Origin: Lewinella sp. LCG006
GTDB taxonomy: Bacteria > Bacteroidota > Bacteroidia > Chitinophagales > Saprospiraceae
Reading direction: 5' to 3'
Length of the DNA stretch: 64,000 nt
NCBI RefSeq assembly: GCF_040784935.1
Contig: NZ_CP160680.1
Span: 6,553,802 to 6,617,801, forward strand
Shown here in pieces: positions 1 through 64,000 of the stretch (the first letter of the stretch is position 1; each line of letters opens with the position of its first letter). The notes beneath the pieces are model-generated. The model was not told the origin of the DNA and did no database searches. It saw nothing but the letters and a program-made list of their open reading frames with translations. A program made the position numbers and the translations under genes.

Positions 1-1
1 C

Positions 2-1441
2 GACGCTTTATATCATCTCTGTAAAAGTATGACTAAAAGTGAGCAACGCTATTTTCATGTATTTGCCCACAACAACACCAAGCAATCTCCCCACTATTAC
101 CTCATGTATACGGTAATCCGGGATATGGAACATTGGGAAGAGGTACTTTTTGACCGACACTTGCAAAATCAACCCTTCTACCCACAAAAAGCCGTCGTCA
201 AGCACCAGCTCTACCAAAAATTATTGGATGCTCTCCATTTGTATCACCTCGAACAGGATGAGGAGGAAAAGATCAAACGAAAGCTTCACCAAGCCTACCT
301 GCTAATTGCGAGAAACCTTCCCGCCCAAGCAGAACAGCTCCTCACCAAAGCCATCCACCAAATCAGCGAAAAAGAAATTTTCAATTGTTGGCCCGAGGCC
401 ATCCGCATAAAGCAAATGCTGCTTGAACAATCATTGCGCAAAGGCAATCAAACTAAGGCAATCGAAACCTGGCAACAACAATCGGAAACCTACAACCTGA
501 TCATCCAACAAGAACAAGCCTTGAAATGGCAAAAAATCAATGCCTATCAACGGCATTTTTATGGTCATTCCGGTGAGCCGGCTGTGCTGCATGACGATCC
601 AGTATCACCTCCTATCAGTACGATGGGACAAGCTGACTATCAGCAAATTTTAGCACTACAGGCATTTCAGGAACAACGTTCCGCAGCGGCTTATGAACAC
701 AACCTGCTACAGCTCAACCTACTGGAGAGCTGCCTCAATGCTCATCGTGGTGTCCCCAATCGTTACCTATCCGTTTTTTATAACCTCTTGATTGACCAGC
801 TACAGCTAGAAGAATACGAAAAACTCTACCAGGGACTGGAAAAACTGCGATCCTTGCCAAAGCAAAAAGCTTTTCAAAAAATAAAAAACATCCAGTCGAA
901 GATCTTCACCTGGAGCTTTCAATTGGAATTGAATGCTTTCTTACAGCAGCAAGACTTTGCCAGCGGCTATTCCCTGCTGGCTTCACTAAAAAAGGGCATC
1001 CACGACTACCAAAAGGAACTGGGTACTCCCGCCCGTGCCAGCTTGATGCACCTGGGAGGGCTTTTTGCTTTTCATTATGGTGATTATGCCTTGGCCCTTG
1101 ATTTTCTAACACCACTTTACCAACAAAGACCCGATCTCAAACAGCCCATTTATCGTTATGCTCACTTGCTCTACTTGTTGGCGCATTACGAAACTGGTCA
1201 TTGGGAATGGTTGGAAAACACTTTGGTCAACAGTAAACGCCAATTCAGACAGGCGGGCATTCGCTCAGACAATATGGATATTTGGCTACTTGACTTGCTC
1301 AAATCGCTGATACAAATTCAGCCGAGAAAGGATATTGGAAGTCAACACAACAGTATTTTCCAAAAGTATGACCCAAGCACTCCCCTTGAAAAATTTCTGC
1401 AACTCAAATTTTGGTTGACAAAAAAAGAAAAAGGGCAATAG
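2..1441 (+). CDS. TPR-like helical repeat protein, 5' end outside the window
   Basis: The frame is open from the first bases of the window. The residues before the first ATG (position 29) read LYHLCKS and run into MTKSEQRYFHVFA. This resembles the N-terminal signature L..L..SLT.SEKRYFK.FA that I associate with a Bacteroidota family of large helical-repeat proteins, so the true start is probably upstream of base 1. The rest (about 470 residues) is almost wholly alpha-helical, rich in Gln, Leu and Tyr, with TPR-like spacing and no signal peptide or membrane segment visible. Function is unknown and it is presumably cytoplasmic. It is followed by a 139-bp gap before the gamma-glutamyltransferase, and nothing ties the two genes together. 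Confidence 0.7.
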   Translation, partial: DALYHLCKSMTKSEQRYFHVFAHNNTKQSPHYYLMYTVIRDMEHWEEVLFDRHLQNQPFYPQKAVVKHQLYQKLLDALHLYHLEQDEEEKIKRKLHQAYLLIARNLPAQAEQLLTKAIHQISEKEIFNCWPEAIRIKQMLLEQSLRKGNQTKAIETWQQQSETYNLIIQQEQALKWQKINAYQRHFYGHSGEPAVLHDDPVSPPISTMGQADYQQILALQAFQEQRSAAAYEHNLLQLNLLESCLNAHRGVPNRYLSVFYNLLIDQLQLEEYEKLYQGLEKLRSLPKQKAFQKIKNIQSKIFTWSFQLELNAFLQQQDFASGYSLLASLKKGIHDYQKELGTPARASLMHLGGLFAFHYGDYALALDFLTPLYQQRPDLKQPIYRYAHLLYLLAHYETGHWEWLENTLVNSKRQFRQAGIRSDNMDIWLLDLLKSLIQIQPRKDIGSQHNSIFQKYDPSTPLEKFLQLKFWLTKKEKGQ

Positions 1442-1580
1442 ATTACGAATGTTAATGGTCCCCACCGTCAACCCCTACCTATTGCCCGTGCTATGGAAGT
1501 AAGCATTGAATGATTATCTTACTCCCTTAAATGTTATCCCAAATTTTGCTTTCCTTCCTCCCAGGAGAAAATCTAGCTAT

Positions 1581-3314
1581 ATGAGTATTCAACCAAGAAC
1601 CATACCAACTTTTTCCTCAAGCCTGTTTTTAGCACTGGCTATCAGCCTTCTATTGGCAGCATGTAAGACAGCACCCACCCATGACTATGTAGCGGAAAAA
1701 CGGGGTGAGTTTTCCCATGCCGCGGTGGTAAGTGGCCATCCTCTGGCCTCGCAGGTAGGTACTACGATTTTAGAAAAAGGAGGTAATGCAGTGGATGCAG
1801 CGGTGGCGGTACAGTTTGCCCTGGCCGTTGTATACCCCAGGGCTGGCAACATTGGCGGAGGTGGATTTTTAGTCTACCGGAGTCATGACGGCAGCACCGA
1901 TGCCCTTGACTACCGTGAGAAAGCACCTGCTGCTGCCAACCGTGATATGTACCTTGACAGCATAAAAAATCCGATTGATGGCCTCAGCACCAAGGGACAT
2001 TTGGCGGCGGGTGTACCCGGAACAGTAGCTGGTTTGGTAGCAGCACACGAGCGTTACGGAAAGCTTAGCTGGACGGAATTGGTGCAACCGGCTATTGATT
2101 TAGCGGAGCAGGGTTTTCCCATTTCTGAAACAGAAGCCGATCGGCTGAATGGTTTTCAAGAAGAATTTATCGCCTTCAACGGCCCAGAATGTCCATTCAT
2201 CAAAGCCCAATGGCAAGCGGGAGACTTGCTCGTCCAAACGAATCTGGCAACCACCCTGAAACGGATCAAAGACCAAAAAACGGCGGGCTTCTACCAGGGA
2301 GAAACTGCTGCGCTGATTGTCAAAGAAATGGCAAGCGGCAACGGCATCATCACTACCGAAGATCTGGCCAACTATCAACCTACCTGGCGAGCAGCCATTA
2401 CGGGAAACTACGACGACTACAAGATCATCTCCATGCCACCTTCTTCAAGTGGCGGTGTAGCACTTTTGCAGATGTTGGGGATGGTAGAAAACGCGCCATT
2501 AAACGAATACGGCTTTCATAGTACAGCCGCTACCCACCTCATGGTTGAAGCAGAACGCCGGGCCTATGCTGACCGCTCGGAGTATCTGGGAGACAGCGAT
2601 TTTTATCCTGTCCCACTGGACTCCCTGATCGATGAAGTTTACCTTAACTATCGGATGAATGATTTTCAGACCGACAGTGCCAGCGTTAGCGATCAGCTCG
2701 CCGCCGGAAATTTTGTCAATAGTAAAGAGAGCTTTGAAACCACACATACCTCTATCGTTGACTCGGAAGGCAATGCCGTCTCGCTTACTACTACGCTCAA
2801 CTCCAATTTTGGTTGCAAGGTAGTGGTAGATGGTGCCGGTTTTTTCCTCAACAATGAGATGGACGATTTTAGCATCAAGCCTGGCACGCCCAATCAGTTT
2901 GGATTAGTGGGGGCAGAGGCCAATGCCATACAGCCCGGTAAGAGAATGCTCAGCTCCATGACGCCCACCATCATTGAAAAAGATGGGCAATTGTTTATGG
3001 TACTGGGAGCACCCGGTGGGTCAACCATCATTACGGCTGTTTTCCAGGTGTTTATCAACGTTGCTGAGTTTGGGATGCCCCTGGATTCTGCGGTCTGGGC
3101 ACCTCGTTTTCACCACCAGTGGTTGCCCGATCAAATTTGGGTGGAACCATCCGCTTTGAGTGAAGAAGTTAAAAACAAACTCAGTGCCATGGGCCACCAA
3201 TTCCGTGAGGTCAACCGAATGGCCGTGATCAAAGCCATCCAGCGATTGCCCGATGGCAGCTACCTGGCCGTAGGTGACCCTCGCAATCCTGATGATGATG
3301 TGAGTGGGTATTGA
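1581..3314 (+). CDS. ggt: Gamma-glutamyltransferase, lipoprotein form
   Basis: Cleaves gamma-glutamyl bonds of glutathione and related peptides, or transfers the glutamyl group, in the periplasm. I start it at the ATG at 1581 rather than 1506. AGGAGA lies at 1563-1568, and the shorter form begins with a proper lipoprotein signal ending LLLAAC (Cys about residue 28). The 577-residue length is normal for the family. The autoprocessing site is visible as TTHTSIVD: the first Thr (codon 2739-2741, residue 387) should become the N-terminus of the small subunit and the nucleophile. NNEMDDFS and the GAPGG segment downstream are also family features. It stands alone. A pair of hairpin repeats follows the stop codon and may end transcription. 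The family is certain; the physiological substrate is not. Confidence 0.93.
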   Translation: MSIQPRTIPTFSSSLFLALAISLLLAACKTAPTHDYVAEKRGEFSHAAVVSGHPLASQVGTTILEKGGNAVDAAVAVQFALAVVYPRAGNIGGGGFLVYRSHDGSTDALDYREKAPAAANRDMYLDSIKNPIDGLSTKGHLAAGVPGTVAGLVAAHERYGKLSWTELVQPAIDLAEQGFPISETEADRLNGFQEEFIAFNGPECPFIKAQWQAGDLLVQTNLATTLKRIKDQKTAGFYQGETAALIVKEMASGNGIITTEDLANYQPTWRAAITGNYDDYKIISMPPSSSGGVALLQMLGMVENAPLNEYGFHSTAATHLMVEAERRAYADRSEYLGDSDFYPVPLDSLIDEVYLNYRMNDFQTDSASVSDQLAAGNFVNSKESFETTHTSIVDSEGNAVSLTTTLNSNFGCKVVVDGAGFFLNNEMDDFSIKPGTPNQFGLVGAEANAIQPGKRMLSSMTPTIIEKDGQLFMVLGAPGGSTIITAVFQVFINVAEFGMPLDSAVWAPRFHHQWLPDQIWVEPSALSEEVKNKLSAMGHQFREVNRMAVIKAIQRLPDGSYLAVGDPRNPDDDVSGY

Positions 3315-3393
3315 AATATTGTGATACTAGGGTGATAAAAAGGTAATTTGCCTCTGCTTCAAGCTCACGGTACTAGGTACTTGGATTTAAAAG

Positions 3394-3463
3394 TCTTCGG
3401 GTATAAAACCCGACGCAAATGAGGCTATCATGGGCCTTAGTCGTCGGGTATCAAACCCGACGC
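3394..3463. repeat. Two direct copies of a small hairpin (REP-like)
   Basis: TCGGGTATAAAACCCGACGC (3397-3416) and TCGGGTATCAAACCCGACGC (3444-3463) differ at one base. Each folds into a TCGGGT/ACCCGA stem-loop. The second copy is extended by flanking CCTTAG/CTAAGG, giving a stem of about 14 bp with one bulge. They sit between the 3' ends of the convergent ggt and permease genes, so they could work as a bidirectional terminator although no T-run follows. They could also be members of a dispersed REP-like family. Confidence 0.7.
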
Positions 3464-3483
3464 TAAGGAGACTTAGCGAACAC

Positions 3484-4887
3484 CTATACACTCCCCTTCT
3501 TTTGCATTATTTTACTTAAGATCAAAAATAGCGCACCACACGTCAGCCAGGCCGGCAAAGTGAGGAACGACAAAAAGACTCCTTGGGTAACAGACAAGCC
3601 ATAAAAAACAACGAAGCTGATTCCCCAAGCCAGCAGCACCGCCAGATTGAAATTGGAGCCAGAGTTTAGTGCATAATTTTTGACAATCCCAGCTCTTTCC
3701 GCAAAGAAGTGCTCAAAGACAATAATTGCTCCTACCGGTGCTAAAATAAATCCGTATACGGCTACAAAGTCTAGCAGCTTCATTGCAAAAGCCGGGAACA
3801 AACCAGCAATGGTCGCAATTCCACCGGCCAGCATGGTCACCCAAAAAGTGGAAGCTTTTGGAATAATGGCTTGAAAAGCAAGTCCTGCGCGATAGATTGT
3901 TGGATTGGCGGTGGTCCAGCCCGCAATGACGACTGCGATGATACCGAAGACACCGATAGCATTGTATGCCAGCGGCCCAGGAGCTACCGACGGAGCTTCT
4001 CCGTTGGCCATGATTGCCAATGCTTCTGGTGATTGTAAGTAGACAGCATACAATAAAGCTGCGGCAATCCAGGCCATGTAGTGACCTACGTACATCCCAG
4101 CCGCTGTCGTCCAGCCCGCTTTGGCATTTTTTGCGTAACGAAACACCGTAAGGTCAGACATCCCTATATGCATGGCTGCGTTACAAAACCAAGACCAAAT
4201 AACTACGTGCCAAAAAGTGTACTTCAGTTGGCCTGGAAAGGGATCACCACCATCCCCCCAGATGGCCCAGAATTCAGAAAAACTGGAAACCCCAAGCTGT
4301 CTCAGTGCCACAACACCAGCTACCAGAAAAGCCAACACAATAAAAGGAGACATCCAGTTGGCTGCTTTCACGACTGAATTATAGCCACGTGCTGCGATAA
4401 GAGAAATCACGATGCCAATGGCAATAACGATGATGATCCAGGTAGGACCGTTTGGCATCGTATCGGTGAGTTTCGGCATTTCCATATCAAAAGGAATCCC
4501 TACGGCCGTAGCTGACACCGTGATCATTGCCCCAGCCAGGAAACAAAAAAGAATACCATTGGCCAGGTTGTAAAAAGTAACCAGGTTTTTACCGCAGATT
4601 CGCTCCAACTGATAATAAAGGGTCAGACGATTTTTTACCGCAACTTCGGCCGTTAGAAATCGCCAGGAGAGAACCGCTAGAAAATTGCCAAGCAGGAGTC
4701 CTATGATCAGGTCAAAAGCACTAACTCCCGCCGTTAGGAAGAGAGGACCGATGACAAATTCCGTGCCGGCCGCGTGTTCGCCAGCGTACATTCCTAAAAA
4801 ACCTTTCCAACTTTTCAATTTGGAATCTGGTACTGGCTGGCGTTCGTATTCTTCGGTAGTTACAACAGATGCTTTATCGTTGGTCAT
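3484..4887 (-). CDS. NCS1-type (cytosine permease-like) transporter
   Basis: A 467-residue inner-membrane protein with about twelve hydrophobic segments and a short polar N-terminus. The C-terminal half contains AGWTTANPTIYRAGLAFQ and a later YGFILAPVGAIIVFEHF segment, which align with the CodB pattern (W-T-T-N-D-N-A-L-Y-A-S-G-L, then PPVGG-II-DY). That places it in the nucleobase:cation symporter-1 superfamily. It lies 83 bp downstream of the lldD-like gene at the end of the rhamnose operon, which contains no other carrier. The real cargo may therefore be L-rhamnose, a rhamnose-derived compound or L-lactate (inference). Family membership is well supported; the substrate is open. Confidence 0.85.
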   Translation of the reverse strand: MTNDKASVVTTEEYERQPVPDSKLKSWKGFLGMYAGEHAAGTEFVIGPLFLTAGVSAFDLIIGLLLGNFLAVLSWRFLTAEVAVKNRLTLYYQLERICGKNLVTFYNLANGILFCFLAGAMITVSATAVGIPFDMEMPKLTDTMPNGPTWIIIVIAIGIVISLIAARGYNSVVKAANWMSPFIVLAFLVAGVVALRQLGVSSFSEFWAIWGDGGDPFPGQLKYTFWHVVIWSWFCNAAMHIGMSDLTVFRYAKNAKAGWTTAAGMYVGHYMAWIAAALLYAVYLQSPEALAIMANGEAPSVAPGPLAYNAIGVFGIIAVVIAGWTTANPTIYRAGLAFQAIIPKASTFWVTMLAGGIATIAGLFPAFAMKLLDFVAVYGFILAPVGAIIVFEHFFAERAGIVKNYALNSGSNFNLAVLLAWGISFVVFYGLSVTQGVFLSFLTLPAWLTCGALFLILSKIMQKKGSV

Positions 4888-4970
4888 GTTTTGCTGATTT
4901 AATACTTAACAAAATAGCGTACCGCATTTAAGCACACGCTTGATATCAAAAAAGTGCTATAGGTAGCTAT

Positions 4971-6128
4971 TTAGCTGGTCTTGACGATAAGATGATTAGG
5001 CAAATCTTCCACTCGCTCGCAGCACACCTGCTCCATTACTTGCTGAAGTTGTTTCTTTAGTAGTGACATGGTGTGATGCCCCCCTTCTTTGCCCAATGCC
5101 GCCACCCCATACATAAAGGAACGCCCCAGGAAGGTAAACTTTGCCCCGGAGGCAAGCGCATTGGCAATGTCCGGCCCTGTACGAATACCGCTGTCCATCA
5201 TGACCGTAATTTGATCTCCAAATCGTTCGGCAATATTAGCAGTAGGCTTGATGGTAGACTCGCCTACATCAAGCTGGCGGCCACCGTGATTGGAAACAAT
5301 AATTCCGTCAAGCCCTAGTTGGATGGCTTTCTCGGCGTCTTCCTCACTGGCAATGCCTTTGATCACCAGTTTGCCTTTCCATTTATCCCGGAGTGTTTTT
5401 ACTTTTTCTTCGTTCAGCCTCCCCGTAAAGGTTTTATTCATAAACAACCCCAGGTGCCGCAGATTCATCCCGCCCGGAATGTAGGGTTCTAAGGTCTTAA
5501 ATTTCGGCTGCCCTGCCAGGAGCGTTTGAATAGCCCAGTTAGGGTTACTCATGATCTGGATCATATTGCGTAAAGTCATCCGGGGTGGAATCGCTAGTCC
5601 ATTGCGAATCTCCTTGGAGCGGTAACCAAAAGAAGGTACGTCGGAAAGAATAACGAGTACTTGATATTCTGCTGCTTCGGCCCGGCGAAGCAGGTCATCG
5701 CGCAACTCATCTTCCGTGGGGTGATACAGCTGAAACCAGGCATTGCCTTCCGTGATTTCTGCGATGGTTTCCAAATCTGCCGTACCCACTGTGCTCAAGA
5801 TATAGGGGATGTTGTGTTCAAAAGCTGCCTTGGCTAGAATTTCCGAGGCTCTCGGCCACATCAAGCCTTGCAGGCCAATAGGAGCCACCCCGAAAGGGGC
5901 AGCGTAGGTCTTCCCAAAAAGCTCCGTTTGCATGGATATCTGACCGTAATCCCTCAGGTAGTAAGGTTTGAGTTGCACCTCGCGAATTTCTTCCGTATTG
6001 CGGCGGAGGTTTACTTCCGAGTTGCAGCCGCCATCAAGATAATCAAAGGCAAAGCCAGGTATTCGCTGCTTTGCGCGTTCCCTGAGGTAAGCAATATCAG
6101 GGTATTTTGGGTTGATTTTAAGTTCCAT
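4971..6128 (-). CDS. lldD: FMN-dependent L-lactate dehydrogenase / alpha-hydroxy-acid oxidase
   Basis: Oxidises an L-2-hydroxy acid, most likely L-lactate, to the 2-keto acid using FMN. The family signature SNHGGRQLD is present, with the catalytic His at residue 281, and the later MDSGIRTGPDIANALASGA segment fits the FMN-phosphate site. I start at the ATG at 6128 (MELKINPKYPDIAY). A start at 6173 would run 38 bases into the end of rhaB and add residues foreign to the family. The 385-residue length is normal. It begins 7 bp after rhaB, which places it in the rhamnose operon, where lactate formed from lactaldehyde would be turned into pyruvate. Lactate is the best substrate guess; other hydroxy acids are possible. 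Confidence 0.88.
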   Translation of the reverse strand: MELKINPKYPDIAYLRERAKQRIPGFAFDYLDGGCNSEVNLRRNTEEIREVQLKPYYLRDYGQISMQTELFGKTYAAPFGVAPIGLQGLMWPRASEILAKAAFEHNIPYILSTVGTADLETIAEITEGNAWFQLYHPTEDELRDDLLRRAEAAEYQVLVILSDVPSFGYRSKEIRNGLAIPPRMTLRNMIQIMSNPNWAIQTLLAGQPKFKTLEPYIPGGMNLRHLGLFMNKTFTGRLNEEKVKTLRDKWKGKLVIKGIASEEDAEKAIQLGLDGIIVSNHGGRQLDVGESTIKPTANIAERFGDQITVMMDSGIRTGPDIANALASGAKFTFLGRSFMYGVAALGKEGGHHTMSLLKKQLQQVMEQVCCERVEDLPNHLIVKTS

Positions 6129-6135
6129 AAATAGC

Positions 6136-7509
6136 TTATTTCGACAGCTGAATAATCGGCTTTTTGAGGGCAAAATTCTTTTTCAAAAACTTCTTCTCCA
6201 CCTTCGCCCCTGAGATCACCATGGCAGCACCTAATGCAGATCCCAATGGAGAACGGGTCGTTCGCAATTTCATCTCCGGATAGTGAAGACCTATCATTTT
6301 CACAAACAGTTGATTGTCCGCAAAGCCTCCGTCAATAAATAGCTTATTGACGTTCGTATCACCCAAGGCCCGGTCCACTGCCTGAATTTGTAGTGCCACC
6401 AGCTCAATCATCAAGCGGTGATAGGCTGCGGCAAAAGACGAAAAATAATCATATTTTGTGACGGTAGCCTGCGCATATTCCGCTGGCAATGATTCCCATT
6501 TAAAGAAAGATTGATCTTCTTTCTTCCAATGATCGAATAAATCAGGTTGAAAGACTACTTCTTTGTGGGCATCCTCTTCGGTACCAAAATGTTGTTGCAA
6601 TTTCTTGATCTGTACTTTATACTCGTTCCCGAGAAATAAGCGTGCGGCCCTGACCGGTTTCCCGGAAACTTGCATGAAGTTGAGGCAATCATGTGCTAGA
6701 TCATCCCTAGTGAGCAGTGCGTCATTGAACGGATTAAGACTGATGCTCCAGGTTCCTGTAGAGATCAAGAGAAAAGGTTTCTTTTCTGCCCGGATGTAAG
6801 GCAACAAAGCAGCAGAGCTGTCGTGAATGCCTACTCCAACCTTTATTTGACGACCTTGATAAGGCTTATTGATACTTGTGTGGGTCGCCACTAAGGGAGG
6901 TAATATATGGTCAATTCCTTCCGCGTATACCCAATCATGATAATCGTTTTTAGCAAAATCCCAGAGACCGGTATGACAGCCAATGCTGGTATATTCACTG
7001 ACCGGAATCCCTGTAAACAAAAAGCTTACGTATTGTGGCAGGTGCATGGACCAGCGAATCTTTTGAAAGACTTCCGGCTGGGTGTACTTCAACCAATACA
7101 GCTGTAAACCGGAATTCAGCATTCCCAATTTTGGCGAGGCCGTTGCCAAAGCAAAAGCCGTTTCATCGCCGTATTTTTCGTAAAAAGAAAGCAGTACTTC
7201 CGATGGAATCGGCTTGAGGTAATTGTACAAAGGCGTCAGTGGGTTTCCTTTGTGATCAACGTGGACGAAACTTGCACCATAGGTGGAAAAATTAACGGCT
7301 TCGATCTCGTAATCTTTCTTCGCCAGAAGCTCCGAAAAAGTAGCTTGCAGCCACTCTTGGATGGCCAAAAGATCATCACAAGGAAAACCGTCTTCATCAA
7401 CAGTCTCGTTAAATCGACTGTACGTCTTGGCAAGCTCCTTGAAGCTCTTATCAAAAAGGAAGCATTTTTTATTGGTCTTACCGATATCGAAAACAAGGGT
7501 TGTTTTCAT
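6136..7509 (-). CDS. rhaB: L-rhamnulokinase (FGGY family)
   Basis: Phosphorylates L-rhamnulose to L-rhamnulose-1-phosphate with ATP in the cytoplasm. The N-terminal FDIGKTNKKCFLFD is the ATP phosphate loop of FGGY kinases. The C-terminal FIDGGFADNQLFVKM and SPLGSALGAA segments are the second nucleotide-binding motifs. At 457 residues it is a little shorter than the enterobacterial enzyme. Its ATG overlaps the stop codon of rhaI by one base (TAATG), which points to translational coupling. The assignment to rhamnulose rests mainly on its position between rhaI and the LldD and RhaEW genes; FGGY motifs alone do not fix the sugar. Confidence 0.88.
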   Translation of the reverse strand: MKTTLVFDIGKTNKKCFLFDKSFKELAKTYSRFNETVDEDGFPCDDLLAIQEWLQATFSELLAKKDYEIEAVNFSTYGASFVHVDHKGNPLTPLYNYLKPIPSEVLLSFYEKYGDETAFALATASPKLGMLNSGLQLYWLKYTQPEVFQKIRWSMHLPQYVSFLFTGIPVSEYTSIGCHTGLWDFAKNDYHDWVYAEGIDHILPPLVATHTSINKPYQGRQIKVGVGIHDSSAALLPYIRAEKKPFLLISTGTWSISLNPFNDALLTRDDLAHDCLNFMQVSGKPVRAARLFLGNEYKVQIKKLQQHFGTEEDAHKEVVFQPDLFDHWKKEDQSFFKWESLPAEYAQATVTKYDYFSSFAAAYHRLMIELVALQIQAVDRALGDTNVNKLFIDGGFADNQLFVKMIGLHYPEMKLRTTRSPLGSALGAAMVISGAKVEKKFLKKNFALKKPIIQLSK

Positions 7510-8792
7510 TACAATCCAGTTGCGGTCACGTGAAGCCCTCGTTGCTTAATCAATTGCTGACGAACCTGCAACTGGCGATAAGCCGCTAAGGGTTCGATAG
7601 CGCCACCGGCCCGCAATCTTGCTTCTGCGACGAGCGAACGAACATCGGTCCGAAAAGCTGATTGCAGTAGCTCCTGGCAACGACTTACATCGTTGTCTTG
7701 TCTTGCAGCCTCCAAAGCCTTGTGGTCAACGAGCAGGGCTTGTGCGTAGGCAACCTGTATGGCTTCCAGGCTCTGTATCAGATCCTCAAGCGGATCTTTA
7801 AGGTTGTGACTGGCATCAATCATCCAGGCCAATGGAGGATTTCCAGCCTCGTTGTTGTCCATTCCGTACACCAACTCATTAAAAATAAGAAAGAGCTGGT
7901 AAGGCTTAATGCTGCCACAAGTCAGGTCATCATCACCATACTTGCTATCATTAAAATGGAAGCCACCGAGCTTGCCTTTCATCATCAGGATTGCAACGAT
8001 CTGTTCAATATTGGTGTTCGGGAGATGATGGCCAAGATCAACCAAGGTATAAGCGTTCTTTCCGCAACTTTCGGCCAACATCAGCGACGTTCCCCAATCA
8101 GGGATGACCATCGAGTAAAAATTAGGCTCGTAGGGTTTGTATTCAATCAGGAGTTGCCAATCAGCTGGCATCCCGCGATAAATTTGCTGTAAGGAATCCT
8201 GCGTATTTTGAAATGCTTTACGAAAATTGTGTTGCCCTGGAAAGGAGGTACCGTCGGCCAACCAAACGGTAATCGATTTTGAGCCGAGTGCTTCTCCGTA
8301 GCGAATTACCTCGTGATTATGAGCAACCGCTTGGTCACGAACCGCTGGGTCGGCATGACAAAGAGAGCCAAACTTATAGCTGTGCGCCTGCCCAGGTTGA
8401 TCCTGAAAAGTATTGGAATTAACGGCGTCAAACACAATACCGTGTGCTGCAGCTCTTTCTTTAATGGCGGTAGGATCTTCCGGAATATCCCACGGGATGT
8501 GGAGGGAGATAGCCCCTGCCGTTTTTGTCAGCTGGTGAAGAATGCCTACATCGTCTATTTTTTCTTCCAATCGGCTAGGTTCTCCACCCGTAGAAAAGCG
8601 GCCAAAGCGGGTACCACCGGCCCCTAATGCCCAACTGGGTATAGCTACCTGAAAAGCCTGTAACTGTTCAACAACTTTATCAGGATTTTTCCCTTCACGG
8701 GAAATACGATCCTGTACATAAGCCAGATCACGGTTGTGCACAGACTGCTGCTTTTGATTTAAATCCGTTAAATGTTCGTTCCTGATCTGCAT
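7509..8792 (-). CDS. rhaI: L-rhamnose isomerase, RhaI type
   Basis: Converts L-rhamnose to L-rhamnulose. This is the TIM-barrel, metal-dependent isomerase type known from Pseudomonas stutzeri, not the E. coli RhaA type. Shared blocks include VPSW.LG.GGTRF.RF, SLHIPWD, DAVNSNTF, VDLGHH.PNTNIE and FHFNDSKYGDDDL, which carry the metal ligands and active-site Asp and His residues. The start is the ATG at 8792 (MQIRNEHLTDLN), which matches the usual N-terminus and gives 427 residues. The longer frame would need a TTG at 8843. No strong Shine-Dalgarno is visible, which is usual in this phylum. It is the second gene of the operon, 97 bp after rhaEW. Confidence 0.94.
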   Translation of the reverse strand: MQIRNEHLTDLNQKQQSVHNRDLAYVQDRISREGKNPDKVVEQLQAFQVAIPSWALGAGGTRFGRFSTGGEPSRLEEKIDDVGILHQLTKTAGAISLHIPWDIPEDPTAIKERAAAHGIVFDAVNSNTFQDQPGQAHSYKFGSLCHADPAVRDQAVAHNHEVIRYGEALGSKSITVWLADGTSFPGQHNFRKAFQNTQDSLQQIYRGMPADWQLLIEYKPYEPNFYSMVIPDWGTSLMLAESCGKNAYTLVDLGHHLPNTNIEQIVAILMMKGKLGGFHFNDSKYGDDDLTCGSIKPYQLFLIFNELVYGMDNNEAGNPPLAWMIDASHNLKDPLEDLIQSLEAIQVAYAQALLVDHKALEAARQDNDVSRCQELLQSAFRTDVRSLVAEARLRAGGAIEPLAAYRQLQVRQQLIKQRGLHVTATGL

Positions 8793-8889
8793 GGATAGGG
8801 AGTTGTAAAAAGTCCCTGATTGGTAAAGATCAACCAGGGCCAACTTAGTGTATGAAGCTTGATTCTACTGCGGGCGGACGGAGGATAGG

Positions 8890-10986
8890 CTACCTGACAA
8901 AAGCATCTGGCATACCTCCATCTACGTTGATGATATTGCCCGTAGTTTTATCAAGTAAGCCTACCAATGCGAAAACACCATTGGCGATATCTTCCGGTCG
9001 GATGATTTCATTCATCAGGTTACGCTTGGCATAAAAGGCTGGTAGTTCCCCCACTTCCACACCGTACGCTTTGGCACGACCTTCGGCCCATTTACCTTCC
9101 CAGATCTTACTACCGATGATGACCCCATCTGGATTGACCGTATTGACTCGAATTTTCTCCGGTCCCAGTTCGGCAGCCAAAAGGCGGGTCATGTGCTGTT
9201 GGGCTGCTTTGGCCGTTCCATAAGCGACATTGTTCTTTCCTGCCACCAACCCGTTTTTGCTGGCGATATGGACAATGTCACCACCCGTTCCTTGCTTACG
9301 CATGATGGCGACCCCGGCTTTAGCCATATTAAACTGGCCTTTGACGAGTACATTCTGGAGGAGATCCCAGTCTTTATCGGTCGTTTCTTCCAACGGCTTA
9401 GAAATAGCCAAACCTGCGGAATGAACAATGATGTCTACACCACCAAATTCCAGGCAGGCGGCCTGGTAAGCAGCCTCAATAGATTCGGGTAAGGTCACAT
9501 CACACAAAGCATAAGTGGAAACATCCTTTTTGAATGTAGCATTCGCTTCTTTCAGGCGGTCTTGATCAATGTCGGTGAGGAAAATATTGGCTCCTTCCGC
9601 GGCTAGTTTGTCGGCGATAGCTTTCCCAATACCGCCACTGCCACCGGTAATGATAGCTACTCTGCGAGAGAGGGGTTGTTCGGCGGGCATCCGCTGAAGC
9701 TTAGCTTCTTCGAGTAGCCAATACTCGATATCGAAAGCCTCCTGTCGCGGCAAAGCTGTATAGGAGGAAATGGCCTCAGCTCCCCGCATCACGTTGATTG
9801 CGTTGATGTAAAATTCTGCGGCAACGCGAGCTGTTTGCTTATTTTTTGCGAAAGTAAACATTCCTACGCCTGGGTAAAGAATGACCACCGGATTGGGATC
9901 ACGCATGGCAGGACTGTTATCGTGTTTACATTTTTCGTAGTACTCCGCGTATTCTTTTCGGTACTGCTCAAAACCTGGTGTAATAATCGCTTTGATTGCA
10001 TCGACATCACTCATGTCTGCTTCCGCAGCAATTTCCAGTACCAGTGGCTGAATTTTTGTTCTCAGGAAGTGGTCCGGGCAAGAGGTCCCTAAGGGGGCTA
10101 GTTTCCCCAGATCGGCACTATTGATAAACTGAAGAACGCGGGGATCATCGGTAAAATGACCGATCATATTTTGGTAGCTTGAGCACAGCCCTCGCAAGAT
10201 AGGCGCAATCTGGGCGGCCTGCTTTCGGCGTTCTGAACTGGGCAAGCTTTCTCTGGTTTGGCCACCAAATACGGGTCGTGATTTACCTTCCCGGTTAGCA
10301 ATGTAATTGGAAGCCATTTCGATCACTTCCAGGCTGTTGATATAACACTCGTAAGAAGTATCCCCCCAGGTAAACAAGCCATGGCTACCCAAGACAATAC
10401 CGCGAATACCTGGATTTTCGGCGAGGCATTTTTCCAGTTGCAGCCCCAGATCAAATCCCGGGCGTTGCCACGGCACCCAACCCATCGTATCTCCCCAAAT
10501 TTCTTTCGTAATGGCTTCACTGTCTTTTGCAGCAGCTACCGCAATGAGCGCATCCGGATGCAAATGATCAATATGCTTAAAGGGCAATAGGCCATGCAAG
10601 GGGGTATCAATAGATGGTGCGCGGCTGTCTAAATCGTACAAACAGTGATAATACAGCGGTACGATCTCATCTTCAAAATCGATCCCCCGGTAAACATTCT
10701 TAAGTGCCCGCAACCGATCGGTATAGAGGCCGGCAATACCCTCGCGGGTAAGGGTACCAATATCCCCTCCAGAGCCTTTGACCCACATGACTTCAACTTC
10801 CTCTCCTGTTAGGGGATCTTTTTCAATGGTTTTACAAGAAGTGTTGCCACCACCGTAGTTGGTAATACGAAGGTCTGCACCAAGAATATTTGAACGATAT
10901 AGGAACAACGCTACTTGATCATTACCCAGAGCAGCCGCTTTGGATTCATCCCATAGGTAATTAACGTGTTGGAGATTTTTTGTCAT
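8890..10986 (-). CDS. rhaEW: Bifunctional L-rhamnulose-1-phosphate aldolase / L-lactaldehyde dehydrogenase
   Basis: A 698-residue fusion. Residues 1 to about 420 are a class II aldolase with metal-site histidines (STPLHG-like segment IDTPLHGLLPF, HIDHLHPDA, GSHGLFTWG). It splits L-rhamnulose-1-phosphate into DHAP and L-lactaldehyde. Residues from about 440 to the end form a short-chain dehydrogenase with TGGSGGIG for NAD and YGTAKAA as the YxxxK catalytic pair. It oxidises lactaldehyde to L-lactate. This domain pair is the known RhaEW arrangement. The ATG at 10986 is preferred over a TTG at 11034. It is the first gene of the minus-strand rhamnose operon and faces the GntR gene across 117 bp containing the promoter and candidate operator. 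Confidence 0.94.
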   Translation of the reverse strand: MTKNLQHVNYLWDESKAAALGNDQVALFLYRSNILGADLRITNYGGGNTSCKTIEKDPLTGEEVEVMWVKGSGGDIGTLTREGIAGLYTDRLRALKNVYRGIDFEDEIVPLYYHCLYDLDSRAPSIDTPLHGLLPFKHIDHLHPDALIAVAAAKDSEAITKEIWGDTMGWVPWQRPGFDLGLQLEKCLAENPGIRGIVLGSHGLFTWGDTSYECYINSLEVIEMASNYIANREGKSRPVFGGQTRESLPSSERRKQAAQIAPILRGLCSSYQNMIGHFTDDPRVLQFINSADLGKLAPLGTSCPDHFLRTKIQPLVLEIAAEADMSDVDAIKAIITPGFEQYRKEYAEYYEKCKHDNSPAMRDPNPVVILYPGVGMFTFAKNKQTARVAAEFYINAINVMRGAEAISSYTALPRQEAFDIEYWLLEEAKLQRMPAEQPLSRRVAIITGGSGGIGKAIADKLAAEGANIFLTDIDQDRLKEANATFKKDVSTYALCDVTLPESIEAAYQAACLEFGGVDIIVHSAGLAISKPLEETTDKDWDLLQNVLVKGQFNMAKAGVAIMRKQGTGGDIVHIASKNGLVAGKNNVAYGTAKAAQQHMTRLLAAELGPEKIRVNTVNPDGVIIGSKIWEGKWAEGRAKAYGVEVGELPAFYAKRNLMNEIIRPEDIANGVFALVGLLDKTTGNIINVDGGMPDAFVR

Positions 10987-11021
10987 CTTTGTAAAAGTAT
11001 ATGATAAATAACGTGCAGTGG

Positions 11022-11070
11022 CAAATATAGACAAGAGTTCTTTGCGGAGTGTTCTGTACTATTCTGTATA
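11022..11070 (-). promoter_or_regulatory. rhaEW promoter with candidate regulator site
   Basis: On the minus strand a perfect Bacteroidota -7 box TATATTTG lies at 11029-11022. Exactly 21 bp upstream is AGTACAGAAC (11060-11051), preceded directly by the related word TATACAGAAT (11070-11061), giving a 10-bp tandem. There is no good -33 TTG; the AGTACAGAAC word sits close to where one would be. The same layout recurs at susC. The site also lies 34-53 bp before the gntR start, so autoregulation is possible. Confidence 0.7.
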
Positions 11071-11103
11071 ATCAAAATTTACTTGCTGCATAATTAGTTT
11101 TTA

Positions 11104-12135
11104 ATGAGTAAAAATTCTGGTTGGGTCATAATTTTAGATGATTATTCTAAAACTCCAAAGTACATGCAGATTGTCAACGCCATCGCTAATGCGATAGAAG
11201 ACAATCTATTAGTCGTTGGAGACAAGCTTCCTTCTGTGAATAGGCTATTGATTGAACACGATATCTCACGTGATACGATTGTCAAAGCTTATGACTTGCT
11301 AAAAGAAAACCAGATCATTGAAAGCGTTCCTGGTAAGGGGTACTACGTCAAATCAAAACAAGAAGGAAAACGGCCTCGAATCCTCTTGCTATTCAATAAA
11401 TTGAGTGCTCACAAAAAATTGATCTACGATGCCTTTTCCGAAACTTTAGGAGAGGCTGCAAGTATCGATTTCTATATTTATAACAACGATTTTAATCTTT
11501 TTAAAAAAATTATTCTCGATCGACTAGATAAAGATTATAGCCACTTTGTGATCATTTCTCATTTCCTCGAAGGTGGAGAAAATGCCATTGACGTCATCCG
11601 GCAAATCCCTCCAGGCAAACTGATTATTCTCGATAAAAAAATAGAAGGTATCACCGGCGAATACGCCAGTATTTATCAGGATTTCGAGCATGACATTTAC
11701 CAGGCACTTACCCAAATGAAGGATAAGCTATTGAGGTACAAGACCCTCAAGCTCATCTTTCCTGAATATACCTACCACCCCAAATCCATCAAGGACGGAT
11801 TTCTACGGTTCTGTGCCGAATTTGCTTTCCATTTCTCGATCATCAGCGACATCACTACTGGCGCTATCAACGAGGGTGATGCCTTTATCAACCTCATGGA
11901 AGATGATCTTGTGCAGCTGATCAAAAGATCTAAAGAGCTCAATTTGAAGATCGGGAAAAACGTAGGAATCATCTCCTACAATGAAACCCTCCTGAAAGAA
12001 ATTTTACTGGATGGGATTACAACAATTTCCACCGATTTTCTACAATTAGGAAGAACGGCAGCAGCATTTATTCTGGATAATCGTAAAGACCATATCTCTA
12101 ATCCGTTTTATGTAAAATTCCGAAATTCGCTTTAA
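11104..12135 (+). CDS. GntR-type transcriptional regulator with sugar-binding-like C-terminal domain
   Basis: Residues 1 to about 80 form a GntR winged helix-turn-helix (YMQIVNAIANAIEDN..., GDKLPSVNRLL, ISRDTIVKAYDLL, GKGYYVKS). The remaining 260 residues resemble the periplasmic-binding-protein fold of LacI regulators (RPRILLLFNKL, a central strand-helix alternation, and a C-terminal ISTDFLQLGRTAAAFIL). Regulators of this build sense sugars. It is divergent from rhaEW and lies directly before susC, so it is the natural candidate to bind the AGTACAGAAC words found at both promoters. The effector is probably L-rhamnose or a rhamnose metabolite (inference). Whether it represses or activates cannot be told from sequence. 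Confidence 0.88.
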   Translation: MSKNSGWVIILDDYSKTPKYMQIVNAIANAIEDNLLVVGDKLPSVNRLLIEHDISRDTIVKAYDLLKENQIIESVPGKGYYVKSKQEGKRPRILLLFNKLSAHKKLIYDAFSETLGEAASIDFYIYNNDFNLFKKIILDRLDKDYSHFVIISHFLEGGENAIDVIRQIPPGKLIILDKKIEGITGEYASIYQDFEHDIYQALTQMKDKLLRYKTLKLIFPEYTYHPKSIKDGFLRFCAEFAFHFSIISDITTGAINEGDAFINLMEDDLVQLIKRSKELNLKIGKNVGIISYNETLLKEILLDGITTISTDFLQLGRTAAAFILDNRKDHISNPFYVKFRNSL

Positions 12136-12303
12136 CAGGATCCCGCCGATTTGCTAATATTTTCCCTTTTTGCTTTTTTTTATTTGCTATTGAGAAATAG
12201 CAAGCGGAGCATCTTTTGCCTCAGAATCTACCTCATGCGGTTCCATCCTCGTGATCTCCTCTAAAACAGCGACACACCCCCCTTTTCTAATATTTGCCAT
12301 AAC

Positions 12304-12342
12304 AGTACAGAACGGTTATAAACATTTGGCACAGTAACTTTG
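12304..12342 (+). promoter_or_regulatory. susC promoter with candidate regulator site
   Basis: A perfect -7 box TAACTTTG lies at 12335-12342. AGTACAGAAC at 12304-12313 lies exactly 21 bp upstream, the same word, orientation and spacing as at rhaEW. The word is flanked by ATAAC and GTTAT, a 5-bp inverted repeat. Transcription would begin near 12350, leaving a leader of about 65 nt before susC. Nothing else was recognised in the 281-bp gap after gntR. Confidence 0.7.
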
Positions 12343-12416
12343 ATGCAAATAATATTCTGAATCCCCAAGTCCAAAGTGTAAAACACCCTTCTATCTAATC
12401 ACTTAACAGAAGTTTT

Positions 12417-15400
12417 ATGAAACCAATAATTTACAATTTACCGAAGTATGCCCGCTGGGTATTCGTATTCGGAATTCTCTTTGGCTCCATGCAAGTAGGT
12501 TGGAGTCAGCGCATGGTAAAAGGGACTGTGCTTGATGATGAAACCAGTGAGCCGCTGATTGGCGCAAGTGTTATGGTCAAAGGAAATACAGGCATAGGCA
12601 CCGTCACTGACCTGGATGGCTCTTTCTCTCTTGAGATTCCTCAGGAAACGGAAGCACTGGAGGTTTCTTACACGGGTTACAGTCCTATGACCGTCGACTT
12701 GAATGGTCGTTCAGAAATTATCGTCACCCTACAACAAGGGGCCTTGCTCGACGAGGTAGTGGTCATTGGGTACGGTACCCAGAAACGGGCTGATGTAACT
12801 GGCGCGATCTCCAGTTATTCCGCAGACAACCTGGATGAACGTCCGGTAACCCGTGTTGACCAAGCGCTGGTCGGACAGCTCGCAGGAGTAAGGGTACAAC
12901 AAACCAGCGGTGTTCCGGGCGCAGGCTTCCGGGTGCAGATTCGGGGCACCGGCTCCATTGGTGCTAATAGCGAACCCCTCTACGTGATTGATGGTTTCCC
13001 GCTGGAAGTTTCTGCGCAAAGCAGCAGTGGTGGTTTTGGAACGGGCAACCCACTAGACAACCTCAACCCTAATGACATTCAGTCCATTGAAGTCCTGAAA
13101 GATGCATCAGCCGCAGCCATTTATGGTTCACGAGCATCCAATGGTGTTGTTCTTATTACCACCAAGCGAGGAGGACAGGGCAAAGCTAAAATCAACCTGA
13201 ATGTCAACTATGGTTTCAATGAAACGGCTAAGAAACTTGATGTACTCTCCGCAGAAGAATGGGTGGAAAGAGCCCAGGAAATGATCGATTACGCTTGGGT
13301 GAATTCTGGTGAAGGCCGCACCGCCGACCAAACTTCCGCTGAACGCCAAGCCATTCTTGGTGCTTTCAACAGTAACTTGATTAAAGATGACCGTTGGGAT
13401 TTGCCTGGTCACCCAGGACTTACCTATATCGACTGGCAAGATGAAATGTTCCGTAGAGGAGCAATGCAGAACTACAGTTTATCCGCCCAAGGTGGAAACG
13501 AGTATGTACGTTACTTCGTCTCCGGTGATTATCTCGACTCGGAAGGTATTGCCATCGGCGTTGGTTACAAGCAATATTCCGCAAGGGCCAACCTGGAAGT
13601 GACGGCTAGTGATCGCCTGACTTTAGGTGTAAACATTGCCCCCTCTTACTCTATTGCCAGTGATCCTGGTGTGGAGGGCAAGGACCAGCAAATGCACATT
13701 GCTGCTGGTATGGCGCCTGTTGTTGAAGACTCGGTAGGTCTTGACGCAAACATTGGTGACAACGGCATTTACACCTGGGGCAACTCCCGCTCAAGCCCGG
13801 TAAGAGTAATTGAAAACTCCATCGGCGATTCCAAAATCTTCCGTACGCTGGGTACCGTTTACGCACAGTACAAAGTGGCACAAGGTGTTAGTTTCCGCAC
13901 TTCTTTCAACCTTGACAATGCGGATCAAAACTACAAAGCATATACCCCCGCTTTCGTTACTCGTAACCGTACCGCAGGTGGTAGCTACTCAGGGTACCGC
14001 AGACAAACTTTTGTGAACGAAAACACCTTGTCTTTAGACAAAACGCTTGGTGGCATACACAACTTATCAGCAGTAGTGGGTACCTCCTACAACATGTCTA
14101 AGTTCGACAATTTTGCGATTCGTGTAGCAGGAGGCTTCAACTCCGATGTGATTACGACCTTGAATGCAGCTAACATCAACGCCTCAAGTACGTTTACCCA
14201 AGAAACCGCAAATACTTTGGTGTCGGTATTTGGGCGGGTTCAGTACAACTTGAAAGACAAATACCTTTTGTCAGGTTCATTGCGTCGTGATGGATCTTCT
14301 CGTTTCGGTCCTGATACCAAGTGGGGGGTCTTCCCATCGGTATCTGCTGGATGGAGAATTTCTGAGGAAGACTTCATGCAAAACCTGGGTTCCGTTAGTA
14401 GTTTGAAAATTCGTGGTAGCTGGGGGATTTCCGGAAACAATGGTATTGGTGATTACTCTCACGTCTCTATCCTTGGTTTCGACAATTACTCTTTCAATGG
14501 CTCGCTGGCCGCTGGTCAGGTGCCTACCAACTTTGCCAACTCAGGTTTGAGCTGGGAAAAATCAGAGACCATTAATGTGGGTTTTGATCTAGGCTTATTC
14601 GAAAACCGCATTTTCACTTCTTTCGACTACTATACCAAGCGTAATTCTGACCTGCTATTGAACATCCCTATTCCAACTGCGGTAGGTTTCTCTTCCGCAC
14701 TTACCAACATTGGTGAAGTACTGAATAAAGGGTGGGAAGTTGAATTGACTACGCGTAACCTTACGGGTGGATTTAGTTGGAATACCAGTATTAACTTCAG
14801 CCACAATGAGAATGAAGTCGTACAGCTTGGTCCTGAAAATACACCCATCCTAGGTGGTGCATTCGATATTAACCACAATATTCTGATGGTAGGTCAGCCA
14901 ATGTACAGCCTCTATGTTGTACAGCAGGATGGCATCCTTACGCAAGCTGATATTGAAGCCGGAGCTGCCTTATACGGCAACCAAGTAGAAGGCGACCCTC
15001 GCTATGTAGATGCTGATGGCGACGGTGTAATCACGCCTAACGACCGCGTGCTTTCCGGACACCCTAACCCCGACTATATCTGGGGAATCACCAATTCTTT
15101 CAGCTACAAAGGTTTCGACCTGAGTGTACTGGTACAAGGACAGTGGGGAGGAAAAATTTATTCTACTTTTGGTCGGGGTCTCGACCGTACAGGAATGGGT
15201 TTTTCAGAAAACACCCTGGGCTTTCACCGCGATCGCTGGCGTTCACCAGAAGATCCAGGTGCAGGCTTGCGCGGAAAAGCCAACTCTTCTTTCGGTCGGA
15301 TCAAAAACACCGATTGGTTGTACGCTAGCGACTACTGGCGGGTACGTAACATTACCTTGGGATACAACCTTGGAGATGTTATCGATATGAAAGGGATTAG

Positions 15401-15554
15401 TGCTGCTCGCATCTACGTGAACATTGAAAACTATTTCGGTAAGGATAAATACGCCGGAGGCTACAACCCGGAGGCCGTTAACGACAATGGCGATGATTAT
15501 GGTGCATTCCCGCTTGCCAAATCAATTGTCTTTGGCGCTAATCTTACCTTCTAA
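12417..15554 (+). CDS. susC: SusC/RagA-type TonB-dependent outer-membrane transporter
   Basis: Imports oligosaccharides across the outer membrane together with the SusD-like lipoprotein encoded next. The 1045-residue protein starts with a signal peptide ending near GWSQ. A carboxypeptidase-regulatory-like beta domain follows (residues about 32-110, VKGTVLDDETSEPLIGASV). The SusC signature LDEVVVIGYGTQKRADVTGAIS leads into the plug domain (PLYVIDGFPLE, IESIEVLKDASAAAIYG-like). The remainder is a beta barrel ending in an aromatic NLTF. There is no STN domain, so anti-sigma signalling is not expected. It is the first gene of the polysaccharide locus. Confidence 0.97.
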   Translation: MKPIIYNLPKYARWVFVFGILFGSMQVGWSQRMVKGTVLDDETSEPLIGASVMVKGNTGIGTVTDLDGSFSLEIPQETEALEVSYTGYSPMTVDLNGRSEIIVTLQQGALLDEVVVIGYGTQKRADVTGAISSYSADNLDERPVTRVDQALVGQLAGVRVQQTSGVPGAGFRVQIRGTGSIGANSEPLYVIDGFPLEVSAQSSSGGFGTGNPLDNLNPNDIQSIEVLKDASAAAIYGSRASNGVVLITTKRGGQGKAKINLNVNYGFNETAKKLDVLSAEEWVERAQEMIDYAWVNSGEGRTADQTSAERQAILGAFNSNLIKDDRWDLPGHPGLTYIDWQDEMFRRGAMQNYSLSAQGGNEYVRYFVSGDYLDSEGIAIGVGYKQYSARANLEVTASDRLTLGVNIAPSYSIASDPGVEGKDQQMHIAAGMAPVVEDSVGLDANIGDNGIYTWGNSRSSPVRVIENSIGDSKIFRTLGTVYAQYKVAQGVSFRTSFNLDNADQNYKAYTPAFVTRNRTAGGSYSGYRRQTFVNENTLSLDKTLGGIHNLSAVVGTSYNMSKFDNFAIRVAGGFNSDVITTLNAANINASSTFTQETANTLVSVFGRVQYNLKDKYLLSGSLRRDGSSRFGPDTKWGVFPSVSAGWRISEEDFMQNLGSVSSLKIRGSWGISGNNGIGDYSHVSILGFDNYSFNGSLAAGQVPTNFANSGLSWEKSETINVGFDLGLFENRIFTSFDYYTKRNSDLLLNIPIPTAVGFSSALTNIGEVLNKGWEVELTTRNLTGGFSWNTSINFSHNENEVVQLGPENTPILGGAFDINHNILMVGQPMYSLYVVQQDGILTQADIEAGAALYGNQVEGDPRYVDADGDGVITPNDRVLSGHPNPDYIWGITNSFSYKGFDLSVLVQGQWGGKIYSTFGRGLDRTGMGFSENTLGFHRDRWRSPEDPGAGLRGKANSSFGRIKNTDWLYASDYWRVRNITLGYNLGDVIDMKGISAARIYVNIENYFGKDKYAGGYNPEAVNDNGDDYGAFPLAKSIVFGANLTF

Positions 15555-15595
15555 ACATTAGTATTTTGATACTGAAAACGAAAAGTTCATTTAAT

Positions 15596-17107
15596 ATGAA
15601 AAAGATATTTCTCCTAATTTTTGTAGCCTCTTTTCTAGTTGCTTGTGAAGACGATCTGGACTTGGCTCCGATCTCACAAGTAGGTAGCAATGGTTTCTTT
15701 ACCAATGCAGGTGATTTTACCCAGGCCGTGAATGGCATTTACGCCAGCCTTGGAGTAACCGGCAATATGGACTATCCAAGCCTTTACGTCATTCTCGATG
15801 AATCACGTTCAGATAATATATACTGCCCCGGACAATCCGGTGTTCGTGATTGGAATGCCACCAATAATTTCTTGGCGACAATTGCTACCCTTGCCACCGT
15901 GGAGACGGCTTGGAATGTAGCTTTCAATGGCATCATGCGCGCCAACACAGTTCTTGATCAATTGCAAGCCAATGGTGGCGCGATTGGAGATGCTACCCTC
16001 GCCACTCAGTTTGAGGCAGAGGCAAAGTTCTTACGGGCTTTCTTCTATTTTGATCTCGTCAAGTGGTACGGGAAAGTCCCCTTGTTCGAAACTTTTGTAA
16101 CGCCGGATGAAGCCCTGCAAATCCCTCGTGCTGAAGTGGCAGACGTGTACAACCTGATTATTTCTGATCTGGATTTTGCCATTAGCAATCTTCCTGATGT
16201 TCAAACTGGTGCTAATCGCGGACGTGCATCGGCTCTGGCGGCAAAAGGTATCCTGGCACGGGTATACCTCACTCGTTCAGGCCCACAGCTACACCCTGAC
16301 GGGCCTTGCCTTGCTTCCAATGAGTACGATAAAGCAGCATTGCTACTTGATGACATTATAGGTAGTAATCAATATGCTATGCTGGATGATTTCGGTGCTA
16401 TTTTCGATTACGACAATGAAGGTAACGCTGAGATTGTTTGGGACATGCAATTCATCGGCGGTAGCGTTGGTGCTGGTGGCTACTACCCTACCGAATACTA
16501 CGATGAAGGATGGGCACGCATCAATCTGCCTTTCCCTGGGGGTAACCCCGGAGACGGTTCTAAGCGTATTTCTGAAGACCTCATCAACGATTATGAGGCT
16601 GGTGACTTGCGCTTTGATGAAACTTTCCTGGTAGATTATGTGGATGAAAACGGGGTAACCGTTGATGCACAGTTCTTCAATAAGTTCATGGACGTAAGTA
16701 AGGCTGGTGGTGATCGTTTCAACTGGTCACTGAACTATCCGGTATTACGCTATACTGACGTCTTGTTACTTCGTGCAGAATGTACTTTGCAAGGAGCACC
16801 TGGTTCTCAAACCGAAGTTGACGCAGCGGTGAATGCTGTACGCCAGCGTGCAGGTCTAGGTGATGTTTCAAACGTTACCCTTGATATGCTTTTGGATGAG
16901 CGCCGTCGGGAGTTCGCCGGAGAGAACCTTCGCTGGGACGACCTCGTACGCACCGGTAAAGTAGTAGACGTGATGAATAGTTTCATCGCTTCCGATGACG
17001 ACGACAATAAGATGCAAACCGTTACTTCTGACTTCGTGATTTACCCAATTCCACAAAAGCAATTGGATGTGAAGCTTGGTTTGTACCAACAGAATCCAGG
17101 ATACTAG
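15596..17107 (+). CDS. susD: SusD/RagB-type surface glycan-binding lipoprotein
   Basis: Outer-membrane lipoprotein that forms the lid of the SusC channel and binds the glycan. Start at the ATG at 15596 gives MKKIFLL and a lipobox SFLVAC with Cys near residue 17. The earlier possible start at 15566 would put ten extra residues before the signal. N-terminal helical TPR-like region (FLRAFFYFDLVKWYGKVPL) and C-terminal DERRREFAGENLRWDDLVRTGK are typical of the RagB/SusD family. Length is 503 residues. It follows susC by about 40 bp. A strong hairpin lies just after its stop codon. Confidence 0.96.
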   Translation: MKKIFLLIFVASFLVACEDDLDLAPISQVGSNGFFTNAGDFTQAVNGIYASLGVTGNMDYPSLYVILDESRSDNIYCPGQSGVRDWNATNNFLATIATLATVETAWNVAFNGIMRANTVLDQLQANGGAIGDATLATQFEAEAKFLRAFFYFDLVKWYGKVPLFETFVTPDEALQIPRAEVADVYNLIISDLDFAISNLPDVQTGANRGRASALAAKGILARVYLTRSGPQLHPDGPCLASNEYDKAALLLDDIIGSNQYAMLDDFGAIFDYDNEGNAEIVWDMQFIGGSVGAGGYYPTEYYDEGWARINLPFPGGNPGDGSKRISEDLINDYEAGDLRFDETFLVDYVDENGVTVDAQFFNKFMDVSKAGGDRFNWSLNYPVLRYTDVLLLRAECTLQGAPGSQTEVDAAVNAVRQRAGLGDVSNVTLDMLLDERRREFAGENLRWDDLVRTGKVVDVMNSFIASDDDDNKMQTVTSDFVIYPIPQKQLDVKLGLYQQNPGY

Positions 17108-17120
17108 TGAGTGTATATAC

Positions 17121-17160
17121 CGTAAGACCCCAACCTTATGGTTGGGGCCTTACGCTTTTC
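17121..17160 (+). terminator. Strong hairpin after susD (terminator or attenuator)
   Basis: CGTAAGACCCCAACC (17121-17135) pairs with GGTTGGGGCCTTACG (17140-17154) around a TTAT loop. This is a 15-bp stem with one mismatch, followed by the pyrimidine-rich CTTTTCTTC. It separates susCD from the downstream enzyme genes, so partial termination here would give more transporter than enzyme. Confidence 0.75.
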
Positions 17161-17214
17161 TTCAATGCGTTTCCAAAAATATTCCGCTACCGTAATTCAC
17201 ATCTTTTACAACTT

Positions 17215-17526
17215 ATGCGTCGCAATGCATTTAAAATGAAACTCAAACCGGGTTTCGCCCAAGCGTACAAACAACGACACGATGAAATTTTCCCCGAACT
17301 AAGATCCTTTCTTCTCGACTGTGGAATCCTCGACTATTCCATCTATCTCGACGAAACAACAATGGATCTTTATGCCTATCAGGTACTCAGCGACGATTTT
17401 GACGAAAGCAAGATTCCAGCCTCACCGATTGTCAAAAAGTGGTGGGCTTTTATGGCCGATATTATGGAAACCAATGATGACCATTCCCCCGTAGTAAGGC
17501 CCCTGCAGGAAGTCTTCCACTTGTAA
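17215..17526 (+). CDS. rhaM: L-rhamnose mutarotase
   Basis: Interconverts the alpha and beta anomers of L-rhamnose so that the isomerase receives its preferred form. The 103-residue protein, from the ATG at 17215, is collinear with E. coli RhaM. It shares the RR-AF-M start, QRH with catalytic His22, PEL, YSIYLD, VKKWWAFMADIM and the C-terminal LQEVF. A start at 17107 would overlap the susD stop codon and translate through the hairpin. Its position directly behind susCD is strong evidence that the imported glycan yields L-rhamnose. Confidence 0.95.
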   Translation: MRRNAFKMKLKPGFAQAYKQRHDEIFPELRSFLLDCGILDYSIYLDETTMDLYAYQVLSDDFDESKIPASPIVKKWWAFMADIMETNDDHSPVVRPLQEVFHL

Positions 17527-17576
17527 GAAGGATCAGGGTATGGTTACCCACATTAAGTCACCAAAAAGTACTGTGC

Positions 17577-19136
17577 ATGAAAATTCCTCGCTTACCCCTG
17601 TTAAGCCTGCTCTTCATTCTGCGTGTTTTTTGCTGTTCTCTAAGTGCAGCCATTCTCCTTCCTGATGTCCTTGCGGATAACATGGTATTGCAACGCCAGC
17701 AAAAGGTACCTGTCTGGGGTTGGGCAAGCCCTGGTGAAAGTATTGAAGTAACTTTCCACGATCAAATTCACCAGACGGAGGCGGATACGGAAGGGAAATG
17801 GATGATCTACTTACGGCCAATGAGTGCTTCTGCCACTCCTTCGTCTCTTACCATAAGCGGCGAAAATACCATTACCCTAAAAAATATTTTGGTCGGCGAA
17901 GTATGGCTTTGTACCGGCCAGTCCAACATGCAATGGCGACTATTAGAGTCTGCTGGTGGCGAGGAAGCCATCGCTAAGGCTAATTATCCCGATATCCGGC
18001 TGTTCAACGTAAGTCGTGAAGTAGGTTTTAAACATCAAGAGGGACGGCTAGCGACCTGGGAGTTATGTTCTCCGGAAACAGTGCCCTCCTTTTCCGGGGT
18101 AGGCTATTTCTTTGGTTTGGATCTATACCGTTTGTCAGGAGTTCCCGTCGGGCTCATCAATTCTTCCTACGGAGGGTCACAAGCGGAGGCCTGGACACCA
18201 CGGGAATTCTTGGCCGCATCAGAAGAGCTTGCTCCCTGCATCGCCAGAGAAGACATCTGGGCAGCAGAACGCCCTCAGGTACAAGCCAAATACGACGAAG
18301 ACATCGCCAATTGGAAAAAAGCGGTCGCTAAGGCGAAGGCCGAAGGCAGCAAACTTCCTAATCAACCCCGCTCCCCTGATGCTTTAAGAGATTACCGTAT
18401 AGCAGGGTCTATTTACGAAAACATGATAGCACCGCTCATCCCCTACGCTATCCGCGGCACCATCTGGTACCAGGGAGAATCCAACGAAGAACGAGCCGAA
18501 CAATACGAACTATTACTAACCACCATGATAGCGTCCTGGCGCAGCAAATGGGGCCAAGGGGATTTCCCCTTCGGCATCGTACAGCTCCCCAATTTTAGAG
18601 CCACCTCGGATGTTCCTCAAGACCTGGCCTGGAGTCACTTAAGAGACCGGCAACGCAAAGTCGCCGAACAGGTTCCCAACACCGGGCTGATCGTCACCAT
18701 CGACATTGGTGAGGCGGATGATATTCACCCGACCAATAAGTACGACGTAGGGATGCGGCTATCCCGCTGGGCGCAGCAGGCTGTTTATGGCTACGACCTA
18801 CTAGCGGGTGGGCCCGTATTTTCGCACGCCAAATTCCGCAAAGGAAAAGCTATCCTTTATTTCGACCAAGTCGGACAGGGCCTGCAAACTACTGACAGTC
18901 AAGCACCTCAAGAATTCGTCATCGCTGGTCCCGACCAGCAGTGGCACTGGGCCAATGCTAAAATCAAAGGCCGACGGAAAATTATTGTAGATGCCCAAAA
19001 AGTTGAGTTGCCTCAGGCTGTCCGGTATGCTTTTAACAACAATCCGGTTCAGCCCAATTTAACGAACGAAACGGGGGTACCAGCCTCTCCCTTTCGCACC
19101 GATACCTGGCTGGGGCCTACCCACGGCAAGCGCTAA
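17577..19136 (+). CDS. Sialate O-acetylesterase-like SGNH carbohydrate esterase, exported
   Basis: Probably removes O-acetyl groups from a sugar in the periplasm. A signal peptide covers about residues 1-24. LPDVLADNMVLQRQQKVPVWGWA is the typical opening of this family, followed by a beta domain. The catalytic block GQSNM carries the nucleophile Ser116. The oxyanion region GSQAEAWTP and the IWYQGESNEERA block lie further on, and DDIHPTNK supplies the Asp/His pair. Length is 519 residues. Despite the family name, rhamnogalacturonan acetyl groups are more likely substrates here than sialic acid, judging by the neighbouring GH105, GH106 and CE12 genes (inference). Confidence 0.88.
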   Translation: MKIPRLPLLSLLFILRVFCCSLSAAILLPDVLADNMVLQRQQKVPVWGWASPGESIEVTFHDQIHQTEADTEGKWMIYLRPMSASATPSSLTISGENTITLKNILVGEVWLCTGQSNMQWRLLESAGGEEAIAKANYPDIRLFNVSREVGFKHQEGRLATWELCSPETVPSFSGVGYFFGLDLYRLSGVPVGLINSSYGGSQAEAWTPREFLAASEELAPCIAREDIWAAERPQVQAKYDEDIANWKKAVAKAKAEGSKLPNQPRSPDALRDYRIAGSIYENMIAPLIPYAIRGTIWYQGESNEERAEQYELLLTTMIASWRSKWGQGDFPFGIVQLPNFRATSDVPQDLAWSHLRDRQRKVAEQVPNTGLIVTIDIGEADDIHPTNKYDVGMRLSRWAQQAVYGYDLLAGGPVFSHAKFRKGKAILYFDQVGQGLQTTDSQAPQEFVIAGPDQQWHWANAKIKGRRKIIVDAQKVELPQAVRYAFNNNPVQPNLTNETGVPASPFRTDTWLGPTHGKR

Positions 19137-19178
19137 TTTGAGTTAGTCACCGATCTTTTATTTTTAAAAAACATCCTT

Positions 19179-20399
19179 ATGCGATACTCCTTCAGTAGTC
19201 TGATCATCTTTATTGTCTTATTCTCCCTCTGCTCCTGCAAAACGGCAGTACCTGTTTTAGAAACAGGAGGTAGCAACCCCATGCCAGAGGAATGGGTAGA
19301 TCAAACAACGGGCCATCGCATGCAACGATTAACGGCTGCTGACGACACCCGCAGCTTCTATTTCCACAATGATCCTTTCCTGAAAAGCACTGATGGAAAA
19401 ACCGATTTAATGGTCTATTACGGCAAAGTAGAAGACGTTAGCCAGTTGTTTACCATCAATTTGCAAACCCGTAAAATAGAACAATTGACGACCTCCCCCG
19501 GCAGAAAAGGTGGTGAAATCTTGGGTAAAAAAAGGCGTGAGGTTTTCTACCAAACACAGGACACCGTCTTTGCCACCCATATAGATACCAAGGAGACCCG
19601 TGCCGTTTTTGTTTTCCCTGATGATTTTAAAGCTCACATCACCACGCTGAATGCTGACGAAACCAAGTTAGCGGGCACCTGGGCTTCCCCCGAAAAGGAT
19701 ACCATTCTGATGAATTACCCCAGCAAGAGCGAGTTCTTTGATCGAATTTTTGATGCTAATCTATTGCACAAGCTTTTTTATATCGACCTTGAAACGGGAG
19801 CACTGCAAACCATTCACGAAGAAAACACCTGGCTCGGACACATCCAGTTTTCAACGACCGACCCTGATATGCTCATGTTTTGCCACGAAGGTCCCTGGCA
19901 CAAAGTAGACCGCATCTGGAATATCAATCTTGCCAGCAATGTAGTCACGAAAATTCACGAACGCACCGTCGACCGGGAGATTGCCGGCCACGAATTTTGG
20001 AGTTGGGATGGGAAGACCATCTGGTACGACCTACAGATCCCTCGCGGGGAGACGTTCTATCTCGCTGCCTACGACCTTGAGTCGGCGACGATGAAGAAAT
20101 ACCAAATGGACCGCAATGAATGGTCCATCCACTTTAATATCGCTCCCGACCAGCAGCTTTTTTGCGGTGATGGAGGAGACCCCTCCCAAGTAGCCAAGGC
20201 CGAAGATGGCATGTATATTTACCTCTTCACCCCCAAGGATGATCAGCTTCAATCACAGCGCTTGGTCAATATGCAACACCACAATTACAAGCTGGAGCCC
20301 AATGTCCATTTTTCACCAGATGGTGAGTGGATTATCTTTAGAGCTAACTTTGAAGGGACGAGTCACATTTATGCGGTAGAGGTAAAGCCCTATCAATAA
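19179..20399 (+). CDS. Oligogalacturonate lyase-like protein (PL22 type), lipoprotein
   Basis: Seven-bladed beta-propeller lyase that would cleave short, unsaturated galacturonides to 4-deoxy-5-keto sugars. Family blocks are clear: NTWLGHIQFS, MFCHEGPWHKVDRIWN, IAGHEFWSWDGKTIWYD and a C-terminal QHHNYKLEPNVHFSPDG. These carry the histidines expected for the active site and metal site. Unlike the classical cytoplasmic enzyme it begins with a lipoprotein signal (FSLCSC), so it should act outside the cytoplasm. The 406-residue length fits. It might instead act on rhamnogalacturonan fragments, given the locus. The family is firm; the exact substrate is open. Confidence 0.87.
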   Translation: MRYSFSSLIIFIVLFSLCSCKTAVPVLETGGSNPMPEEWVDQTTGHRMQRLTAADDTRSFYFHNDPFLKSTDGKTDLMVYYGKVEDVSQLFTINLQTRKIEQLTTSPGRKGGEILGKKRREVFYQTQDTVFATHIDTKETRAVFVFPDDFKAHITTLNADETKLAGTWASPEKDTILMNYPSKSEFFDRIFDANLLHKLFYIDLETGALQTIHEENTWLGHIQFSTTDPDMLMFCHEGPWHKVDRIWNINLASNVVTKIHERTVDREIAGHEFWSWDGKTIWYDLQIPRGETFYLAAYDLESATMKKYQMDRNEWSIHFNIAPDQQLFCGDGGDPSQVAKAEDGMYIYLFTPKDDQLQSQRLVNMQHHNYKLEPNVHFSPDGEWIIFRANFEGTSHIYAVEVKPYQ

Positions 20400-20409
20400 T
20401 CCAGAAAGA

Positions 20410-23361
20410 ATGAATCATTATTTACCATCCTTCGTCTATTTAGTAGGCCTTTGCAGCCTCCTGCTCACGTCCTGTGGCGACAATATTCCCACAAGCTCCC
20501 TCTCTCAACAGCCCGCTTGGCCGGAAATCACCAGCGACACCAAAGTCTGGACCCGCTGGTGGTGGCACGGTAGCGCCGTCACAAAAGAAGGCATCACTTC
20601 CGAAATGGAAACACTTCAGGAGGCCGGTTTTGGGGGGCTGGAACTCACCCCCATCTTTGGCGTCATCGGGGAGGAAGAAGATTTTGTAGCGTACCTCTCC
20701 CCTCGCTGGATGGAGCTACTGGACCATACGCTGGCAGAAGCTCAGCGACTAGGTATGCAAATAGACATGGCCACCGGCACTGGCTGGCCGTTTGGTGGCC
20801 CTTGGGTAACACCGGAGGATGCTTGTAAGTATTTGGCGCACAAAACGTACACCTTATCAGCTGGCGAGCAGCTTAAGGAAAAAGTAGTCTATACCCAAGA
20901 ACCTATCTTCCGCCGCATCAATAACGGAGCTCTCCTCTTGCATCAGGCTTCGGAAGCATCGGGAATTCCCTATGCGGAGTTGGATCCCAAAAAAGTATTC
21001 CAGGAAGCCCGGAAAATCACGCTCGAAGACATTAAACAACCCATTTCGGCCAACGAAGACCTCCAAATGCTGGCACTAGATCAGATACGCTTCGCAGAGG
21101 ATCTGCCATTGCTTACCCTGATGGCCTACAGTGACCAGGGGCAAGTCATTGACCTTACGGAAAACGTTTCCGCCAACGGCACACTCAACTGGACAGCTCC
21201 CCTAGGACAGTGGACACTCTACGCCCTCTTTACTGGTCAACACGGCAAAATGGTGGAGCGTGCTGCGCCCGGTGGAGAAGGCAACGTGATTGATCACTTC
21301 TCCAAAGATGCCATCAATCACTACTTGCAACGTTTTAATACTGCTTTTGAGGGGCATGACGTCAGTTTGTTACGTGCATTTTTTAATGATAGCTACGAAG
21401 TTGATGACGCGCGTGGACAAGCCAATTTTACGCCTTCTTTCTTTGCCGCTTTCGCGGAAAAACGGGGCTATAACCTCCGGGAACATTTACCTGCACTTTT
21501 TGGTCAGAGTTCCCCCGAAGAAAATGCGCGTATCCTATCCGATTTTCGGGAAACCTTCTCTGATCTAATTCTGGAAACCTTCACCCAGGAATGGAATGCC
21601 TGGGCGGATGATCAAAAGGCCATGGTCAGGAACCAAGCGCACGGCTCGCCCGCCAATATTCTTGACCTCTATGCAGCTTCCGACATTCCGGAAGCAGAAG
21701 GTACGGAGCGCTTGCGGATCAAGTTTGCCAGCTCCGCAGCTCACGTTACCGGACAGCCTTTGGTAGCTGCCGAGGCTGCGACCTGGCTGGATGAGCACTT
21801 CGTTGCCAATTGGGCCAACCTCAAAGAAAACCTTGACCGCTACCTGGTGAATGGGGTTAATCATTTGGTTTACCACGGCAATACTTACTCACCTAAGGAC
21901 GATGCTTTTCCCGGTAGGTTATTCTATGCGGCTTTCCACGCCAACTCCCGCAACCCCATGTGGAAAGACCTCCGGGCGGTAAACGAATACGTCACACGCA
22001 CCCAATCTTTCCTCCAGCAAGGCACCAGTGCAAATGATATTTTGCTCTATTTTCCTATCTATGATCGTTTTGCAACCACCACCGAAGAACTGCTACAACA
22101 CTTTGATGGTCACGGCCCCCACCTCGACGAGACTGCCGTAGCAGAGATTGGAGAACAGCTGCTGGACGCTGGCTACACTTTCGATTTCATCTCTGATAAG
22201 CAATTACAAAAAAGCACCTTCAACGGAGCTATCCATACCGAAGGCGGCAGTTACAAGACGATTATCGTTCCCGCTACACAGTATATTCCAGTGGCCACCT
22301 TTGCTACGCTGATGGAGCTCGCGAAGTCTGGTGCGACGATTATCTTCCAGGAAGAATTGCCCGTATCCGTTCCCGGCTGGGGAGATTTACAGCAACGCCA
22401 GGAGGCGTTAAACACTATGAAAAACGATTTGACTTTTAACGCTGTAAACGGACAGTCTGCCGCCAAGGTAGGAACGGGGCAATTCATCCTTGCCAGCCAG
22501 TGGGAACAAGCACTTGCCAGCACAGGTATCCAGGCGGAAGCCATGGTAAAGCAAGGCTTGGCGTTCTCCCGTCGGAATTACCAGGATGGACAACTTTACT
22601 TTATTACCAATTGGACGGATGCCACTGTAGATAATTGGGTCTCGCTGGCTGCTGTTGGAGCTACTGCCGTGCTCTTTGACCCCATGACGGGCGCGCAAGG
22701 TACAGCGCAAACGAAGCCATCCGAAGCTGGGACAACCGATGTAATGTTGCAGCTTGCTCCGGGCAGCTCCCTCCTCGTTTGGGTCAGCCCGAATGATGTG
22801 GAAGGGAATGATTGGCCTTACTACCAAAAGACAGCAACCGAAATGGTACTTGCAGGCCCTTGGAGTGTGGAGTTTCTGCAAGGAGGCCCCACCTTACCCG
22901 CTAAGCTGAATTTACCCCAAGTCGCACCATGGAACGAGCAACCGGAGGAAGCTTACCACTTCTTCTCGGGCACTGGTCGTTATCAAACCACTTTTGAGCG
23001 TCCTTCGGGTACTGGTGAAGCTTATCTGCTGGATTTAGGAAAGGTTTATGAAACGGCCAGTATACAACTGAATGGCAGGCAACTAGCAACACTCGTTGGG
23101 CCAACCTACCAGTTGCTTATCCCTGCCGTTCAATTGCAGCAGGAAAATACCCTGACGATTGATGTCTCTAATCGCCTGATCAACCGGATCATCAAAATGG
23201 ATCGCGACAAATTACCGTGGAAGAAGTTTTACAACACCAACATTCCTCCACGCTTACGCGAAAACGCAGGGCCACTCGGTATCTTCGATGCTGCCAAGTG
23301 GGAACCTGTGGCCTCTGGGCTAGCTGGACCGGTAACCTTGACAAGCTTGGAGAAAAAATAA
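20410..23361 (+). CDS. GH106-type alpha-L-rhamnosidase, lipoprotein
   Basis: Releases terminal alpha-L-rhamnose, from rhamnogalacturonan in characterised members. The protein has a lipoprotein signal (LLLTSC). The GH106 opening follows: KVWTRWWWHGSAVTKEGI, then GFGGLELTPIFG and MATGTGWPFGGPWV. Further typical blocks are FFNDSYEVDDA, ARNQAHGSPANILDLY-like and VNHLVYHGNTYSP. The last 150 residues form a galactose-binding-like beta domain (TGEAYLLDLGKVYETASIQLNGRQ). Length is 983 residues. It begins 10 bp after the PL22 gene, in the same transcription unit. It is the only clearly recognisable rhamnosidase in the locus. Confidence 0.88.
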   Translation: MNHYLPSFVYLVGLCSLLLTSCGDNIPTSSLSQQPAWPEITSDTKVWTRWWWHGSAVTKEGITSEMETLQEAGFGGLELTPIFGVIGEEEDFVAYLSPRWMELLDHTLAEAQRLGMQIDMATGTGWPFGGPWVTPEDACKYLAHKTYTLSAGEQLKEKVVYTQEPIFRRINNGALLLHQASEASGIPYAELDPKKVFQEARKITLEDIKQPISANEDLQMLALDQIRFAEDLPLLTLMAYSDQGQVIDLTENVSANGTLNWTAPLGQWTLYALFTGQHGKMVERAAPGGEGNVIDHFSKDAINHYLQRFNTAFEGHDVSLLRAFFNDSYEVDDARGQANFTPSFFAAFAEKRGYNLREHLPALFGQSSPEENARILSDFRETFSDLILETFTQEWNAWADDQKAMVRNQAHGSPANILDLYAASDIPEAEGTERLRIKFASSAAHVTGQPLVAAEAATWLDEHFVANWANLKENLDRYLVNGVNHLVYHGNTYSPKDDAFPGRLFYAAFHANSRNPMWKDLRAVNEYVTRTQSFLQQGTSANDILLYFPIYDRFATTTEELLQHFDGHGPHLDETAVAEIGEQLLDAGYTFDFISDKQLQKSTFNGAIHTEGGSYKTIIVPATQYIPVATFATLMELAKSGATIIFQEELPVSVPGWGDLQQRQEALNTMKNDLTFNAVNGQSAAKVGTGQFILASQWEQALASTGIQAEAMVKQGLAFSRRNYQDGQLYFITNWTDATVDNWVSLAAVGATAVLFDPMTGAQGTAQTKPSEAGTTDVMLQLAPGSSLLVWVSPNDVEGNDWPYYQKTATEMVLAGPWSVEFLQGGPTLPAKLNLPQVAPWNEQPEEAYHFFSGTGRYQTTFERPSGTGEAYLLDLGKVYETASIQLNGRQLATLVGPTYQLLIPAVQLQQENTLTIDVSNRLINRIIKMDRDKLPWKKFYNTNIPPRLRENAGPLGIFDAAKWEPVASGLAGPVTLTSLEKK

Positions 23362-23405
23362 CCATGGACTTCCCATTTTAATCACATAAATTTTAAACCG
23401 CCATC

Positions 23406-26400
23406 TTGTTGACCTCCTCTCCTATTGTACGCTTATTGCTACTTGTTCTAACGGTTGTGTGCTGGCTAGAAGGGAACACCCAACAATCAGCACCAGCGTT
23501 TTGGCATGGTATTGAACGGTCGTTGCGCTACACGCCGGAAGGGGAAGCCTTTGTGATAAACAATGGCGAACGCCGCTTTAATCGCGCATTATACGGAGGT
23601 TACAGCGGCTTTCGCGTAGAAGCGGGTGACCTACCCGAATTTGCCTTGTACCGCCCCCGTTTGGCAGGTACCCTCCGCTTGGGGTTACTCACCGAAAACG
23701 GAAGCAAGTGGTTGATAGATGCGGTGCGGATCAAGGCCACCTACGATCCGGGGCAAATGCGCTACGAAGTGAAGGATGAATTATTAGGCACCACTACCCT
23801 ATTGGTGGAGGTTCTTGCGCTCCACCAACAGGAAGGTTTAATTTTCCGTTTTCGGAGCGAGCAACCCTTAAAGCAAGTCAAATTGCTACTGGCTTTTGGA
23901 GGTGCTTCGGATGAACGCTTTAGTCGGGAAGGAGATATTGGCGCGGACCCCGAGTCGGTTTTCTATTTGGAACCAGATCATTGTGTGGGAAATACTTACG
24001 CACTGTCTGGCAATTCTTTTGAGCTTGATTATCCGGCCCAAAAGTGGGAAGGCTCCGATAGTATTAAGTCCTTGAGTGGTATTTTTCCTCCGGCATCCAA
24101 TTTGCGACTAGCTGACGCCAGTTACCAAGACACTCCCTTACAATTGGTACAATCCGCAGCAGCGGAGCATCCTTTGGTCACAGGACAGCCAGTGCTGGGA
24201 GGGGATTGGCAATATGGTCTAATTCTTTGTTCTGCGGGTACTTCGCTTAACTATTCCGATTTGCCAGCGCTTTTTCAAGAAGCCGATGATCAGCGAAAAG
24301 CGATTGCTCAACGGGTGCACATTCAAACACCAGATCCTTACATCAACACGCTTGGTGGCGCCCTCGCTATCGCCTCCGATGCGATATGGGAAGAACCCGC
24401 CTACCATCACGGAGCCATTGCCTGGCGTCAGCAATTGGTGGGCTGGCGGGGAGCTTACGTCGCTGATCCTTTGGGTTGGCACCAACGCGCCCGCACGCAC
24501 TTCGGAGCTTACGCCAAATCACAGCTCACGGCTCCGGCAAGCGGGCCAGTCACTCCTGATAGCTCGCGCAATCTGGCTCGCCAGGTGGAAGAAATCGGAA
24601 CGGCTATTTTCACCGAAGGATACATATCGCGCTATCCAGGAGGAGAACGCCTAAGGGCCCATCATTACGACATGAACCAAGTGTACATCGATGCCCTTTT
24701 TCGGCATTTTGCCTGGACAGGCGACCTCGAATTTGCGCGAGAAATGTGGCCGCTGATCAAGCGTCATCTGGCTTGGGAGAAACGTTGCTTCGATACCGAC
24801 GGCGACGCCCTTTACGATGCTTATTGCAGCATCTGGGCCAGTGATGCCGTACAGTACAGTGGCGGCGGCGTTACCCACGCTTCTTCCTATCACTACTATG
24901 CGAATACGCAAGCCGCAAAGCTGGCAGAATTAATAGGCGAAGATCCAATTCCTTATCAAAAAGAGGCTAGCCGCATAAAAACTGCCCTGAACGAAAAGCT
25001 ATGGCTAGCAGACAAAGGTTGCTTTGCCGAATACCAAGATTTACTGGGGCTGCAACTGTTGCACGATGCTCCCGCCTTGTGGACGGTGTATCACGCGATG
25101 GACAGTGAGGTGCCGGAACCACTGCAAGCCCACCAAATGCTAGATTATGTACAAAGGGAAATCCCCCGAATTCCGATCCACGCCCATGGATTAGTGGATA
25201 CGAATTTGTACACGGTTTCCACGACCAACTGGTTGCCCTACACCTGGTCGGTCAACAATGTGGCACTGGCGGAGGTGATGCATACCTCACTGGCCTTCTG
25301 GCAGGGTGGCCGCTCCGAAGAAGCTTTCTTGCTGTGGAAAAGTGCGCTCATGGAGAGCATGTACCTGGGAGCATCGCCCGGTTCTATCCAGCAATTATCT
25401 TTCTATGATGCCAAACGCGGCGAACTCTACCGCGATTTTGCCGATCCGATTGGCATGACTGCTCGCTCGCTGGTGGAAGGTTTGTTCGGCATCCGGCCAA
25501 ACCTCCTGAACGGCACGCTCACCATTACACCAGGTTTCCCACAAGATTGGGAACAAGCGGCTATTGAACTCCCTGATCTGGCTTTTGCTTATGAACGAAA
25601 CCATACGTCGGACTTTTATAGAATCGACGCCAAGATCGAAACTCCTCTGAAGTTGCAATTTCAGATTACACCACGTCGCCAAATAGAAGAGGTTTTAGTG
25701 AATGGCCTAGGCACACCCTGGCAGGTAATTCCTCAGCACGTGGGCAACCCATTTGTAAAAATCGAGGTAGATCAGCAGCAGCAGTTCGATATAGAGATTC
25801 GCTATCAAGCATCGTCGTGGGAAACCATTGCGATCGAAGAACAAGCAATTGCCGGACAAGCATTTTCGCTTTCTACCCAAGGGCTAAATATCCTGCAAAT
25901 AGCAGATCCGCAAAGCCTTTGGGACAATATTACCCATCAAAAGAACACCTTGTCAGGAACACTCGCTGATAAAACGGGTGAACACACCTTTTTCATCCAG
26001 GTAGAGCAAGATGAGACCCAGTGGTGGGTGCCCATTCCCTTGACGATCTTGCCGCAAATTGCGCTTGCTAGCGAAAAAACAACTACAAGGGACAGCAGTT
26101 ATTGGCAGGTAAGCAACAATACCGGACAAACGCAGCACCTAATGATTTATCAAGGTCCGGGCACCTCTAAGCGCTTGGCTGAATTCACGCTGCCAGCGGG
26201 CGAAAAACGGCAGTTGGTTTATCCAAAGGCGCACTGGTCTACCGGAACCCAGCAACTGCATCTGATCACGAGAAGTGGATTGACCGCAGCCGCTCAAACC
26301 ATTGACTGGGAAGGAAAGATGCCCACGAGCACCCATTTCGACCAGCTTGATCTTGGTGCGCATTTCAACGCTTCCGTTAATACTATTTTTGCGCCGCAAT

Positions 26401-27062
26401 ATTGGAGTCCACGTCCCACAGGACCTACCGTTCAGTTACCCGTTACCGGTATTGGCAATTGGTGTTATCCTAATGTCGTAGCGGAAATCGATGATCGTGG
26501 CCTCCGTGCACTGGCGGGTGATGACCAAATGGTTGAACTTCCCCAAGGCATTCCTTTTGCGGTAAGCAACCAAAAGGAGCCAGACAATATTCTCTTCACC
26601 TCGCAATGGGATCGTTTCCCAACGGAAATCAAGATTCCCTTAAGGGGAAAAGCGGAGCATCTGTACCTACTCATGGCCGGATCGACCAACCCCATGCAAA
26701 GTCGTATGGACAATGGCGTGGTGGAAGTCACTTACCAGGACGGTAGCCAAAGTACCTTAGCGCTCCGCAATCCCGACAATTGGGTACCCATTGAGCAAGA
26801 TTACTATTTCGACGGCTATGCCTTTCATTCCGACCAGCCACCTCCGCCACGTATTCACCTGAAAACGGGCCTTATGCCCAAGGATTTCGAGGATTATTTT
26901 ACGATCAAAGGGTTTACCGATACGGCGATTGAGGGGGGAGCAGCAACGGTATTGGACCTGCCATTGGATCCTGATAAAACACTAAAAACACTCACTATTC
27001 GGACCCTCACCAACGATGTTATTATTGGCTTGATGGCCGCCACTTTAAAACGAAAAGACTAA
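23406..27062 (+). CDS. Large DUF4450-type protein with six-hairpin glycosidase-like domain
   Basis: A 1218-residue exported protein. The start must be a TTG (23406, or 23409 next to it). An in-frame stop at 23394 lies just upstream and no ATG occurs near the signal peptide (IVRLLLLVLTVVCWLEG). The N-terminal block HGIERSLRYTPEGEAFVINNG..RFNRALYGG is what I associate with DUF4450. The middle (about 270-720) has the helix pattern and conserved segments of (alpha/alpha)6 glycosidases, for example YISRYPGGERLRAHHYDMN, YCSIWASDAVQYSGGGVTHAS and TTNWLPYTWSVNNVALAE. The C-terminal 250 residues look like a beta-rich binding module. A rhamnoside- or uronide-cleaving role is only a guess from context. 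Confidence 0.75.
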   Translation: MLTSSPIVRLLLLVLTVVCWLEGNTQQSAPAFWHGIERSLRYTPEGEAFVINNGERRFNRALYGGYSGFRVEAGDLPEFALYRPRLAGTLRLGLLTENGSKWLIDAVRIKATYDPGQMRYEVKDELLGTTTLLVEVLALHQQEGLIFRFRSEQPLKQVKLLLAFGGASDERFSREGDIGADPESVFYLEPDHCVGNTYALSGNSFELDYPAQKWEGSDSIKSLSGIFPPASNLRLADASYQDTPLQLVQSAAAEHPLVTGQPVLGGDWQYGLILCSAGTSLNYSDLPALFQEADDQRKAIAQRVHIQTPDPYINTLGGALAIASDAIWEEPAYHHGAIAWRQQLVGWRGAYVADPLGWHQRARTHFGAYAKSQLTAPASGPVTPDSSRNLARQVEEIGTAIFTEGYISRYPGGERLRAHHYDMNQVYIDALFRHFAWTGDLEFAREMWPLIKRHLAWEKRCFDTDGDALYDAYCSIWASDAVQYSGGGVTHASSYHYYANTQAAKLAELIGEDPIPYQKEASRIKTALNEKLWLADKGCFAEYQDLLGLQLLHDAPALWTVYHAMDSEVPEPLQAHQMLDYVQREIPRIPIHAHGLVDTNLYTVSTTNWLPYTWSVNNVALAEVMHTSLAFWQGGRSEEAFLLWKSALMESMYLGASPGSIQQLSFYDAKRGELYRDFADPIGMTARSLVEGLFGIRPNLLNGTLTITPGFPQDWEQAAIELPDLAFAYERNHTSDFYRIDAKIETPLKLQFQITPRRQIEEVLVNGLGTPWQVIPQHVGNPFVKIEVDQQQQFDIEIRYQASSWETIAIEEQAIAGQAFSLSTQGLNILQIADPQSLWDNITHQKNTLSGTLADKTGEHTFFIQVEQDETQWWVPIPLTILPQIALASEKTTTRDSSYWQVSNNTGQTQHLMIYQGPGTSKRLAEFTLPAGEKRQLVYPKAHWSTGTQQLHLITRSGLTAAAQTIDWEGKMPTSTHFDQLDLGAHFNASVNTIFAPQYWSPRPTGPTVQLPVTGIGNWCYPNVVAEIDDRGLRALAGDDQMVELPQGIPFAVSNQKEPDNILFTSQWDRFPTEIKIPLRGKAEHLYLLMAGSTNPMQSRMDNGVVEVTYQDGSQSTLALRNPDNWVPIEQDYYFDGYAFHSDQPPPPRIHLKTGLMPKDFEDYFTIKGFTDTAIEGGAATVLDLPLDPDKTLKTLTIRTLTNDVIIGLMAATLKRKD

Positions 27063-27063
27063 T

Positions 27064-29211
27064 ATGAAGTACCTCCTACTGAGTGTTTGGGTAGCCTTGC
27101 TTGTCATTAACTATGGCCCGGTTTTACCCAAAAAATCCTCGATTGATCGTTTGGCCTTGGTGACCAGGAACAATCCTCGCCTAACGAGCATGGATACCCT
27201 GGGTAGTCTTACGGTAGGTAATGGTCGCTTCGCTTTCACCGTAGATGCAACCGGCCTGCAAAGTTTCCCTGAGTATTACGACCATGGCATCTCTCTCGGC
27301 ACCCAATCCGAATGGGGCTGGCACAGTTTTTCAAACACGGGAAACTACATTTTGAAAGACGTTTTGGTAGATTATGAAACTTGTAATGATCATTCCTATC
27401 CCATTGCGATCCAGCACAAAGAAGGGCGCGCAAAAGCGGCGGCAGATTGGCTACGCATGAATCCCCAGCGCTTGCACCTGGGCCTGATCGGTCTGGAATT
27501 CAAAGATGCAAATGGCGGGGTGCTGGACCAAAGTGCCATTAAGAATATTGATCAAGAACTTAACCTTTGGACGGGGGCAATCCACAGCAAATACACCATT
27601 GATAACCAGCCTGTAGAAGTGACCCTCTACGCTCATCCGGAGGAGGATGCTATTGCGTTCAAAATCACCTCGCCTCTCATCGAAGCTGGGCGTCTCAGCG
27701 TCACATATCGTTTTCCCAATGCCAAGCGCTGCCACGTTTGCCCTGCTTACGACTGGGATACCGAGGAGGAGCATCAGACAAAAATCATCCAGCAAGACCA
27801 GCATAATTTCCGCGTTGAACGAACGCTGGATAGCACCCGTTTCTTTGTTGCGGCAAGCTGGCAGGAAGATGCAGTAATGGAACAGACCGGGGCACACGCG
27901 TTTGCCCTCAGGCCTCATCCACAAGCCAAATCGCTTACGGGAAGTGTACGTTTTGAGTCTAAGGCCGATGCATCGACTTTACCCAATTACCAACGAACAC
28001 TCAAAAAAAGCACCAAAGCCTGGAAGGCCTTCTGGCAAGAAGGAGGAGCCATCGATTTCTCGGCCTGCACCGATGCCCGGGCACCGGAGTTAGAGCGGCG
28101 CGTCGTACTCTCTCAATACCTTACCCGCGTTCAGTGTACCGGACAGTATCCTCCGCAGGAGACGGGGCTGACGATGAATAGTTGGTACGGCAAGTTTCAT
28201 TTGGAGATGCACTGGTGGCACGGCGTTCATTTCGCTTTATGGAACCGGCTTCCGCTCTTGGAAGAATCGCTACCCTGGTACCAGGATGCCCTGCCCAATG
28301 CCCGATCTACTGCTAAACGGCAGGGGTTTGCGGGCGTTCGTTGGCAAAAAATGACGAGCCCGGAAGCGCTCAGTAGCCCTTCTAGCGTAGGTGAATTCCT
28401 GGTTTGGCAGCAGCCCCATCCCATCTATTTTGCGGAATTGGTTTATCGTCAAAAGCCTACACAGGAAACTTTGGAAAAGTACCAGGAGATTATATTTGAA
28501 ACAGCCGATTTCATGGCTGACTTTGCTCAACTCAGTAAAACCGATGGCAAGTATCACCTTTGTGCTCCGATCATACCCGCCCAGGAGATTTTTCACGCCA
28601 CGGAAACCAACGATCCTCCGTTTGAAGTGGCCTACTGGCATTACGCGCTTGGCGTAGCACAACAGTGGCGCCTCCGTTTGGGATTGGAACCTAACCCAGA
28701 ATGGCAGGAGGTGTTGGATGGACTCGCTCCCCTCCCCCAACATGATGGCTTGTACCTCCCTTGTGCAGGAGCTACTGAGGCTTACACCGATGATGAAAAT
28801 CGCAGAGACCACCCCATTGTCACCGGTGTCCTGGGCATGTTGCCCGCCGGCCCGCACGTAGATCCCGCCATCATGGGAGCTACTTTCGACGAAATCATGG
28901 ATAACTGGCAATGGGAAACGACCTGGGGTTGGGATTACCCTATGCTAGCGATGTCGGCAGCTCGTTTGGGAAAACAAGATCAAGCCATTGAAGCCTTGTT
29001 TTTGGCTGCGAATAAGAATACCTACCTCTTAAATGGACATAATTACCAGGACGAAAGGCTACGTCTCTATCTACCCGGTAACGGTGGTTTACTCACGGCC
29101 GTAGCCATGATGGCTGCGGGTTGGGACGGAGCACCAGACATTGCCCACCCAGGCTTCCCGCAAGATGGCACCTGGAATATCCGTTGGGAAAACTTACAGC
29201 GGATGCCCTAA
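27064..29211 (+). CDS. Exported six-hairpin glycosidase-like protein of unassigned family
   Basis: A 715-residue protein with an N-terminal signal segment (YLLLSVWVALLVINYG). It begins one base after the stop of the preceding gene. The start of the mature protein contains DTLGSLTVGNGRFAFTVDATGLQSFPEYY and GTQSEWGWHSF, a pattern seen in uncharacterised Bacteroidota proteins and reminiscent of GH65/GH95 N-terminal beta domains. The C-terminal half is helical with LEMHWWHGVHFALWNR, TTWGWDYPMLAMSAARLG and LYLPGNGGLLTAVAMM, as expected of an (alpha/alpha)6 barrel. I cannot name the family or the bond it cuts. Its position among GH106, GH105 and GH31 genes indicates a glycosidase of this pathway. 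Confidence 0.72.
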   Translation: MKYLLLSVWVALLVINYGPVLPKKSSIDRLALVTRNNPRLTSMDTLGSLTVGNGRFAFTVDATGLQSFPEYYDHGISLGTQSEWGWHSFSNTGNYILKDVLVDYETCNDHSYPIAIQHKEGRAKAAADWLRMNPQRLHLGLIGLEFKDANGGVLDQSAIKNIDQELNLWTGAIHSKYTIDNQPVEVTLYAHPEEDAIAFKITSPLIEAGRLSVTYRFPNAKRCHVCPAYDWDTEEEHQTKIIQQDQHNFRVERTLDSTRFFVAASWQEDAVMEQTGAHAFALRPHPQAKSLTGSVRFESKADASTLPNYQRTLKKSTKAWKAFWQEGGAIDFSACTDARAPELERRVVLSQYLTRVQCTGQYPPQETGLTMNSWYGKFHLEMHWWHGVHFALWNRLPLLEESLPWYQDALPNARSTAKRQGFAGVRWQKMTSPEALSSPSSVGEFLVWQQPHPIYFAELVYRQKPTQETLEKYQEIIFETADFMADFAQLSKTDGKYHLCAPIIPAQEIFHATETNDPPFEVAYWHYALGVAQQWRLRLGLEPNPEWQEVLDGLAPLPQHDGLYLPCAGATEAYTDDENRRDHPIVTGVLGMLPAGPHVDPAIMGATFDEIMDNWQWETTWGWDYPMLAMSAARLGKQDQAIEALFLAANKNTYLLNGHNYQDERLRLYLPGNGGLLTAVAMMAAGWDGAPDIAHPGFPQDGTWNIRWENLQRMP

Positions 29212-29250
29212 ACGCATTATTTGCAATACTATCATGAAAACAAAGCTATT

Positions 29251-30378
29251 ATGAAATATCTCACACTTCTGCTTTTTACCTTGCTGCTGGGAGCATGTCG
29301 CACGACAGCCAAGCTTCCAGAAACCGACCGTATTCTGGCTGATTTGCGTTTAGCCAATTCCTACTTTATGGAAAAATGGCCGGACACCGGTAAACGCATC
29401 GTCACCAATAAATCACGTGCTAGTAATATCTGGACCCGTGCCGTTTATTACGAAGGCTTAATGGCATTGCACCGGCTCGATCCCCAGCCCGCCTACTATG
29501 ATTACGCCGTTGACTGGGCGACCTTCCACAATTGGGACCTGCGGGATGGCGACACCTATACGCGTAACGCAGATAATCAATGTGCCGGGCAAACCTACAT
29601 TGAGCTGTACCAAATCGATCCACAACCCGAACGGATCAAATCCATCAAAGCTTCCATTGACAGCATGATGAATACCGATAAGATTGATGACTGGAACTGG
29701 ATTGATGCCATTCAGATGGGGATGCCCATCTTTGCTCAACTAGGCGTTTTGTACGATGATCCTGCCTACTTTGAACGCATGTACCAGATGTATAGCTTTG
29801 CTAAGAACGAGCACGGTGACAATGGTCTATACAATCCCGCCGATCACCTTTGGTGGCGAGATGCTGACTTTGACCCACCTTACACCGAACCCAACGGCGA
29901 AGATGCTTACTGGTCGCGGGGAAATGGCTGGGTAGTTATGGCCCTGGCCCGGGTATTGGAATTGATCCCGGAAGACGAGCCCCACCGTGCGGAATACGTC
30001 CAGGATTTCAAAGATATGATGGCAGCCCTCCTTAAAGTACAGCGAGAGGATGGTTTCTGGAACGTAAGTCTACACGATCCTACTCACTTTGGTGGCAAAG
30101 AAACTTCAGGTACCGCCATGTTTGTTTACGGCATGGCCTGGGGCGTCAATAACAATATCTTAGATCGCAAAACCTACGTACCAGCACTGACCAAAGGCTG
30201 GAATGCCATCACCAAAGACGCTTTGCACGACAACGGTTTCCTAGGTTATTTACAAAGTACGGGCAAAGAACCCAAAGACGGGCAACCTCTCAGCTACGAT
30301 AAGATTCCTGACTTTGAAGACTACGGTCTGGGGGCTTTCCTCCTGGCGGGTACCGAAGTTTATAAGCTGGCTAATTGA
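29251..30378 (+). CDS. GH105 unsaturated rhamnogalacturonyl hydrolase, lipoprotein
   Basis: Removes the unsaturated uronic acid that a polysaccharide lyase leaves on the non-reducing end of its products, by hydrating the double bond. The ATG at 29251 gives MKYLTLLLF and lipobox LLGAC. A TTG at 29221 would add ten residues before the signal. The (alpha/alpha)6 barrel of the GH88/GH105 clan is recognisable in NIWTRAVYYEGLMAL, WNWIDAIQMGMPIFAQLG (catalytic Asp about residue 152), NPADHLWWRD, YWSRGNGWVVMALARVL and ETSGTAMFVYGMAWGVN. Length is 375 residues. It implies that a lyase acting on the same glycan exists elsewhere in the genome. Confidence 0.92.
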   Translation: MKYLTLLLFTLLLGACRTTAKLPETDRILADLRLANSYFMEKWPDTGKRIVTNKSRASNIWTRAVYYEGLMALHRLDPQPAYYDYAVDWATFHNWDLRDGDTYTRNADNQCAGQTYIELYQIDPQPERIKSIKASIDSMMNTDKIDDWNWIDAIQMGMPIFAQLGVLYDDPAYFERMYQMYSFAKNEHGDNGLYNPADHLWWRDADFDPPYTEPNGEDAYWSRGNGWVVMALARVLELIPEDEPHRAEYVQDFKDMMAALLKVQREDGFWNVSLHDPTHFGGKETSGTAMFVYGMAWGVNNNILDRKTYVPALTKGWNAITKDALHDNGFLGYLQSTGKEPKDGQPLSYDKIPDFEDYGLGAFLLAGTEVYKLAN

Positions 30379-30408
30379 TCGAATTAAAGAATCTAAAAAA
30401 TACACTTC

Positions 30409-32586
30409 ATGAATATTCAAGCCAAATCACTAACGAAGCTCTTATTGGGAGATTCAATTCGGACAATTTTCCGAAGGTCTTACACCAAGCCATTCCTCGG
30501 ACTCATTACATTTTTAGCCATCAGCCTGAGTGCTTGTACTCCGCCAGCGGAAGAAACTGCTGCGGTAAAGGTCACCATTGACGAAGCGGGCTACCCTGTG
30601 GTTACCATAGAGAACGCTGGCGGTGCGCCCGTAGTCATGCAAGCCGTTTCAGCGACCATTGGCAGTATCGGCTTTGATCGGGGCGGACAACAAACCTGGG
30701 TAACCGGCGCCCCGGAAACCACCAAAAAAGAAGACGGAAAAACGGTTTACCAATGGACTACCGACAGCGGTAAGGTATCCTTGACCGTTGAACCCGCCGA
30801 AGGAGATGACCTACTCGTTCACCTCGCCATCGACAGCAAATCCGAGGAACATCACCAATGGCTGATCAACCTGGCGGCGAGTCAGGAAGAATACTTTACG
30901 GGTATTTTCGAACGTGTAGTAGATGGTGGTCAGCAAGAATCCTGGAAAGACGGTATCAGCACCGGCATGAACTTGCGGGGAGAACGGGTGGAAATGCACC
31001 TCAAACCCACGGTTTCGGCCTACGCTCCTTTCTATATTTCTTCTGCTGGCTATGGCTTCTTTGCGCACGGTACCTGGCCGGGGGTCTTTGATTTTGCGCA
31101 AGCAAATCCCAATTCCGTTCAAATCTCGTTTGAAGGGCCAGCCCTAACTTATCAACTCTACCTTGGCAAAGGCGTGAAAGAAATTGTTCAGCAACATGCT
31201 TTGGAGACGGGTCCATCCTTGGTTCCTCCAGCATGGGCACTGGGGCCTTGGCGCTGGCGCGATGAGCATTTCAACAAGGATACTTATTACGACGGAACGC
31301 CCAAAACAGCTCCCTATAATACGGATGTGGTAGAGGACGTGCTCATGATGAAAGCCTACGATATTCCCTGTACAGCCCACTGGATTGATCGCCCCTGGGG
31401 GCCTGGTGTTCGTGGTTTTGATGATTATGATTTTGATTTAGACCGTTTGCCAGAACCAGAAAAGATGATCTCCTGGTTGAACAAAAATGACGTTGAACTC
31501 ATGCTTTGGATCGGACCCTTCGTGATGGGAGAGATGGCGGATTATGCCGAAGAAAACAACTACGATCTACAAAGTCACCGTTGGAAAGACTCTCGTCAGG
31601 TGCTCATGGATTTCACCAATCCAGAAGCGGTGGCCTGGTGGGGCGAAAACGGTCCGGGTAAGCTCGCACGCATGGGCGTAAAAGGCTTTAAATTGGATCG
31701 CGCCGACGGAGAAAAACTCCAGGACTCCCTCCACCTGCTAACCCACGCCGGAACGACCTACCGGGAAAACTTCAATGATTATCCCCGCCAATATGTAGAA
31801 GCTACTTATAAGGCAGTACAACCCGTACTGGGCGACGATTTTGTCCTCTTTCCACGGGCGCAATACACGGGCAGTGCTAAATTCGGCAGCATGTGGGCTG
31901 GTGATACCAATGGCAAACCCGAAGGGCTACGCTCGGCCATCATTGCGATGCAACGTTGTGCCGTGATGGGGTACCCCGTGTGGGGATCAGATATTGGCGG
32001 TTACTGGGGCGATTTCTCACAGGAAACCACCAAACGCTGGCTAGGACTGGGCTGCTTCTCACCGATTATGGAAACGGGGCCGACCAACAACACCGGTTTT
32101 TGGAATAACCCGGAAGCTCCCGTTTACGATCCTGAGCTGATTGCGACCTGGCGCCTGTACTCCAAGCTGCGGATGAAGCTGGTCCCTTACGTCAGCAAGC
32201 TGGCGGAAGAAGCGCGCGCAACGGGTACACCGATCGCTCGTCCATTATTCCTTGAATATCCTGAACAAAAGGAAGCCTGGGAAGATTGGCAGACTTATCT
32301 CTTTGGTCCTGATTTGCTGGTTTCCGTGGTTTGGGAATCCGGCAAAACCAGCCATCGTGTTTATTTGCCCGCAGGCGCCCAATGGATAGACGCCTGGGAT
32401 ACCACCAAGGAATACGAAGGCGGGCAGTACATCACCGTGGATGCTCCTGCTTATAAAACGCCTGTCTTCCTGCGGAAGGGTACGGATCTGGAATTGGGTG
32501 ATTTGAATGCCCTCTACCAGGAATCGCTAAAAATTGCTGCAACTAAGCCCGATCTGGCAGCGATGGAAAGTAAAGAAACCTGGTAA
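30409..32586 (+). CDS. GH31 family glycosidase, lipoprotein
   Basis: Retaining alpha-glycosidase of family 31. A long positively charged N-terminus precedes the membrane segment ending ISLSAC, so it should be lipid-anchored. An N-terminal beta domain is followed by the TIM barrel. The nucleophile is Asp430 in KGFKLDRADG. The acid/base is Asp499 in MWAGDTNG. PVWGSDIGGYWGD and the C-terminal beta domain (ARPLFLEYP, FGPDLLVS) are typical. Length is 725 residues. The linkage it cuts is not fixed by the family: alpha-glucoside, alpha-xyloside and alpha-galactoside activities are all known. The locus suggests a side-chain sugar. Confidence 0.9.
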   Translation: MNIQAKSLTKLLLGDSIRTIFRRSYTKPFLGLITFLAISLSACTPPAEETAAVKVTIDEAGYPVVTIENAGGAPVVMQAVSATIGSIGFDRGGQQTWVTGAPETTKKEDGKTVYQWTTDSGKVSLTVEPAEGDDLLVHLAIDSKSEEHHQWLINLAASQEEYFTGIFERVVDGGQQESWKDGISTGMNLRGERVEMHLKPTVSAYAPFYISSAGYGFFAHGTWPGVFDFAQANPNSVQISFEGPALTYQLYLGKGVKEIVQQHALETGPSLVPPAWALGPWRWRDEHFNKDTYYDGTPKTAPYNTDVVEDVLMMKAYDIPCTAHWIDRPWGPGVRGFDDYDFDLDRLPEPEKMISWLNKNDVELMLWIGPFVMGEMADYAEENNYDLQSHRWKDSRQVLMDFTNPEAVAWWGENGPGKLARMGVKGFKLDRADGEKLQDSLHLLTHAGTTYRENFNDYPRQYVEATYKAVQPVLGDDFVLFPRAQYTGSAKFGSMWAGDTNGKPEGLRSAIIAMQRCAVMGYPVWGSDIGGYWGDFSQETTKRWLGLGCFSPIMETGPTNNTGFWNNPEAPVYDPELIATWRLYSKLRMKLVPYVSKLAEEARATGTPIARPLFLEYPEQKEAWEDWQTYLFGPDLLVSVVWESGKTSHRVYLPAGAQWIDAWDTTKEYEGGQYITVDAPAYKTPVFLRKGTDLELGDLNALYQESLKIAATKPDLAAMESKETW

Positions 32587-32588
32587 TC

Positions 32589-34655
32589 ATGCGAATTACC
32601 TATTTACTGTTTTTGGGTAGCCTCTTTCTTCTGACGAGTGTTCAGAAGGAAGAGGCTGATCCACCCAACATCATCTTCATCATGGTTGACGATCTCGGCT
32701 ATGCAGACTTGGGCTGTTACGGGCAGCAGGTCATCCAGACGCCACGGATCGATGCGCTGGCGGCGGAAGGTATCCGTTTTACGCAGTGCTATGCCGGGTC
32801 TACGGTATGTGCGCCCTCGCGCTCAGTCCTGATTACGGGGCAGCATACCGGACACACCACAGTGCGAGGAAACATGGGCATTGGTGGCGTCATTGGGTTG
32901 GGAGGCGCTGCCGGGCGTATTCCCTTGCAAGCGCAAGATACGACCATTGCGGAGCTGTTAAAAACCGCTGGCTATACCACCGGCATGATTGGCAAATGGG
33001 GCCTGGGTGAACCCGCAACGACGGGCATGCCCGACCAACAAGGGTTCGATTATTTTTACGGCTACCTCAACCAGCGGCGCGCACATACCTATTTTCCAGA
33101 TTACGTTTGGCGCAACGACCAGCGGGTAGAATTCCCTGAGAATGAGAACTCGCGGCATAATGATTATATTCAAAACCATTTTCTTGCCGAATCCTTAGAC
33201 TTCATTGAACGACATCATAAGGAGCCGTTTTTTCTCTATCTGCCCTACACTTTACCCCACGACGAGTATGAGATTGACCATCAGGGACGGTTTGCAGATT
33301 CTACGCATTGGACGGAGCCTGAACGCACCTACGCAGCAATGGTCGAACGTATGGATCGGGACGTTGGCAGGGTATTGGATCAGTTGGACAAGTACGGCTT
33401 AGCAGAAAACACCATGGTCTTCTTCTGTTCCGACAACGGTGCCGCTCAACGCTGGGACGGGCGCTTTGATAGCTCTGGTCCATTGCGTGGCCGCAAACGG
33501 GACCTGTACGAAGGCGGTATCAGGGTACCCATGATCGTTCGTTTCCCCGGACAGATAGCCGCTGGATCTAGCAGTGACCTCCCCTGGACTTTTGCTGATG
33601 TATTGCCTACCTTATGTGCTATTGCGAACGTCAAACCACCTGTAAACATTGACGGTAGCAACCTCTGGGGACATTTCATGGGGCAAGTCTCCGAGGCTCC
33701 TCTCTATGATCGCACCCTTTACTGGGAATTCCACGAAAGGGGCTTCCAGCAAGCAGTTCGTAAAAGCAATTATAAAGCCATCCGTTTAGGGCCAGACCAG
33801 GCGTGGGAGCTTTACAATTTGTACAATGATCCTGGGGAAGAGGAGAATATTGCCGAAAAATTCCCGCTCATCACAAAAGAATTGTCCGGAGAAGCGACGA
33901 AGGAGCACGTGCCTTCGCATTTCTTTCCGATACTCCGGGAAGGTGTTCGTCGCAAAGTAGTTTTGATTGGAGATTCCACAGTAAAAAACGGCAGCAAAGA
34001 CGAAGACCTGTGCGGTTGGGGAGAAGTGTTGACTCCCTTTTTTGATACGACGAAAGTCGAAATCATCAACCAGGCCCGTGGTGGACGCAGCAGTAAAACC
34101 TACCTCAAAGAAGGCCTCTGGGCCGAAACCCTGGCGATGGTTGGCGAAGGAGATTTCGTGATCATGCAATTCGGCCATAACGACGGTGGGCCTATTTTTA
34201 CACAAAAAGAACGCGGTTCGCTACTGGGTACGGGTGAAGGTTTTCAAATCGAGAAGCTATCCTCTACGGACCAAGCCGATACTGTTCACACCTACGGCTG
34301 GTATTTGCGGCAGTATATCAGAGACACTAAAGCCAAAGGGGCTATACCCATCGTATGTTCCATGGTACCTCGCAATCGCTGGGTCGATGGTGCCGTCGAG
34401 CGAACTGCGGATAGCTACGGCGGATGGGCTGCCCAAGTGGCCCGCGAAGAGCAGACGTATTTTATTGATTTGAATGAAAACGTCGCGGCCATTTACGATA
34501 CCATTGGGGAGGAGCAGTTGTGGAAGCAATATTTCAAGGAAGACCACACACATACCACCTGCTACGGTGCGGAACTCAACGCCAAAAGTGTTGCCTTGGG
34601 TTTGCGAGAACTCCCCTATTGTCCGCTGGCCACGTTTTTGAACTTACCTAAATGA
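32589..34655 (+). CDS. Fusion of an S1-type sulfatase and a CE12-like rhamnogalacturonan acetylesterase
   Basis: The 688-residue exported protein has two complete enzyme domains. After a signal peptide, residues about 25-440 form a type I sulfatase: NIIFIMVDDLGYADLG metal site, the CAPSR formylglycine motif with Cys74, GKWGLGE, FFCSDNGA and the usual ending ELYNLYNDPGEEENIAEK. Residues about 455-688 are an SGNH esterase of the CE12 type: VVLIGDSTV (block I), GGRSS, MQFGHNDGG and DHTHTTCYGAELNA (Asp/His pair). One reading frame runs through the junction with no stop. It starts 2 bp after the GH31 gene. The domain pair implies a glycan carrying both sulfate and acetyl esters (inference). The Cys needs conversion by a maturase not found in the window. 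Confidence 0.9.
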   Translation: MRITYLLFLGSLFLLTSVQKEEADPPNIIFIMVDDLGYADLGCYGQQVIQTPRIDALAAEGIRFTQCYAGSTVCAPSRSVLITGQHTGHTTVRGNMGIGGVIGLGGAAGRIPLQAQDTTIAELLKTAGYTTGMIGKWGLGEPATTGMPDQQGFDYFYGYLNQRRAHTYFPDYVWRNDQRVEFPENENSRHNDYIQNHFLAESLDFIERHHKEPFFLYLPYTLPHDEYEIDHQGRFADSTHWTEPERTYAAMVERMDRDVGRVLDQLDKYGLAENTMVFFCSDNGAAQRWDGRFDSSGPLRGRKRDLYEGGIRVPMIVRFPGQIAAGSSSDLPWTFADVLPTLCAIANVKPPVNIDGSNLWGHFMGQVSEAPLYDRTLYWEFHERGFQQAVRKSNYKAIRLGPDQAWELYNLYNDPGEEENIAEKFPLITKELSGEATKEHVPSHFFPILREGVRRKVVLIGDSTVKNGSKDEDLCGWGEVLTPFFDTTKVEIINQARGGRSSKTYLKEGLWAETLAMVGEGDFVIMQFGHNDGGPIFTQKERGSLLGTGEGFQIEKLSSTDQADTVHTYGWYLRQYIRDTKAKGAIPIVCSMVPRNRWVDGAVERTADSYGGWAAQVAREEQTYFIDLNENVAAIYDTIGEEQLWKQYFKEDHTHTTCYGAELNAKSVALGLRELPYCPLATFLNLPK

Positions 34656-34662
34656 GTCCGCT

Positions 34663-35600
34663 ATGAAGACAACACTGCCCATTACATTGCTGGTGCTGCT
34701 TTCTCTAGCCTGTCAGCGACAAGCGGATACCGTCTATCTTTTTTCTTTTTTTAAAAACAATGGACAAGACGGTCTCCACCTTGCTTACAGCAGTGATGGG
34801 CTGAACTGGACAGCCTTGAACAACAACCAGTCTTATTTGGCACCCACCGTTGGCGAAGCCAAACTGATGCGTGATCCTTGTATCATTCGAGGTGGCGATG
34901 GGCGCTTCCACCTGGTTTGGACCGCTGGCTGGAACGAGAAAGGAATCGGCTACGCGCATTCCGATGACTTAGTAAACTGGTCCGAACAACAGTACCTTCC
35001 CGTCATGGAACACGAACCAGAAGCACTTAACTGTTGGGCACCAGAGCTGTTTTACGACGAATCCTCTCAAAGGTACCTGATCTATTGGGCGACGACGATT
35101 CCCAATCGCTTTCCCGACACGGATTCTACGGGAGACAAGGGTTATAATCACCGTATTTACGCTACTACGACCGAGGATTTTCAAGCATTTTCGCCGACAG
35201 AACTGTTCTACGACCAAGGGTTCAATGTAATTGATGCGATGGTCAAAAAGAGCAGCCAGGAATATGTTCTATTCTTGAAAAACGAGGTCAGATATCCGCA
35301 ACCAGAAAAAAACATCCGTATCGCCCGCAGCCCCCAACTCACTGAAGATTACGGTGATGCTTCCAGCCCGATTACCCCCGAGGGGGTTTGGGTAGAGGGG
35401 CCCACTGCGCTACAAATCAAAGATAGCTGGATCGTTTACTACGATCAATATATCGATCACAGGATGGGTGCTGTGCGCTCTCAAGATTTGGTCAACTGGG
35501 AGGATATTTCTGATCAAATACATTTCCCGGACGGGACGCGGCACGGCACCGTCTTTACGGTAAGCAAAAAGGAGTTTGAAAAACTAACCAGCGTACGACC

Positions 35601-35604
<4 letters not shown>
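34663..35604 (+). CDS. GH43-like beta-propeller glycosidase, lipoprotein
   Basis: A 313-residue protein with a lipoprotein signal (LLSLAC). The rest has the repeat pattern of a five-bladed beta-propeller hydrolase: DGLHLAYSSDGLNWT, MRDPCIIRGGDGRFHLVWT, IGYAHSDDLVNWSE, CWAPELFYD, and VEGPTALQIKDSWIVYYD near the end. The Asp in MRDP and the Glu in VEGPTA are good candidates for catalytic residues of the GH43/GH32 clan. Alpha-L-arabinofuranosidase or beta-galactan activity would suit a rhamnogalacturonan side chain, but the sequence does not decide this. It overlaps the next gene by four bases (ATGA). Confidence 0.82.
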
Positions 35605-36682
<1,078 letters not shown>

Positions 36683-36686
<4 letters not shown>

Positions 36687-39538
36687 AATGCTCTGAAATC
36701 AAACCACAGCTTCATACTTATTCCCTCATCTCCACTTTTGATGCGGATACTCGTAGGCTGACTTTTAGGTCCGTGATGAGGAATGTCTTTGAAAGACCGC
36801 ATCGCTGGAATTTCGTACATAAAGGAAAGGTTACCTGAAGGAAAATCAGGCTGCGGATGGCTCCCCGGAAGCGCGTACTTAGGTTCATCGGGAGTAAACA
36901 GCCGGAGAAATAGCTGCTCAGATTCACTGAAAACGCGCAAGCTATTGCCACCAGCTTGCAAATGCCCCCCCAGAAAGTTGGCATAATAGCCCTTGAACTC
37001 CGGATAGATGAGGTTTTCGTAGCTTTCTCCAGTGATGGTCGTGTTGTATGTCTTATCCCACAAACCATAGTTTGTGCCCCTGATCCGGTTCTTCCAGACG
37101 TGAAATGGGCCGCGGCCAAAGAGGCGAATGCCTTCAACTCCTTCCTCTGGAAAATCGAAGGTGATGCCAAAACTATTGATCTGATCTTCAAAAAACGCAC
37201 CGTCGAAACCATTGCTGCGACCGGCGTTTTCCAGGGCGAGCATCTCCATTTTCAGGCGTCCATCCGAGTGCATGGTCCACGTTATCGAATGAATGCCACC
37301 GGTGTATTCTACTACACAACCGGCCAGATCATCCTTTTGGAAAGTCGTCACTGCCTTTATTGCCGCCTCCATCCCGATGGGTTGAGGCCCGTTGGTAAGT
37401 GGTATTTGCTGTTCCCCATTGTTCACACTCCGAATCACGCCACTATCCTGATCAATAATCACTTCTACTTCTCCCCCCTTTAGGATAATAGAATGCTCCC
37501 TCTTCTGAACCGTGGCTCCTACTATTGTTGGTTCTTTGCGAACAAATTTCTCGGCAAAACTTGCGGCTTTATGCAGCGGCCAGGTCCAGGTGTTGAGCAA
37601 GCGACCATGCTGATCGGTGGCTTGAATTTCTATCCAATCCCCCGAAAAGAACGCCTCTGACAGCGGGACGTTGATCCGGCGCGTTTCTCCCGGCAGGATA
37701 GAAGGTAGATCAATATCTCCAGCCACCACGGTGTCTGTTTTGGCCACTTCGTAAAAAGCGGCATCGCTGGCTCGCAACACGCGGTAATTCATTTTACAGG
37801 TATTCAAATCAGTGAACAAGTAAGCGTTACTGATCAGGAAATTGCCGTTAAAAGATGGAGTAATCATGGTGGGAGCAAACTGAATGGGCGACCAAATATC
37901 TCGTACCGTATAAAAACTCCCCTCCTTTTCACGATGTGGCCCTAGAATACCATCGGGAGCGAGAGAACCTACCCCGTCGTACTTGCGCTCGCCCGTCCAA
38001 TCGCTACGCAGCACGGCTTCGTCACAAAAGGCCCACATAAAAGCCCCCGCAAAAAGTGGACTTTCCAGGTACTGCTTCCAGAAATCTTCCAGGCCCGCGC
38101 CATGGCCATTGTCATAGGTACCGTGCATGAATTCGGTAGGAAAGAACACGTGTTCCCCGGCCCCAAAACGGTGAACACCGGTTTGATAGGTAGGATAATG
38201 ATGGGTATCCCAACCATTATAATCCGACCAAGGGTGAATGACAATCCGCTTTTGCGGATCCAGTTCTTCAAAAAGATAATCCAGATCGGTGTTCCATCCA
38301 CCTTCATTGCCATGGTCCCAAATGATGACAGAAGGGTGATTGACATCCCGCTGCACCATCTCACGGATCAGCTTTTCGCCAAGCTCTGTATCGTAACCAT
38401 TTTGCCAACCTGCCAGCTCGTCCAATACCATAATACCAAGGGAATCACAAGCATCCAGAAAATGATCATCGGGAGGATAGTGATTGCGCACGGCGTTCAT
38501 GTTCATGTCTTTCAGTAATTGTACATCCATGAGGCTGATTCGCTTGCTCGTACTCCGACCAGATTCCGGCCAAAAGGTGTGGCGATTGATGCCTTTCATG
38601 ATGATTTTCACGCCGTTGAGATAGATGCCATCGTCTTTACGAAAATCGAGGGTGCGAAAGCCGATGCGTTTAGTATACCGATGTAGCACCTTTCCGTCTT
38701 CTACTACATCAAGTTGCAAATCGTAGAGGTGAGGGGTCTCCGGTGTCCAGGGCTTTACCCCCACCCAGCTTACTTGTATGTTGGGCGTTGATAAGTCATT
38801 CCCCAGTTTAATGATTTTTGCAGGAAATGCTTCTTTTGAACTGACGTGTTGAATAGTAGCTATAATATGTGCCGTTGCAGGTACATTTTCCAACACTAAA
38901 TCAGCTGTCAGTTGCCCATCCATCCGAGCATCGATAGCGGCGTAAGCAATACGCGACATCGGAGCGATTTCCAGCCACACGGGTCGGTAAATACCGCCAA
39001 ACAGCCACCAGTCCGCCTTGCGTTCAGCTGCATTTACAGAAGCGTTTTCCGAATGTTTAGAGACGTGAACTTCCAAAAGGTTTTCTTTCCCTGGGTAAAT
39101 CAGTTCCGTTACGTCATACTTGAATTCGTAAAAACCTCCCTGGTGAATGGGCCCAGCAGACTTGCCATTGATCTTTACTTCAGTATCGGTCATCGCTCCA
39201 CCAAAGACCAGCGTGATATTTTTACCACGCTGGTTTTTGGGAACGGTGAAACGATAGCGATAAAACCCTTCTTCCTGGCTCGGTGCTTCCAGCTCAAGTT
39301 CCTTGTACCACCGTCCGTAAGTGTATTCACCAAAACCTGCCAACTCCCATTGTGAGGGTACAGGAATGGTCGTCCACACCTTACTATTCCTTCCTTCAGA
39401 ACACTTGAATTCCCAGTTAACTGGATGTTCAAAATCTGGACCAGAAAGATATTGTTTGAGAGTCGCTTGTGTAAAAGAAGTACTGGCAATAAATAACAAT
39501 ACCAGTAAGAGATACCACTTAAGCGTAAAATGTAGCAT
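36683..39538 (-). CDS. GH2 family beta-galactosidase-like glycosidase, exported
   Basis: Retaining exo-beta-glycosidase with the LacZ domain order: jelly-roll sugar-binding domain (residues about 60-200), immunoglobulin-like domain, TIM barrel, second Ig-like domain and a C-terminal beta-sandwich. The acid/base is Glu412 in WDHGNEGG and the nucleophile is Glu469 in FPTEFMHG. I start at the ATG at 39538, which gives a clean signal peptide (WYLLLVLLFIASTSF) and 951 residues. The longer frame would use a TTG at 39589. It lies on the opposite strand from the rest of the locus but closes it. Removal of galactose from rhamnogalacturonan side chains is the likely role. Beta-galactosidase is the commonest activity of this architecture, not proven here. 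Confidence 0.9.
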
Positions 39539-39652
39539 ATAGAGACGTTGGATTATTCGTTTTCTTTGCGAAAAAAGCCTCTTTAACAAGACTTAAAAAA
39601 CAGCTTTTTCTTGCAAAGGATATTACCCTAAAAATAAGGAATAAAATCTACT

Positions 39653-40114
39653 TTAACCCGAGACAGGATATGTCGGCAAGTCTTCTAAAAACTGATAGGT
39701 TTCATTTTCAAAATCAATGGAACAACAGTAAGCCTCCGGGCCGTTGCACACGAGTAAAAAAGGTACCTGAAGTGGCATATTATAGGTGGCGATCTGGCGA
39801 AACACAGACTGGCGCAAGACAACGTTTGGTGCTTTGCACTCTACCAATAGCCAGGGGGCCATGTCCTGGTCGAAGATGAGAATATCACAGCGTTTTTGCA
39901 AGCCATTAACGCTTAGGCCTCGTTCAATAGCAATCCTGTTTTTATTAACGCCCAAAACGTCCAATAGATAATGGATTAAAAGCTGGCGTACCATTTCTTC
40001 GGGTTGTAAAACCAGCCACTTATTGCGGATGGGGTCACGGAGCCAACGTTTTCCTTCCTCCTGCTTTACCTCCAGAAGGTCTTGATAATGGGTGAGATTT
40101 AATCGAAGTTGCAC
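39653..40114 (-). CDS. Small protein with HsdR N-terminal nuclease-like domain
   Basis: A 153-residue stand-alone version of the domain found at the N-terminus of type I restriction enzyme R subunits. PIRNKWLVLQPEEMVRQLL and the nuclease core RCDILIFD...LLVECKAP (Asp, then Glu-x-Lys) are visible. The start is GTG at 40114, because a TAG lies immediately upstream in frame. No HsdM, HsdS or helicase gene is near, so a working restriction system is unlikely. Such orphans are common in Bacteroidota and their role is not known to me. Confidence 0.8.
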   Translation of the reverse strand: MQLRLNLTHYQDLLEVKQEEGKRWLRDPIRNKWLVLQPEEMVRQLLIHYLLDVLGVNKNRIAIERGLSVNGLQKRCDILIFDQDMAPWLLVECKAPNVVLRQSVFRQIATYNMPLQVPFLLVCNGPEAYCCSIDFENETYQFLEDLPTYPVSG

Positions 40115-40150
40115 CTAGATCATGACATTTTTCAAATAAAAAAGCGTTAA

Positions 40151-40275
40151 GTGACGGAACCAAAATAACTGATTCCATTTTTGATTCGCTAAAATTTTCT
40201 AAGCAAGTGACTAAAAGGAACTTGCGTGAAAATATTCGCGAATCGTTAAAAAAAATGGAATCAGTTATTTCCGTC
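40151..40275. repeat. 125-bp imperfect palindrome, MITE-like
   Basis: The ends TGACGGAA (40151-40158) and TTCCGTCA (40268-40275) are inverted. AATAACTGATTCCATTTTT (40163-40181) is a perfect inverted copy of 40250-40268. Pairing continues inward through GATTCGC/GCGAATC to GCAAGT (40202-40207) and ACTTGC (40219-40224), so almost the whole element folds into one hairpin. It has no coding capacity. It fills much of the 324-bp gap between the HsdR-like and LysM genes; the rest of that gap holds only the LysM promoter. Confidence 0.75.
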
Positions 40276-40383
40276 AAATTACTAAATCTGTTAATCGAAT
40301 ACAATATTGCCTGTGATTTCAGCAAAATCTGACAATTATCGACCAGATGACAGCGTTTAAGTTACACCTTTTCCAATAAGTTG

Positions 40384-40414
40384 TTGTTTAGCAGGTGAAA
40401 TTGCTTTACCTTTC
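40384..40414 (+). promoter_or_regulatory. Candidate promoter of the LysM gene
   Basis: TTG at 40384-40386 and TACCTTTC at 40407-40414 (one mismatch to TAnnTTTG) are separated by 20 bp, a good fit to the Bacteroidota -33/-7 pattern. The LysM gene starts 24 bp further on. Confidence 0.5.
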
Positions 40415-40438
40415 GCTGCAAGAAAATACATTTTTTCC

Positions 40439-42436
40439 ATGATGCGCAAAAAAATCCCATTACTACTCGGCCTTTTCATGGTCTTGAGTATCTCGCTGAC
40501 TGCCGCTCAGATCTTTATCCTTTTTGATCCAGCTTGTATGGATCGGCTGGAATATGATATGACCCGACCAGATGGCAAAGGTGACTACCTCGTTTATCAC
40601 GTTAACATCCGTTCTGGTGAAAAACTCATTTTAGAGGTAGGTGAGGAAAGCTCCCGTGAGCAAAATTATCTTCCCGAACCCTATTTGTACTGCAACAGCG
40701 GCGGCTTTGACCAAAGCCTCATGCGGAGAATCAATGCTAACATTGATGAGGTATACCTGGTTTATCCCCGAAACGATAAAAACTACACAATTTCCAGGGT
40801 CGCGACGGCCGCCTACTATGCTAAAAATGGCAATGTACTGAGCTATGATTCGCCTAAGTACAGTTTCCGTTTCGATACTTCTTTTGGCACCATTGGTGAG
40901 AACATCGCGGTAAACAACCCCGGCGCCAAGGTGTACTTTGAAGGACGGTTAGAAAATGATTGTACCGGTTCTTATTTGTTCCGCCAGCTTTCTCCTCAAT
41001 CTGCTTATCCGCTTACCGACTTGGTGGTTACTCCAGAGATTGGTATTATTGAAGAACGCAGTGGTGCCAACGCCTCAGCCGCACTCAACAATACTATTCG
41101 CCTGAATAAAGTGAATGGACGATCGGCCGATCGCTACATCCAGGAAGTATGCGGTACAGAACCTGGCTCGCAAAAAGCGGTGATTGGTACCCAACAAGGT
41201 GTTCCAACACCTACCAACTACAATGCTGGTAACAGCAGAATCAATCCTCCTGGCAATTTACCTTCTGGGGCAATTCTACCTTCTGGTAATGTCGTAAACA
41301 ATCCTGGTAATACTGTACCTACGACGAGCACTGGCATTATGACGGAGAGTACTCCAACGCCAAGTGCTGCGACTACACACACCGTAGCTTCGGGGGAAAC
41401 ACTTTACGGTATTTCCCGGAAATACAGTGTTGATGTCGCTGATATTAAAGCCTGGAACAACCTTAGCTCTAATACCATTCGCAGAGGTCAGGTTTTACAA
41501 GTTGCTCCAGCTACCGATAACACCGCACCTGATTTGGTAAGTCGGGGATTGGCTAATCGTACTAGTCAGGCAACGACCTTATCTGGTGGTCCTGTTCCTT
41601 ACGCTCAAACTGGTACCCAGCGTATTATGACCGACAACCAGAATTTACACATTGTGAAACCAGGAGAGACCGTGGCCTCTATAGCTTTGGAATATGGTTA
41701 CACGAGTAAGAAGTTCCGGGAAATCAACGAATTAGGCGCCAACGACATCGTGAAGGTTGGTCAGCGTTTGAAGACTACCGACTGCGATTGTGCCACTTCT
41801 TCTGCCGCTGTCGTTCCCAATCAGGTACCTACGACAGCTACGCCCAACAGCTACAATTCGACAGGTGGCCGTTTGGCACCCAACGACTTGGTGGCGCGTA
41901 CCCCGGCAGCAGCGAGTACCAATGCCAATGTCATCAATCCAAGTGCTTCTCAGGTAGTAGTGAGAAATAGTGGAGGATTGACGACCTACACTCCTCCTAC
42001 GGTCCCTGTTACCACTAATCGTAGCCCAGTGAGTGATTACAATGCTATTCCTAACTCCTACGAAACCACCACCGCCAGACGTACAATGTCTAGCATGGAA
42101 GGAAGTGGAAGTACGCCTAGGGCTATTGGCAATGCTACTGATTTTGGCAGCCCGGTAGCACCAGCGAGTACCGCTAGTACAAGTCGCCCACAAGCCTATG
42201 GCAGCCCTTACCCGTCACCCAATACCCCCATTAGCTATGATGCGGTGAGGACTTCTCCACCAGATAATTACTACCAACCAGCTAGCACACAGCGACGGAT
42301 ACACGTAGTTGCTGCTGGTGAGAGTCTCTATGGAATTGCACGTCGCTACGGTACGACACCTGAGCAACTTCGCAAACTCAACAACCTCGGCCCTAGCGAT
42401 CCAATTATTGAGTACCAAAATTTATACATTGAGTAG
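40439..42436 (+). CDS. Exported protein with three LysM domains
   Basis: A 665-residue protein with a signal peptide (LLGLFMVLSISLTAA). An N-terminal domain of about 230 residues, which I do not recognise, has two Cys-containing segments. Three LysM modules follow, separated by long Thr/Ser/Pro/Asn-rich linkers: HTVASGETLYGISRKYSVD (about residue 315), LHIVKPGETVASIALEYGY (about 405) and IHVVAAGESLYGIARRYGT at the C-terminus. LysM modules bind peptidoglycan or chitin-like glycans, so the protein is probably held at the cell wall. No catalytic domain is recognised. A strong terminator follows the stop codon, so the gene is probably transcribed alone. Confidence 0.88.
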   Translation: MMRKKIPLLLGLFMVLSISLTAAQIFILFDPACMDRLEYDMTRPDGKGDYLVYHVNIRSGEKLILEVGEESSREQNYLPEPYLYCNSGGFDQSLMRRINANIDEVYLVYPRNDKNYTISRVATAAYYAKNGNVLSYDSPKYSFRFDTSFGTIGENIAVNNPGAKVYFEGRLENDCTGSYLFRQLSPQSAYPLTDLVVTPEIGIIEERSGANASAALNNTIRLNKVNGRSADRYIQEVCGTEPGSQKAVIGTQQGVPTPTNYNAGNSRINPPGNLPSGAILPSGNVVNNPGNTVPTTSTGIMTESTPTPSAATTHTVASGETLYGISRKYSVDVADIKAWNNLSSNTIRRGQVLQVAPATDNTAPDLVSRGLANRTSQATTLSGGPVPYAQTGTQRIMTDNQNLHIVKPGETVASIALEYGYTSKKFREINELGANDIVKVGQRLKTTDCDCATSSAAVVPNQVPTTATPNSYNSTGGRLAPNDLVARTPAAASTNANVINPSASQVVVRNSGGLTTYTPPTVPVTTNRSPVSDYNAIPNSYETTTARRTMSSMEGSGSTPRAIGNATDFGSPVAPASTASTSRPQAYGSPYPSPNTPISYDAVRTSPPDNYYQPASTQRRIHVVAAGESLYGIARRYGTTPEQLRKLNNLGPSDPIIEYQNLYIE

Positions 42437-42460
42437 TTCTAGAAAGCTATTCTAAGGCAA

Positions 42461-42506
42461 AAGAAAGGGATTTCCAGTAGCACCTGGAAGTCCCTTTCTT
42501 TTTTAC
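42461..42506 (+). terminator. Rho-independent terminator after the LysM gene
   Basis: AAGAAAGGGATTTCCAG (42461-42477) pairs with CTGGAAGTCCCTTTCTT (42484-42500) over 17 bp with one G-U pair and a 6-nt loop, followed by a T-run. The T-run merges into TACCTTTG (42504-42511), a perfect -7 box that probably serves the next gene. Confidence 0.88.
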
Positions 42507-42538
42507 CTTTGCAATTCAAAATAAGCTGATAAACGACT

Positions 42539-43633
42539 ATGATACTTCTCTTCATCTATGCTGGTTTAGCAATCGCCTTCTCTTTTTTTTGTTCTATCTG
42601 GGAAGCCGTACTATTGAGCATGCCCGACTCTTATGCAGAAGCACAAGCCGCCACCGGATCGGCAAATGGTAAACTTCTGAAGCAAGTCAAGAAGGAAAAG
42701 GACCAACATATCTCTGCTATTCTCTCGCTGAATACCGTTGCCCATACCGTTGGTGCCATCTTGGTAGGAAAGCAAGCGGAAGCTTATTATGGAACGGGAG
42801 GTTTCAGTTTTTTCGGTTTGCTCGATATCCCTTTCACTGGCCTTATTGCTGCGCTAATGACCCTGGGGGTACTTATCCTGTCAGAGATCATCCCCAAAAC
42901 ATTGGGTTCCAATAACTGGAAAACCTTCTCTGTTTTTACAGCTAAAAGCCTAAAAATTGTCACGTTTTTAATGACTCCTCTGGTTTGGATGAGTGATTTC
43001 ATTACCAAAAAGATGAGAGGTAAAGGGCACGGTACAGAGATCAGCAGAGAGGAACTTGCTGCGATGGCACAAATGGGAACCCGGACGGGCGTTTTTCACG
43101 CTGGAGAATCTACTATTATTGACAATTTGATGCGATTTCACTTGATTGAAACGCGCTCCATCCTCACGCCCCGGACGGTGGTGAAAGCTGCTAACCAGGA
43201 AAAAACCATTCTGGAATTTTATAACGCTAACCCAGAATTGGCTTTCAGCCGTATTCCTATTTTTGAAGGCTCTAAAGATCACATCACCGGCTATGTCTTA
43301 AAAGATGTGTTGTTGGACAAACTTGTTAAGCAAGAAGGCGACTTGAAACTAAAGGATATTGCACGCCCCATCACGGTCGTAAAGGAAGACCAAACCATTC
43401 AGGATGTATTTAACCACCTCTTGAGCACCAAAGAACAAATAGCCCTGGTGGTGGGTCAGTTTGGGGGTATGTCGGGAATTGTCACTTTCGAAGATGTCAT
43501 CGAAACCCTCCTGGGATTAGAGATCGTTGATGAATTGGACAGTACGGAAGACATGCAGCACCTTGCACGCCAAAATTGGGAAAAGAGAGCCCAAGACCTA
43601 GGGATCATCAAACCAGAGGACCCCAAGCAATAA
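42539..43633 (+). CDS. CNNM/CorC-type membrane protein with CBS domains
   Basis: A 364-residue protein. The N-terminal half is a CNNM (DUF21) transmembrane domain with three to four hydrophobic segments and the conserved LSLNTVAHTVGA and SEIIPKTLG blocks. The C-terminal half is a CBS pair (SRIPIFEG, ITGYVLKDVLL, ALVVGQFGGMSGIVTFEDVIETLLG). Members of this family are linked to Mg2+/Co2+ transport or homeostasis. The older 'hemolysin' label is not meaningful. The C-terminal CorC/HlyC binding domain of longer relatives is absent. A perfect -7 box lies at 42504-42511. It converges with the PfkB kinase gene, the stop codons being 5 bp apart. Confidence 0.88.
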   Translation: MILLFIYAGLAIAFSFFCSIWEAVLLSMPDSYAEAQAATGSANGKLLKQVKKEKDQHISAILSLNTVAHTVGAILVGKQAEAYYGTGGFSFFGLLDIPFTGLIAALMTLGVLILSEIIPKTLGSNNWKTFSVFTAKSLKIVTFLMTPLVWMSDFITKKMRGKGHGTEISREELAAMAQMGTRTGVFHAGESTIIDNLMRFHLIETRSILTPRTVVKAANQEKTILEFYNANPELAFSRIPIFEGSKDHITGYVLKDVLLDKLVKQEGDLKLKDIARPITVVKEDQTIQDVFNHLLSTKEQIALVVGQFGGMSGIVTFEDVIETLLGLEIVDELDSTEDMQHLARQNWEKRAQDLGIIKPEDPKQ

Positions 43634-43638
43634 AAAAA

Positions 43639-44583
43639 CTATTCAGGCTGAAAATCGAGGTAAAGAATTCTCTTGTCCACCTTGCCGGGGAGTGGCCCAA
43701 AGTGTTGCAGCTTTATTTCCGCCATACGGCGCCCCGCCAAAGCACACTGATAAAGGTTGAACCCATCGAGGTAGGCACATAAGAACCCCGACCAAAAGGC
43801 ATCGCCCGCGCCAGTAGTATCGACCACCTCTATGGGGCGAGCAAGCACGAAATGCTGTCCTTCTTCATTGCTTACAAAACAGCCTTTCTCTCCCAAGGTT
43901 ATGCAGACTGTTCTTGCTCCCAAACCGTGTAAAAACTGGGCTGCTTCAGCTGGTTGATCAATGGGATGACCGTAGAGCCTTTCCCAGTCCACATCACTGA
44001 ACTTCACCATGGCCCCGTAGCTGCAATAAGCAGCAACAATCTCTTGGGCTTCCGCTAAATCCGGCCATATTTTCGATGCGTAGTTGGCATCAATACTCAA
44101 CTGTCCGCCTGCTTCGGCAACTTTGCTGGCTGCCTCCAGGATAGCACCACGGGCAGGTTCTTTACTCAGTGCAAAGCAGGTGGTATGAAAAACTTTCAAC
44201 GCCTTTAAAACATCATCTGGGAGTTGCTCCTTCGAAATTTGGCAATCTGCCAGGCGATAAGCTTCGAAATTGGATACCTGCCGAGATTTCGTCACCAATA
44301 CAAGTGTAGTAGGATAAGGTACCTGATGCACGCCAGTGGTATCTAAAGCGAGATCCTTGACAAATTTGTGCAAATAATCTCCCATGTCATCGTTCCCTAC
44401 ACTGGCCACTAAAGCCGCAGGTTGCCCCAAACGCCCAAGGTTGCTCGCCATATTCGCAGGGCTGCCACCAGCAATACGCTCGAACGTAGTCACATCATCT
44501 AGCGTTTCCGCATAGGAAGTACTAATTAAATCAATCAATAACTCGCCTACGGCTAACACAGAAGGATAATTTGTCTCTTTCAT
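43639..44583 (-). CDS. PfkB-family sugar kinase (fructokinase-like)
   Basis: Phosphorylates a sugar with ATP in the cytoplasm. The start at 44583 (MKETNYPSVLAVGELLIDL) matches the family N-terminus. An alternative start at 44691 would run into the divergent gene. GGSPANMASNLGRLG is the N-terminal PfkB signature, and DTTGAGDAFWSGFL carries the catalytic Asp and anion hole. Length is 314 residues. It is divergent from a cytoplasmic GH31 gene across about 100 bp. Together they might process an imported alpha-glucoside such as sucrose, with the kinase taking fructose (inference). Confidence 0.87.
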   Translation of the reverse strand: MKETNYPSVLAVGELLIDLISTSYAETLDDVTTFERIAGGSPANMASNLGRLGQPAALVASVGNDDMGDYLHKFVKDLALDTTGVHQVPYPTTLVLVTKSRQVSNFEAYRLADCQISKEQLPDDVLKALKVFHTTCFALSKEPARGAILEAASKVAEAGGQLSIDANYASKIWPDLAEAQEIVAAYCSYGAMVKFSDVDWERLYGHPIDQPAEAAQFLHGLGARTVCITLGEKGCFVSNEEGQHFVLARPIEVVDTTGAGDAFWSGFLCAYLDGFNLYQCALAGRRMAEIKLQHFGPLPGKVDKRILYLDFQPE

Positions 44584-44684
44584 ATTCAATCCCAAACTCT
44601 TAGTAATCAGCAATGCGGTGAAAATAACTACTTTTAGTATTATTGCAAGACAAAATATAGCGAGATCACCGAAGTGCGTAAATA

Positions 44685-47210
44685 ATGGCAAAAAAGAAAA
44701 AAAAACAGCTCCCTTTTGATCCTTCCCCTCTTTTGGTGGCGAATACCAAGACGGAAACCAGTCATCGCTATCCGGATGTCTACCAGACCAAGCAAATCAA
44801 TCAGGTCACTAAGTACCAAAAAATTGATGACAATACCCTGGAAATAACCACTGAGGGAGAAATAAAACTACGCATCGAGCTATGGTCGGATAGCATTTGG
44901 AGAGTTCGTTATGCCGTGGAAAAATTCAGCAGCCAACCTTCCTACGCACTGCACCCGGAGCGAAACCCTGCTGCTGTTGACTTTTTGGTAAAAGAGAGTA
45001 AAACGCACCTTTTTATCGAATCAGCTGAGGTAGGTTGCCGGATTCTTAAGGAGAATTGCCAGATTTCTTTCTATACCAAAGACGATGGAGGTGTCATCCT
45101 GGAGGAGCAGGAGCCTTACCTCCAAAGGTCCACCATCCTCAACGGTACGGATCACCTGCGGGTAAGTTTTAAAGCACCCAAAGAGGAGATCTTTTATGGC
45201 CTGGGTGATAAAACCTGGGACCTCAACTTACGGGGCCGCCATTTCGACAATTGGAACAGTGATGCATTTGGTTACCATAAAGAAAAAGACCCTCTCTACC
45301 GCACCATACCGTTTTACTACGGCTTACAAAACAACCAGGCCTACGGTATTTTTTTGCACAACACCTGGCGAACACACTTTGATTTTGCCTCGCAGAAAGA
45401 CAATACGGTTCGCCTGTGGGCGGAAGGAGGTGAAATGGATTACTTCTTCATTTATGGGCCACATCTGAACCAGGTTGCACAATCGTACCATCAGCTTACC
45501 GGCACACCGGAGTTGCCCCCACTTTGGGCGCTTGGTTTTCACCAGTGTCGTTGGAGTTATTACCCCGAAGCCAGGGTAAGAAAGCTGGCCGATACCTTCC
45601 GTGAACTGCGAATACCCTGCGATGCCATCTACCTCGACATTGACTACATGGATGGCTATCGGTGTTTTACCTGGAACCAGGAATACTTTCCGCAACCGGG
45701 AAAAATGATTCGAGATATTGCAGAACAGGGTTTTCAGACGGTCGTGATGATAGACCCAGGTATTCGGGTAGATAACAACTACCCCGTTTACCAGGAAGGT
45801 GTAGAAAAAGACTACTTCTGCCGGCGAGTCAATGGCGAACTCATGCGCGGGCCCGTTTGGCCCTCCGATTGTGTTTGGCCCGACTACACCCGCGCGGATG
45901 TCCGCGAATGGTGGGGCGAACTTTACCGGGAACTGTACGAGGAAGACAGCATCAGTGGCTTCTGGAACGACATGAATGAACCCGCTGTCTTCAAAGTCAA
46001 CAGCCTTACTTTTCCCGATCATGTCATGCACGGCAACGACGGCCATCCAACGGACCACAAACCGGTACACAATATTTACGGTCAGCAAATGTCACGCGGC
46101 ACCTACGAAGGGCTGAAGGCGATCAAACCTGAGAAACGACCCTTTGTACTTACGAGAGCTTCCTTCTCCGGCGGCCAGCGCTACGCTGCAATCTGGACAG
46201 GTGACAACGTTGCCAGTTGGGAACACCTGGAATTGGCCAATCGCCAGTGCCAACGACTAAGTATCTCCGGTTTTTCGCTGGTAGGTACTGATATAGGAGG
46301 ATTTGTCAATCAACCCGAGCCTGAACTGCTCATTCGCTGGTTGCAACTTGGCGTTTTCCATCCCGTATTTCGTGTTCACTCCATGGGTAACAACATTGAT
46401 GGTGCCGCCGAAGCCGATGCCGACTCCATCAAGGAAGCCGAAGCTACGCTACGCCTGGATCAGGAACCCTGGGTTTTCGGGGAGCCCTACACCAGTCAAG
46501 CTCGGCGCGCCATTGAGTTTCGCTATCGTCTCCTCCCCTATTTGTATACCAGTGTTTACCAAAATGTAAGCTTAGGAACGCCTGTTTTGAGGAGCTTGGC
46601 TTTCGTCGATCAGGCCGATATAAAAGCACAAAAAAGGGAAAATGAGTTTTTGTTTGGCGAACATCTTTTGGTGAGTCCGGTTGTAAAACCCGGCGTAAAA
46701 TCACATACCACCTACCTCCCAAGTGGTGATTGGGTAAACTACTATAATGGAAATCATTACGTAGGACCACGTAATCACCGCCAAGCAGTGGATGTAGATG
46801 CCATCCCCCTTTATGTGCGTGGCGGAGCAATCATCCCCAATTACCCTGTTCAACAATACGTTTACGAACTAAATATCAACACCGTGGAACTTAGAGCCTA
46901 TTACGGAAAAGACCAAGTAGAGAGCAGCTTTTACCAGGACGCTGGCGAAGGCTATGAATATGAAAAAGGTCAGTACCGCCAGCACAAATTCACGACATCC
47001 GCTGGGACCAACAGCTTCCAGATCACCCAAAAGATAGAAGGCCAATACAAGGGCGATTTAGAAGCTTTTGAGATCAAATTATTTGGCCTCCCCTTCGAGC
47101 CACAGCAGCTGTTCATTGACGGCGTTGCTATTCAAATCATTGATAAAGAAGGAGATGCTTACGTGATAGTAGCTCCTGCTGATTTTGAAACGGTGGAGGT
47201 GAAAGGGTGA
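44685..47210 (+). CDS. GH31 family alpha-glucosidase, cytoplasmic
   Basis: An 841-residue GH31 enzyme without a signal peptide; its N-terminus is lysine-rich (MAKKKKKQL). It has an N-terminal beta domain and the barrel motifs DAIYLDIDYMDGYRCFTW and GFWNDMNEPAVF with nucleophile Asp429. The acid/base is Asp507 in IWTGDN. A C-terminal region of the type found in alpha-glucosidases follows. This is the standard bacterial alpha-glucosidase architecture, different from the lipoprotein GH31 at 30409, and it is not part of the rhamnose locus. Hydrolysis of maltose-like or other alpha-glucosides is the likely role. Confidence 0.92.
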   Translation: MAKKKKKQLPFDPSPLLVANTKTETSHRYPDVYQTKQINQVTKYQKIDDNTLEITTEGEIKLRIELWSDSIWRVRYAVEKFSSQPSYALHPERNPAAVDFLVKESKTHLFIESAEVGCRILKENCQISFYTKDDGGVILEEQEPYLQRSTILNGTDHLRVSFKAPKEEIFYGLGDKTWDLNLRGRHFDNWNSDAFGYHKEKDPLYRTIPFYYGLQNNQAYGIFLHNTWRTHFDFASQKDNTVRLWAEGGEMDYFFIYGPHLNQVAQSYHQLTGTPELPPLWALGFHQCRWSYYPEARVRKLADTFRELRIPCDAIYLDIDYMDGYRCFTWNQEYFPQPGKMIRDIAEQGFQTVVMIDPGIRVDNNYPVYQEGVEKDYFCRRVNGELMRGPVWPSDCVWPDYTRADVREWWGELYRELYEEDSISGFWNDMNEPAVFKVNSLTFPDHVMHGNDGHPTDHKPVHNIYGQQMSRGTYEGLKAIKPEKRPFVLTRASFSGGQRYAAIWTGDNVASWEHLELANRQCQRLSISGFSLVGTDIGGFVNQPEPELLIRWLQLGVFHPVFRVHSMGNNIDGAAEADADSIKEAEATLRLDQEPWVFGEPYTSQARRAIEFRYRLLPYLYTSVYQNVSLGTPVLRSLAFVDQADIKAQKRENEFLFGEHLLVSPVVKPGVKSHTTYLPSGDWVNYYNGNHYVGPRNHRQAVDVDAIPLYVRGGAIIPNYPVQQYVYELNINTVELRAYYGKDQVESSFYQDAGEGYEYEKGQYRQHKFTTSAGTNSFQITQKIEGQYKGDLEAFEIKLFGLPFEPQQLFIDGVAIQIIDKEGDAYVIVAPADFETVEVKG

Positions 47211-47336
47211 TTTTTATCGTAAATATTTTATCTTTATCTGTAAGATATATATTTCATCACTTTGGGTATAACTGAATAGTCGTAATTCCTCTTGAAGTCC
47301 GGCTTGTGTTTTGTTTCACCTTCTAGCTCTCTACAA

Positions 47337-48812
47337 ATGAAAAAGTATTTCACGCTCTTGTTAATTTTCATTTTTACTTCCTTTTCTTTAAAGGCCCAAT
47401 ATGAGTTATATGATTTAGAAGACAAGAATCTCTATGCCCAGACCGCTATCAGGACTAGTGATGAAGGTTTACTTTTGATATCAACCATCTCTTGTTATAC
47501 CCCTGGATCAACTACTATTGAAGGCTGTACAACGGCCCTGTACGCTACCAAAGTAAATGCGATTGGAGACACCCTATGGAACACCCAGTTACCGAATTAC
47601 TTCCTTACTGTGGTTCCATTCATTAAAGCTTTCGAAAACGCAGATGGTACTTTCACCCTTTTTAGTAACAAACCTGATAACACAATCTGCAACGGCGTTT
47701 TCGGGTTTCCACCTGCCTACAACTGGTACCGAACAGAAGTATTTAACCTAGATGAAACGGGGCAATTATTAAATAGATTTCAATTCCCTGATGAATGCAG
47801 TCTTTCTACGAAGGAAATTGAACAGCTACCTAACGGAAATTTCATTGCTACCAGTAATTATTCTGAATACGTAGGATCTACTGGAGCATACTACGAAGGA
47901 AGAATAACGATAATGAATAAGAACGGCGACATTCTTCATGAATACACCACTCCATTCATTTCACTAAATAATAGTCAAATCCTTAATTCGGAAGATGATT
48001 TTATCAGCGTTCTATATAAAAGTACCGACGGTAAATTAGCCCTGAGCAACTTTGATGGCAACTTAAATTTGCTTTCAACGCAGATGTCTGAAAATGATCT
48101 CCCTTTCTGTAATGGGCTAACAAATTGTGCTATTCTTGAAGCCTATCAAAACGATGAAGGAGAAATTACTACAATCGCAAAAAAGTATGGTGGCCAACTT
48201 GAAACCCACGTACTGACAAAACTCTCATCAACACTTACCATAGAGCAGCAAAGCATCTACGAATTCGAGCGAGCAAGTACCTATTTATTTTTGGATAATC
48301 AGAATATTCTGATAGGAGAAGGAATTAGGGTTTTCAGTACCTATCAAGAAATTGTCATAAAGAGAATTGATACGGAATTACAGGTTGTAGATTCCGTTTC
48401 TATTACGGATGATAAAGATATTCGTTTGGCCACCATTCTTCCTACCGCCACGGAAGAACTTCAACTATTTGGAACCTATGATTGCTGTAATTCCATAGAA
48501 TCGCCAGCAAAGTTATTTATCCTTGCGGAAGATTTTTTATCTCCAACTATTATATTCTCAAAGGAGGAAATACCGGTTACACTTTATCCTAACCCGACCA
48601 GTGAAGGTGAATTACAAGTAGTGTTCAGCACCCAACAAGTTCAGGGTTACCAGTATCAAATTTACGACGCTCTAGGGAGAAGCCTAGAATCTGGTGAACT
48701 GCCCAATGCCTTCAATACACTTGACATAACTGCATTATCTGCAGGTATTTATGCAATGGTACTTTTTAAAGAAGATCAATTGATAATGACACAAAAGTTT
48801 ATTGTAAGGTAA
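47337..48812 (+). CDS. Secreted protein with type IX sorting domain
   Basis: A 491-residue protein from the ATG at 47337, with a signal peptide ending FSLKAQ. The final 80 residues are a type A T9SS sorting domain: TLYPNPTSEGELQVVF, YDALGRSLESG, LSAGIYAMVLF and MTQKFIVR. It should therefore be moved through the outer membrane and attached to the surface or released. The middle 380 residues are beta-rich with propeller-like repeats (GDTLWNTQLPNY, ELQLFGTYDCC) but match no domain I can name. Local base composition is more AT-rich than its neighbours. Confidence 0.85.
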   Translation: MKKYFTLLLIFIFTSFSLKAQYELYDLEDKNLYAQTAIRTSDEGLLLISTISCYTPGSTTIEGCTTALYATKVNAIGDTLWNTQLPNYFLTVVPFIKAFENADGTFTLFSNKPDNTICNGVFGFPPAYNWYRTEVFNLDETGQLLNRFQFPDECSLSTKEIEQLPNGNFIATSNYSEYVGSTGAYYEGRITIMNKNGDILHEYTTPFISLNNSQILNSEDDFISVLYKSTDGKLALSNFDGNLNLLSTQMSENDLPFCNGLTNCAILEAYQNDEGEITTIAKKYGGQLETHVLTKLSSTLTIEQQSIYEFERASTYLFLDNQNILIGEGIRVFSTYQEIVIKRIDTELQVVDSVSITDDKDIRLATILPTATEELQLFGTYDCCNSIESPAKLFILAEDFLSPTIIFSKEEIPVTLYPNPTSEGELQVVFSTQQVQGYQYQIYDALGRSLESGELPNAFNTLDITALSAGIYAMVLFKEDQLIMTQKFIVR

Positions 48813-48839
48813 TCGTAGGAAAAATGAATATTTTAGGAT

Positions 48840-50201
48840 TTACTCCTTCCCCCTATCCAATCCTTCCTTGTACGCCGCCAGGCAGCGCTCACGCGCCATC
48901 TTGTGGTCAACGATTGGTTCGGGGTATGCTGCGGTGCCGTATTCTGGGACCCAGCGTTTGATGTAGACTTTTTCTTTATCAAATTTCTCCATCTGACTGG
49001 TGGGGTTGAAGATGCGGAAATAGGGCGCAGCATCTGTACCTGAGCCTGCGGCCCATTGCCAACCACCATTGTTGGAAGCCAGGTCAAAATCCAATAGTTT
49101 TTCGGCAAAATAAGCTTCACCCCAGCGCCAGTCGATCAACAAGTGCTTGGTAAGGAAGCTGGCAGTAATCATCCGCACGCGATTGTGCATAAAGCCAGTA
49201 GCATTCAGCTCCCGCATCCCGGCATCGACGATGGGATAGCCCGTTTCGCCTTTGCACCAAGCAGCAAATTCCTCCTCGTTATTGCGCCATTCGATGAAGT
49301 CATATTCGGGCCGGAAACTTTTTCCGGCAACGTGTGGAAAATTGGCTAAAATCTGTGCGTAAAAATCTCGCCAGATCAACTCATTGAGAAAAGTCTCATT
49401 GAGCTGGCTAGCACGGCGTGCTTTCTCCCGGATGGAGATGGTGCCAAACCGAAAATGAATACCCAATCGGCTGGTAGCTTCCAAGGCAGGGTAATCGCGC
49501 TTTTCATCATACTGCTTGATCAAGCCCCGACTAACCGTCTTAGGCGGAATTTCCGTATTGGTGGCATGAAAATCCATTTCCGATAAAGTCGGGAAAGAAA
49601 ACGCTTGATCTGTTTGGTGAAAATTAGAAAAATATTTTTCTGTAGGATAAGGTTTGAAGTAATAAGAAAGTTTGATCTCCTGACCATCCTCCTCCAAGGT
49701 CGCTTCCCGCTCGTCCAGCTTGGCTTTCCAACTTTTGCTATAGGGCGTAAATACGGTGTAAATACCACCGGCCTTCGTCAGGATCTCTTCTTCTTCAAAA
49801 ATGACGTGATCTTTGTAGGTATGAAATGGAAGCTGCTGTTCCTGTAAAAGGTGACCTATCTTTTCGTCCCGCTCCCGAGCGTAAGGCTCGTAATCACGGT
49901 TGGTGTAAACGGCTTTCACCTCGAATTGCTTCAAAATTTCTGGCCATGCCTCTTCCGGTGTACTGTATTTCACTAAAAGATCACTGCCCAGCTCCTGCAA
50001 TTTTTCTTTGATCTCCTTCAAGGTCTGATGGATAAACTCAACGCGGGCATCCGCACGATTAGATAATTTATCCAAGATGTGGCGATCAAAAATAAAGAGC
50101 GGAAGCACTGGCCATTCCCCTTTGAGTGCTTCATAAAGCGCCGCGTTGTCTTCCAAACGTAAATCGCGACGAAACCAAAATATAGAAATACCTTTACTCA
50201 T
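48840..50201 (-). CDS. phrB: Deoxyribodipyrimidine photolyase (cryptochrome/photolyase family)
   Basis: Repairs UV-induced pyrimidine dimers using light, FAD and an antenna pigment. The N-terminal Rossmann-like domain begins FWFRRDLRLEDNAAL. The FAD-binding C-terminal half shows ELIWRDFYAQIL, GYPIVDAGMRELNATGFMHNRVRM, DWRWGEAYFAEKLLDFDLASNNGGWQW and FRIFNPTSQ. Length is 453 residues, normal for class I CPD photolyases. A cryptochrome-like or (6-4) activity is less likely. It is transcribed away from the TPR lipoprotein gene. Confidence 0.95.
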   Translation of the reverse strand: MSKGISIFWFRRDLRLEDNAALYEALKGEWPVLPLFIFDRHILDKLSNRADARVEFIHQTLKEIKEKLQELGSDLLVKYSTPEEAWPEILKQFEVKAVYTNRDYEPYARERDEKIGHLLQEQQLPFHTYKDHVIFEEEEILTKAGGIYTVFTPYSKSWKAKLDEREATLEEDGQEIKLSYYFKPYPTEKYFSNFHQTDQAFSFPTLSEMDFHATNTEIPPKTVSRGLIKQYDEKRDYPALEATSRLGIHFRFGTISIREKARRASQLNETFLNELIWRDFYAQILANFPHVAGKSFRPEYDFIEWRNNEEEFAAWCKGETGYPIVDAGMRELNATGFMHNRVRMITASFLTKHLLIDWRWGEAYFAEKLLDFDLASNNGGWQWAAGSGTDAAPYFRIFNPTSQMEKFDKEKVYIKRWVPEYGTAAYPEPIVDHKMARERCLAAYKEGLDRGKE

Positions 50202-50288
50202 GGCTTTGTAACAGCAAGAAGCAAGCTTAGTTCAGGAAATATTTTACTTTTGAAGGGTATATTTCTTCACTAATCTGTGATTACCAAA

Positions 50289-51041
50289 ATGAGTACCAAT
50301 TACGTTTTACTAATTGCTTTCCTCTTCACCGCTTTTGCGTGTAGCCCCCCCGAACCAAAAGATGAATTGACGCTAATGGAAGAAAGCTTCTACCAGCAGC
50401 CCGATAAAGACAAGGGGCTAGCACTGGTTGCAGCTTACGAAGCCAAGCTGGACACCATGAAAGGAGCTACAGCTGATGAAAAGATTAACCTGCTGAGCAA
50501 GACAGCTACCGTTTATTTCCGGCTAGGTTCCCACGAAGGCTTACAATCAAATTTTGCCCGCCTTTTGCAGGAATTCAACAATGAGCCCAAAGCTACGAAA
50601 GCTACTCAAAATGTACTGGACACCTTGCTGTACAGTATCACCGACCCAACTACCCAACGCTTAGTACCCAACGTGGCCAAGCAATACATCGCATTGACGG
50701 AAATTTACGCGAAAGCGAAACCCGATGCCCCTGAAAGCCCGGAACAATTGTACAAAGCCGGCGAAATTGCGCGCTCCATCGGTGCTTATCAGCAAGCGTT
50801 GAGCATCTATGCTACCATTGAAGGGTTCTTCCCGCAGTACGAAAAAGCACCTAAGGCGCTCTTCATGCAAGGATTCACTTACGCAGAAGACCTTGGTGAC
50901 GAAGAAAAGGCCAGGGAGTTTTACGAAGCATTCATCGCCAAATATCCCAACGATGATTTTGTGGATGATGCGCAAATATTATTAGAAACTTTAGGAAAAT
51001 CGGATGAAGAAATCTTCCAACAATTGGAGAATAAAAAATAG
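50289..51041 (+). CDS. TPR-repeat lipoprotein
   Basis: A 250-residue protein from the ATG at 50289. The signal MSTNYVLLIAFLFTAFAC ends in a Cys suited to lipid attachment. The body is helical with TPR-like repeats near the C-terminus (SIGAYQQALSIYATIEGFFPQYEKAPKALFMQGFTYAED, then EKAREFYEAFIAKYPNDDF), similar to periplasmic BamD/YbgF-like scaffolds. A perfect -7 box TACTTTTG lies at 50245-50252. The last 38 bases overlap the start of the M16 peptidase gene in another frame, so the two are probably translated together. Confidence 0.85.
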   Translation: MSTNYVLLIAFLFTAFACSPPEPKDELTLMEESFYQQPDKDKGLALVAAYEAKLDTMKGATADEKINLLSKTATVYFRLGSHEGLQSNFARLLQEFNNEPKATKATQNVLDTLLYSITDPTTQRLVPNVAKQYIALTEIYAKAKPDAPESPEQLYKAGEIARSIGAYQQALSIYATIEGFFPQYEKAPKALFMQGFTYAEDLGDEEKAREFYEAFIAKYPNDDFVDDAQILLETLGKSDEEIFQQLENKK

Positions 51042-53844
51042 CATTTGCCTTCTCGTAGGTTGTAGCGTTTTGTCGGTCTTGTACGGACAAAACGCTACCG
51101 ACAATTGGCAACATGTGCTCCCTGTTGATACGACGATTCAGCAGGGGGTCCTTGCCAATGGTCTCAACTATTTCATCCGGCCCAACAACGAACCCCGCCA
51201 AAGGGCAGAACTGCGGTTGATCATCAAAGCGGGTTCTCTTCAAGAAGAGGAAGACCAGTTGGGAGTAGCTCACTTTGTAGAGCACATGGCCTTTAATGGT
51301 ACAGCAAAATTTGCCCAAAATACTCTCATTGATTTTATCGAACGCAATGGTTCCCGCTTTGGTGCCGACCTCAACGCCTATACTTCGTTCGCCGAAACTG
51401 TCTATCAGCTTCAGGTGCAGACTGACAGCTTAGCCTTGGTGGATACCGCGCTTCAGGTCCTCGCGGAGTGGAGCAACAAGGTGACTTTTGATCCCGAAGA
51501 AGTAGACAAAGAGCGCGGTGTCATCATCTCCGAATGGCGCAGCAGTCTAAGCTCTAGCCAACGCTTGCAAATGCAGGCTTACCAAACGTTGTTGGCCGGC
51601 TCACGCTATGCTCAACGCTTACCCATTGGGAGCCCTGAACTGATCGACACTGTTCCTGCGCAGCGCCTGATCGACTTTTACCAACGCTGGTACCAACCTG
51701 AAAACATGGCGATTGTGGTGGTTGGTGATGTAAATGCAGCTTGGGTGGAGAAAAAAATTGAAGCTTATTTTTCTACTTTAAGCAACCAAAACTTCCAAAA
51801 AGCAACACCTTACCCACTCAACACTACACCCACAAGACGCTACCTTTTGGCTACCGATGAAGAGGCTGCTTTTACGCGCTGGGAGATTACCTTCCAACTA
51901 GAACCGCAAAAAAATGACCTCAGTCTGGGGACGCTCAATTACCAACTACAACGTTCTCTCTTTGGCAGTTTGCTCAACAAACGACTGGCCAAACTCAAAG
52001 AAACGGCGATTCCTCCTTTCACTTTTGCCTACTCAGGTTTTGCCGCTCTACCGGGCAACTACCATAGCTACCGCCTCAGTGCGCTAGGAACCGCAGACAA
52101 AACCGAAGAAGCCCTGCGGACGGTCATGGAGGAAACACGGCGGGTGATTATACATGGTTTTAGTGAGCAAGAACTGGCTATTGAAAAAAAGGCCATACTT
52201 GAGCAGTATGAACAGATGGTCAAAGAATTGGATAAACGCAGCAGCAGTAGTATTGCCAGTGGTATAAAAAATGCCTTTCTCGAAGGCATCAGCATGGTAG
52301 ATTTAAACGCACTACCCGCAGTGGTAGCAGATTGTCTGGATAATATTTCCTCCGTAGCATTGCAGGAATTGGCCGAAAAAGCTCTGGCTGCTGAGGTACA
52401 GAATATCATTATTACGACCAATTCCGAGTTGGCGCCTACCCTACCAGACAGTGCCGCTTTTTATCAATTGCTGGATAAATTATTGGTCATAGAGCCCGAT
52501 GCATTGGAGGAAACTGGCACTCAAGGCCCCTTGTTTGCAGCCTCGCTACCCTCACAAAATGCCCAAGCGCTTGATCGCGATACTACGCTCCAAATTAGCA
52601 GTTTCGAATTGTCCAACGGCGTGAAAATCTTCTTGAAACCGACTGATTTCAAAAACGATGAAATCCGGTTCATGGGTTTTAGTCCGGGAGGCATTGATCT
52701 TTATGAAGACGAGGATTACCCCAGTGCCCGTCATGCCCTTTCTATTCTGGATCAATCGGGACTGGACACTTTTCGCGAAAGCGAATTGTTGCAACTGCTC
52801 AGCGATCGCCGGGTGAGTGTGAATCCCTACGTGGGTAGTCTTGAAGAAGGCATTTCCGGTAGCAGTAACCAGGAAGATATCGAGACGATGTTTCAATTGA
52901 TCTATCTCTATTTCACTCGCCCACGGTTTGATAGTCTGGCTTTGGCGGCCTACCAGAAGCGTCAAATCGACATCTATGATCGACTGGATGAAGACCCACG
53001 TACAGCTTTTGGCCGTATGGTCATTGATAAAAAATACGACTATCATCTCCGTCGGCCCAGTTTTTCGATAGATGAGTTTGCGGCCATTGACTTGTCTCGC
53101 GCCGAATCCATTTATCGCGAACGTTTTGCCAATGCCGCAGATTTTTGCTTTGTCTTTGTCGGCAATTTCGCACCTGATAGCTTACTTGATCTAGCAACTC
53201 GTTATTTGGGCAACTTACCCGCCAACAAGCAAGACAGTGAGCAATGGCAAGATCGTGGACTCCGACTCAGCAATACCCCAATAGACACCACCGTCATCGC
53301 CGGGCAAACCCCCAAAGCAGAAGTCATTCTGGAGTGGCACGGCGAATTCCCCTACGAAGATCGTGAGACCCGACTGCATTTCTCCGCCTTGCGCGAGCTA
53401 CTGTCTTTCCGCCTGCGCGAAAAACTGCGCGAAGAAATGGGTGGTGTCTACGGTGTGAGAGTAAACATGAGAATGCAGCCCATTCCTGATGCACTCCACC
53501 ACACCTCCATCCGTTTCAATGCCGCTCCCGAAGAAGTAGACAGCCTGATTGCCAAGGTTTACGAAGAAATCAACGCCCTCGCAGCGGGTGATATCCGCTT
53601 GGGCGACCTCGAAAAAATCAAAGCCAGCAGGGCAAAATCCTACGAAGAGGCCATCCGTAGCAACGGCTTCTGGCTCGGGCAAATCGCCCAATGTATCCGC
53701 ATGAAATATGATTTTGAGCGGCTTTACCCCGACTATTACCAACAGCAATTAGATTTGCTGGACGCTGGCAAATTTGGTGCTATTGCGCAGCAGTATTTGT
53801 TGGGGGCTACGCATTTTAAGTTTGTGTTGTTGCCCACGACGTAG
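51004..53844 (+). CDS. M16-family zinc metallopeptidase (two-domain, pitrilysin-like)
   Basis: An exported zinc peptidase of 946 residues with a signal peptide (SICLLVGCSVLSVLYGQ). The inverted zinc motif HFVEH lies at residues 90-94, with the third ligand expected in DKERGVIISEW about 75 residues on. The second half (from about residue 520) is a diverged non-catalytic M16 repeat (FELSNGVKIFLKPTDFK, LREKLREEMGGVYGVRV). Such proteins usually degrade short peptides, such as cleaved targeting peptides. The ATG lies inside the end of the preceding gene. A 12-bp inverted repeat lies within the signal-peptide codons. Confidence 0.93.
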   Translation: MKKSSNNWRIKNSICLLVGCSVLSVLYGQNATDNWQHVLPVDTTIQQGVLANGLNYFIRPNNEPRQRAELRLIIKAGSLQEEEDQLGVAHFVEHMAFNGTAKFAQNTLIDFIERNGSRFGADLNAYTSFAETVYQLQVQTDSLALVDTALQVLAEWSNKVTFDPEEVDKERGVIISEWRSSLSSSQRLQMQAYQTLLAGSRYAQRLPIGSPELIDTVPAQRLIDFYQRWYQPENMAIVVVGDVNAAWVEKKIEAYFSTLSNQNFQKATPYPLNTTPTRRYLLATDEEAAFTRWEITFQLEPQKNDLSLGTLNYQLQRSLFGSLLNKRLAKLKETAIPPFTFAYSGFAALPGNYHSYRLSALGTADKTEEALRTVMEETRRVIIHGFSEQELAIEKKAILEQYEQMVKELDKRSSSSIASGIKNAFLEGISMVDLNALPAVVADCLDNISSVALQELAEKALAAEVQNIIITTNSELAPTLPDSAAFYQLLDKLLVIEPDALEETGTQGPLFAASLPSQNAQALDRDTTLQISSFELSNGVKIFLKPTDFKNDEIRFMGFSPGGIDLYEDEDYPSARHALSILDQSGLDTFRESELLQLLSDRRVSVNPYVGSLEEGISGSSNQEDIETMFQLIYLYFTRPRFDSLALAAYQKRQIDIYDRLDEDPRTAFGRMVIDKKYDYHLRRPSFSIDEFAAIDLSRAESIYRERFANAADFCFVFVGNFAPDSLLDLATRYLGNLPANKQDSEQWQDRGLRLSNTPIDTTVIAGQTPKAEVILEWHGEFPYEDRETRLHFSALRELLSFRLREKLREEMGGVYGVRVNMRMQPIPDALHHTSIRFNAAPEEVDSLIAKVYEEINALAAGDIRLGDLEKIKASRAKSYEEAIRSNGFWLGQIAQCIRMKYDFERLYPDYYQQQLDLLDAGKFGAIAQQYLLGATHFKFVLLPTT
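51063..51097 (+). repeat. Perfect 12-bp inverted repeat inside the start of the M16 gene
   Basis: TAGCGTTTTGTC (51063-51074) is followed 11 nt later by its reverse complement GACAAAACGCTA (51086-51097). It lies 22 bp after the stop codon of the TPR lipoprotein gene and within the M16 signal-peptide codons. An mRNA hairpin here could damp expression of the second gene or protect the first message. No T-run follows. Confidence 0.55.
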
Positions 53845-53953
53845 GTACAACCGACGCCGAACGGAGTAGCATAGACGCATAATGCCCAGTAGGCGCCAGA
53901 ACGCAACCGACCGAAGGTGTATCTCTAAAAACATCCATTCTAACCTTCTATTT

Positions 53954-54403
53954 ATGTCAATCCAAAAGATTATTTCCACAAAATCAAACCTTGTAACTGA
54001 ATTACTTCAAAACATCGCAATTGAAGAGGATTGGGCTAAAATAGAACAATTCACCATCGCTTTAATTGACAACTTTAAAGATCCGAGAATACTACCTGGC
54101 CTAGTGGAGAAAATCAATACTCTGCCCTTCGACGAGGCTAATGCTTTTCTTGTATATGCATGTGGAGAGTATTCCTTGGAAGACTGTAAGGTCTTTTTTG
54201 ACCTTTGGATTGAATTAGTCGCAATGGGAGATTTCCATACGGCATCGAATGCTGGATTTATTTTGGCTAATCTTCCTGAGCCATTTGATTTTAATGAAAG
54301 ACAGTTAGACCAGGCAGAAAACAAGTTGATGCTTGCGCTTAGCAAACCTGTAACAGAGGAAAAGGCTTTGGTAATAAAAGAGGTACTGGAACTGCTGAAA
54401 TAA
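53954..54403 (+). CDS. Small helical protein of unknown function
   Basis: A 149-residue soluble acidic protein from the ATG at 53954. Predicted all-helical, with HEAT-like spacing (ILPGLVEKINTLPFDEANAFLVYACGEY, FDLWIELVAMGDFHTASNAGFILANL). Helical repeat proteins of this size are sometimes immunity proteins or adaptors, but there is no toxin gene next to it. The 109-bp GC-rich stretch before it (53845-53953) holds no gene I can recognise. Function unknown. Confidence 0.65.
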   Translation: MSIQKIISTKSNLVTELLQNIAIEEDWAKIEQFTIALIDNFKDPRILPGLVEKINTLPFDEANAFLVYACGEYSLEDCKVFFDLWIELVAMGDFHTASNAGFILANLPEPFDFNERQLDQAENKLMLALSKPVTEEKALVIKEVLELLK

Positions 54404-54487
54404 ATTAGGGCCCGTTAAACGAATTATTTTTAATCAAAAACGTTTATCTTTATATAAATTCAAACTTATCCAACCAAGCCGAAGATC

Positions 54488-54748
54488 ATGGGCGTTGATG
54501 TGATGAAGCAGCAGTTAATTGAGCGCATCCAGAATGGGGACGAACTACTTATCCGGGTGATATTCGCAGTGAGTGAGGCTTTGGAGGAAGATATCAGCCA
54601 AGAAGAAGTTCTGACTATCCTACCGCCTGCGGGGTCACGTATTACAATGAAAGAACTCATTGCTGAAATCGAGGAAGCAGATGCAGAAATCGACCGTGGG
54701 GAATTCCTGACTTCTGAAGAACTGGAAAAGGAAATGGAACAGTGGTAG
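54488..54748 (+). CDS. Orphan antitoxin-like protein
   Basis: An 86-residue acidic helical protein. Its layout matches the antitoxin encoded at 54879: an N-terminal pair of helices (LIERIQNGDELLIRVIFAVSEAL against VHQLVDEIDERLLKAVFLMM), then a Gly-containing link, then a C-terminal EIDRGEFLTSEELEKEMEQW that parallels AAKQGNYITVEELAKRSKKWL. No toxin gene follows it. A -7-like box TATCTTTA (54445-54452) preceded by AAACGTT resembles the one before the second antitoxin. It may be a duplicated copy that lost its toxin, or an anti-addiction antitoxin. Confidence 0.6.
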   Translation: MGVDVMKQQLIERIQNGDELLIRVIFAVSEALEEDISQEEVLTILPPAGSRITMKELIAEIEEADAEIDRGEFLTSEELEKEMEQW

Positions 54749-54878
54749 ATAAGCTTTTTAAAGTAGTCTTCTCCTGAAACTCTAAGAAGCAATTAAGGGT
54801 AACCTGTAAGCGAAAGCCCAACTCACACATTATTTAACCTGATAAAACGTTATATTTAGGATCGTAAAACAAATGCTT

Positions 54879-55142
54879 ATGAGTGCTGTAGAAATGCGCG
54901 AACAAGTCCATCAGTTGGTGGATGAAATAGATGAAAGACTTTTAAAGGCGGTCTTTCTGATGATGAGTTCTTACCAAAATGAGGAAGTGCCCATTGGTTA
55001 TGAAATGGATGGTAGTCCTATTTATGGTAGCGAACTTGGTGAACTACTCGATCAGGAGGTGGAAGCTGCAAAGCAGGGAAATTACATTACCGTTGAAGAA
55101 CTAGCAAAACGCTCTAAAAAATGGCTGACACGTACAAAGTAG
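54879..55142 (+). CDS. Antitoxin of a RelE/ParE-type module
   Basis: An 87-residue acidic protein (an ATG at 54873 would add two residues). The C-terminus is the part expected to wrap the toxin. Its final 22 bases overlap the toxin start, the usual gene order and coupling of type II modules. A -7-like box TATATTTA (54851-54858) lies directly after AAAACGTT, and this word may be the operator for autoregulation. No classical ribbon-helix-helix or Phd motif is recognised, so the family is not certain. Confidence 0.72.
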   Translation: MSAVEMREQVHQLVDEIDERLLKAVFLMMSSYQNEEVPIGYEMDGSPIYGSELGELLDQEVEAAKQGNYITVEELAKRSKKWLTRTK

Positions 55143-55450
55143 TTGTTACTCCTCGTGCCGAAGCCAGCTTGGAAAAGATCATTAATTACCTTATTGAAGA
55201 GGTCTCTTATGAAACAGCTGAACATGTTGAAAAAAAGCTTTTAGCCGCTATTAATGATCTTGCAAAGATGCCTACTCGAAATGCACCAGCGAAGGAGATA
55301 ATCAGCAAGGCAAATATTACCTATCGACGAGCAATATCAATGTCATATCGAATAATATATAGAGTTGAAGAAGATCAACTTATGGTTTTGGTCGTTGAAA
55401 TTTATCACACTAAAAGAGGCGAGCCAGAAACCATAATATATATCGAATAA
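55121..55450 (+). CDS. RelE/ParE superfamily toxin
   Basis: A 109-residue basic protein with the RelE/ParE fold pattern: YKVVVTPRAEASLEKIINYLIEEVS, a long helix, LAKMPTRN, then YRRAISMSYRIIYRVEEDQLMVLVVEIYHTKR. The Arg in SYRIIYRV and the terminal H-T-K-R are positioned as in this superfamily. ParE-type members poison gyrase and RelE-type members cut mRNA at the ribosome; the sequence does not decide which applies. Its start lies inside the antitoxin gene. Confidence 0.85.
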   Translation: MADTYKVVVTPRAEASLEKIINYLIEEVSYETAEHVEKKLLAAINDLAKMPTRNAPAKEIISKANITYRRAISMSYRIIYRVEEDQLMVLVVEIYHTKRGEPETIIYIE

Positions 55451-55516
55451 CCAGCCAAGGGTCTAATTTTCCTTACTAAAGAATAATCCGACCTCCTTTA
55501 TCTTTCAGCTATCCAA

Positions 55517-55807
55517 ATGAAAAAATCTCCTTCAGCTATTAGCGTGCTCATCCTCGTGGTATTTTTATTAATTCTACTAGGAAAACCAGAAGCTATTTCA
55601 GAAGACTATCGGTGCAATAGAATATTTAATGGAGTATACAATTGGAAGATTTTCACTCCAATCTATTTTATCCTGTTAATTTTTAGCTTGTATGAACTTT
55701 GGAAAATCAGAAACAATATGAGCGAAAATCTTCTCAGTAGTATTTTCTTATTTTCAGTACCTGGTTATATCATTTTCTCCTTAGTTAGAAGATTAGTATT
55801 CGGCTGA
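55517..55807 (+). CDS. Small membrane protein of unknown function
   Basis: A 96-residue protein with three hydrophobic segments (SVLILVVFLLILLG, FTPIYFILLIFSLYELW, SSIFLFSVPGYIIFSLV). AT-rich codon use, unlike the carbohydrate genes. It lies 66 bp behind the toxin gene on the same strand and could be part of the same accessory patch. No family recognised. Confidence 0.55.
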   Translation: MKKSPSAISVLILVVFLLILLGKPEAISEDYRCNRIFNGVYNWKIFTPIYFILLIFSLYELWKIRNNMSENLLSSIFLFSVPGYIIFSLVRRLVFG

Positions 55808-55865
55808 TTTGTACGTCTTATTTAATTGCCTACTCAGCCTTGTCTCTAAATACGATAAACCTACC

Positions 55866-56489
55866 TTACTCCCCCCTCCCCATATTCTTCACCATAGCCT
55901 TCCCCAAATCGCGTACAACACTATCTGCTGATTGGCTCAACTCCCCAGCAATACGCTCTTGTTCAGCAGTGGTTTTATTTTGACTCAATTTGGCTTTCGC
56001 CTGAATTTCAGTCACCCTTATTTCAACAGCCACAATTCCGGCCAGCATAGCCTGTTTATAGCCCTCCGAAAGGCCAGCCCATTGGGCTTGGTAGTCCTGC
56101 TCGAAAGTAGCAATCAGGCGCTCCAGGTGAGCGAAACCTTCGGCTGCTGTTTCCAGCAACCGAGCCTTACCATAAACATGCACAGCTTGATAGTTCCAGG
56201 TGGGTACATTTTGAATTTTATCGTAATGCCTTGGGGAAATATAGGCGTGAGGTTCGGCAAAGATGACGAGCGTCTCCTGCCCTGCTGCCAATAACTTCCA
56301 CTGCTCATTGGCACGCGCGAAATGGGCTTCTAACATAAGTTGATACTCCATCAGCCTGACGACAAAAGGGAGATGGGTAGCAAGGGGCCGTTGGCCATCC
56401 TGATTTATGATGGTCGCAAAAGGGTACGTCCGTAAGAAGGATAAAATCTCCTCTTGGTCGTCCATTTTATTGAAGGCAGGGATATACAT
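55866..56489 (-). CDS. paiB: PaiB-like FMN-binding protein
   Basis: A 207-residue split-barrel flavoprotein of the PaiB family: MYIPAFNKMDDQEEILSFLRTYPFATII, ATHLPFVV, FAEPHAYISPRHYD, VPTWNYQAVHVYG and the C-terminal helices. In Bacillus, PaiB is named as a negative transcriptional regulator, although direct DNA binding is doubtful and an enzymatic role with FMN is as likely. It ends an apparent minus-strand run with the EEP and mutS genes, 4 bp after the EEP stop codon. Confidence 0.9.
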   Translation of the reverse strand: MYIPAFNKMDDQEEILSFLRTYPFATIINQDGQRPLATHLPFVVRLMEYQLMLEAHFARANEQWKLLAAGQETLVIFAEPHAYISPRHYDKIQNVPTWNYQAVHVYGKARLLETAAEGFAHLERLIATFEQDYQAQWAGLSEGYKQAMLAGIVAVEIRVTEIQAKAKLSQNKTTAEQERIAGELSQSADSVVRDLGKAMVKNMGRGE

Positions 56490-56493
56490 GCGT

Positions 56494-57582
56494 CTATTGC
56501 AGTTCTAGCTGCACCCACACCGGCTGGTGATCACTGAACCGGAATTGCTGATCCAGTGTCTTCACTTTCAAAGCTTTGAGGTTGGGAGAAATCAAAAAGA
56601 AATCAATTACGGTACGGAAGGTATTCTCCGGGTCGTAGGTACTTCGCAATTTACGGTTACTAGGTACGGTAGGGTCATAGAGCCATTGCCAGTCTTCGCC
56701 CACAAAATCAGCTGCGATATTGCTCTGAGTATAGCCATCGGTTTTTCCTGGCGAAAAAGTATCGAAAGGAAAGAACGGTGGGCACTGGTTCCAGTCGGCA
56801 CCAACGATGACGTAATTGCCTTTTTCGTATTCGGCAGTGACCAACTCCCGAAGAAAAGCCATCTGCTGCTTCTTGAGTACGCCTCCTTTATCATAAGCAG
56901 AAAGGTGCGCATTGATGACGACTAATTCCTTGTCGGAAACCGTCGCAAAACGGCTGATGAGCAAACAACGGTCCAGCTGAAAGATAAGGGTAGGCCAATC
57001 GAAACTACCGGGCAACTGTAGCCGGCGTTCGGAGGTAGGCTGCCAACGACTCAACGAAGCAATACCCGCTTCTACTTTGCCGTACGCACGCCAGGGCTCC
57101 AGGATAGGTATGGGTACCCGCGCCACACGATAGTTGGCCGCATAACTGGCTGCATAATCAGGCCGTTGGGCACGCAAACTATCCAATTGCTGGGTGTAGT
57201 AAGAGCGACGCGAATTCAGATCAACCTCTTGAATCAGGAAAAAATCCGCATCGGTGCTTTTGATAAAAAGCTCGGCGCCATCCAGGTTCTTTTCCACCAA
57301 TTCCTCACTTGGTCGAATCATTTTGCCACCCGACATAAAGAAGCCGCCACTGTCGTAGAAAAAGTCGGATTCTTTTCCCAAACCTGCGTAACCCATGTTC
57401 CAAATAGCCAGGGAAATAATGCTATCGCCAATAATGCTGTTGCTGCTTTTGGCGTAAACATCTACGGGTAAGTCTTCATCCGGTTGCCAATCTGTGAGCG
57501 TTCCATGCAACAAAACACCTCCTACATACAGTAAGAAAAGGGCTACCACTAGCAAAGATATCCTGATCGTTTTACGCAACAT
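56494..57582 (-). CDS. Membrane-anchored endonuclease/exonuclease/phosphatase-family protein
   Basis: A 362-residue protein starting at the ATG at 57582; the upstream in-frame start at 57630 would overlap mutS. One N-terminal membrane segment (ISLLVVALFLLYVGGVLLHG) anchors it, probably with the domain outside. The EEP fold is visible in SLAIWNMGYAGLG, FFLIQEVDLNSRR, LVVINAHLSAYDKGG, NYVIVGADWNQCPP and RFSDHQPVWVQLEL, which hold the metal-binding Glu and the Asp/His residues. Substrate could be nucleic acid or a phosphorylated lipid or inositol; it is not determined. It follows mutS by 19 bp. Confidence 0.85.
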   Translation of the reverse strand: MLRKTIRISLLVVALFLLYVGGVLLHGTLTDWQPDEDLPVDVYAKSSNSIIGDSIISLAIWNMGYAGLGKESDFFYDSGGFFMSGGKMIRPSEELVEKNLDGAELFIKSTDADFFLIQEVDLNSRRSYYTQQLDSLRAQRPDYAASYAANYRVARVPIPILEPWRAYGKVEAGIASLSRWQPTSERRLQLPGSFDWPTLIFQLDRCLLISRFATVSDKELVVINAHLSAYDKGGVLKKQQMAFLRELVTAEYEKGNYVIVGADWNQCPPFFPFDTFSPGKTDGYTQSNIAADFVGEDWQWLYDPTVPSNRKLRSTYDPENTFRTVIDFFLISPNLKALKVKTLDQQFRFSDHQPVWVQLELQ

Positions 57583-57601
57583 AGCAACTTTAATTTTGGG
57601 C

Positions 57602-60256
57602 TTATTCTTCCAATAACTTTTTAAGCTCATTGAGCTTCATCATGCACTCAATGGGCGTCATATTGTTGATCTGCAAATCCAATAATGCGGCTTTCAACTG
57701 GCCTGCTACAGGATCAACCGTTTCGAAGATACTCAACTGCATCGCTTCGGTACTGATCGATTCCGTCGCCGGACGAGCTACCTTAGGTTCGCCTTTAGAT
57801 GTTGCGCCATCTCCTTCGATGTGTTTCTGCTCTAGCTGGCTAAGAATACCAGTGGCTCGCTCAACAATAGAATGGGGCATACCGGCCATCCGGGCAACGT
57901 GAATACCGAAGCTGTGATGGCTCCCCCCTTCGGCCAGCTTCCGTAAAAAGATGACTTTGTTGCCTAATTCCTTGACGGAAACATTGAAATTCTTGATCCG
58001 GGGAAACTTCTGCGCCAGCTCATTCAACTCGTGGTAGTGGGTCGCAAAAAGTGTCTTGGGGTAAGCTTTACCGTTGCTGTGCAAGTATTCAGCAATGGAC
58101 CAGGCAATACTGATCCCATCGTAAGTACTGGTGCCCCGGCCAATCTCGTCGAGCAGGATGAGCGACCGGTCCGAGACATTGTTCATGATACTGGCAGTCT
58201 CATTCATCTCCACCATAAAGGTCGACTCTCCGCTGGAGATGTTGTCACTCGCTCCTACGCGGGTGAAGACTTTATCGACGATGCCTAATCTTGCTGCTTT
58301 CGCAGGAACAAAACTACCCATTTGGGCCATCAGGCAAATCAGGGCCGTCTGCCGCAAGAGTGCTGATTTACCCGACATGTTGGGTCCGGTAATCATCATA
58401 ATTTGCTGCTCGTCCCGATCCAGATAGACATCATTGGGGACGTAAGCTTCGCCTAATGGCAAATGCTTTTCGATTACCGGGTGGCGCCCCTCCTTGATAT
58501 CGATGACAAAACTATCATCCATCTGGGGTCGTACGTAATGGTTCTTCACGGCCAATTTGCTGAAGGATAGCAAGCAATCCAGGCGAGCGATCAGCGCCGC
58601 ATTGCGCTGTACTTGTGGAATGAAATCGGCCAGTCGCAGTACCAATTGCTCAAAAAGGGAAGCCTCCAAAACCAGTACCTTTTCCTCAGCGCCTAGTATT
58701 TTATCTTCCAATACTTTTAGCTCTTCAGTGATGTAGCGCTCGGCATTAGTCAGGGTTTGTTTACGTGTCCACTCTGCGGGAACTTCGCTTTTGAATCTGT
58801 TGGTTACTTCGAGGTAATAACCGAAAACATTGTTAAAACCAATTTTTAGGCTGGAGATACCGGTACGTTCTACCTCGCGTTCTTTGATACCCACCAGTCG
58901 ATTGCGACCGTTTTTCATGATATCGCGGAGGTCATCCAGCTCTTCCGACCAACCATCTGCGATCACACCGCCTTTGGAGAGGTTTACCGGTGGGTCTTCC
59001 ATGATTTGCTGGCCAATTTCCTGACACAGTTTTTCACAATCATCTAAGCCATCCGCAATTTTCTGTAGCATCTTGTTGTCTGTTCCTTGCAAGGAAGCAA
59101 CAATCAGAGGGATGGTTTCCAGTGATTTTTTCAGGGAGGTCACCTCTCTGGGGTTGATTTTGCCCAGTGGAACTTTGGCAATCAAACGTTCCAAATCCCC
59201 CATCTGGCGGATGAGTCCACTCAGCGCTTCCACCTGCTGGGGTGCTTGTACAAAATGATCTACTACCGCCAGGCGGGCCTCAATGTCTGCAACATCTTTG
59301 AGGGGTAAAATCACCCATTTTTTCAGCAATCGCCCTCCCATGGGCGATACCGTATGGTCGAGGATATTGATCAAAGGCACACCACTTTCGTTCGAACTAT
59401 AGATCAACTCCAGGTTACGAATGGTAAAACGATCCAACCACACGTAGCGATCGGGCTGAATCCGCCCGATGGTATTGAGGTGCTTGATGTTTTTGTTCTC
59501 CGTCGTTTCCAGATAGTGCAAAATGGCACCCGCAGCGATTTGCGACAGTTCCATCTCCTCTACGCCAAATCCTTTTAGTGATTTGATCTCAAAATGGTTC
59601 AGCAATTTTTCTCTGGTATAATCCAGCGAGTACACCCATTCGTCGAGGGTAAAGACGTGAAAACGTTCCCCAAAACGTTCCTCAAAACCTTTCTTTTTGT
59701 CTTTCGCCAAAATCACTTCCGAAGGGCGGAAGCTTTGCAGCAATTTATCGACGTATTCCTGACTGCCTTCACAAACAAGAAATTCCCCAGTGGAGATATC
59801 CAATAAAGCCAGTCCGATCTGCTGCTGCTTGCCAAAGAACAAGCTGGCCAGAAAGTTATTGGTCTTATGGTCCAGCAATTTATCATCAATAGCCAATCCC
59901 GGTGTCACGATCTCCGTGACGCCCCGGCGAACAATCTTCTTTTCTTTGGATGGTTTCTCCAACTGCTCACAGATGGCTACCCGATGCCCAGCCCGAATCA
60001 GGCGCGGCAAGTAAGTATCCAGCGAGTGATAGGGAAAGCCTGCCAATTCCACATCGCTGCCACCATTGTTTCTGCTGGTCAGCACGATACCCAATACCTG
60101 GGCCGCCACGACGGCATCTTCGCCAAATGTTTCGTAGAAATCGCCTACCCGAAAAAGCAAGATTGCTGAGGGATGCTTGGCTTTTACCGTAAAATACTGC
60201 TTCATCAAAGGGGTTACCTTTGTAGACTTCTTTTTTGCTGTTGCTTTTTCGGCCAA
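57602..60256 (-). CDS. mutS: DNA mismatch repair protein MutS
   Basis: Recognises mismatches and small loops and recruits MutL. All domains are present in 884 residues: the mismatch-binding domain with the Phe-x-Glu motif (GDFYETFGED), connector, lever and clamp, then the ATPase with GPNMSGKS (Walker A), LLDEIGRGTSTYDG (Walker B and signature) and ATHYHEL. The start is a TTG at 60256. The residues TPLMKQYF just before the first ATG (60205) are conserved in the family, so beginning at that ATG would cut into the protein. A well-formed promoter lies immediately upstream. Confidence 0.96.
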   Translation of the reverse strand: MAEKATAKKKSTKVTPLMKQYFTVKAKHPSAILLFRVGDFYETFGEDAVVAAQVLGIVLTSRNNGGSDVELAGFPYHSLDTYLPRLIRAGHRVAICEQLEKPSKEKKIVRRGVTEIVTPGLAIDDKLLDHKTNNFLASLFFGKQQQIGLALLDISTGEFLVCEGSQEYVDKLLQSFRPSEVILAKDKKKGFEERFGERFHVFTLDEWVYSLDYTREKLLNHFEIKSLKGFGVEEMELSQIAAGAILHYLETTENKNIKHLNTIGRIQPDRYVWLDRFTIRNLELIYSSNESGVPLINILDHTVSPMGGRLLKKWVILPLKDVADIEARLAVVDHFVQAPQQVEALSGLIRQMGDLERLIAKVPLGKINPREVTSLKKSLETIPLIVASLQGTDNKMLQKIADGLDDCEKLCQEIGQQIMEDPPVNLSKGGVIADGWSEELDDLRDIMKNGRNRLVGIKEREVERTGISSLKIGFNNVFGYYLEVTNRFKSEVPAEWTRKQTLTNAERYITEELKVLEDKILGAEEKVLVLEASLFEQLVLRLADFIPQVQRNAALIARLDCLLSFSKLAVKNHYVRPQMDDSFVIDIKEGRHPVIEKHLPLGEAYVPNDVYLDRDEQQIMMITGPNMSGKSALLRQTALICLMAQMGSFVPAKAARLGIVDKVFTRVGASDNISSGESTFMVEMNETASIMNNVSDRSLILLDEIGRGTSTYDGISIAWSIAEYLHSNGKAYPKTLFATHYHELNELAQKFPRIKNFNVSVKELGNKVIFLRKLAEGGSHHSFGIHVARMAGMPHSIVERATGILSQLEQKHIEGDGATSKGEPKVARPATESISTEAMQLSIFETVDPVAGQLKAALLDLQINNMTPIECMMKLNELKKLLEE

Positions 60257-60282
60257 GACTAAGGTGGTATTTGGTGAGTGAG

Positions 60283-60312
60283 CAAATATACCTAAATCGG
60301 GGGGATTATCAA
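60283..60312 (-). promoter_or_regulatory. mutS promoter
   Basis: On the minus strand TTG (60312-60310) and TATATTTG (60290-60283) are separated by 19 bp, an exact match to the Bacteroidota -33/-7 consensus. The predicted transcript starts about 20 nt before the TTG start codon, which supports that start. Confidence 0.75.
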
Positions 60313-60348
60313 CTCCGTTTTACACTGGTATAAAATCCTTGCGCCAAT

Positions 60349-61479
60349 CTAGGCAATCATCCATTCCTTTACTTCTCGAATAGCATTTTCTCCATAATGA
60401 ACGGAATAAAAACAGGGAGGAGTAGGTAAGTCAATTGTTGAAATCGACAAGCAAATTTCACGCGCAAATGCGTCATAATCGTTATCCGCTACTTGGCGTA
60501 ATTTTTCGCCACAGATCTTTGGGTCTATCCCCAAGGCCCCTGTTTGGTAGGAAACAACAGTTTTGCCATACGCTACGGCTTCTACCAGTTTAGTTTTTAC
60601 GCCACCACCAGTACTAATAGGATTGAGTACAACGTCGCAAGCGGCAACATAGTCTTCGATATTTTCAACAAAACCTAGATAATGTATCCCTTGGTGGGTC
60701 AAATGCCTAAAGCCATCCAGTTTTTTGGGCAAGCCACCTCCACAAATCAGGATGCGGTATTTAAAATCAGCTAACACTTGCAGACGTGGATGAATATGAT
60801 GGATAATGCCCTCTACTGCGGCTAAATTAGGAGCATAATTCTGTGGACCGAAGAAAAGCAGTAGCTTGTCTGAGTCATCGAATTCGTGCGCTTTTCTGAT
60901 AGCTCGACAAATAACGCTATTGGTGGCTGGGCTTTCCGACTGGTCAACAGGATAGGGTGCGGAGAGACATTTTTTTGCACTTAGGCCAAAACGCTGAGGT
61001 GCTTCAGCTTGATCATGAATGGAAATAAAAGCTACGGCGTTTGCCCAATGATAAACCACATACTCACTGAGCCACATCAAAGGCCACCACCATTTGCCTA
61101 TGCTGCGCCAGCGCTGGTACTCTAAATTATGGCTAAATACAACAACTTTTATCGACAATCCCAATAAAAAAGGGAGCAGCAAGAGCCCAAAATAGTGATG
61201 TTGGAGGGCTAAATAACAGATATTTCGTTCCCTTAAAAGTTGTCGAATGCGCCAACCCACCTTGGGATTAAAATATTTGCTTTTTCGGTCATCAAACAAG
61301 GACACAATTTCAATACCTTCTATTGGTTCATTATCAGTAGTGCTAATGCAAATCGTATCGGGCCAACTTGCTACCAGGTATTTTACGTAAGCCATCACTG
61401 CTTTGTGTCCACCGCTTTGAGGTGGCGAAAAAGGATAAGGAGCTAAAATGGCTAGTTTATTATTGTGTTGCATATTCAA
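60349..61479 (-). CDS. Group 1 glycosyltransferase (GT4-like)
   Basis: A 376-residue GT-B type transferase for lipopolysaccharide, capsule or glycolipid sugars. The N-terminal domain starts LAILAPYPFSPPQSGGHKAV, the usual acceptor-side glycine-rich opening. The C-terminal domain has LLLFFGPQNYAPNLAAVEGI, IHYLGFVENIEDYVAACDVVLNPISTGGGVKTKLVEAVAYGKTVVS, the nucleotide-sugar binding E-x(7)-E region. No signal peptide. It stands alone between mutS and the YkuK-like gene, so the product glycan is unknown. A second ATG two codons in (61473) is an alternative start. Confidence 0.88.
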   Translation of the reverse strand: MNMQHNNKLAILAPYPFSPPQSGGHKAVMAYVKYLVASWPDTICISTTDNEPIEGIEIVSLFDDRKSKYFNPKVGWRIRQLLRERNICYLALQHHYFGLLLLPFLLGLSIKVVVFSHNLEYQRWRSIGKWWWPLMWLSEYVVYHWANAVAFISIHDQAEAPQRFGLSAKKCLSAPYPVDQSESPATNSVICRAIRKAHEFDDSDKLLLFFGPQNYAPNLAAVEGIIHHIHPRLQVLADFKYRILICGGGLPKKLDGFRHLTHQGIHYLGFVENIEDYVAACDVVLNPISTGGGVKTKLVEAVAYGKTVVSYQTGALGIDPKICGEKLRQVADNDYDAFAREICLSISTIDLPTPPCFYSVHYGENAIREVKEWMIA

Positions 61480-61559
61480 AATCGGCAGTAATTTAAAGCT
61501 GACAGAGGATTTAAAGTTGGGCTTTCATCAAATCACAAAACGCTCGAATTCCTTGATCG

Positions 61560-61578
61560 TTTGACGGAAATAACTGAT
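61560..61578 (+). repeat. Second copy of the terminal sequence of the 40.2-kb palindrome
   Basis: TTTGACGGAAATAACTGAT at 61560-61578 is identical over 19 bases to the reverse complement of 40259-40277, the right end of the MITE-like palindrome. The following CCAATTC roughly continues the match and then similarity ends, so this may be a solo end or relic. No other structure was recognised in 61480-61660. Confidence 0.6.
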
Positions 61579-61660
61579 CCAATTCTTTCTGGAGACTTGT
61601 CTTTATATACGCCTTTGATTGTACGACCTGCAACATACGCTATATTTACCACAACACAAA

Positions 61661-61697
61661 AGGCCAACCCGCAAGCGGATTGGCCTCTGTTTTTTTA
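61661..61697. terminator. Hairpin terminator between YkuK-like and glycosyltransferase genes
   Basis: AGGCCAACCCGC (61661-61672) pairs with GCGGATTGGCCT (61675-61686), 11 of 12 positions, followed by CTGTTTTTTT on the plus strand. On the minus strand the YkuK-like gene ends 24 bp before it and the hairpin is followed by TTTTGTG, so it probably ends that transcript, perhaps working in both directions. Confidence 0.7.
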
Positions 61698-61709
61698 TAA
61701 TAAAATATT

Positions 61710-62216
61710 TTATACCATCTTGTCCGCACAGCTGGAGCTAGCAAACGCATCTGGTTTGGCCTTGAAAACAAAACCCATACCCAGAATGTAACCCATGGCT
61801 TCCTTCAAAGCAACATTGCTCTCAAATAGCGGGTCAGTATTAATGTCTGCGTGTACTTCCAGCTCTACATCGTATTTATCCAGCAAATCGCACAGGTTGT
61901 ACGCAACATTTACCGAACGACCTACTTCGGAGATCATCCGTTCACGGATCGACATTTTGCGGAATTCTTTTTCATTACTGATGAACATGAATCCGCCACG
62001 TTTTTCACGTAAGAAAACGATAACCGTAGCGTATTCAACGACACCTGCTTTTACTTGAGAATCGGAACCAATACAGACTTTCATCCGATGGCCATCGGCC
62101 AGTTCTTTTTGCAGTACTTTTTCTACGGCCACTTTCAAGTCGTCCTGAATAGGTTTGCCGTTCAGCCTTCGCCACTTCATTACCATGTCCGTTGTTTTAT
62201 TTGCTGGAAGATACAC
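61710..62216 (-). CDS. ykuK: RNase H-like YkuK-family protein (DUF458)
   Basis: A 168-residue protein of the YkuK family, which has an RNase H-like fold. Family blocks are VCIGSDSQVKAGVVEYATVIVFLREKRGGFMFISNEK, MISEVGRSVNVAYNL, EVHADINTDPLFESNVALKEAMGYILGMGF and a C-terminal KPDAFASSSCADK. The Asp in GSDSQ and the acidic residues in EVHADIN could form a metal site. Biological role is unknown; no RNase H activity can be claimed from sequence. Internal ATGs at codons 11 and 13 are alternative starts. A terminator hairpin follows. Confidence 0.85.
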   Translation of the reverse strand: MYLPANKTTDMVMKWRRLNGKPIQDDLKVAVEKVLQKELADGHRMKVCIGSDSQVKAGVVEYATVIVFLREKRGGFMFISNEKEFRKMSIRERMISEVGRSVNVAYNLCDLLDKYDVELEVHADINTDPLFESNVALKEAMGYILGMGFVFKAKPDAFASSSCADKMV

Positions 62217-62377
62217 ATTTTACCCCTGGATAAAGGAAGCCAACGCAACTTCTAGCGACATTTAATATTGCGGTCAAATGAAATTTACAAATTATTGACT
62301 CGCAGCAACGGACACTCAACAACACTTTTACGATGGATAGTTCCCCAGCACAAAAAAGTTAATACCTGCAACTGAAA

Positions 62378-63106
62378 CTAAAGCTCTCTGATCCAGATAT
62401 TGCGAAAACTTACCGGGTTGCTATGGTCTTGTAGCTTGATGGGTCCAGGGCCATGTGGCGGATTTTGAGGTAAGCCGATGTATGGGGTCGTACCTTTGAT
62501 CTCCACATGATTTTGCACCAAAACGCCATTGATCAAAACGGTGATGTAACCGGAAGCGACTTTCATGCCATCATTGTTGAAACGTGGAGCCTGGAAGATA
62601 ATATCGTAGGTATTCCACTCGCCAGTAGGGCGTAAAGGATTTACCAGTGGGACATGTTGCTTGTAGATGGCACCCGCCTGCCCATTGGAGTAAGTACGAT
62701 TGTTGTAGCTGTCGAGAATTTGAACTTCATAGATACCCTGAAGGAAGACACCGCTGTTGCCACGGCCTTGTCCCTCGTCTTCAACTACGAGAGGAGATCT
62801 CCATTCCAGGTGGAGCTGGCAATCACCAAAGACTTTTTTGGTTTGAATATCGCCCGTACCCTTTACTACAGTGAGGTGACTCCCCTCCTGTTTCCAGGCA
62901 ACGGCTTTACCGTTGAGGTGTTCCCACTGGTCAGTATTGGTACCATCGAAAAGAATGTAGGCGTCAGCTGGTGGTCCATTTACAGGACCAGGAGCAACAA
63001 CTCGAGGTTCGGGTTCCCATACTTCGGTGGCAACCGGATCTGTAATTTGTGCCGACAGGAATGGGCCTGCCAGAAAAAGAAATAGCAAGAAAAAAAGTGG
63101 TCTCAT
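62378..63106 (-). CDS. Exported DUF1080-domain protein (3-keto-disaccharide hydrolase family)
   Basis: A 242-residue secreted protein with a signal peptide (LFFLLFLFLAGPFLSAQ). The concanavalin-like DUF1080 fold is recognised by ILFDGTNTDQWEHLNGK, DCQLHLEWRSP, GRGNSGVFLQGIYEVQILDSY, NGQAGAIYKQHVPLVNP, GEWNTYDIIFQAPRF and PIKLQDHSNPVSFRNIWIREL. Characterised members act on 3-keto-glucosides or 3-keto-disaccharides, but many are uncharacterised. It lies 39 bp behind the creatininase-family gene on the same strand. Confidence 0.9.
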   Translation of the reverse strand: MRPLFFLLFLFLAGPFLSAQITDPVATEVWEPEPRVVAPGPVNGPPADAYILFDGTNTDQWEHLNGKAVAWKQEGSHLTVVKGTGDIQTKKVFGDCQLHLEWRSPLVVEDEGQGRGNSGVFLQGIYEVQILDSYNNRTYSNGQAGAIYKQHVPLVNPLRPTGEWNTYDIIFQAPRFNNDGMKVASGYITVLINGVLVQNHVEIKGTTPYIGLPQNPPHGPGPIKLQDHSNPVSFRNIWIREL

Positions 63107-63145
63107 CTTTTTTTCTTGCTAAGAAACAATTTTTTGTGCTATTCC

Positions 63146-63940
63146 CTAATACCTCGGCTGATAAAGCTCTTCCAAAGGTGTCTTTTTCACAAAATTGGTA
63201 AACTTCACCAATTGGTGAATCATAATTTCCCACATTTTCAAGCCTTTCTCGGCGGTAGCGATGGTTGCGTCGCCCATGATTCCTGAGTTGGAAATTTTAC
63301 TCGTCCGAACATACCAGCTTACACTGCGATCATCGTCGAAATTGAGGAAGTCACTCCCAAAGTCAAGCGTCTCATTTACGGCTTTATCCATTTGTACCAT
63401 TTCAGGACGCAGCGCCAGGGTCGTACTGGTCTCTATTTCTCCAGCATGAATATCGTTGCGAGTGCTTGCTAGTTTGGCAATGTCCGTATCACTGGTATCG
63501 CCGGTATCCACACAGACGAAGATGCGTGCATCACGATTGATCATCTGGGCTGCGTAATTCAATGTAGGAGCATTATCTCCGTGTCCGTTGATGATGATGA
63601 TCTTCTTCACACCTTGCTTTGCTAGCGACATCCCAATATCGTAGACAAAGGCCGACAGGGCATTATTGGTCACACTGATCGTACCGGCAAAATCTTCGTG
63701 GTGATAAGACACGCCATAAGGGATGGCGGGTAAAACCAGGGGCTTGGGATCTGAACAAGCTTTTGCTACCTGTCGTGCCAGGTATTTGGCATCGTAATAA
63801 TCAATATCTACAGGAAGATGCGGCCCATGCTGTTCAATAGCTCCACAAGGCAGTAAAACCGTATCCACGGTTTCCAGGCGTTCCTTGATTTCTTCCCAGG
63901 TCATCTCTTCCCAGAGATAACCATTTTTATTCCTACTCAT
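63146..63940 (-). CDS. Creatininase / creatinine amidohydrolase family protein
   Basis: A 264-residue metal-dependent amidohydrolase. The metal and active-site blocks are LLPCGAIEQHGPHLPVDIDYYDA, GVSYHHEDFAGTISV, IIINGHGDNAPTLN and NDIHAGEIETSTTLAL. Known members hydrolyse creatinine or formamides or take part in cofactor synthesis (MftE), so the true substrate is open. The start codon overlaps the end of an upstream gene by eight bases (ATG inside its final codons), and DUF1080 follows, so these form a small operon. Confidence 0.9.
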   Translation of the reverse strand: MSRNKNGYLWEEMTWEEIKERLETVDTVLLPCGAIEQHGPHLPVDIDYYDAKYLARQVAKACSDPKPLVLPAIPYGVSYHHEDFAGTISVTNNALSAFVYDIGMSLAKQGVKKIIIINGHGDNAPTLNYAAQMINRDARIFVCVDTGDTSDTDIAKLASTRNDIHAGEIETSTTLALRPEMVQMDKAVNETLDFGSDFLNFDDDRSVSWYVRTSKISNSGIMGDATIATAEKGLKMWEIMIHQLVKFTNFVKKTPLEELYQPRY

Positions 63941-64000
63941 TGTTTGTTGAAAATTTATAAGGGATGTTTTCGGCCAGTAATTCCGCTAAGGAAATTGCTT
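63933..64000 (-). CDS. 3' end of an upstream gene, cut by the window edge
   Basis: On the minus strand an open frame enters from the window edge and reads ...AISLAELLAENIPYKFSTNNE before a TAG at 63935-63933. The stop overlaps the first codons of the creatininase-family gene in another frame, a common sign of translational coupling. Only about 21 residues are visible, too few to name a family. Confidence 0.5.
   Translation of the reverse strand, partial: AISLAELLAENIPYKFSTNNE

Follow-up and report, generated by a model that had tools for sequence, protein, structure and literature searches.

Sulfatases joined to other catalytic domains are already known. FA22250 of Formosa agariphila (6hr5), presumably a member of the ulvan pathway, carries an S1_25 sulfatase module joined to a rhamnosidase; it resembles the fusion protein described here in linking a sulfatase to an enzyme of a rhamnose pathway, whereas the partner here is an esterase. 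In Polaribacter, PbSulf1-GH195 combines an S1_51 sulfatase with a glycoside hydrolase, is secreted via the T9SS and acts on diatom mannan, and its two parts are encoded by separate genes in O. pacifica (PMC13063451). As in PbSulf1-GH195, a sulfatase is paired here with a second catalytic domain that would act on the same glycan, but that domain is an esterase. For this esterase half the described counterpart is the CE12 rhamnogalacturonan acetylesterase of Aspergillus aculeatus (1deo), with which its SGNH blocks and DxxH pair align; the fungal enzyme is single-domain, whereas the CE12 domain of the fusion lies C-terminal to a sulfatase and lacks a signal peptide of its own. The nearest solved relatives of the sulfatase half, the S1_20 enzymes BT1636 and BT1622 of Bacteroides thetaiotaomicron, have a His in the same motif, but they are single-domain and linked to mucin glycans. 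A paper describing a sulfatase-CE12 esterase fusion was not found in the open-licence literature searched, in keeping with the original prediction, whose author knew of no described example of this pair; CE12 appears to be a new partner for a sulfatase.

The fusion is encoded in the 64,000-nucleotide stretch of DNA that was analysed as a whole (the window; Table 1). It had been predicted to form one uninterrupted frame comprising a full S1 sulfatase, with CAPSR at Cys74, and a full SGNH esterase with GDST, GGRSS, GHND and DHTHT, and all of this was confirmed. Pfam matches cover residues 26-347 (Sulfatase, PF00884, E 1e-59), 303-424 (SGSH_C) and 457-666 (GDSL/SGNH, E 4e-10 and 6e-8), and the motifs start at residues 74 (CAPSR), 461 (GDST), 498 (GGRSS), 529 (GHND) and 652 (DHTHT). 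The sulfatase half is assigned to S1 by its formylglycine motif (CAPSR, residues 74-78), its sulfatase fold and a D-D-D-N/Q calcium site (D34, D35, D282, N283) that aligns with the site described for AMOR_S1_16A. The esterase half is assigned to CE12 by its SGNH blocks and DxxH pair (S463, G499, N531, D652, H655) and by its significant similarity to 1deo (E 2e-29), the closest solved structure for the C-terminal part. Both domains are complete and probably active. Little sequence separates them: the CE12 core starts near residue 455, and an unfused relative (L149) ends just past the equivalent of residue 448. The AlphaFold model reached a pLDDT of 93.9 and a pTM of 0.90. The protein is probably exported; a lipobox cysteine is absent from its signal, and the orthologue in L012 has a lipobox-like start.

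Searches at the level of the order (298 genomes) and of the family (398 genomes) recovered the same two-domain protein from six further genomes (L009, L010, L011, L012, L118/L146 and L119/L148), all in frame and 57-66% identical to the window copy. Altogether, the fusion occurs in seven genomes of four genera within one family, presumably the Saprospiraceae. When the examined catalytic positions of both domains were compared in an alignment of the seven fusions, D34, D35, C74, R78, K136, H166, H224, D282, N283 and K303 of the sulfatase and S463, G499, N531, D652 and H655 of the CE12 domain were invariant. Beyond the family searches, the S1-CE12 fusion was not found in about 930 sampled genomes of three phyla: no other fusion was present in a 395-genome sample of the phylum (E 1e-90; scoring was limited to the top two candidates of each genome), nor was one seen among the long frames examined after searching Planctomycetota (294 genomes) and Verrucomicrobiota (240 genomes) with a CE12 query. 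Several candidates were rejected. The long sulfatase frames in L157-L161 and L163 owe their extra length to sequence upstream of the sulfatase and contain no CE12 domain, in that of L164 a long stretch follows at the C-terminal end, again with no CE12 domain, and the long CE12 frames of Planctomycetota and Verrucomicrobiota carry GH106, SASA, GH35, pectate lyase or several CE12 domains instead of a sulfatase. L076 encodes a free-standing CE12 protein with its own signal-like start rather than a broken fusion. Since six further fusions are in frame, a frameshift or stop near position 33,940, which the original prediction had named as one possible refutation, is excluded. That an assembly or sequencing artefact had fused two neighbouring genes has a negligible probability: such separate but neighbouring sulfatase and CE12-like genes do exist in one genome (G329), but the same in-frame fusion in seven genomes refutes this explanation, and the genome containing the window consists of one contig.

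By both sequence and fold, the solved structures closest to the sulfatase half are 7ana/7anb, which we take to be BT1622, and 7an1/7oqd, which together with 9thu represent BT1636, the S1_20 3S-Gal sulfatase. VIA-align gave a Z of 50.6 and an rmsd of 1.9 for 7anb (model residues 25-448) and a Z of 50.0 and an rmsd of 1.7 for 7an1 (residues 23-450), with 414 residues aligned in each case, and a fold search with the whole fusion model matched sulfatases only. In the sulfatase tree, the fusions share a group of 72 rows (99/99) with BT1622 and BT1636, to the exclusion of the S1_16 and S1_19 references; within it, the subgroup that includes the fusions is sister to that of the two S1_20 references, the two outgroup references being long branches. 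His166, invariant in the fusions, aligns with the His in the AHLYYP stretch of BT1636, presumably the residue that contacts the axial O4. The substrate of BT1636 is 3-O-sulfated galactose, the axial O4 of which is recognized by a His (review). The alignment of His166 with a His of BT1636 hints at a galacto-configured target sugar. The loop aligned with HEEGG of BT1636, which follows SDNG, differs in the fusion, and BT1636 and BT1622 are just 38-39% identical to it across the aligned fold; therefore, the position of the sulfate may differ from that cleaved by BT1636. The fusions furthermore form one clade (100/99) with unfused sulfatases of Saprospiraceae (L013, L038, L149), so that the CE12 part was either lost or gained more than once there. 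In the genome, 14 matches to the formylglycine-generating enzyme (FGE) family reach the cut-off; the strongest (263 bits) and a cluster of other sulfatases are about 12 kb apart.

The fusion gene belongs to an operon (Table 1), upstream of which lies a rhamnose catabolism block whose minus-strand genes encode permease-like, lactate-dehydrogenase-like and rhamnulokinase-like proteins, rhamnose isomerase and rhamnulose-phosphate aldolase/dehydrogenase; the names of the permease and the regulator are sequence readings. SusC, SusD, SASA, GH106, DUF4450, GH88/105, GH31 and the fusion are shared, in this order, by five genomes (that of the window, G280, G296, G290 and G208), with SusC cut by the end of the fetched stretch in some of the other four and with a short SASA match, possibly a broken gene, in G208. 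PL22 is present in three of the five copies (window genome, G296 and G208), whereas two copies (window genome and, with 61% identity, L142 of G208) include the 715-aa protein. This last protein may represent an as yet unassigned family of glycosidases; DUF4450 was mentioned in no paper found in the open-licence literature searched. The GH43 pair was not seen in the other operon copies and GH2 lies outside the conserved operon, which makes a galactan side chain uncertain. Two fusions have other surroundings: in G376 the gene adjoins GH2 and a permease-like gene outside the operon, and near that of G436 no operon gene was recognized. GH2 relatives adjoin the sulfatase in L148 and L149, and in G176 an unfused sulfatase of the fusion's clade adjoins the rhamnose block. 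As a side observation, the sulfatase and a distant CE12-like protein of G329 (L149, 5262-8050) come from two neighbouring genes, next to GH2 and a permease-like gene, a layout much like that of G376, where the two are fused.

Table 1. Features of the window, with positions counted from its first nucleotide.
Feature	Position	Strand	Basis or remark
Rhamnose catabolism block and GntR-like regulator	3484..12135	enzymes -, regulator +	
SusC-like (12417-15554) and SusD-like (15566-17107) pair, operon head	12417..17107	+	Pfam; kept in four other genomes
SASA-type carbohydrate esterase	17577..19136	+	relatives beside GH106-CE12 in three Planctomycetota
PL22-like oligogalacturonate lyase	19179..20399	+	relative fused to CE12 in L096
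GH106 alpha-L-rhamnosidase	20410..23361	+	best NCBIfam match BT4145, below the model's cut-off
DUF4450 protein, putative glycosidase, 1218 aa	23406..27062	+	conserved in all five operon copies
715-aa protein without Pfam match	27064..29211	+	weak kojibiose-hydrolase match
GH88/GH105-family unsaturated uronyl hydrolase	29221..30378	+	conserved
GH31 glycosidase, immediately upstream of fusion	30409..32586	+	conserved
S1 sulfatase-CE12 acetylesterase fusion, 688 aa	32589..34655	+	open frame from ATG to stop; Pfam; six orthologous fusions
Probable export signal, helix 2-16	32589..32654	+	sequence reading; helix in AlphaFold model
S1 sulfatase domain, residues 26-448	32664..33932	+	Pfam and structural alignment
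CAPSR formylglycine motif (Cys74, Arg78)	32808..32822	+	invariant in seven fusions
Junction, residues 449-456	33933..33956	+	alignment with fusions and unfused L149
CE12-type SGNH esterase domain, residues 457-667 (Ser463, Gly499, Asn531, Asp652, His655)	33957..34589	+	
Two GH43-family genes (34663-35604, 35601-36686), downstream of fusion	34663..36686	+	
GH2	36683..39589	-	best NCBIfam match BT4156 exo-beta-1,4-galactosidase, below the model's cut-off

With its SusC/SusD pair, rhamnosidase and unsaturated uronyl hydrolase, the locus has the gene set by which a rhamnogalacturonan-I (RG-I) locus was recognized; it is called RG-I-like only, because the whole genome gave no match to PF18370, the model for the PL11 RG-I lyase. 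Its GH106 is BT4145-like and its GH2 BT4156-like, and both references presumably belong to the RG-I locus of B. thetaiotaomicron (BT4145-BT4183). The window differs from that locus: neither match reaches its equivalog cut-off, a sulfatase gene is included and PL11 was not found in the genome. Elsewhere in the genome (L194/L195, 5.552-5.590 Mb), a homogalacturonan locus encodes GH28, PL1 with a secretion tail, a CE8-type pectinesterase and a free-standing CE12, as well as UxaC, a sugar kinase, a TRAP transporter and altronate-type enzymes, and the organism therefore handles ordinary pectin. The operon of the window has the look of a second system, RG-I-like and equipped with a sulfatase, and the glycan looks pectin-like, the sulfatase alone pointing away from ordinary land-plant pectin. 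Alternatively, the substrate might be another sulfated rhamnose-uronate polymer, possibly one resembling ulvan, an exopolysaccharide from microalgae or bacteria, or an arabinogalactan capped with rhamnose-glucuronate, on which the CE12 domain would no longer have its role in pectin. The families GH105, GH106, GH31, GH43 and GH2 have no pectin specificity and land-plant pectin is rarely sulfated; moreover, the lack of a PL11 match and the wide distribution of relatives of the sulfatase in Planctomycetota and Verrucomicrobiota favour such a polymer. We nevertheless regard it as less likely, given that GH106 and GH2 match enzymes of the RG-I locus best, that the same CE12 clade is paired with PL22 and pectate lyase elsewhere, and that a PL22 gene is found in the operon and a pectin locus in the organism. 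The expectation of a rhamnose- and uronate-containing glycan is thus in accordance with the operon, whereas setting a putative marine or algal glycan against land-plant pectin was not supported in view of the RG-I-locus-like GH106 and GH2, the CE12 fusions to PL22 and pectate lyase and the homogalacturonan locus.

Furthermore, CE12 domains were found joined to other enzymes. GH106-CE12 proteins are encoded in three Planctomycetota (L173, 3187-6699; L174, 3148-6603; L176, 3101-6568); their GH106 parts are 37-39% identical to the C-terminal three quarters of the window GH106, and in all three a SASA esterase gene is adjacent. A MAG of the Pirellulales encodes a PL22-like lyase joined to CE12 (L096, 8681-10786), and L188 (11146-13455) a CE12-pectate lyase, the lyase part of which has no Pfam name but matches PDB 9buj (E 2.9e-46, Planctomycetota search). 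Two esterases share one chain in the CE12-SASA proteins of L162 (2847-5081), L177 (1247-3481) and L180 (1111-3375), the last two of which came from the Planctomycetota and Verrucomicrobiota searches. In the CE12 tree, the domains fused to S1, GH106, PL22 and pectate lyase form one clade with the free-standing CE12 of L076 (95/98), outside which the SASA-fused domains are placed; the S1-fused group is weakly resolved (48/84). One CE12 clade has hence been shuffled among four partners, namely sulfatase, GH106, PL22 and pectate lyase, which is a new observation. Apart from pectate lyase, the CE12 partners (SASA, PL22, GH106 and the sulfatase) are encoded in the window operon, so that we infer that the enzymes joined to CE12 serve one pathway. 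CE12 also occurs in tandem, as gene pairs in several Chitinophagaceae (L078, L087, L104, L109, L114 and others) and as repeated domains within one chain (L070, L089, L178, L179 and L181).

On balance, we slightly favour an enzyme with two de-esterifying modules, encoded in a polysaccharide-utilisation locus (PUL) of Saprospiraceae that serves an RG-I-like glycan bearing sulfate and acetate. This proposal builds on two domains with intact catalytic positions, a conserved fusion and operon and an FGE family member in the genome; against it stand the two fusions outside the operon (G376 and G436) and the failure to find PL11 in the genome. Following this, we propose that the protein would be exported by way of its signal-like start and that the formylglycine-generating enzyme of the genome would convert Cys74. 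The N-terminal S1 domain would then cleave a sulfate ester, its likely target being a galacto-configured residue (galactose or galacturonate) attacked in exo mode, and the C-terminal CE12 domain would use the Ser-Gly-Asn-His mechanism to take O-acetyl groups off a residue that is probably galacturonate. Both de-esterifications may unblock imported oligosaccharides for PL22, GH88/105, GH106, GH31 and GH2 of the operon. Close proximity of the two esters on the target, as originally predicted, is plausible. The fusion might also be catalytically neutral, ensuring merely equal export and dosage of two domains that act on different oligosaccharides of the pathway, which concerns the benefit of the fusion and fits either glycan. 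We give this nearly an even chance: the two domains meet end to end over a short joint, close relatives carry the sulfatase on its own, and the same type of CE12 is joined to sulfatase, GH106, PL22 and pectate lyase across lineages, whereas retention at 57-66% identity across four genera and the defined arrangement suggested by the pTM of the model speak against it.

For the bacteria concerned, the bimodular enzyme suggests that chains carrying both sulfate and acetate exist and are eaten. More tentatively, and with somewhat less confidence than an even chance would warrant, a sulfated, acetylated RG-I-like pectic glycan and a dedicated bacterial pathway for it may exist, in which the CE12 clade would be an interchangeable catalytic module, combined in different phyla with sulfatase, GH106, PL22 or pectate lyase as enzymes of this one pathway. 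The fusion offers a simple test case for whether two de-esterifying domains strip neighbouring decorations faster once they are joined, and CE12 shuffling a sequence-only means of grouping pathway enzymes, which predicts functions acting on the same oligosaccharide. Descriptions of sulfated pectic glycans are few, and an enzyme removing both esters would offer a direct handle on their discovery.
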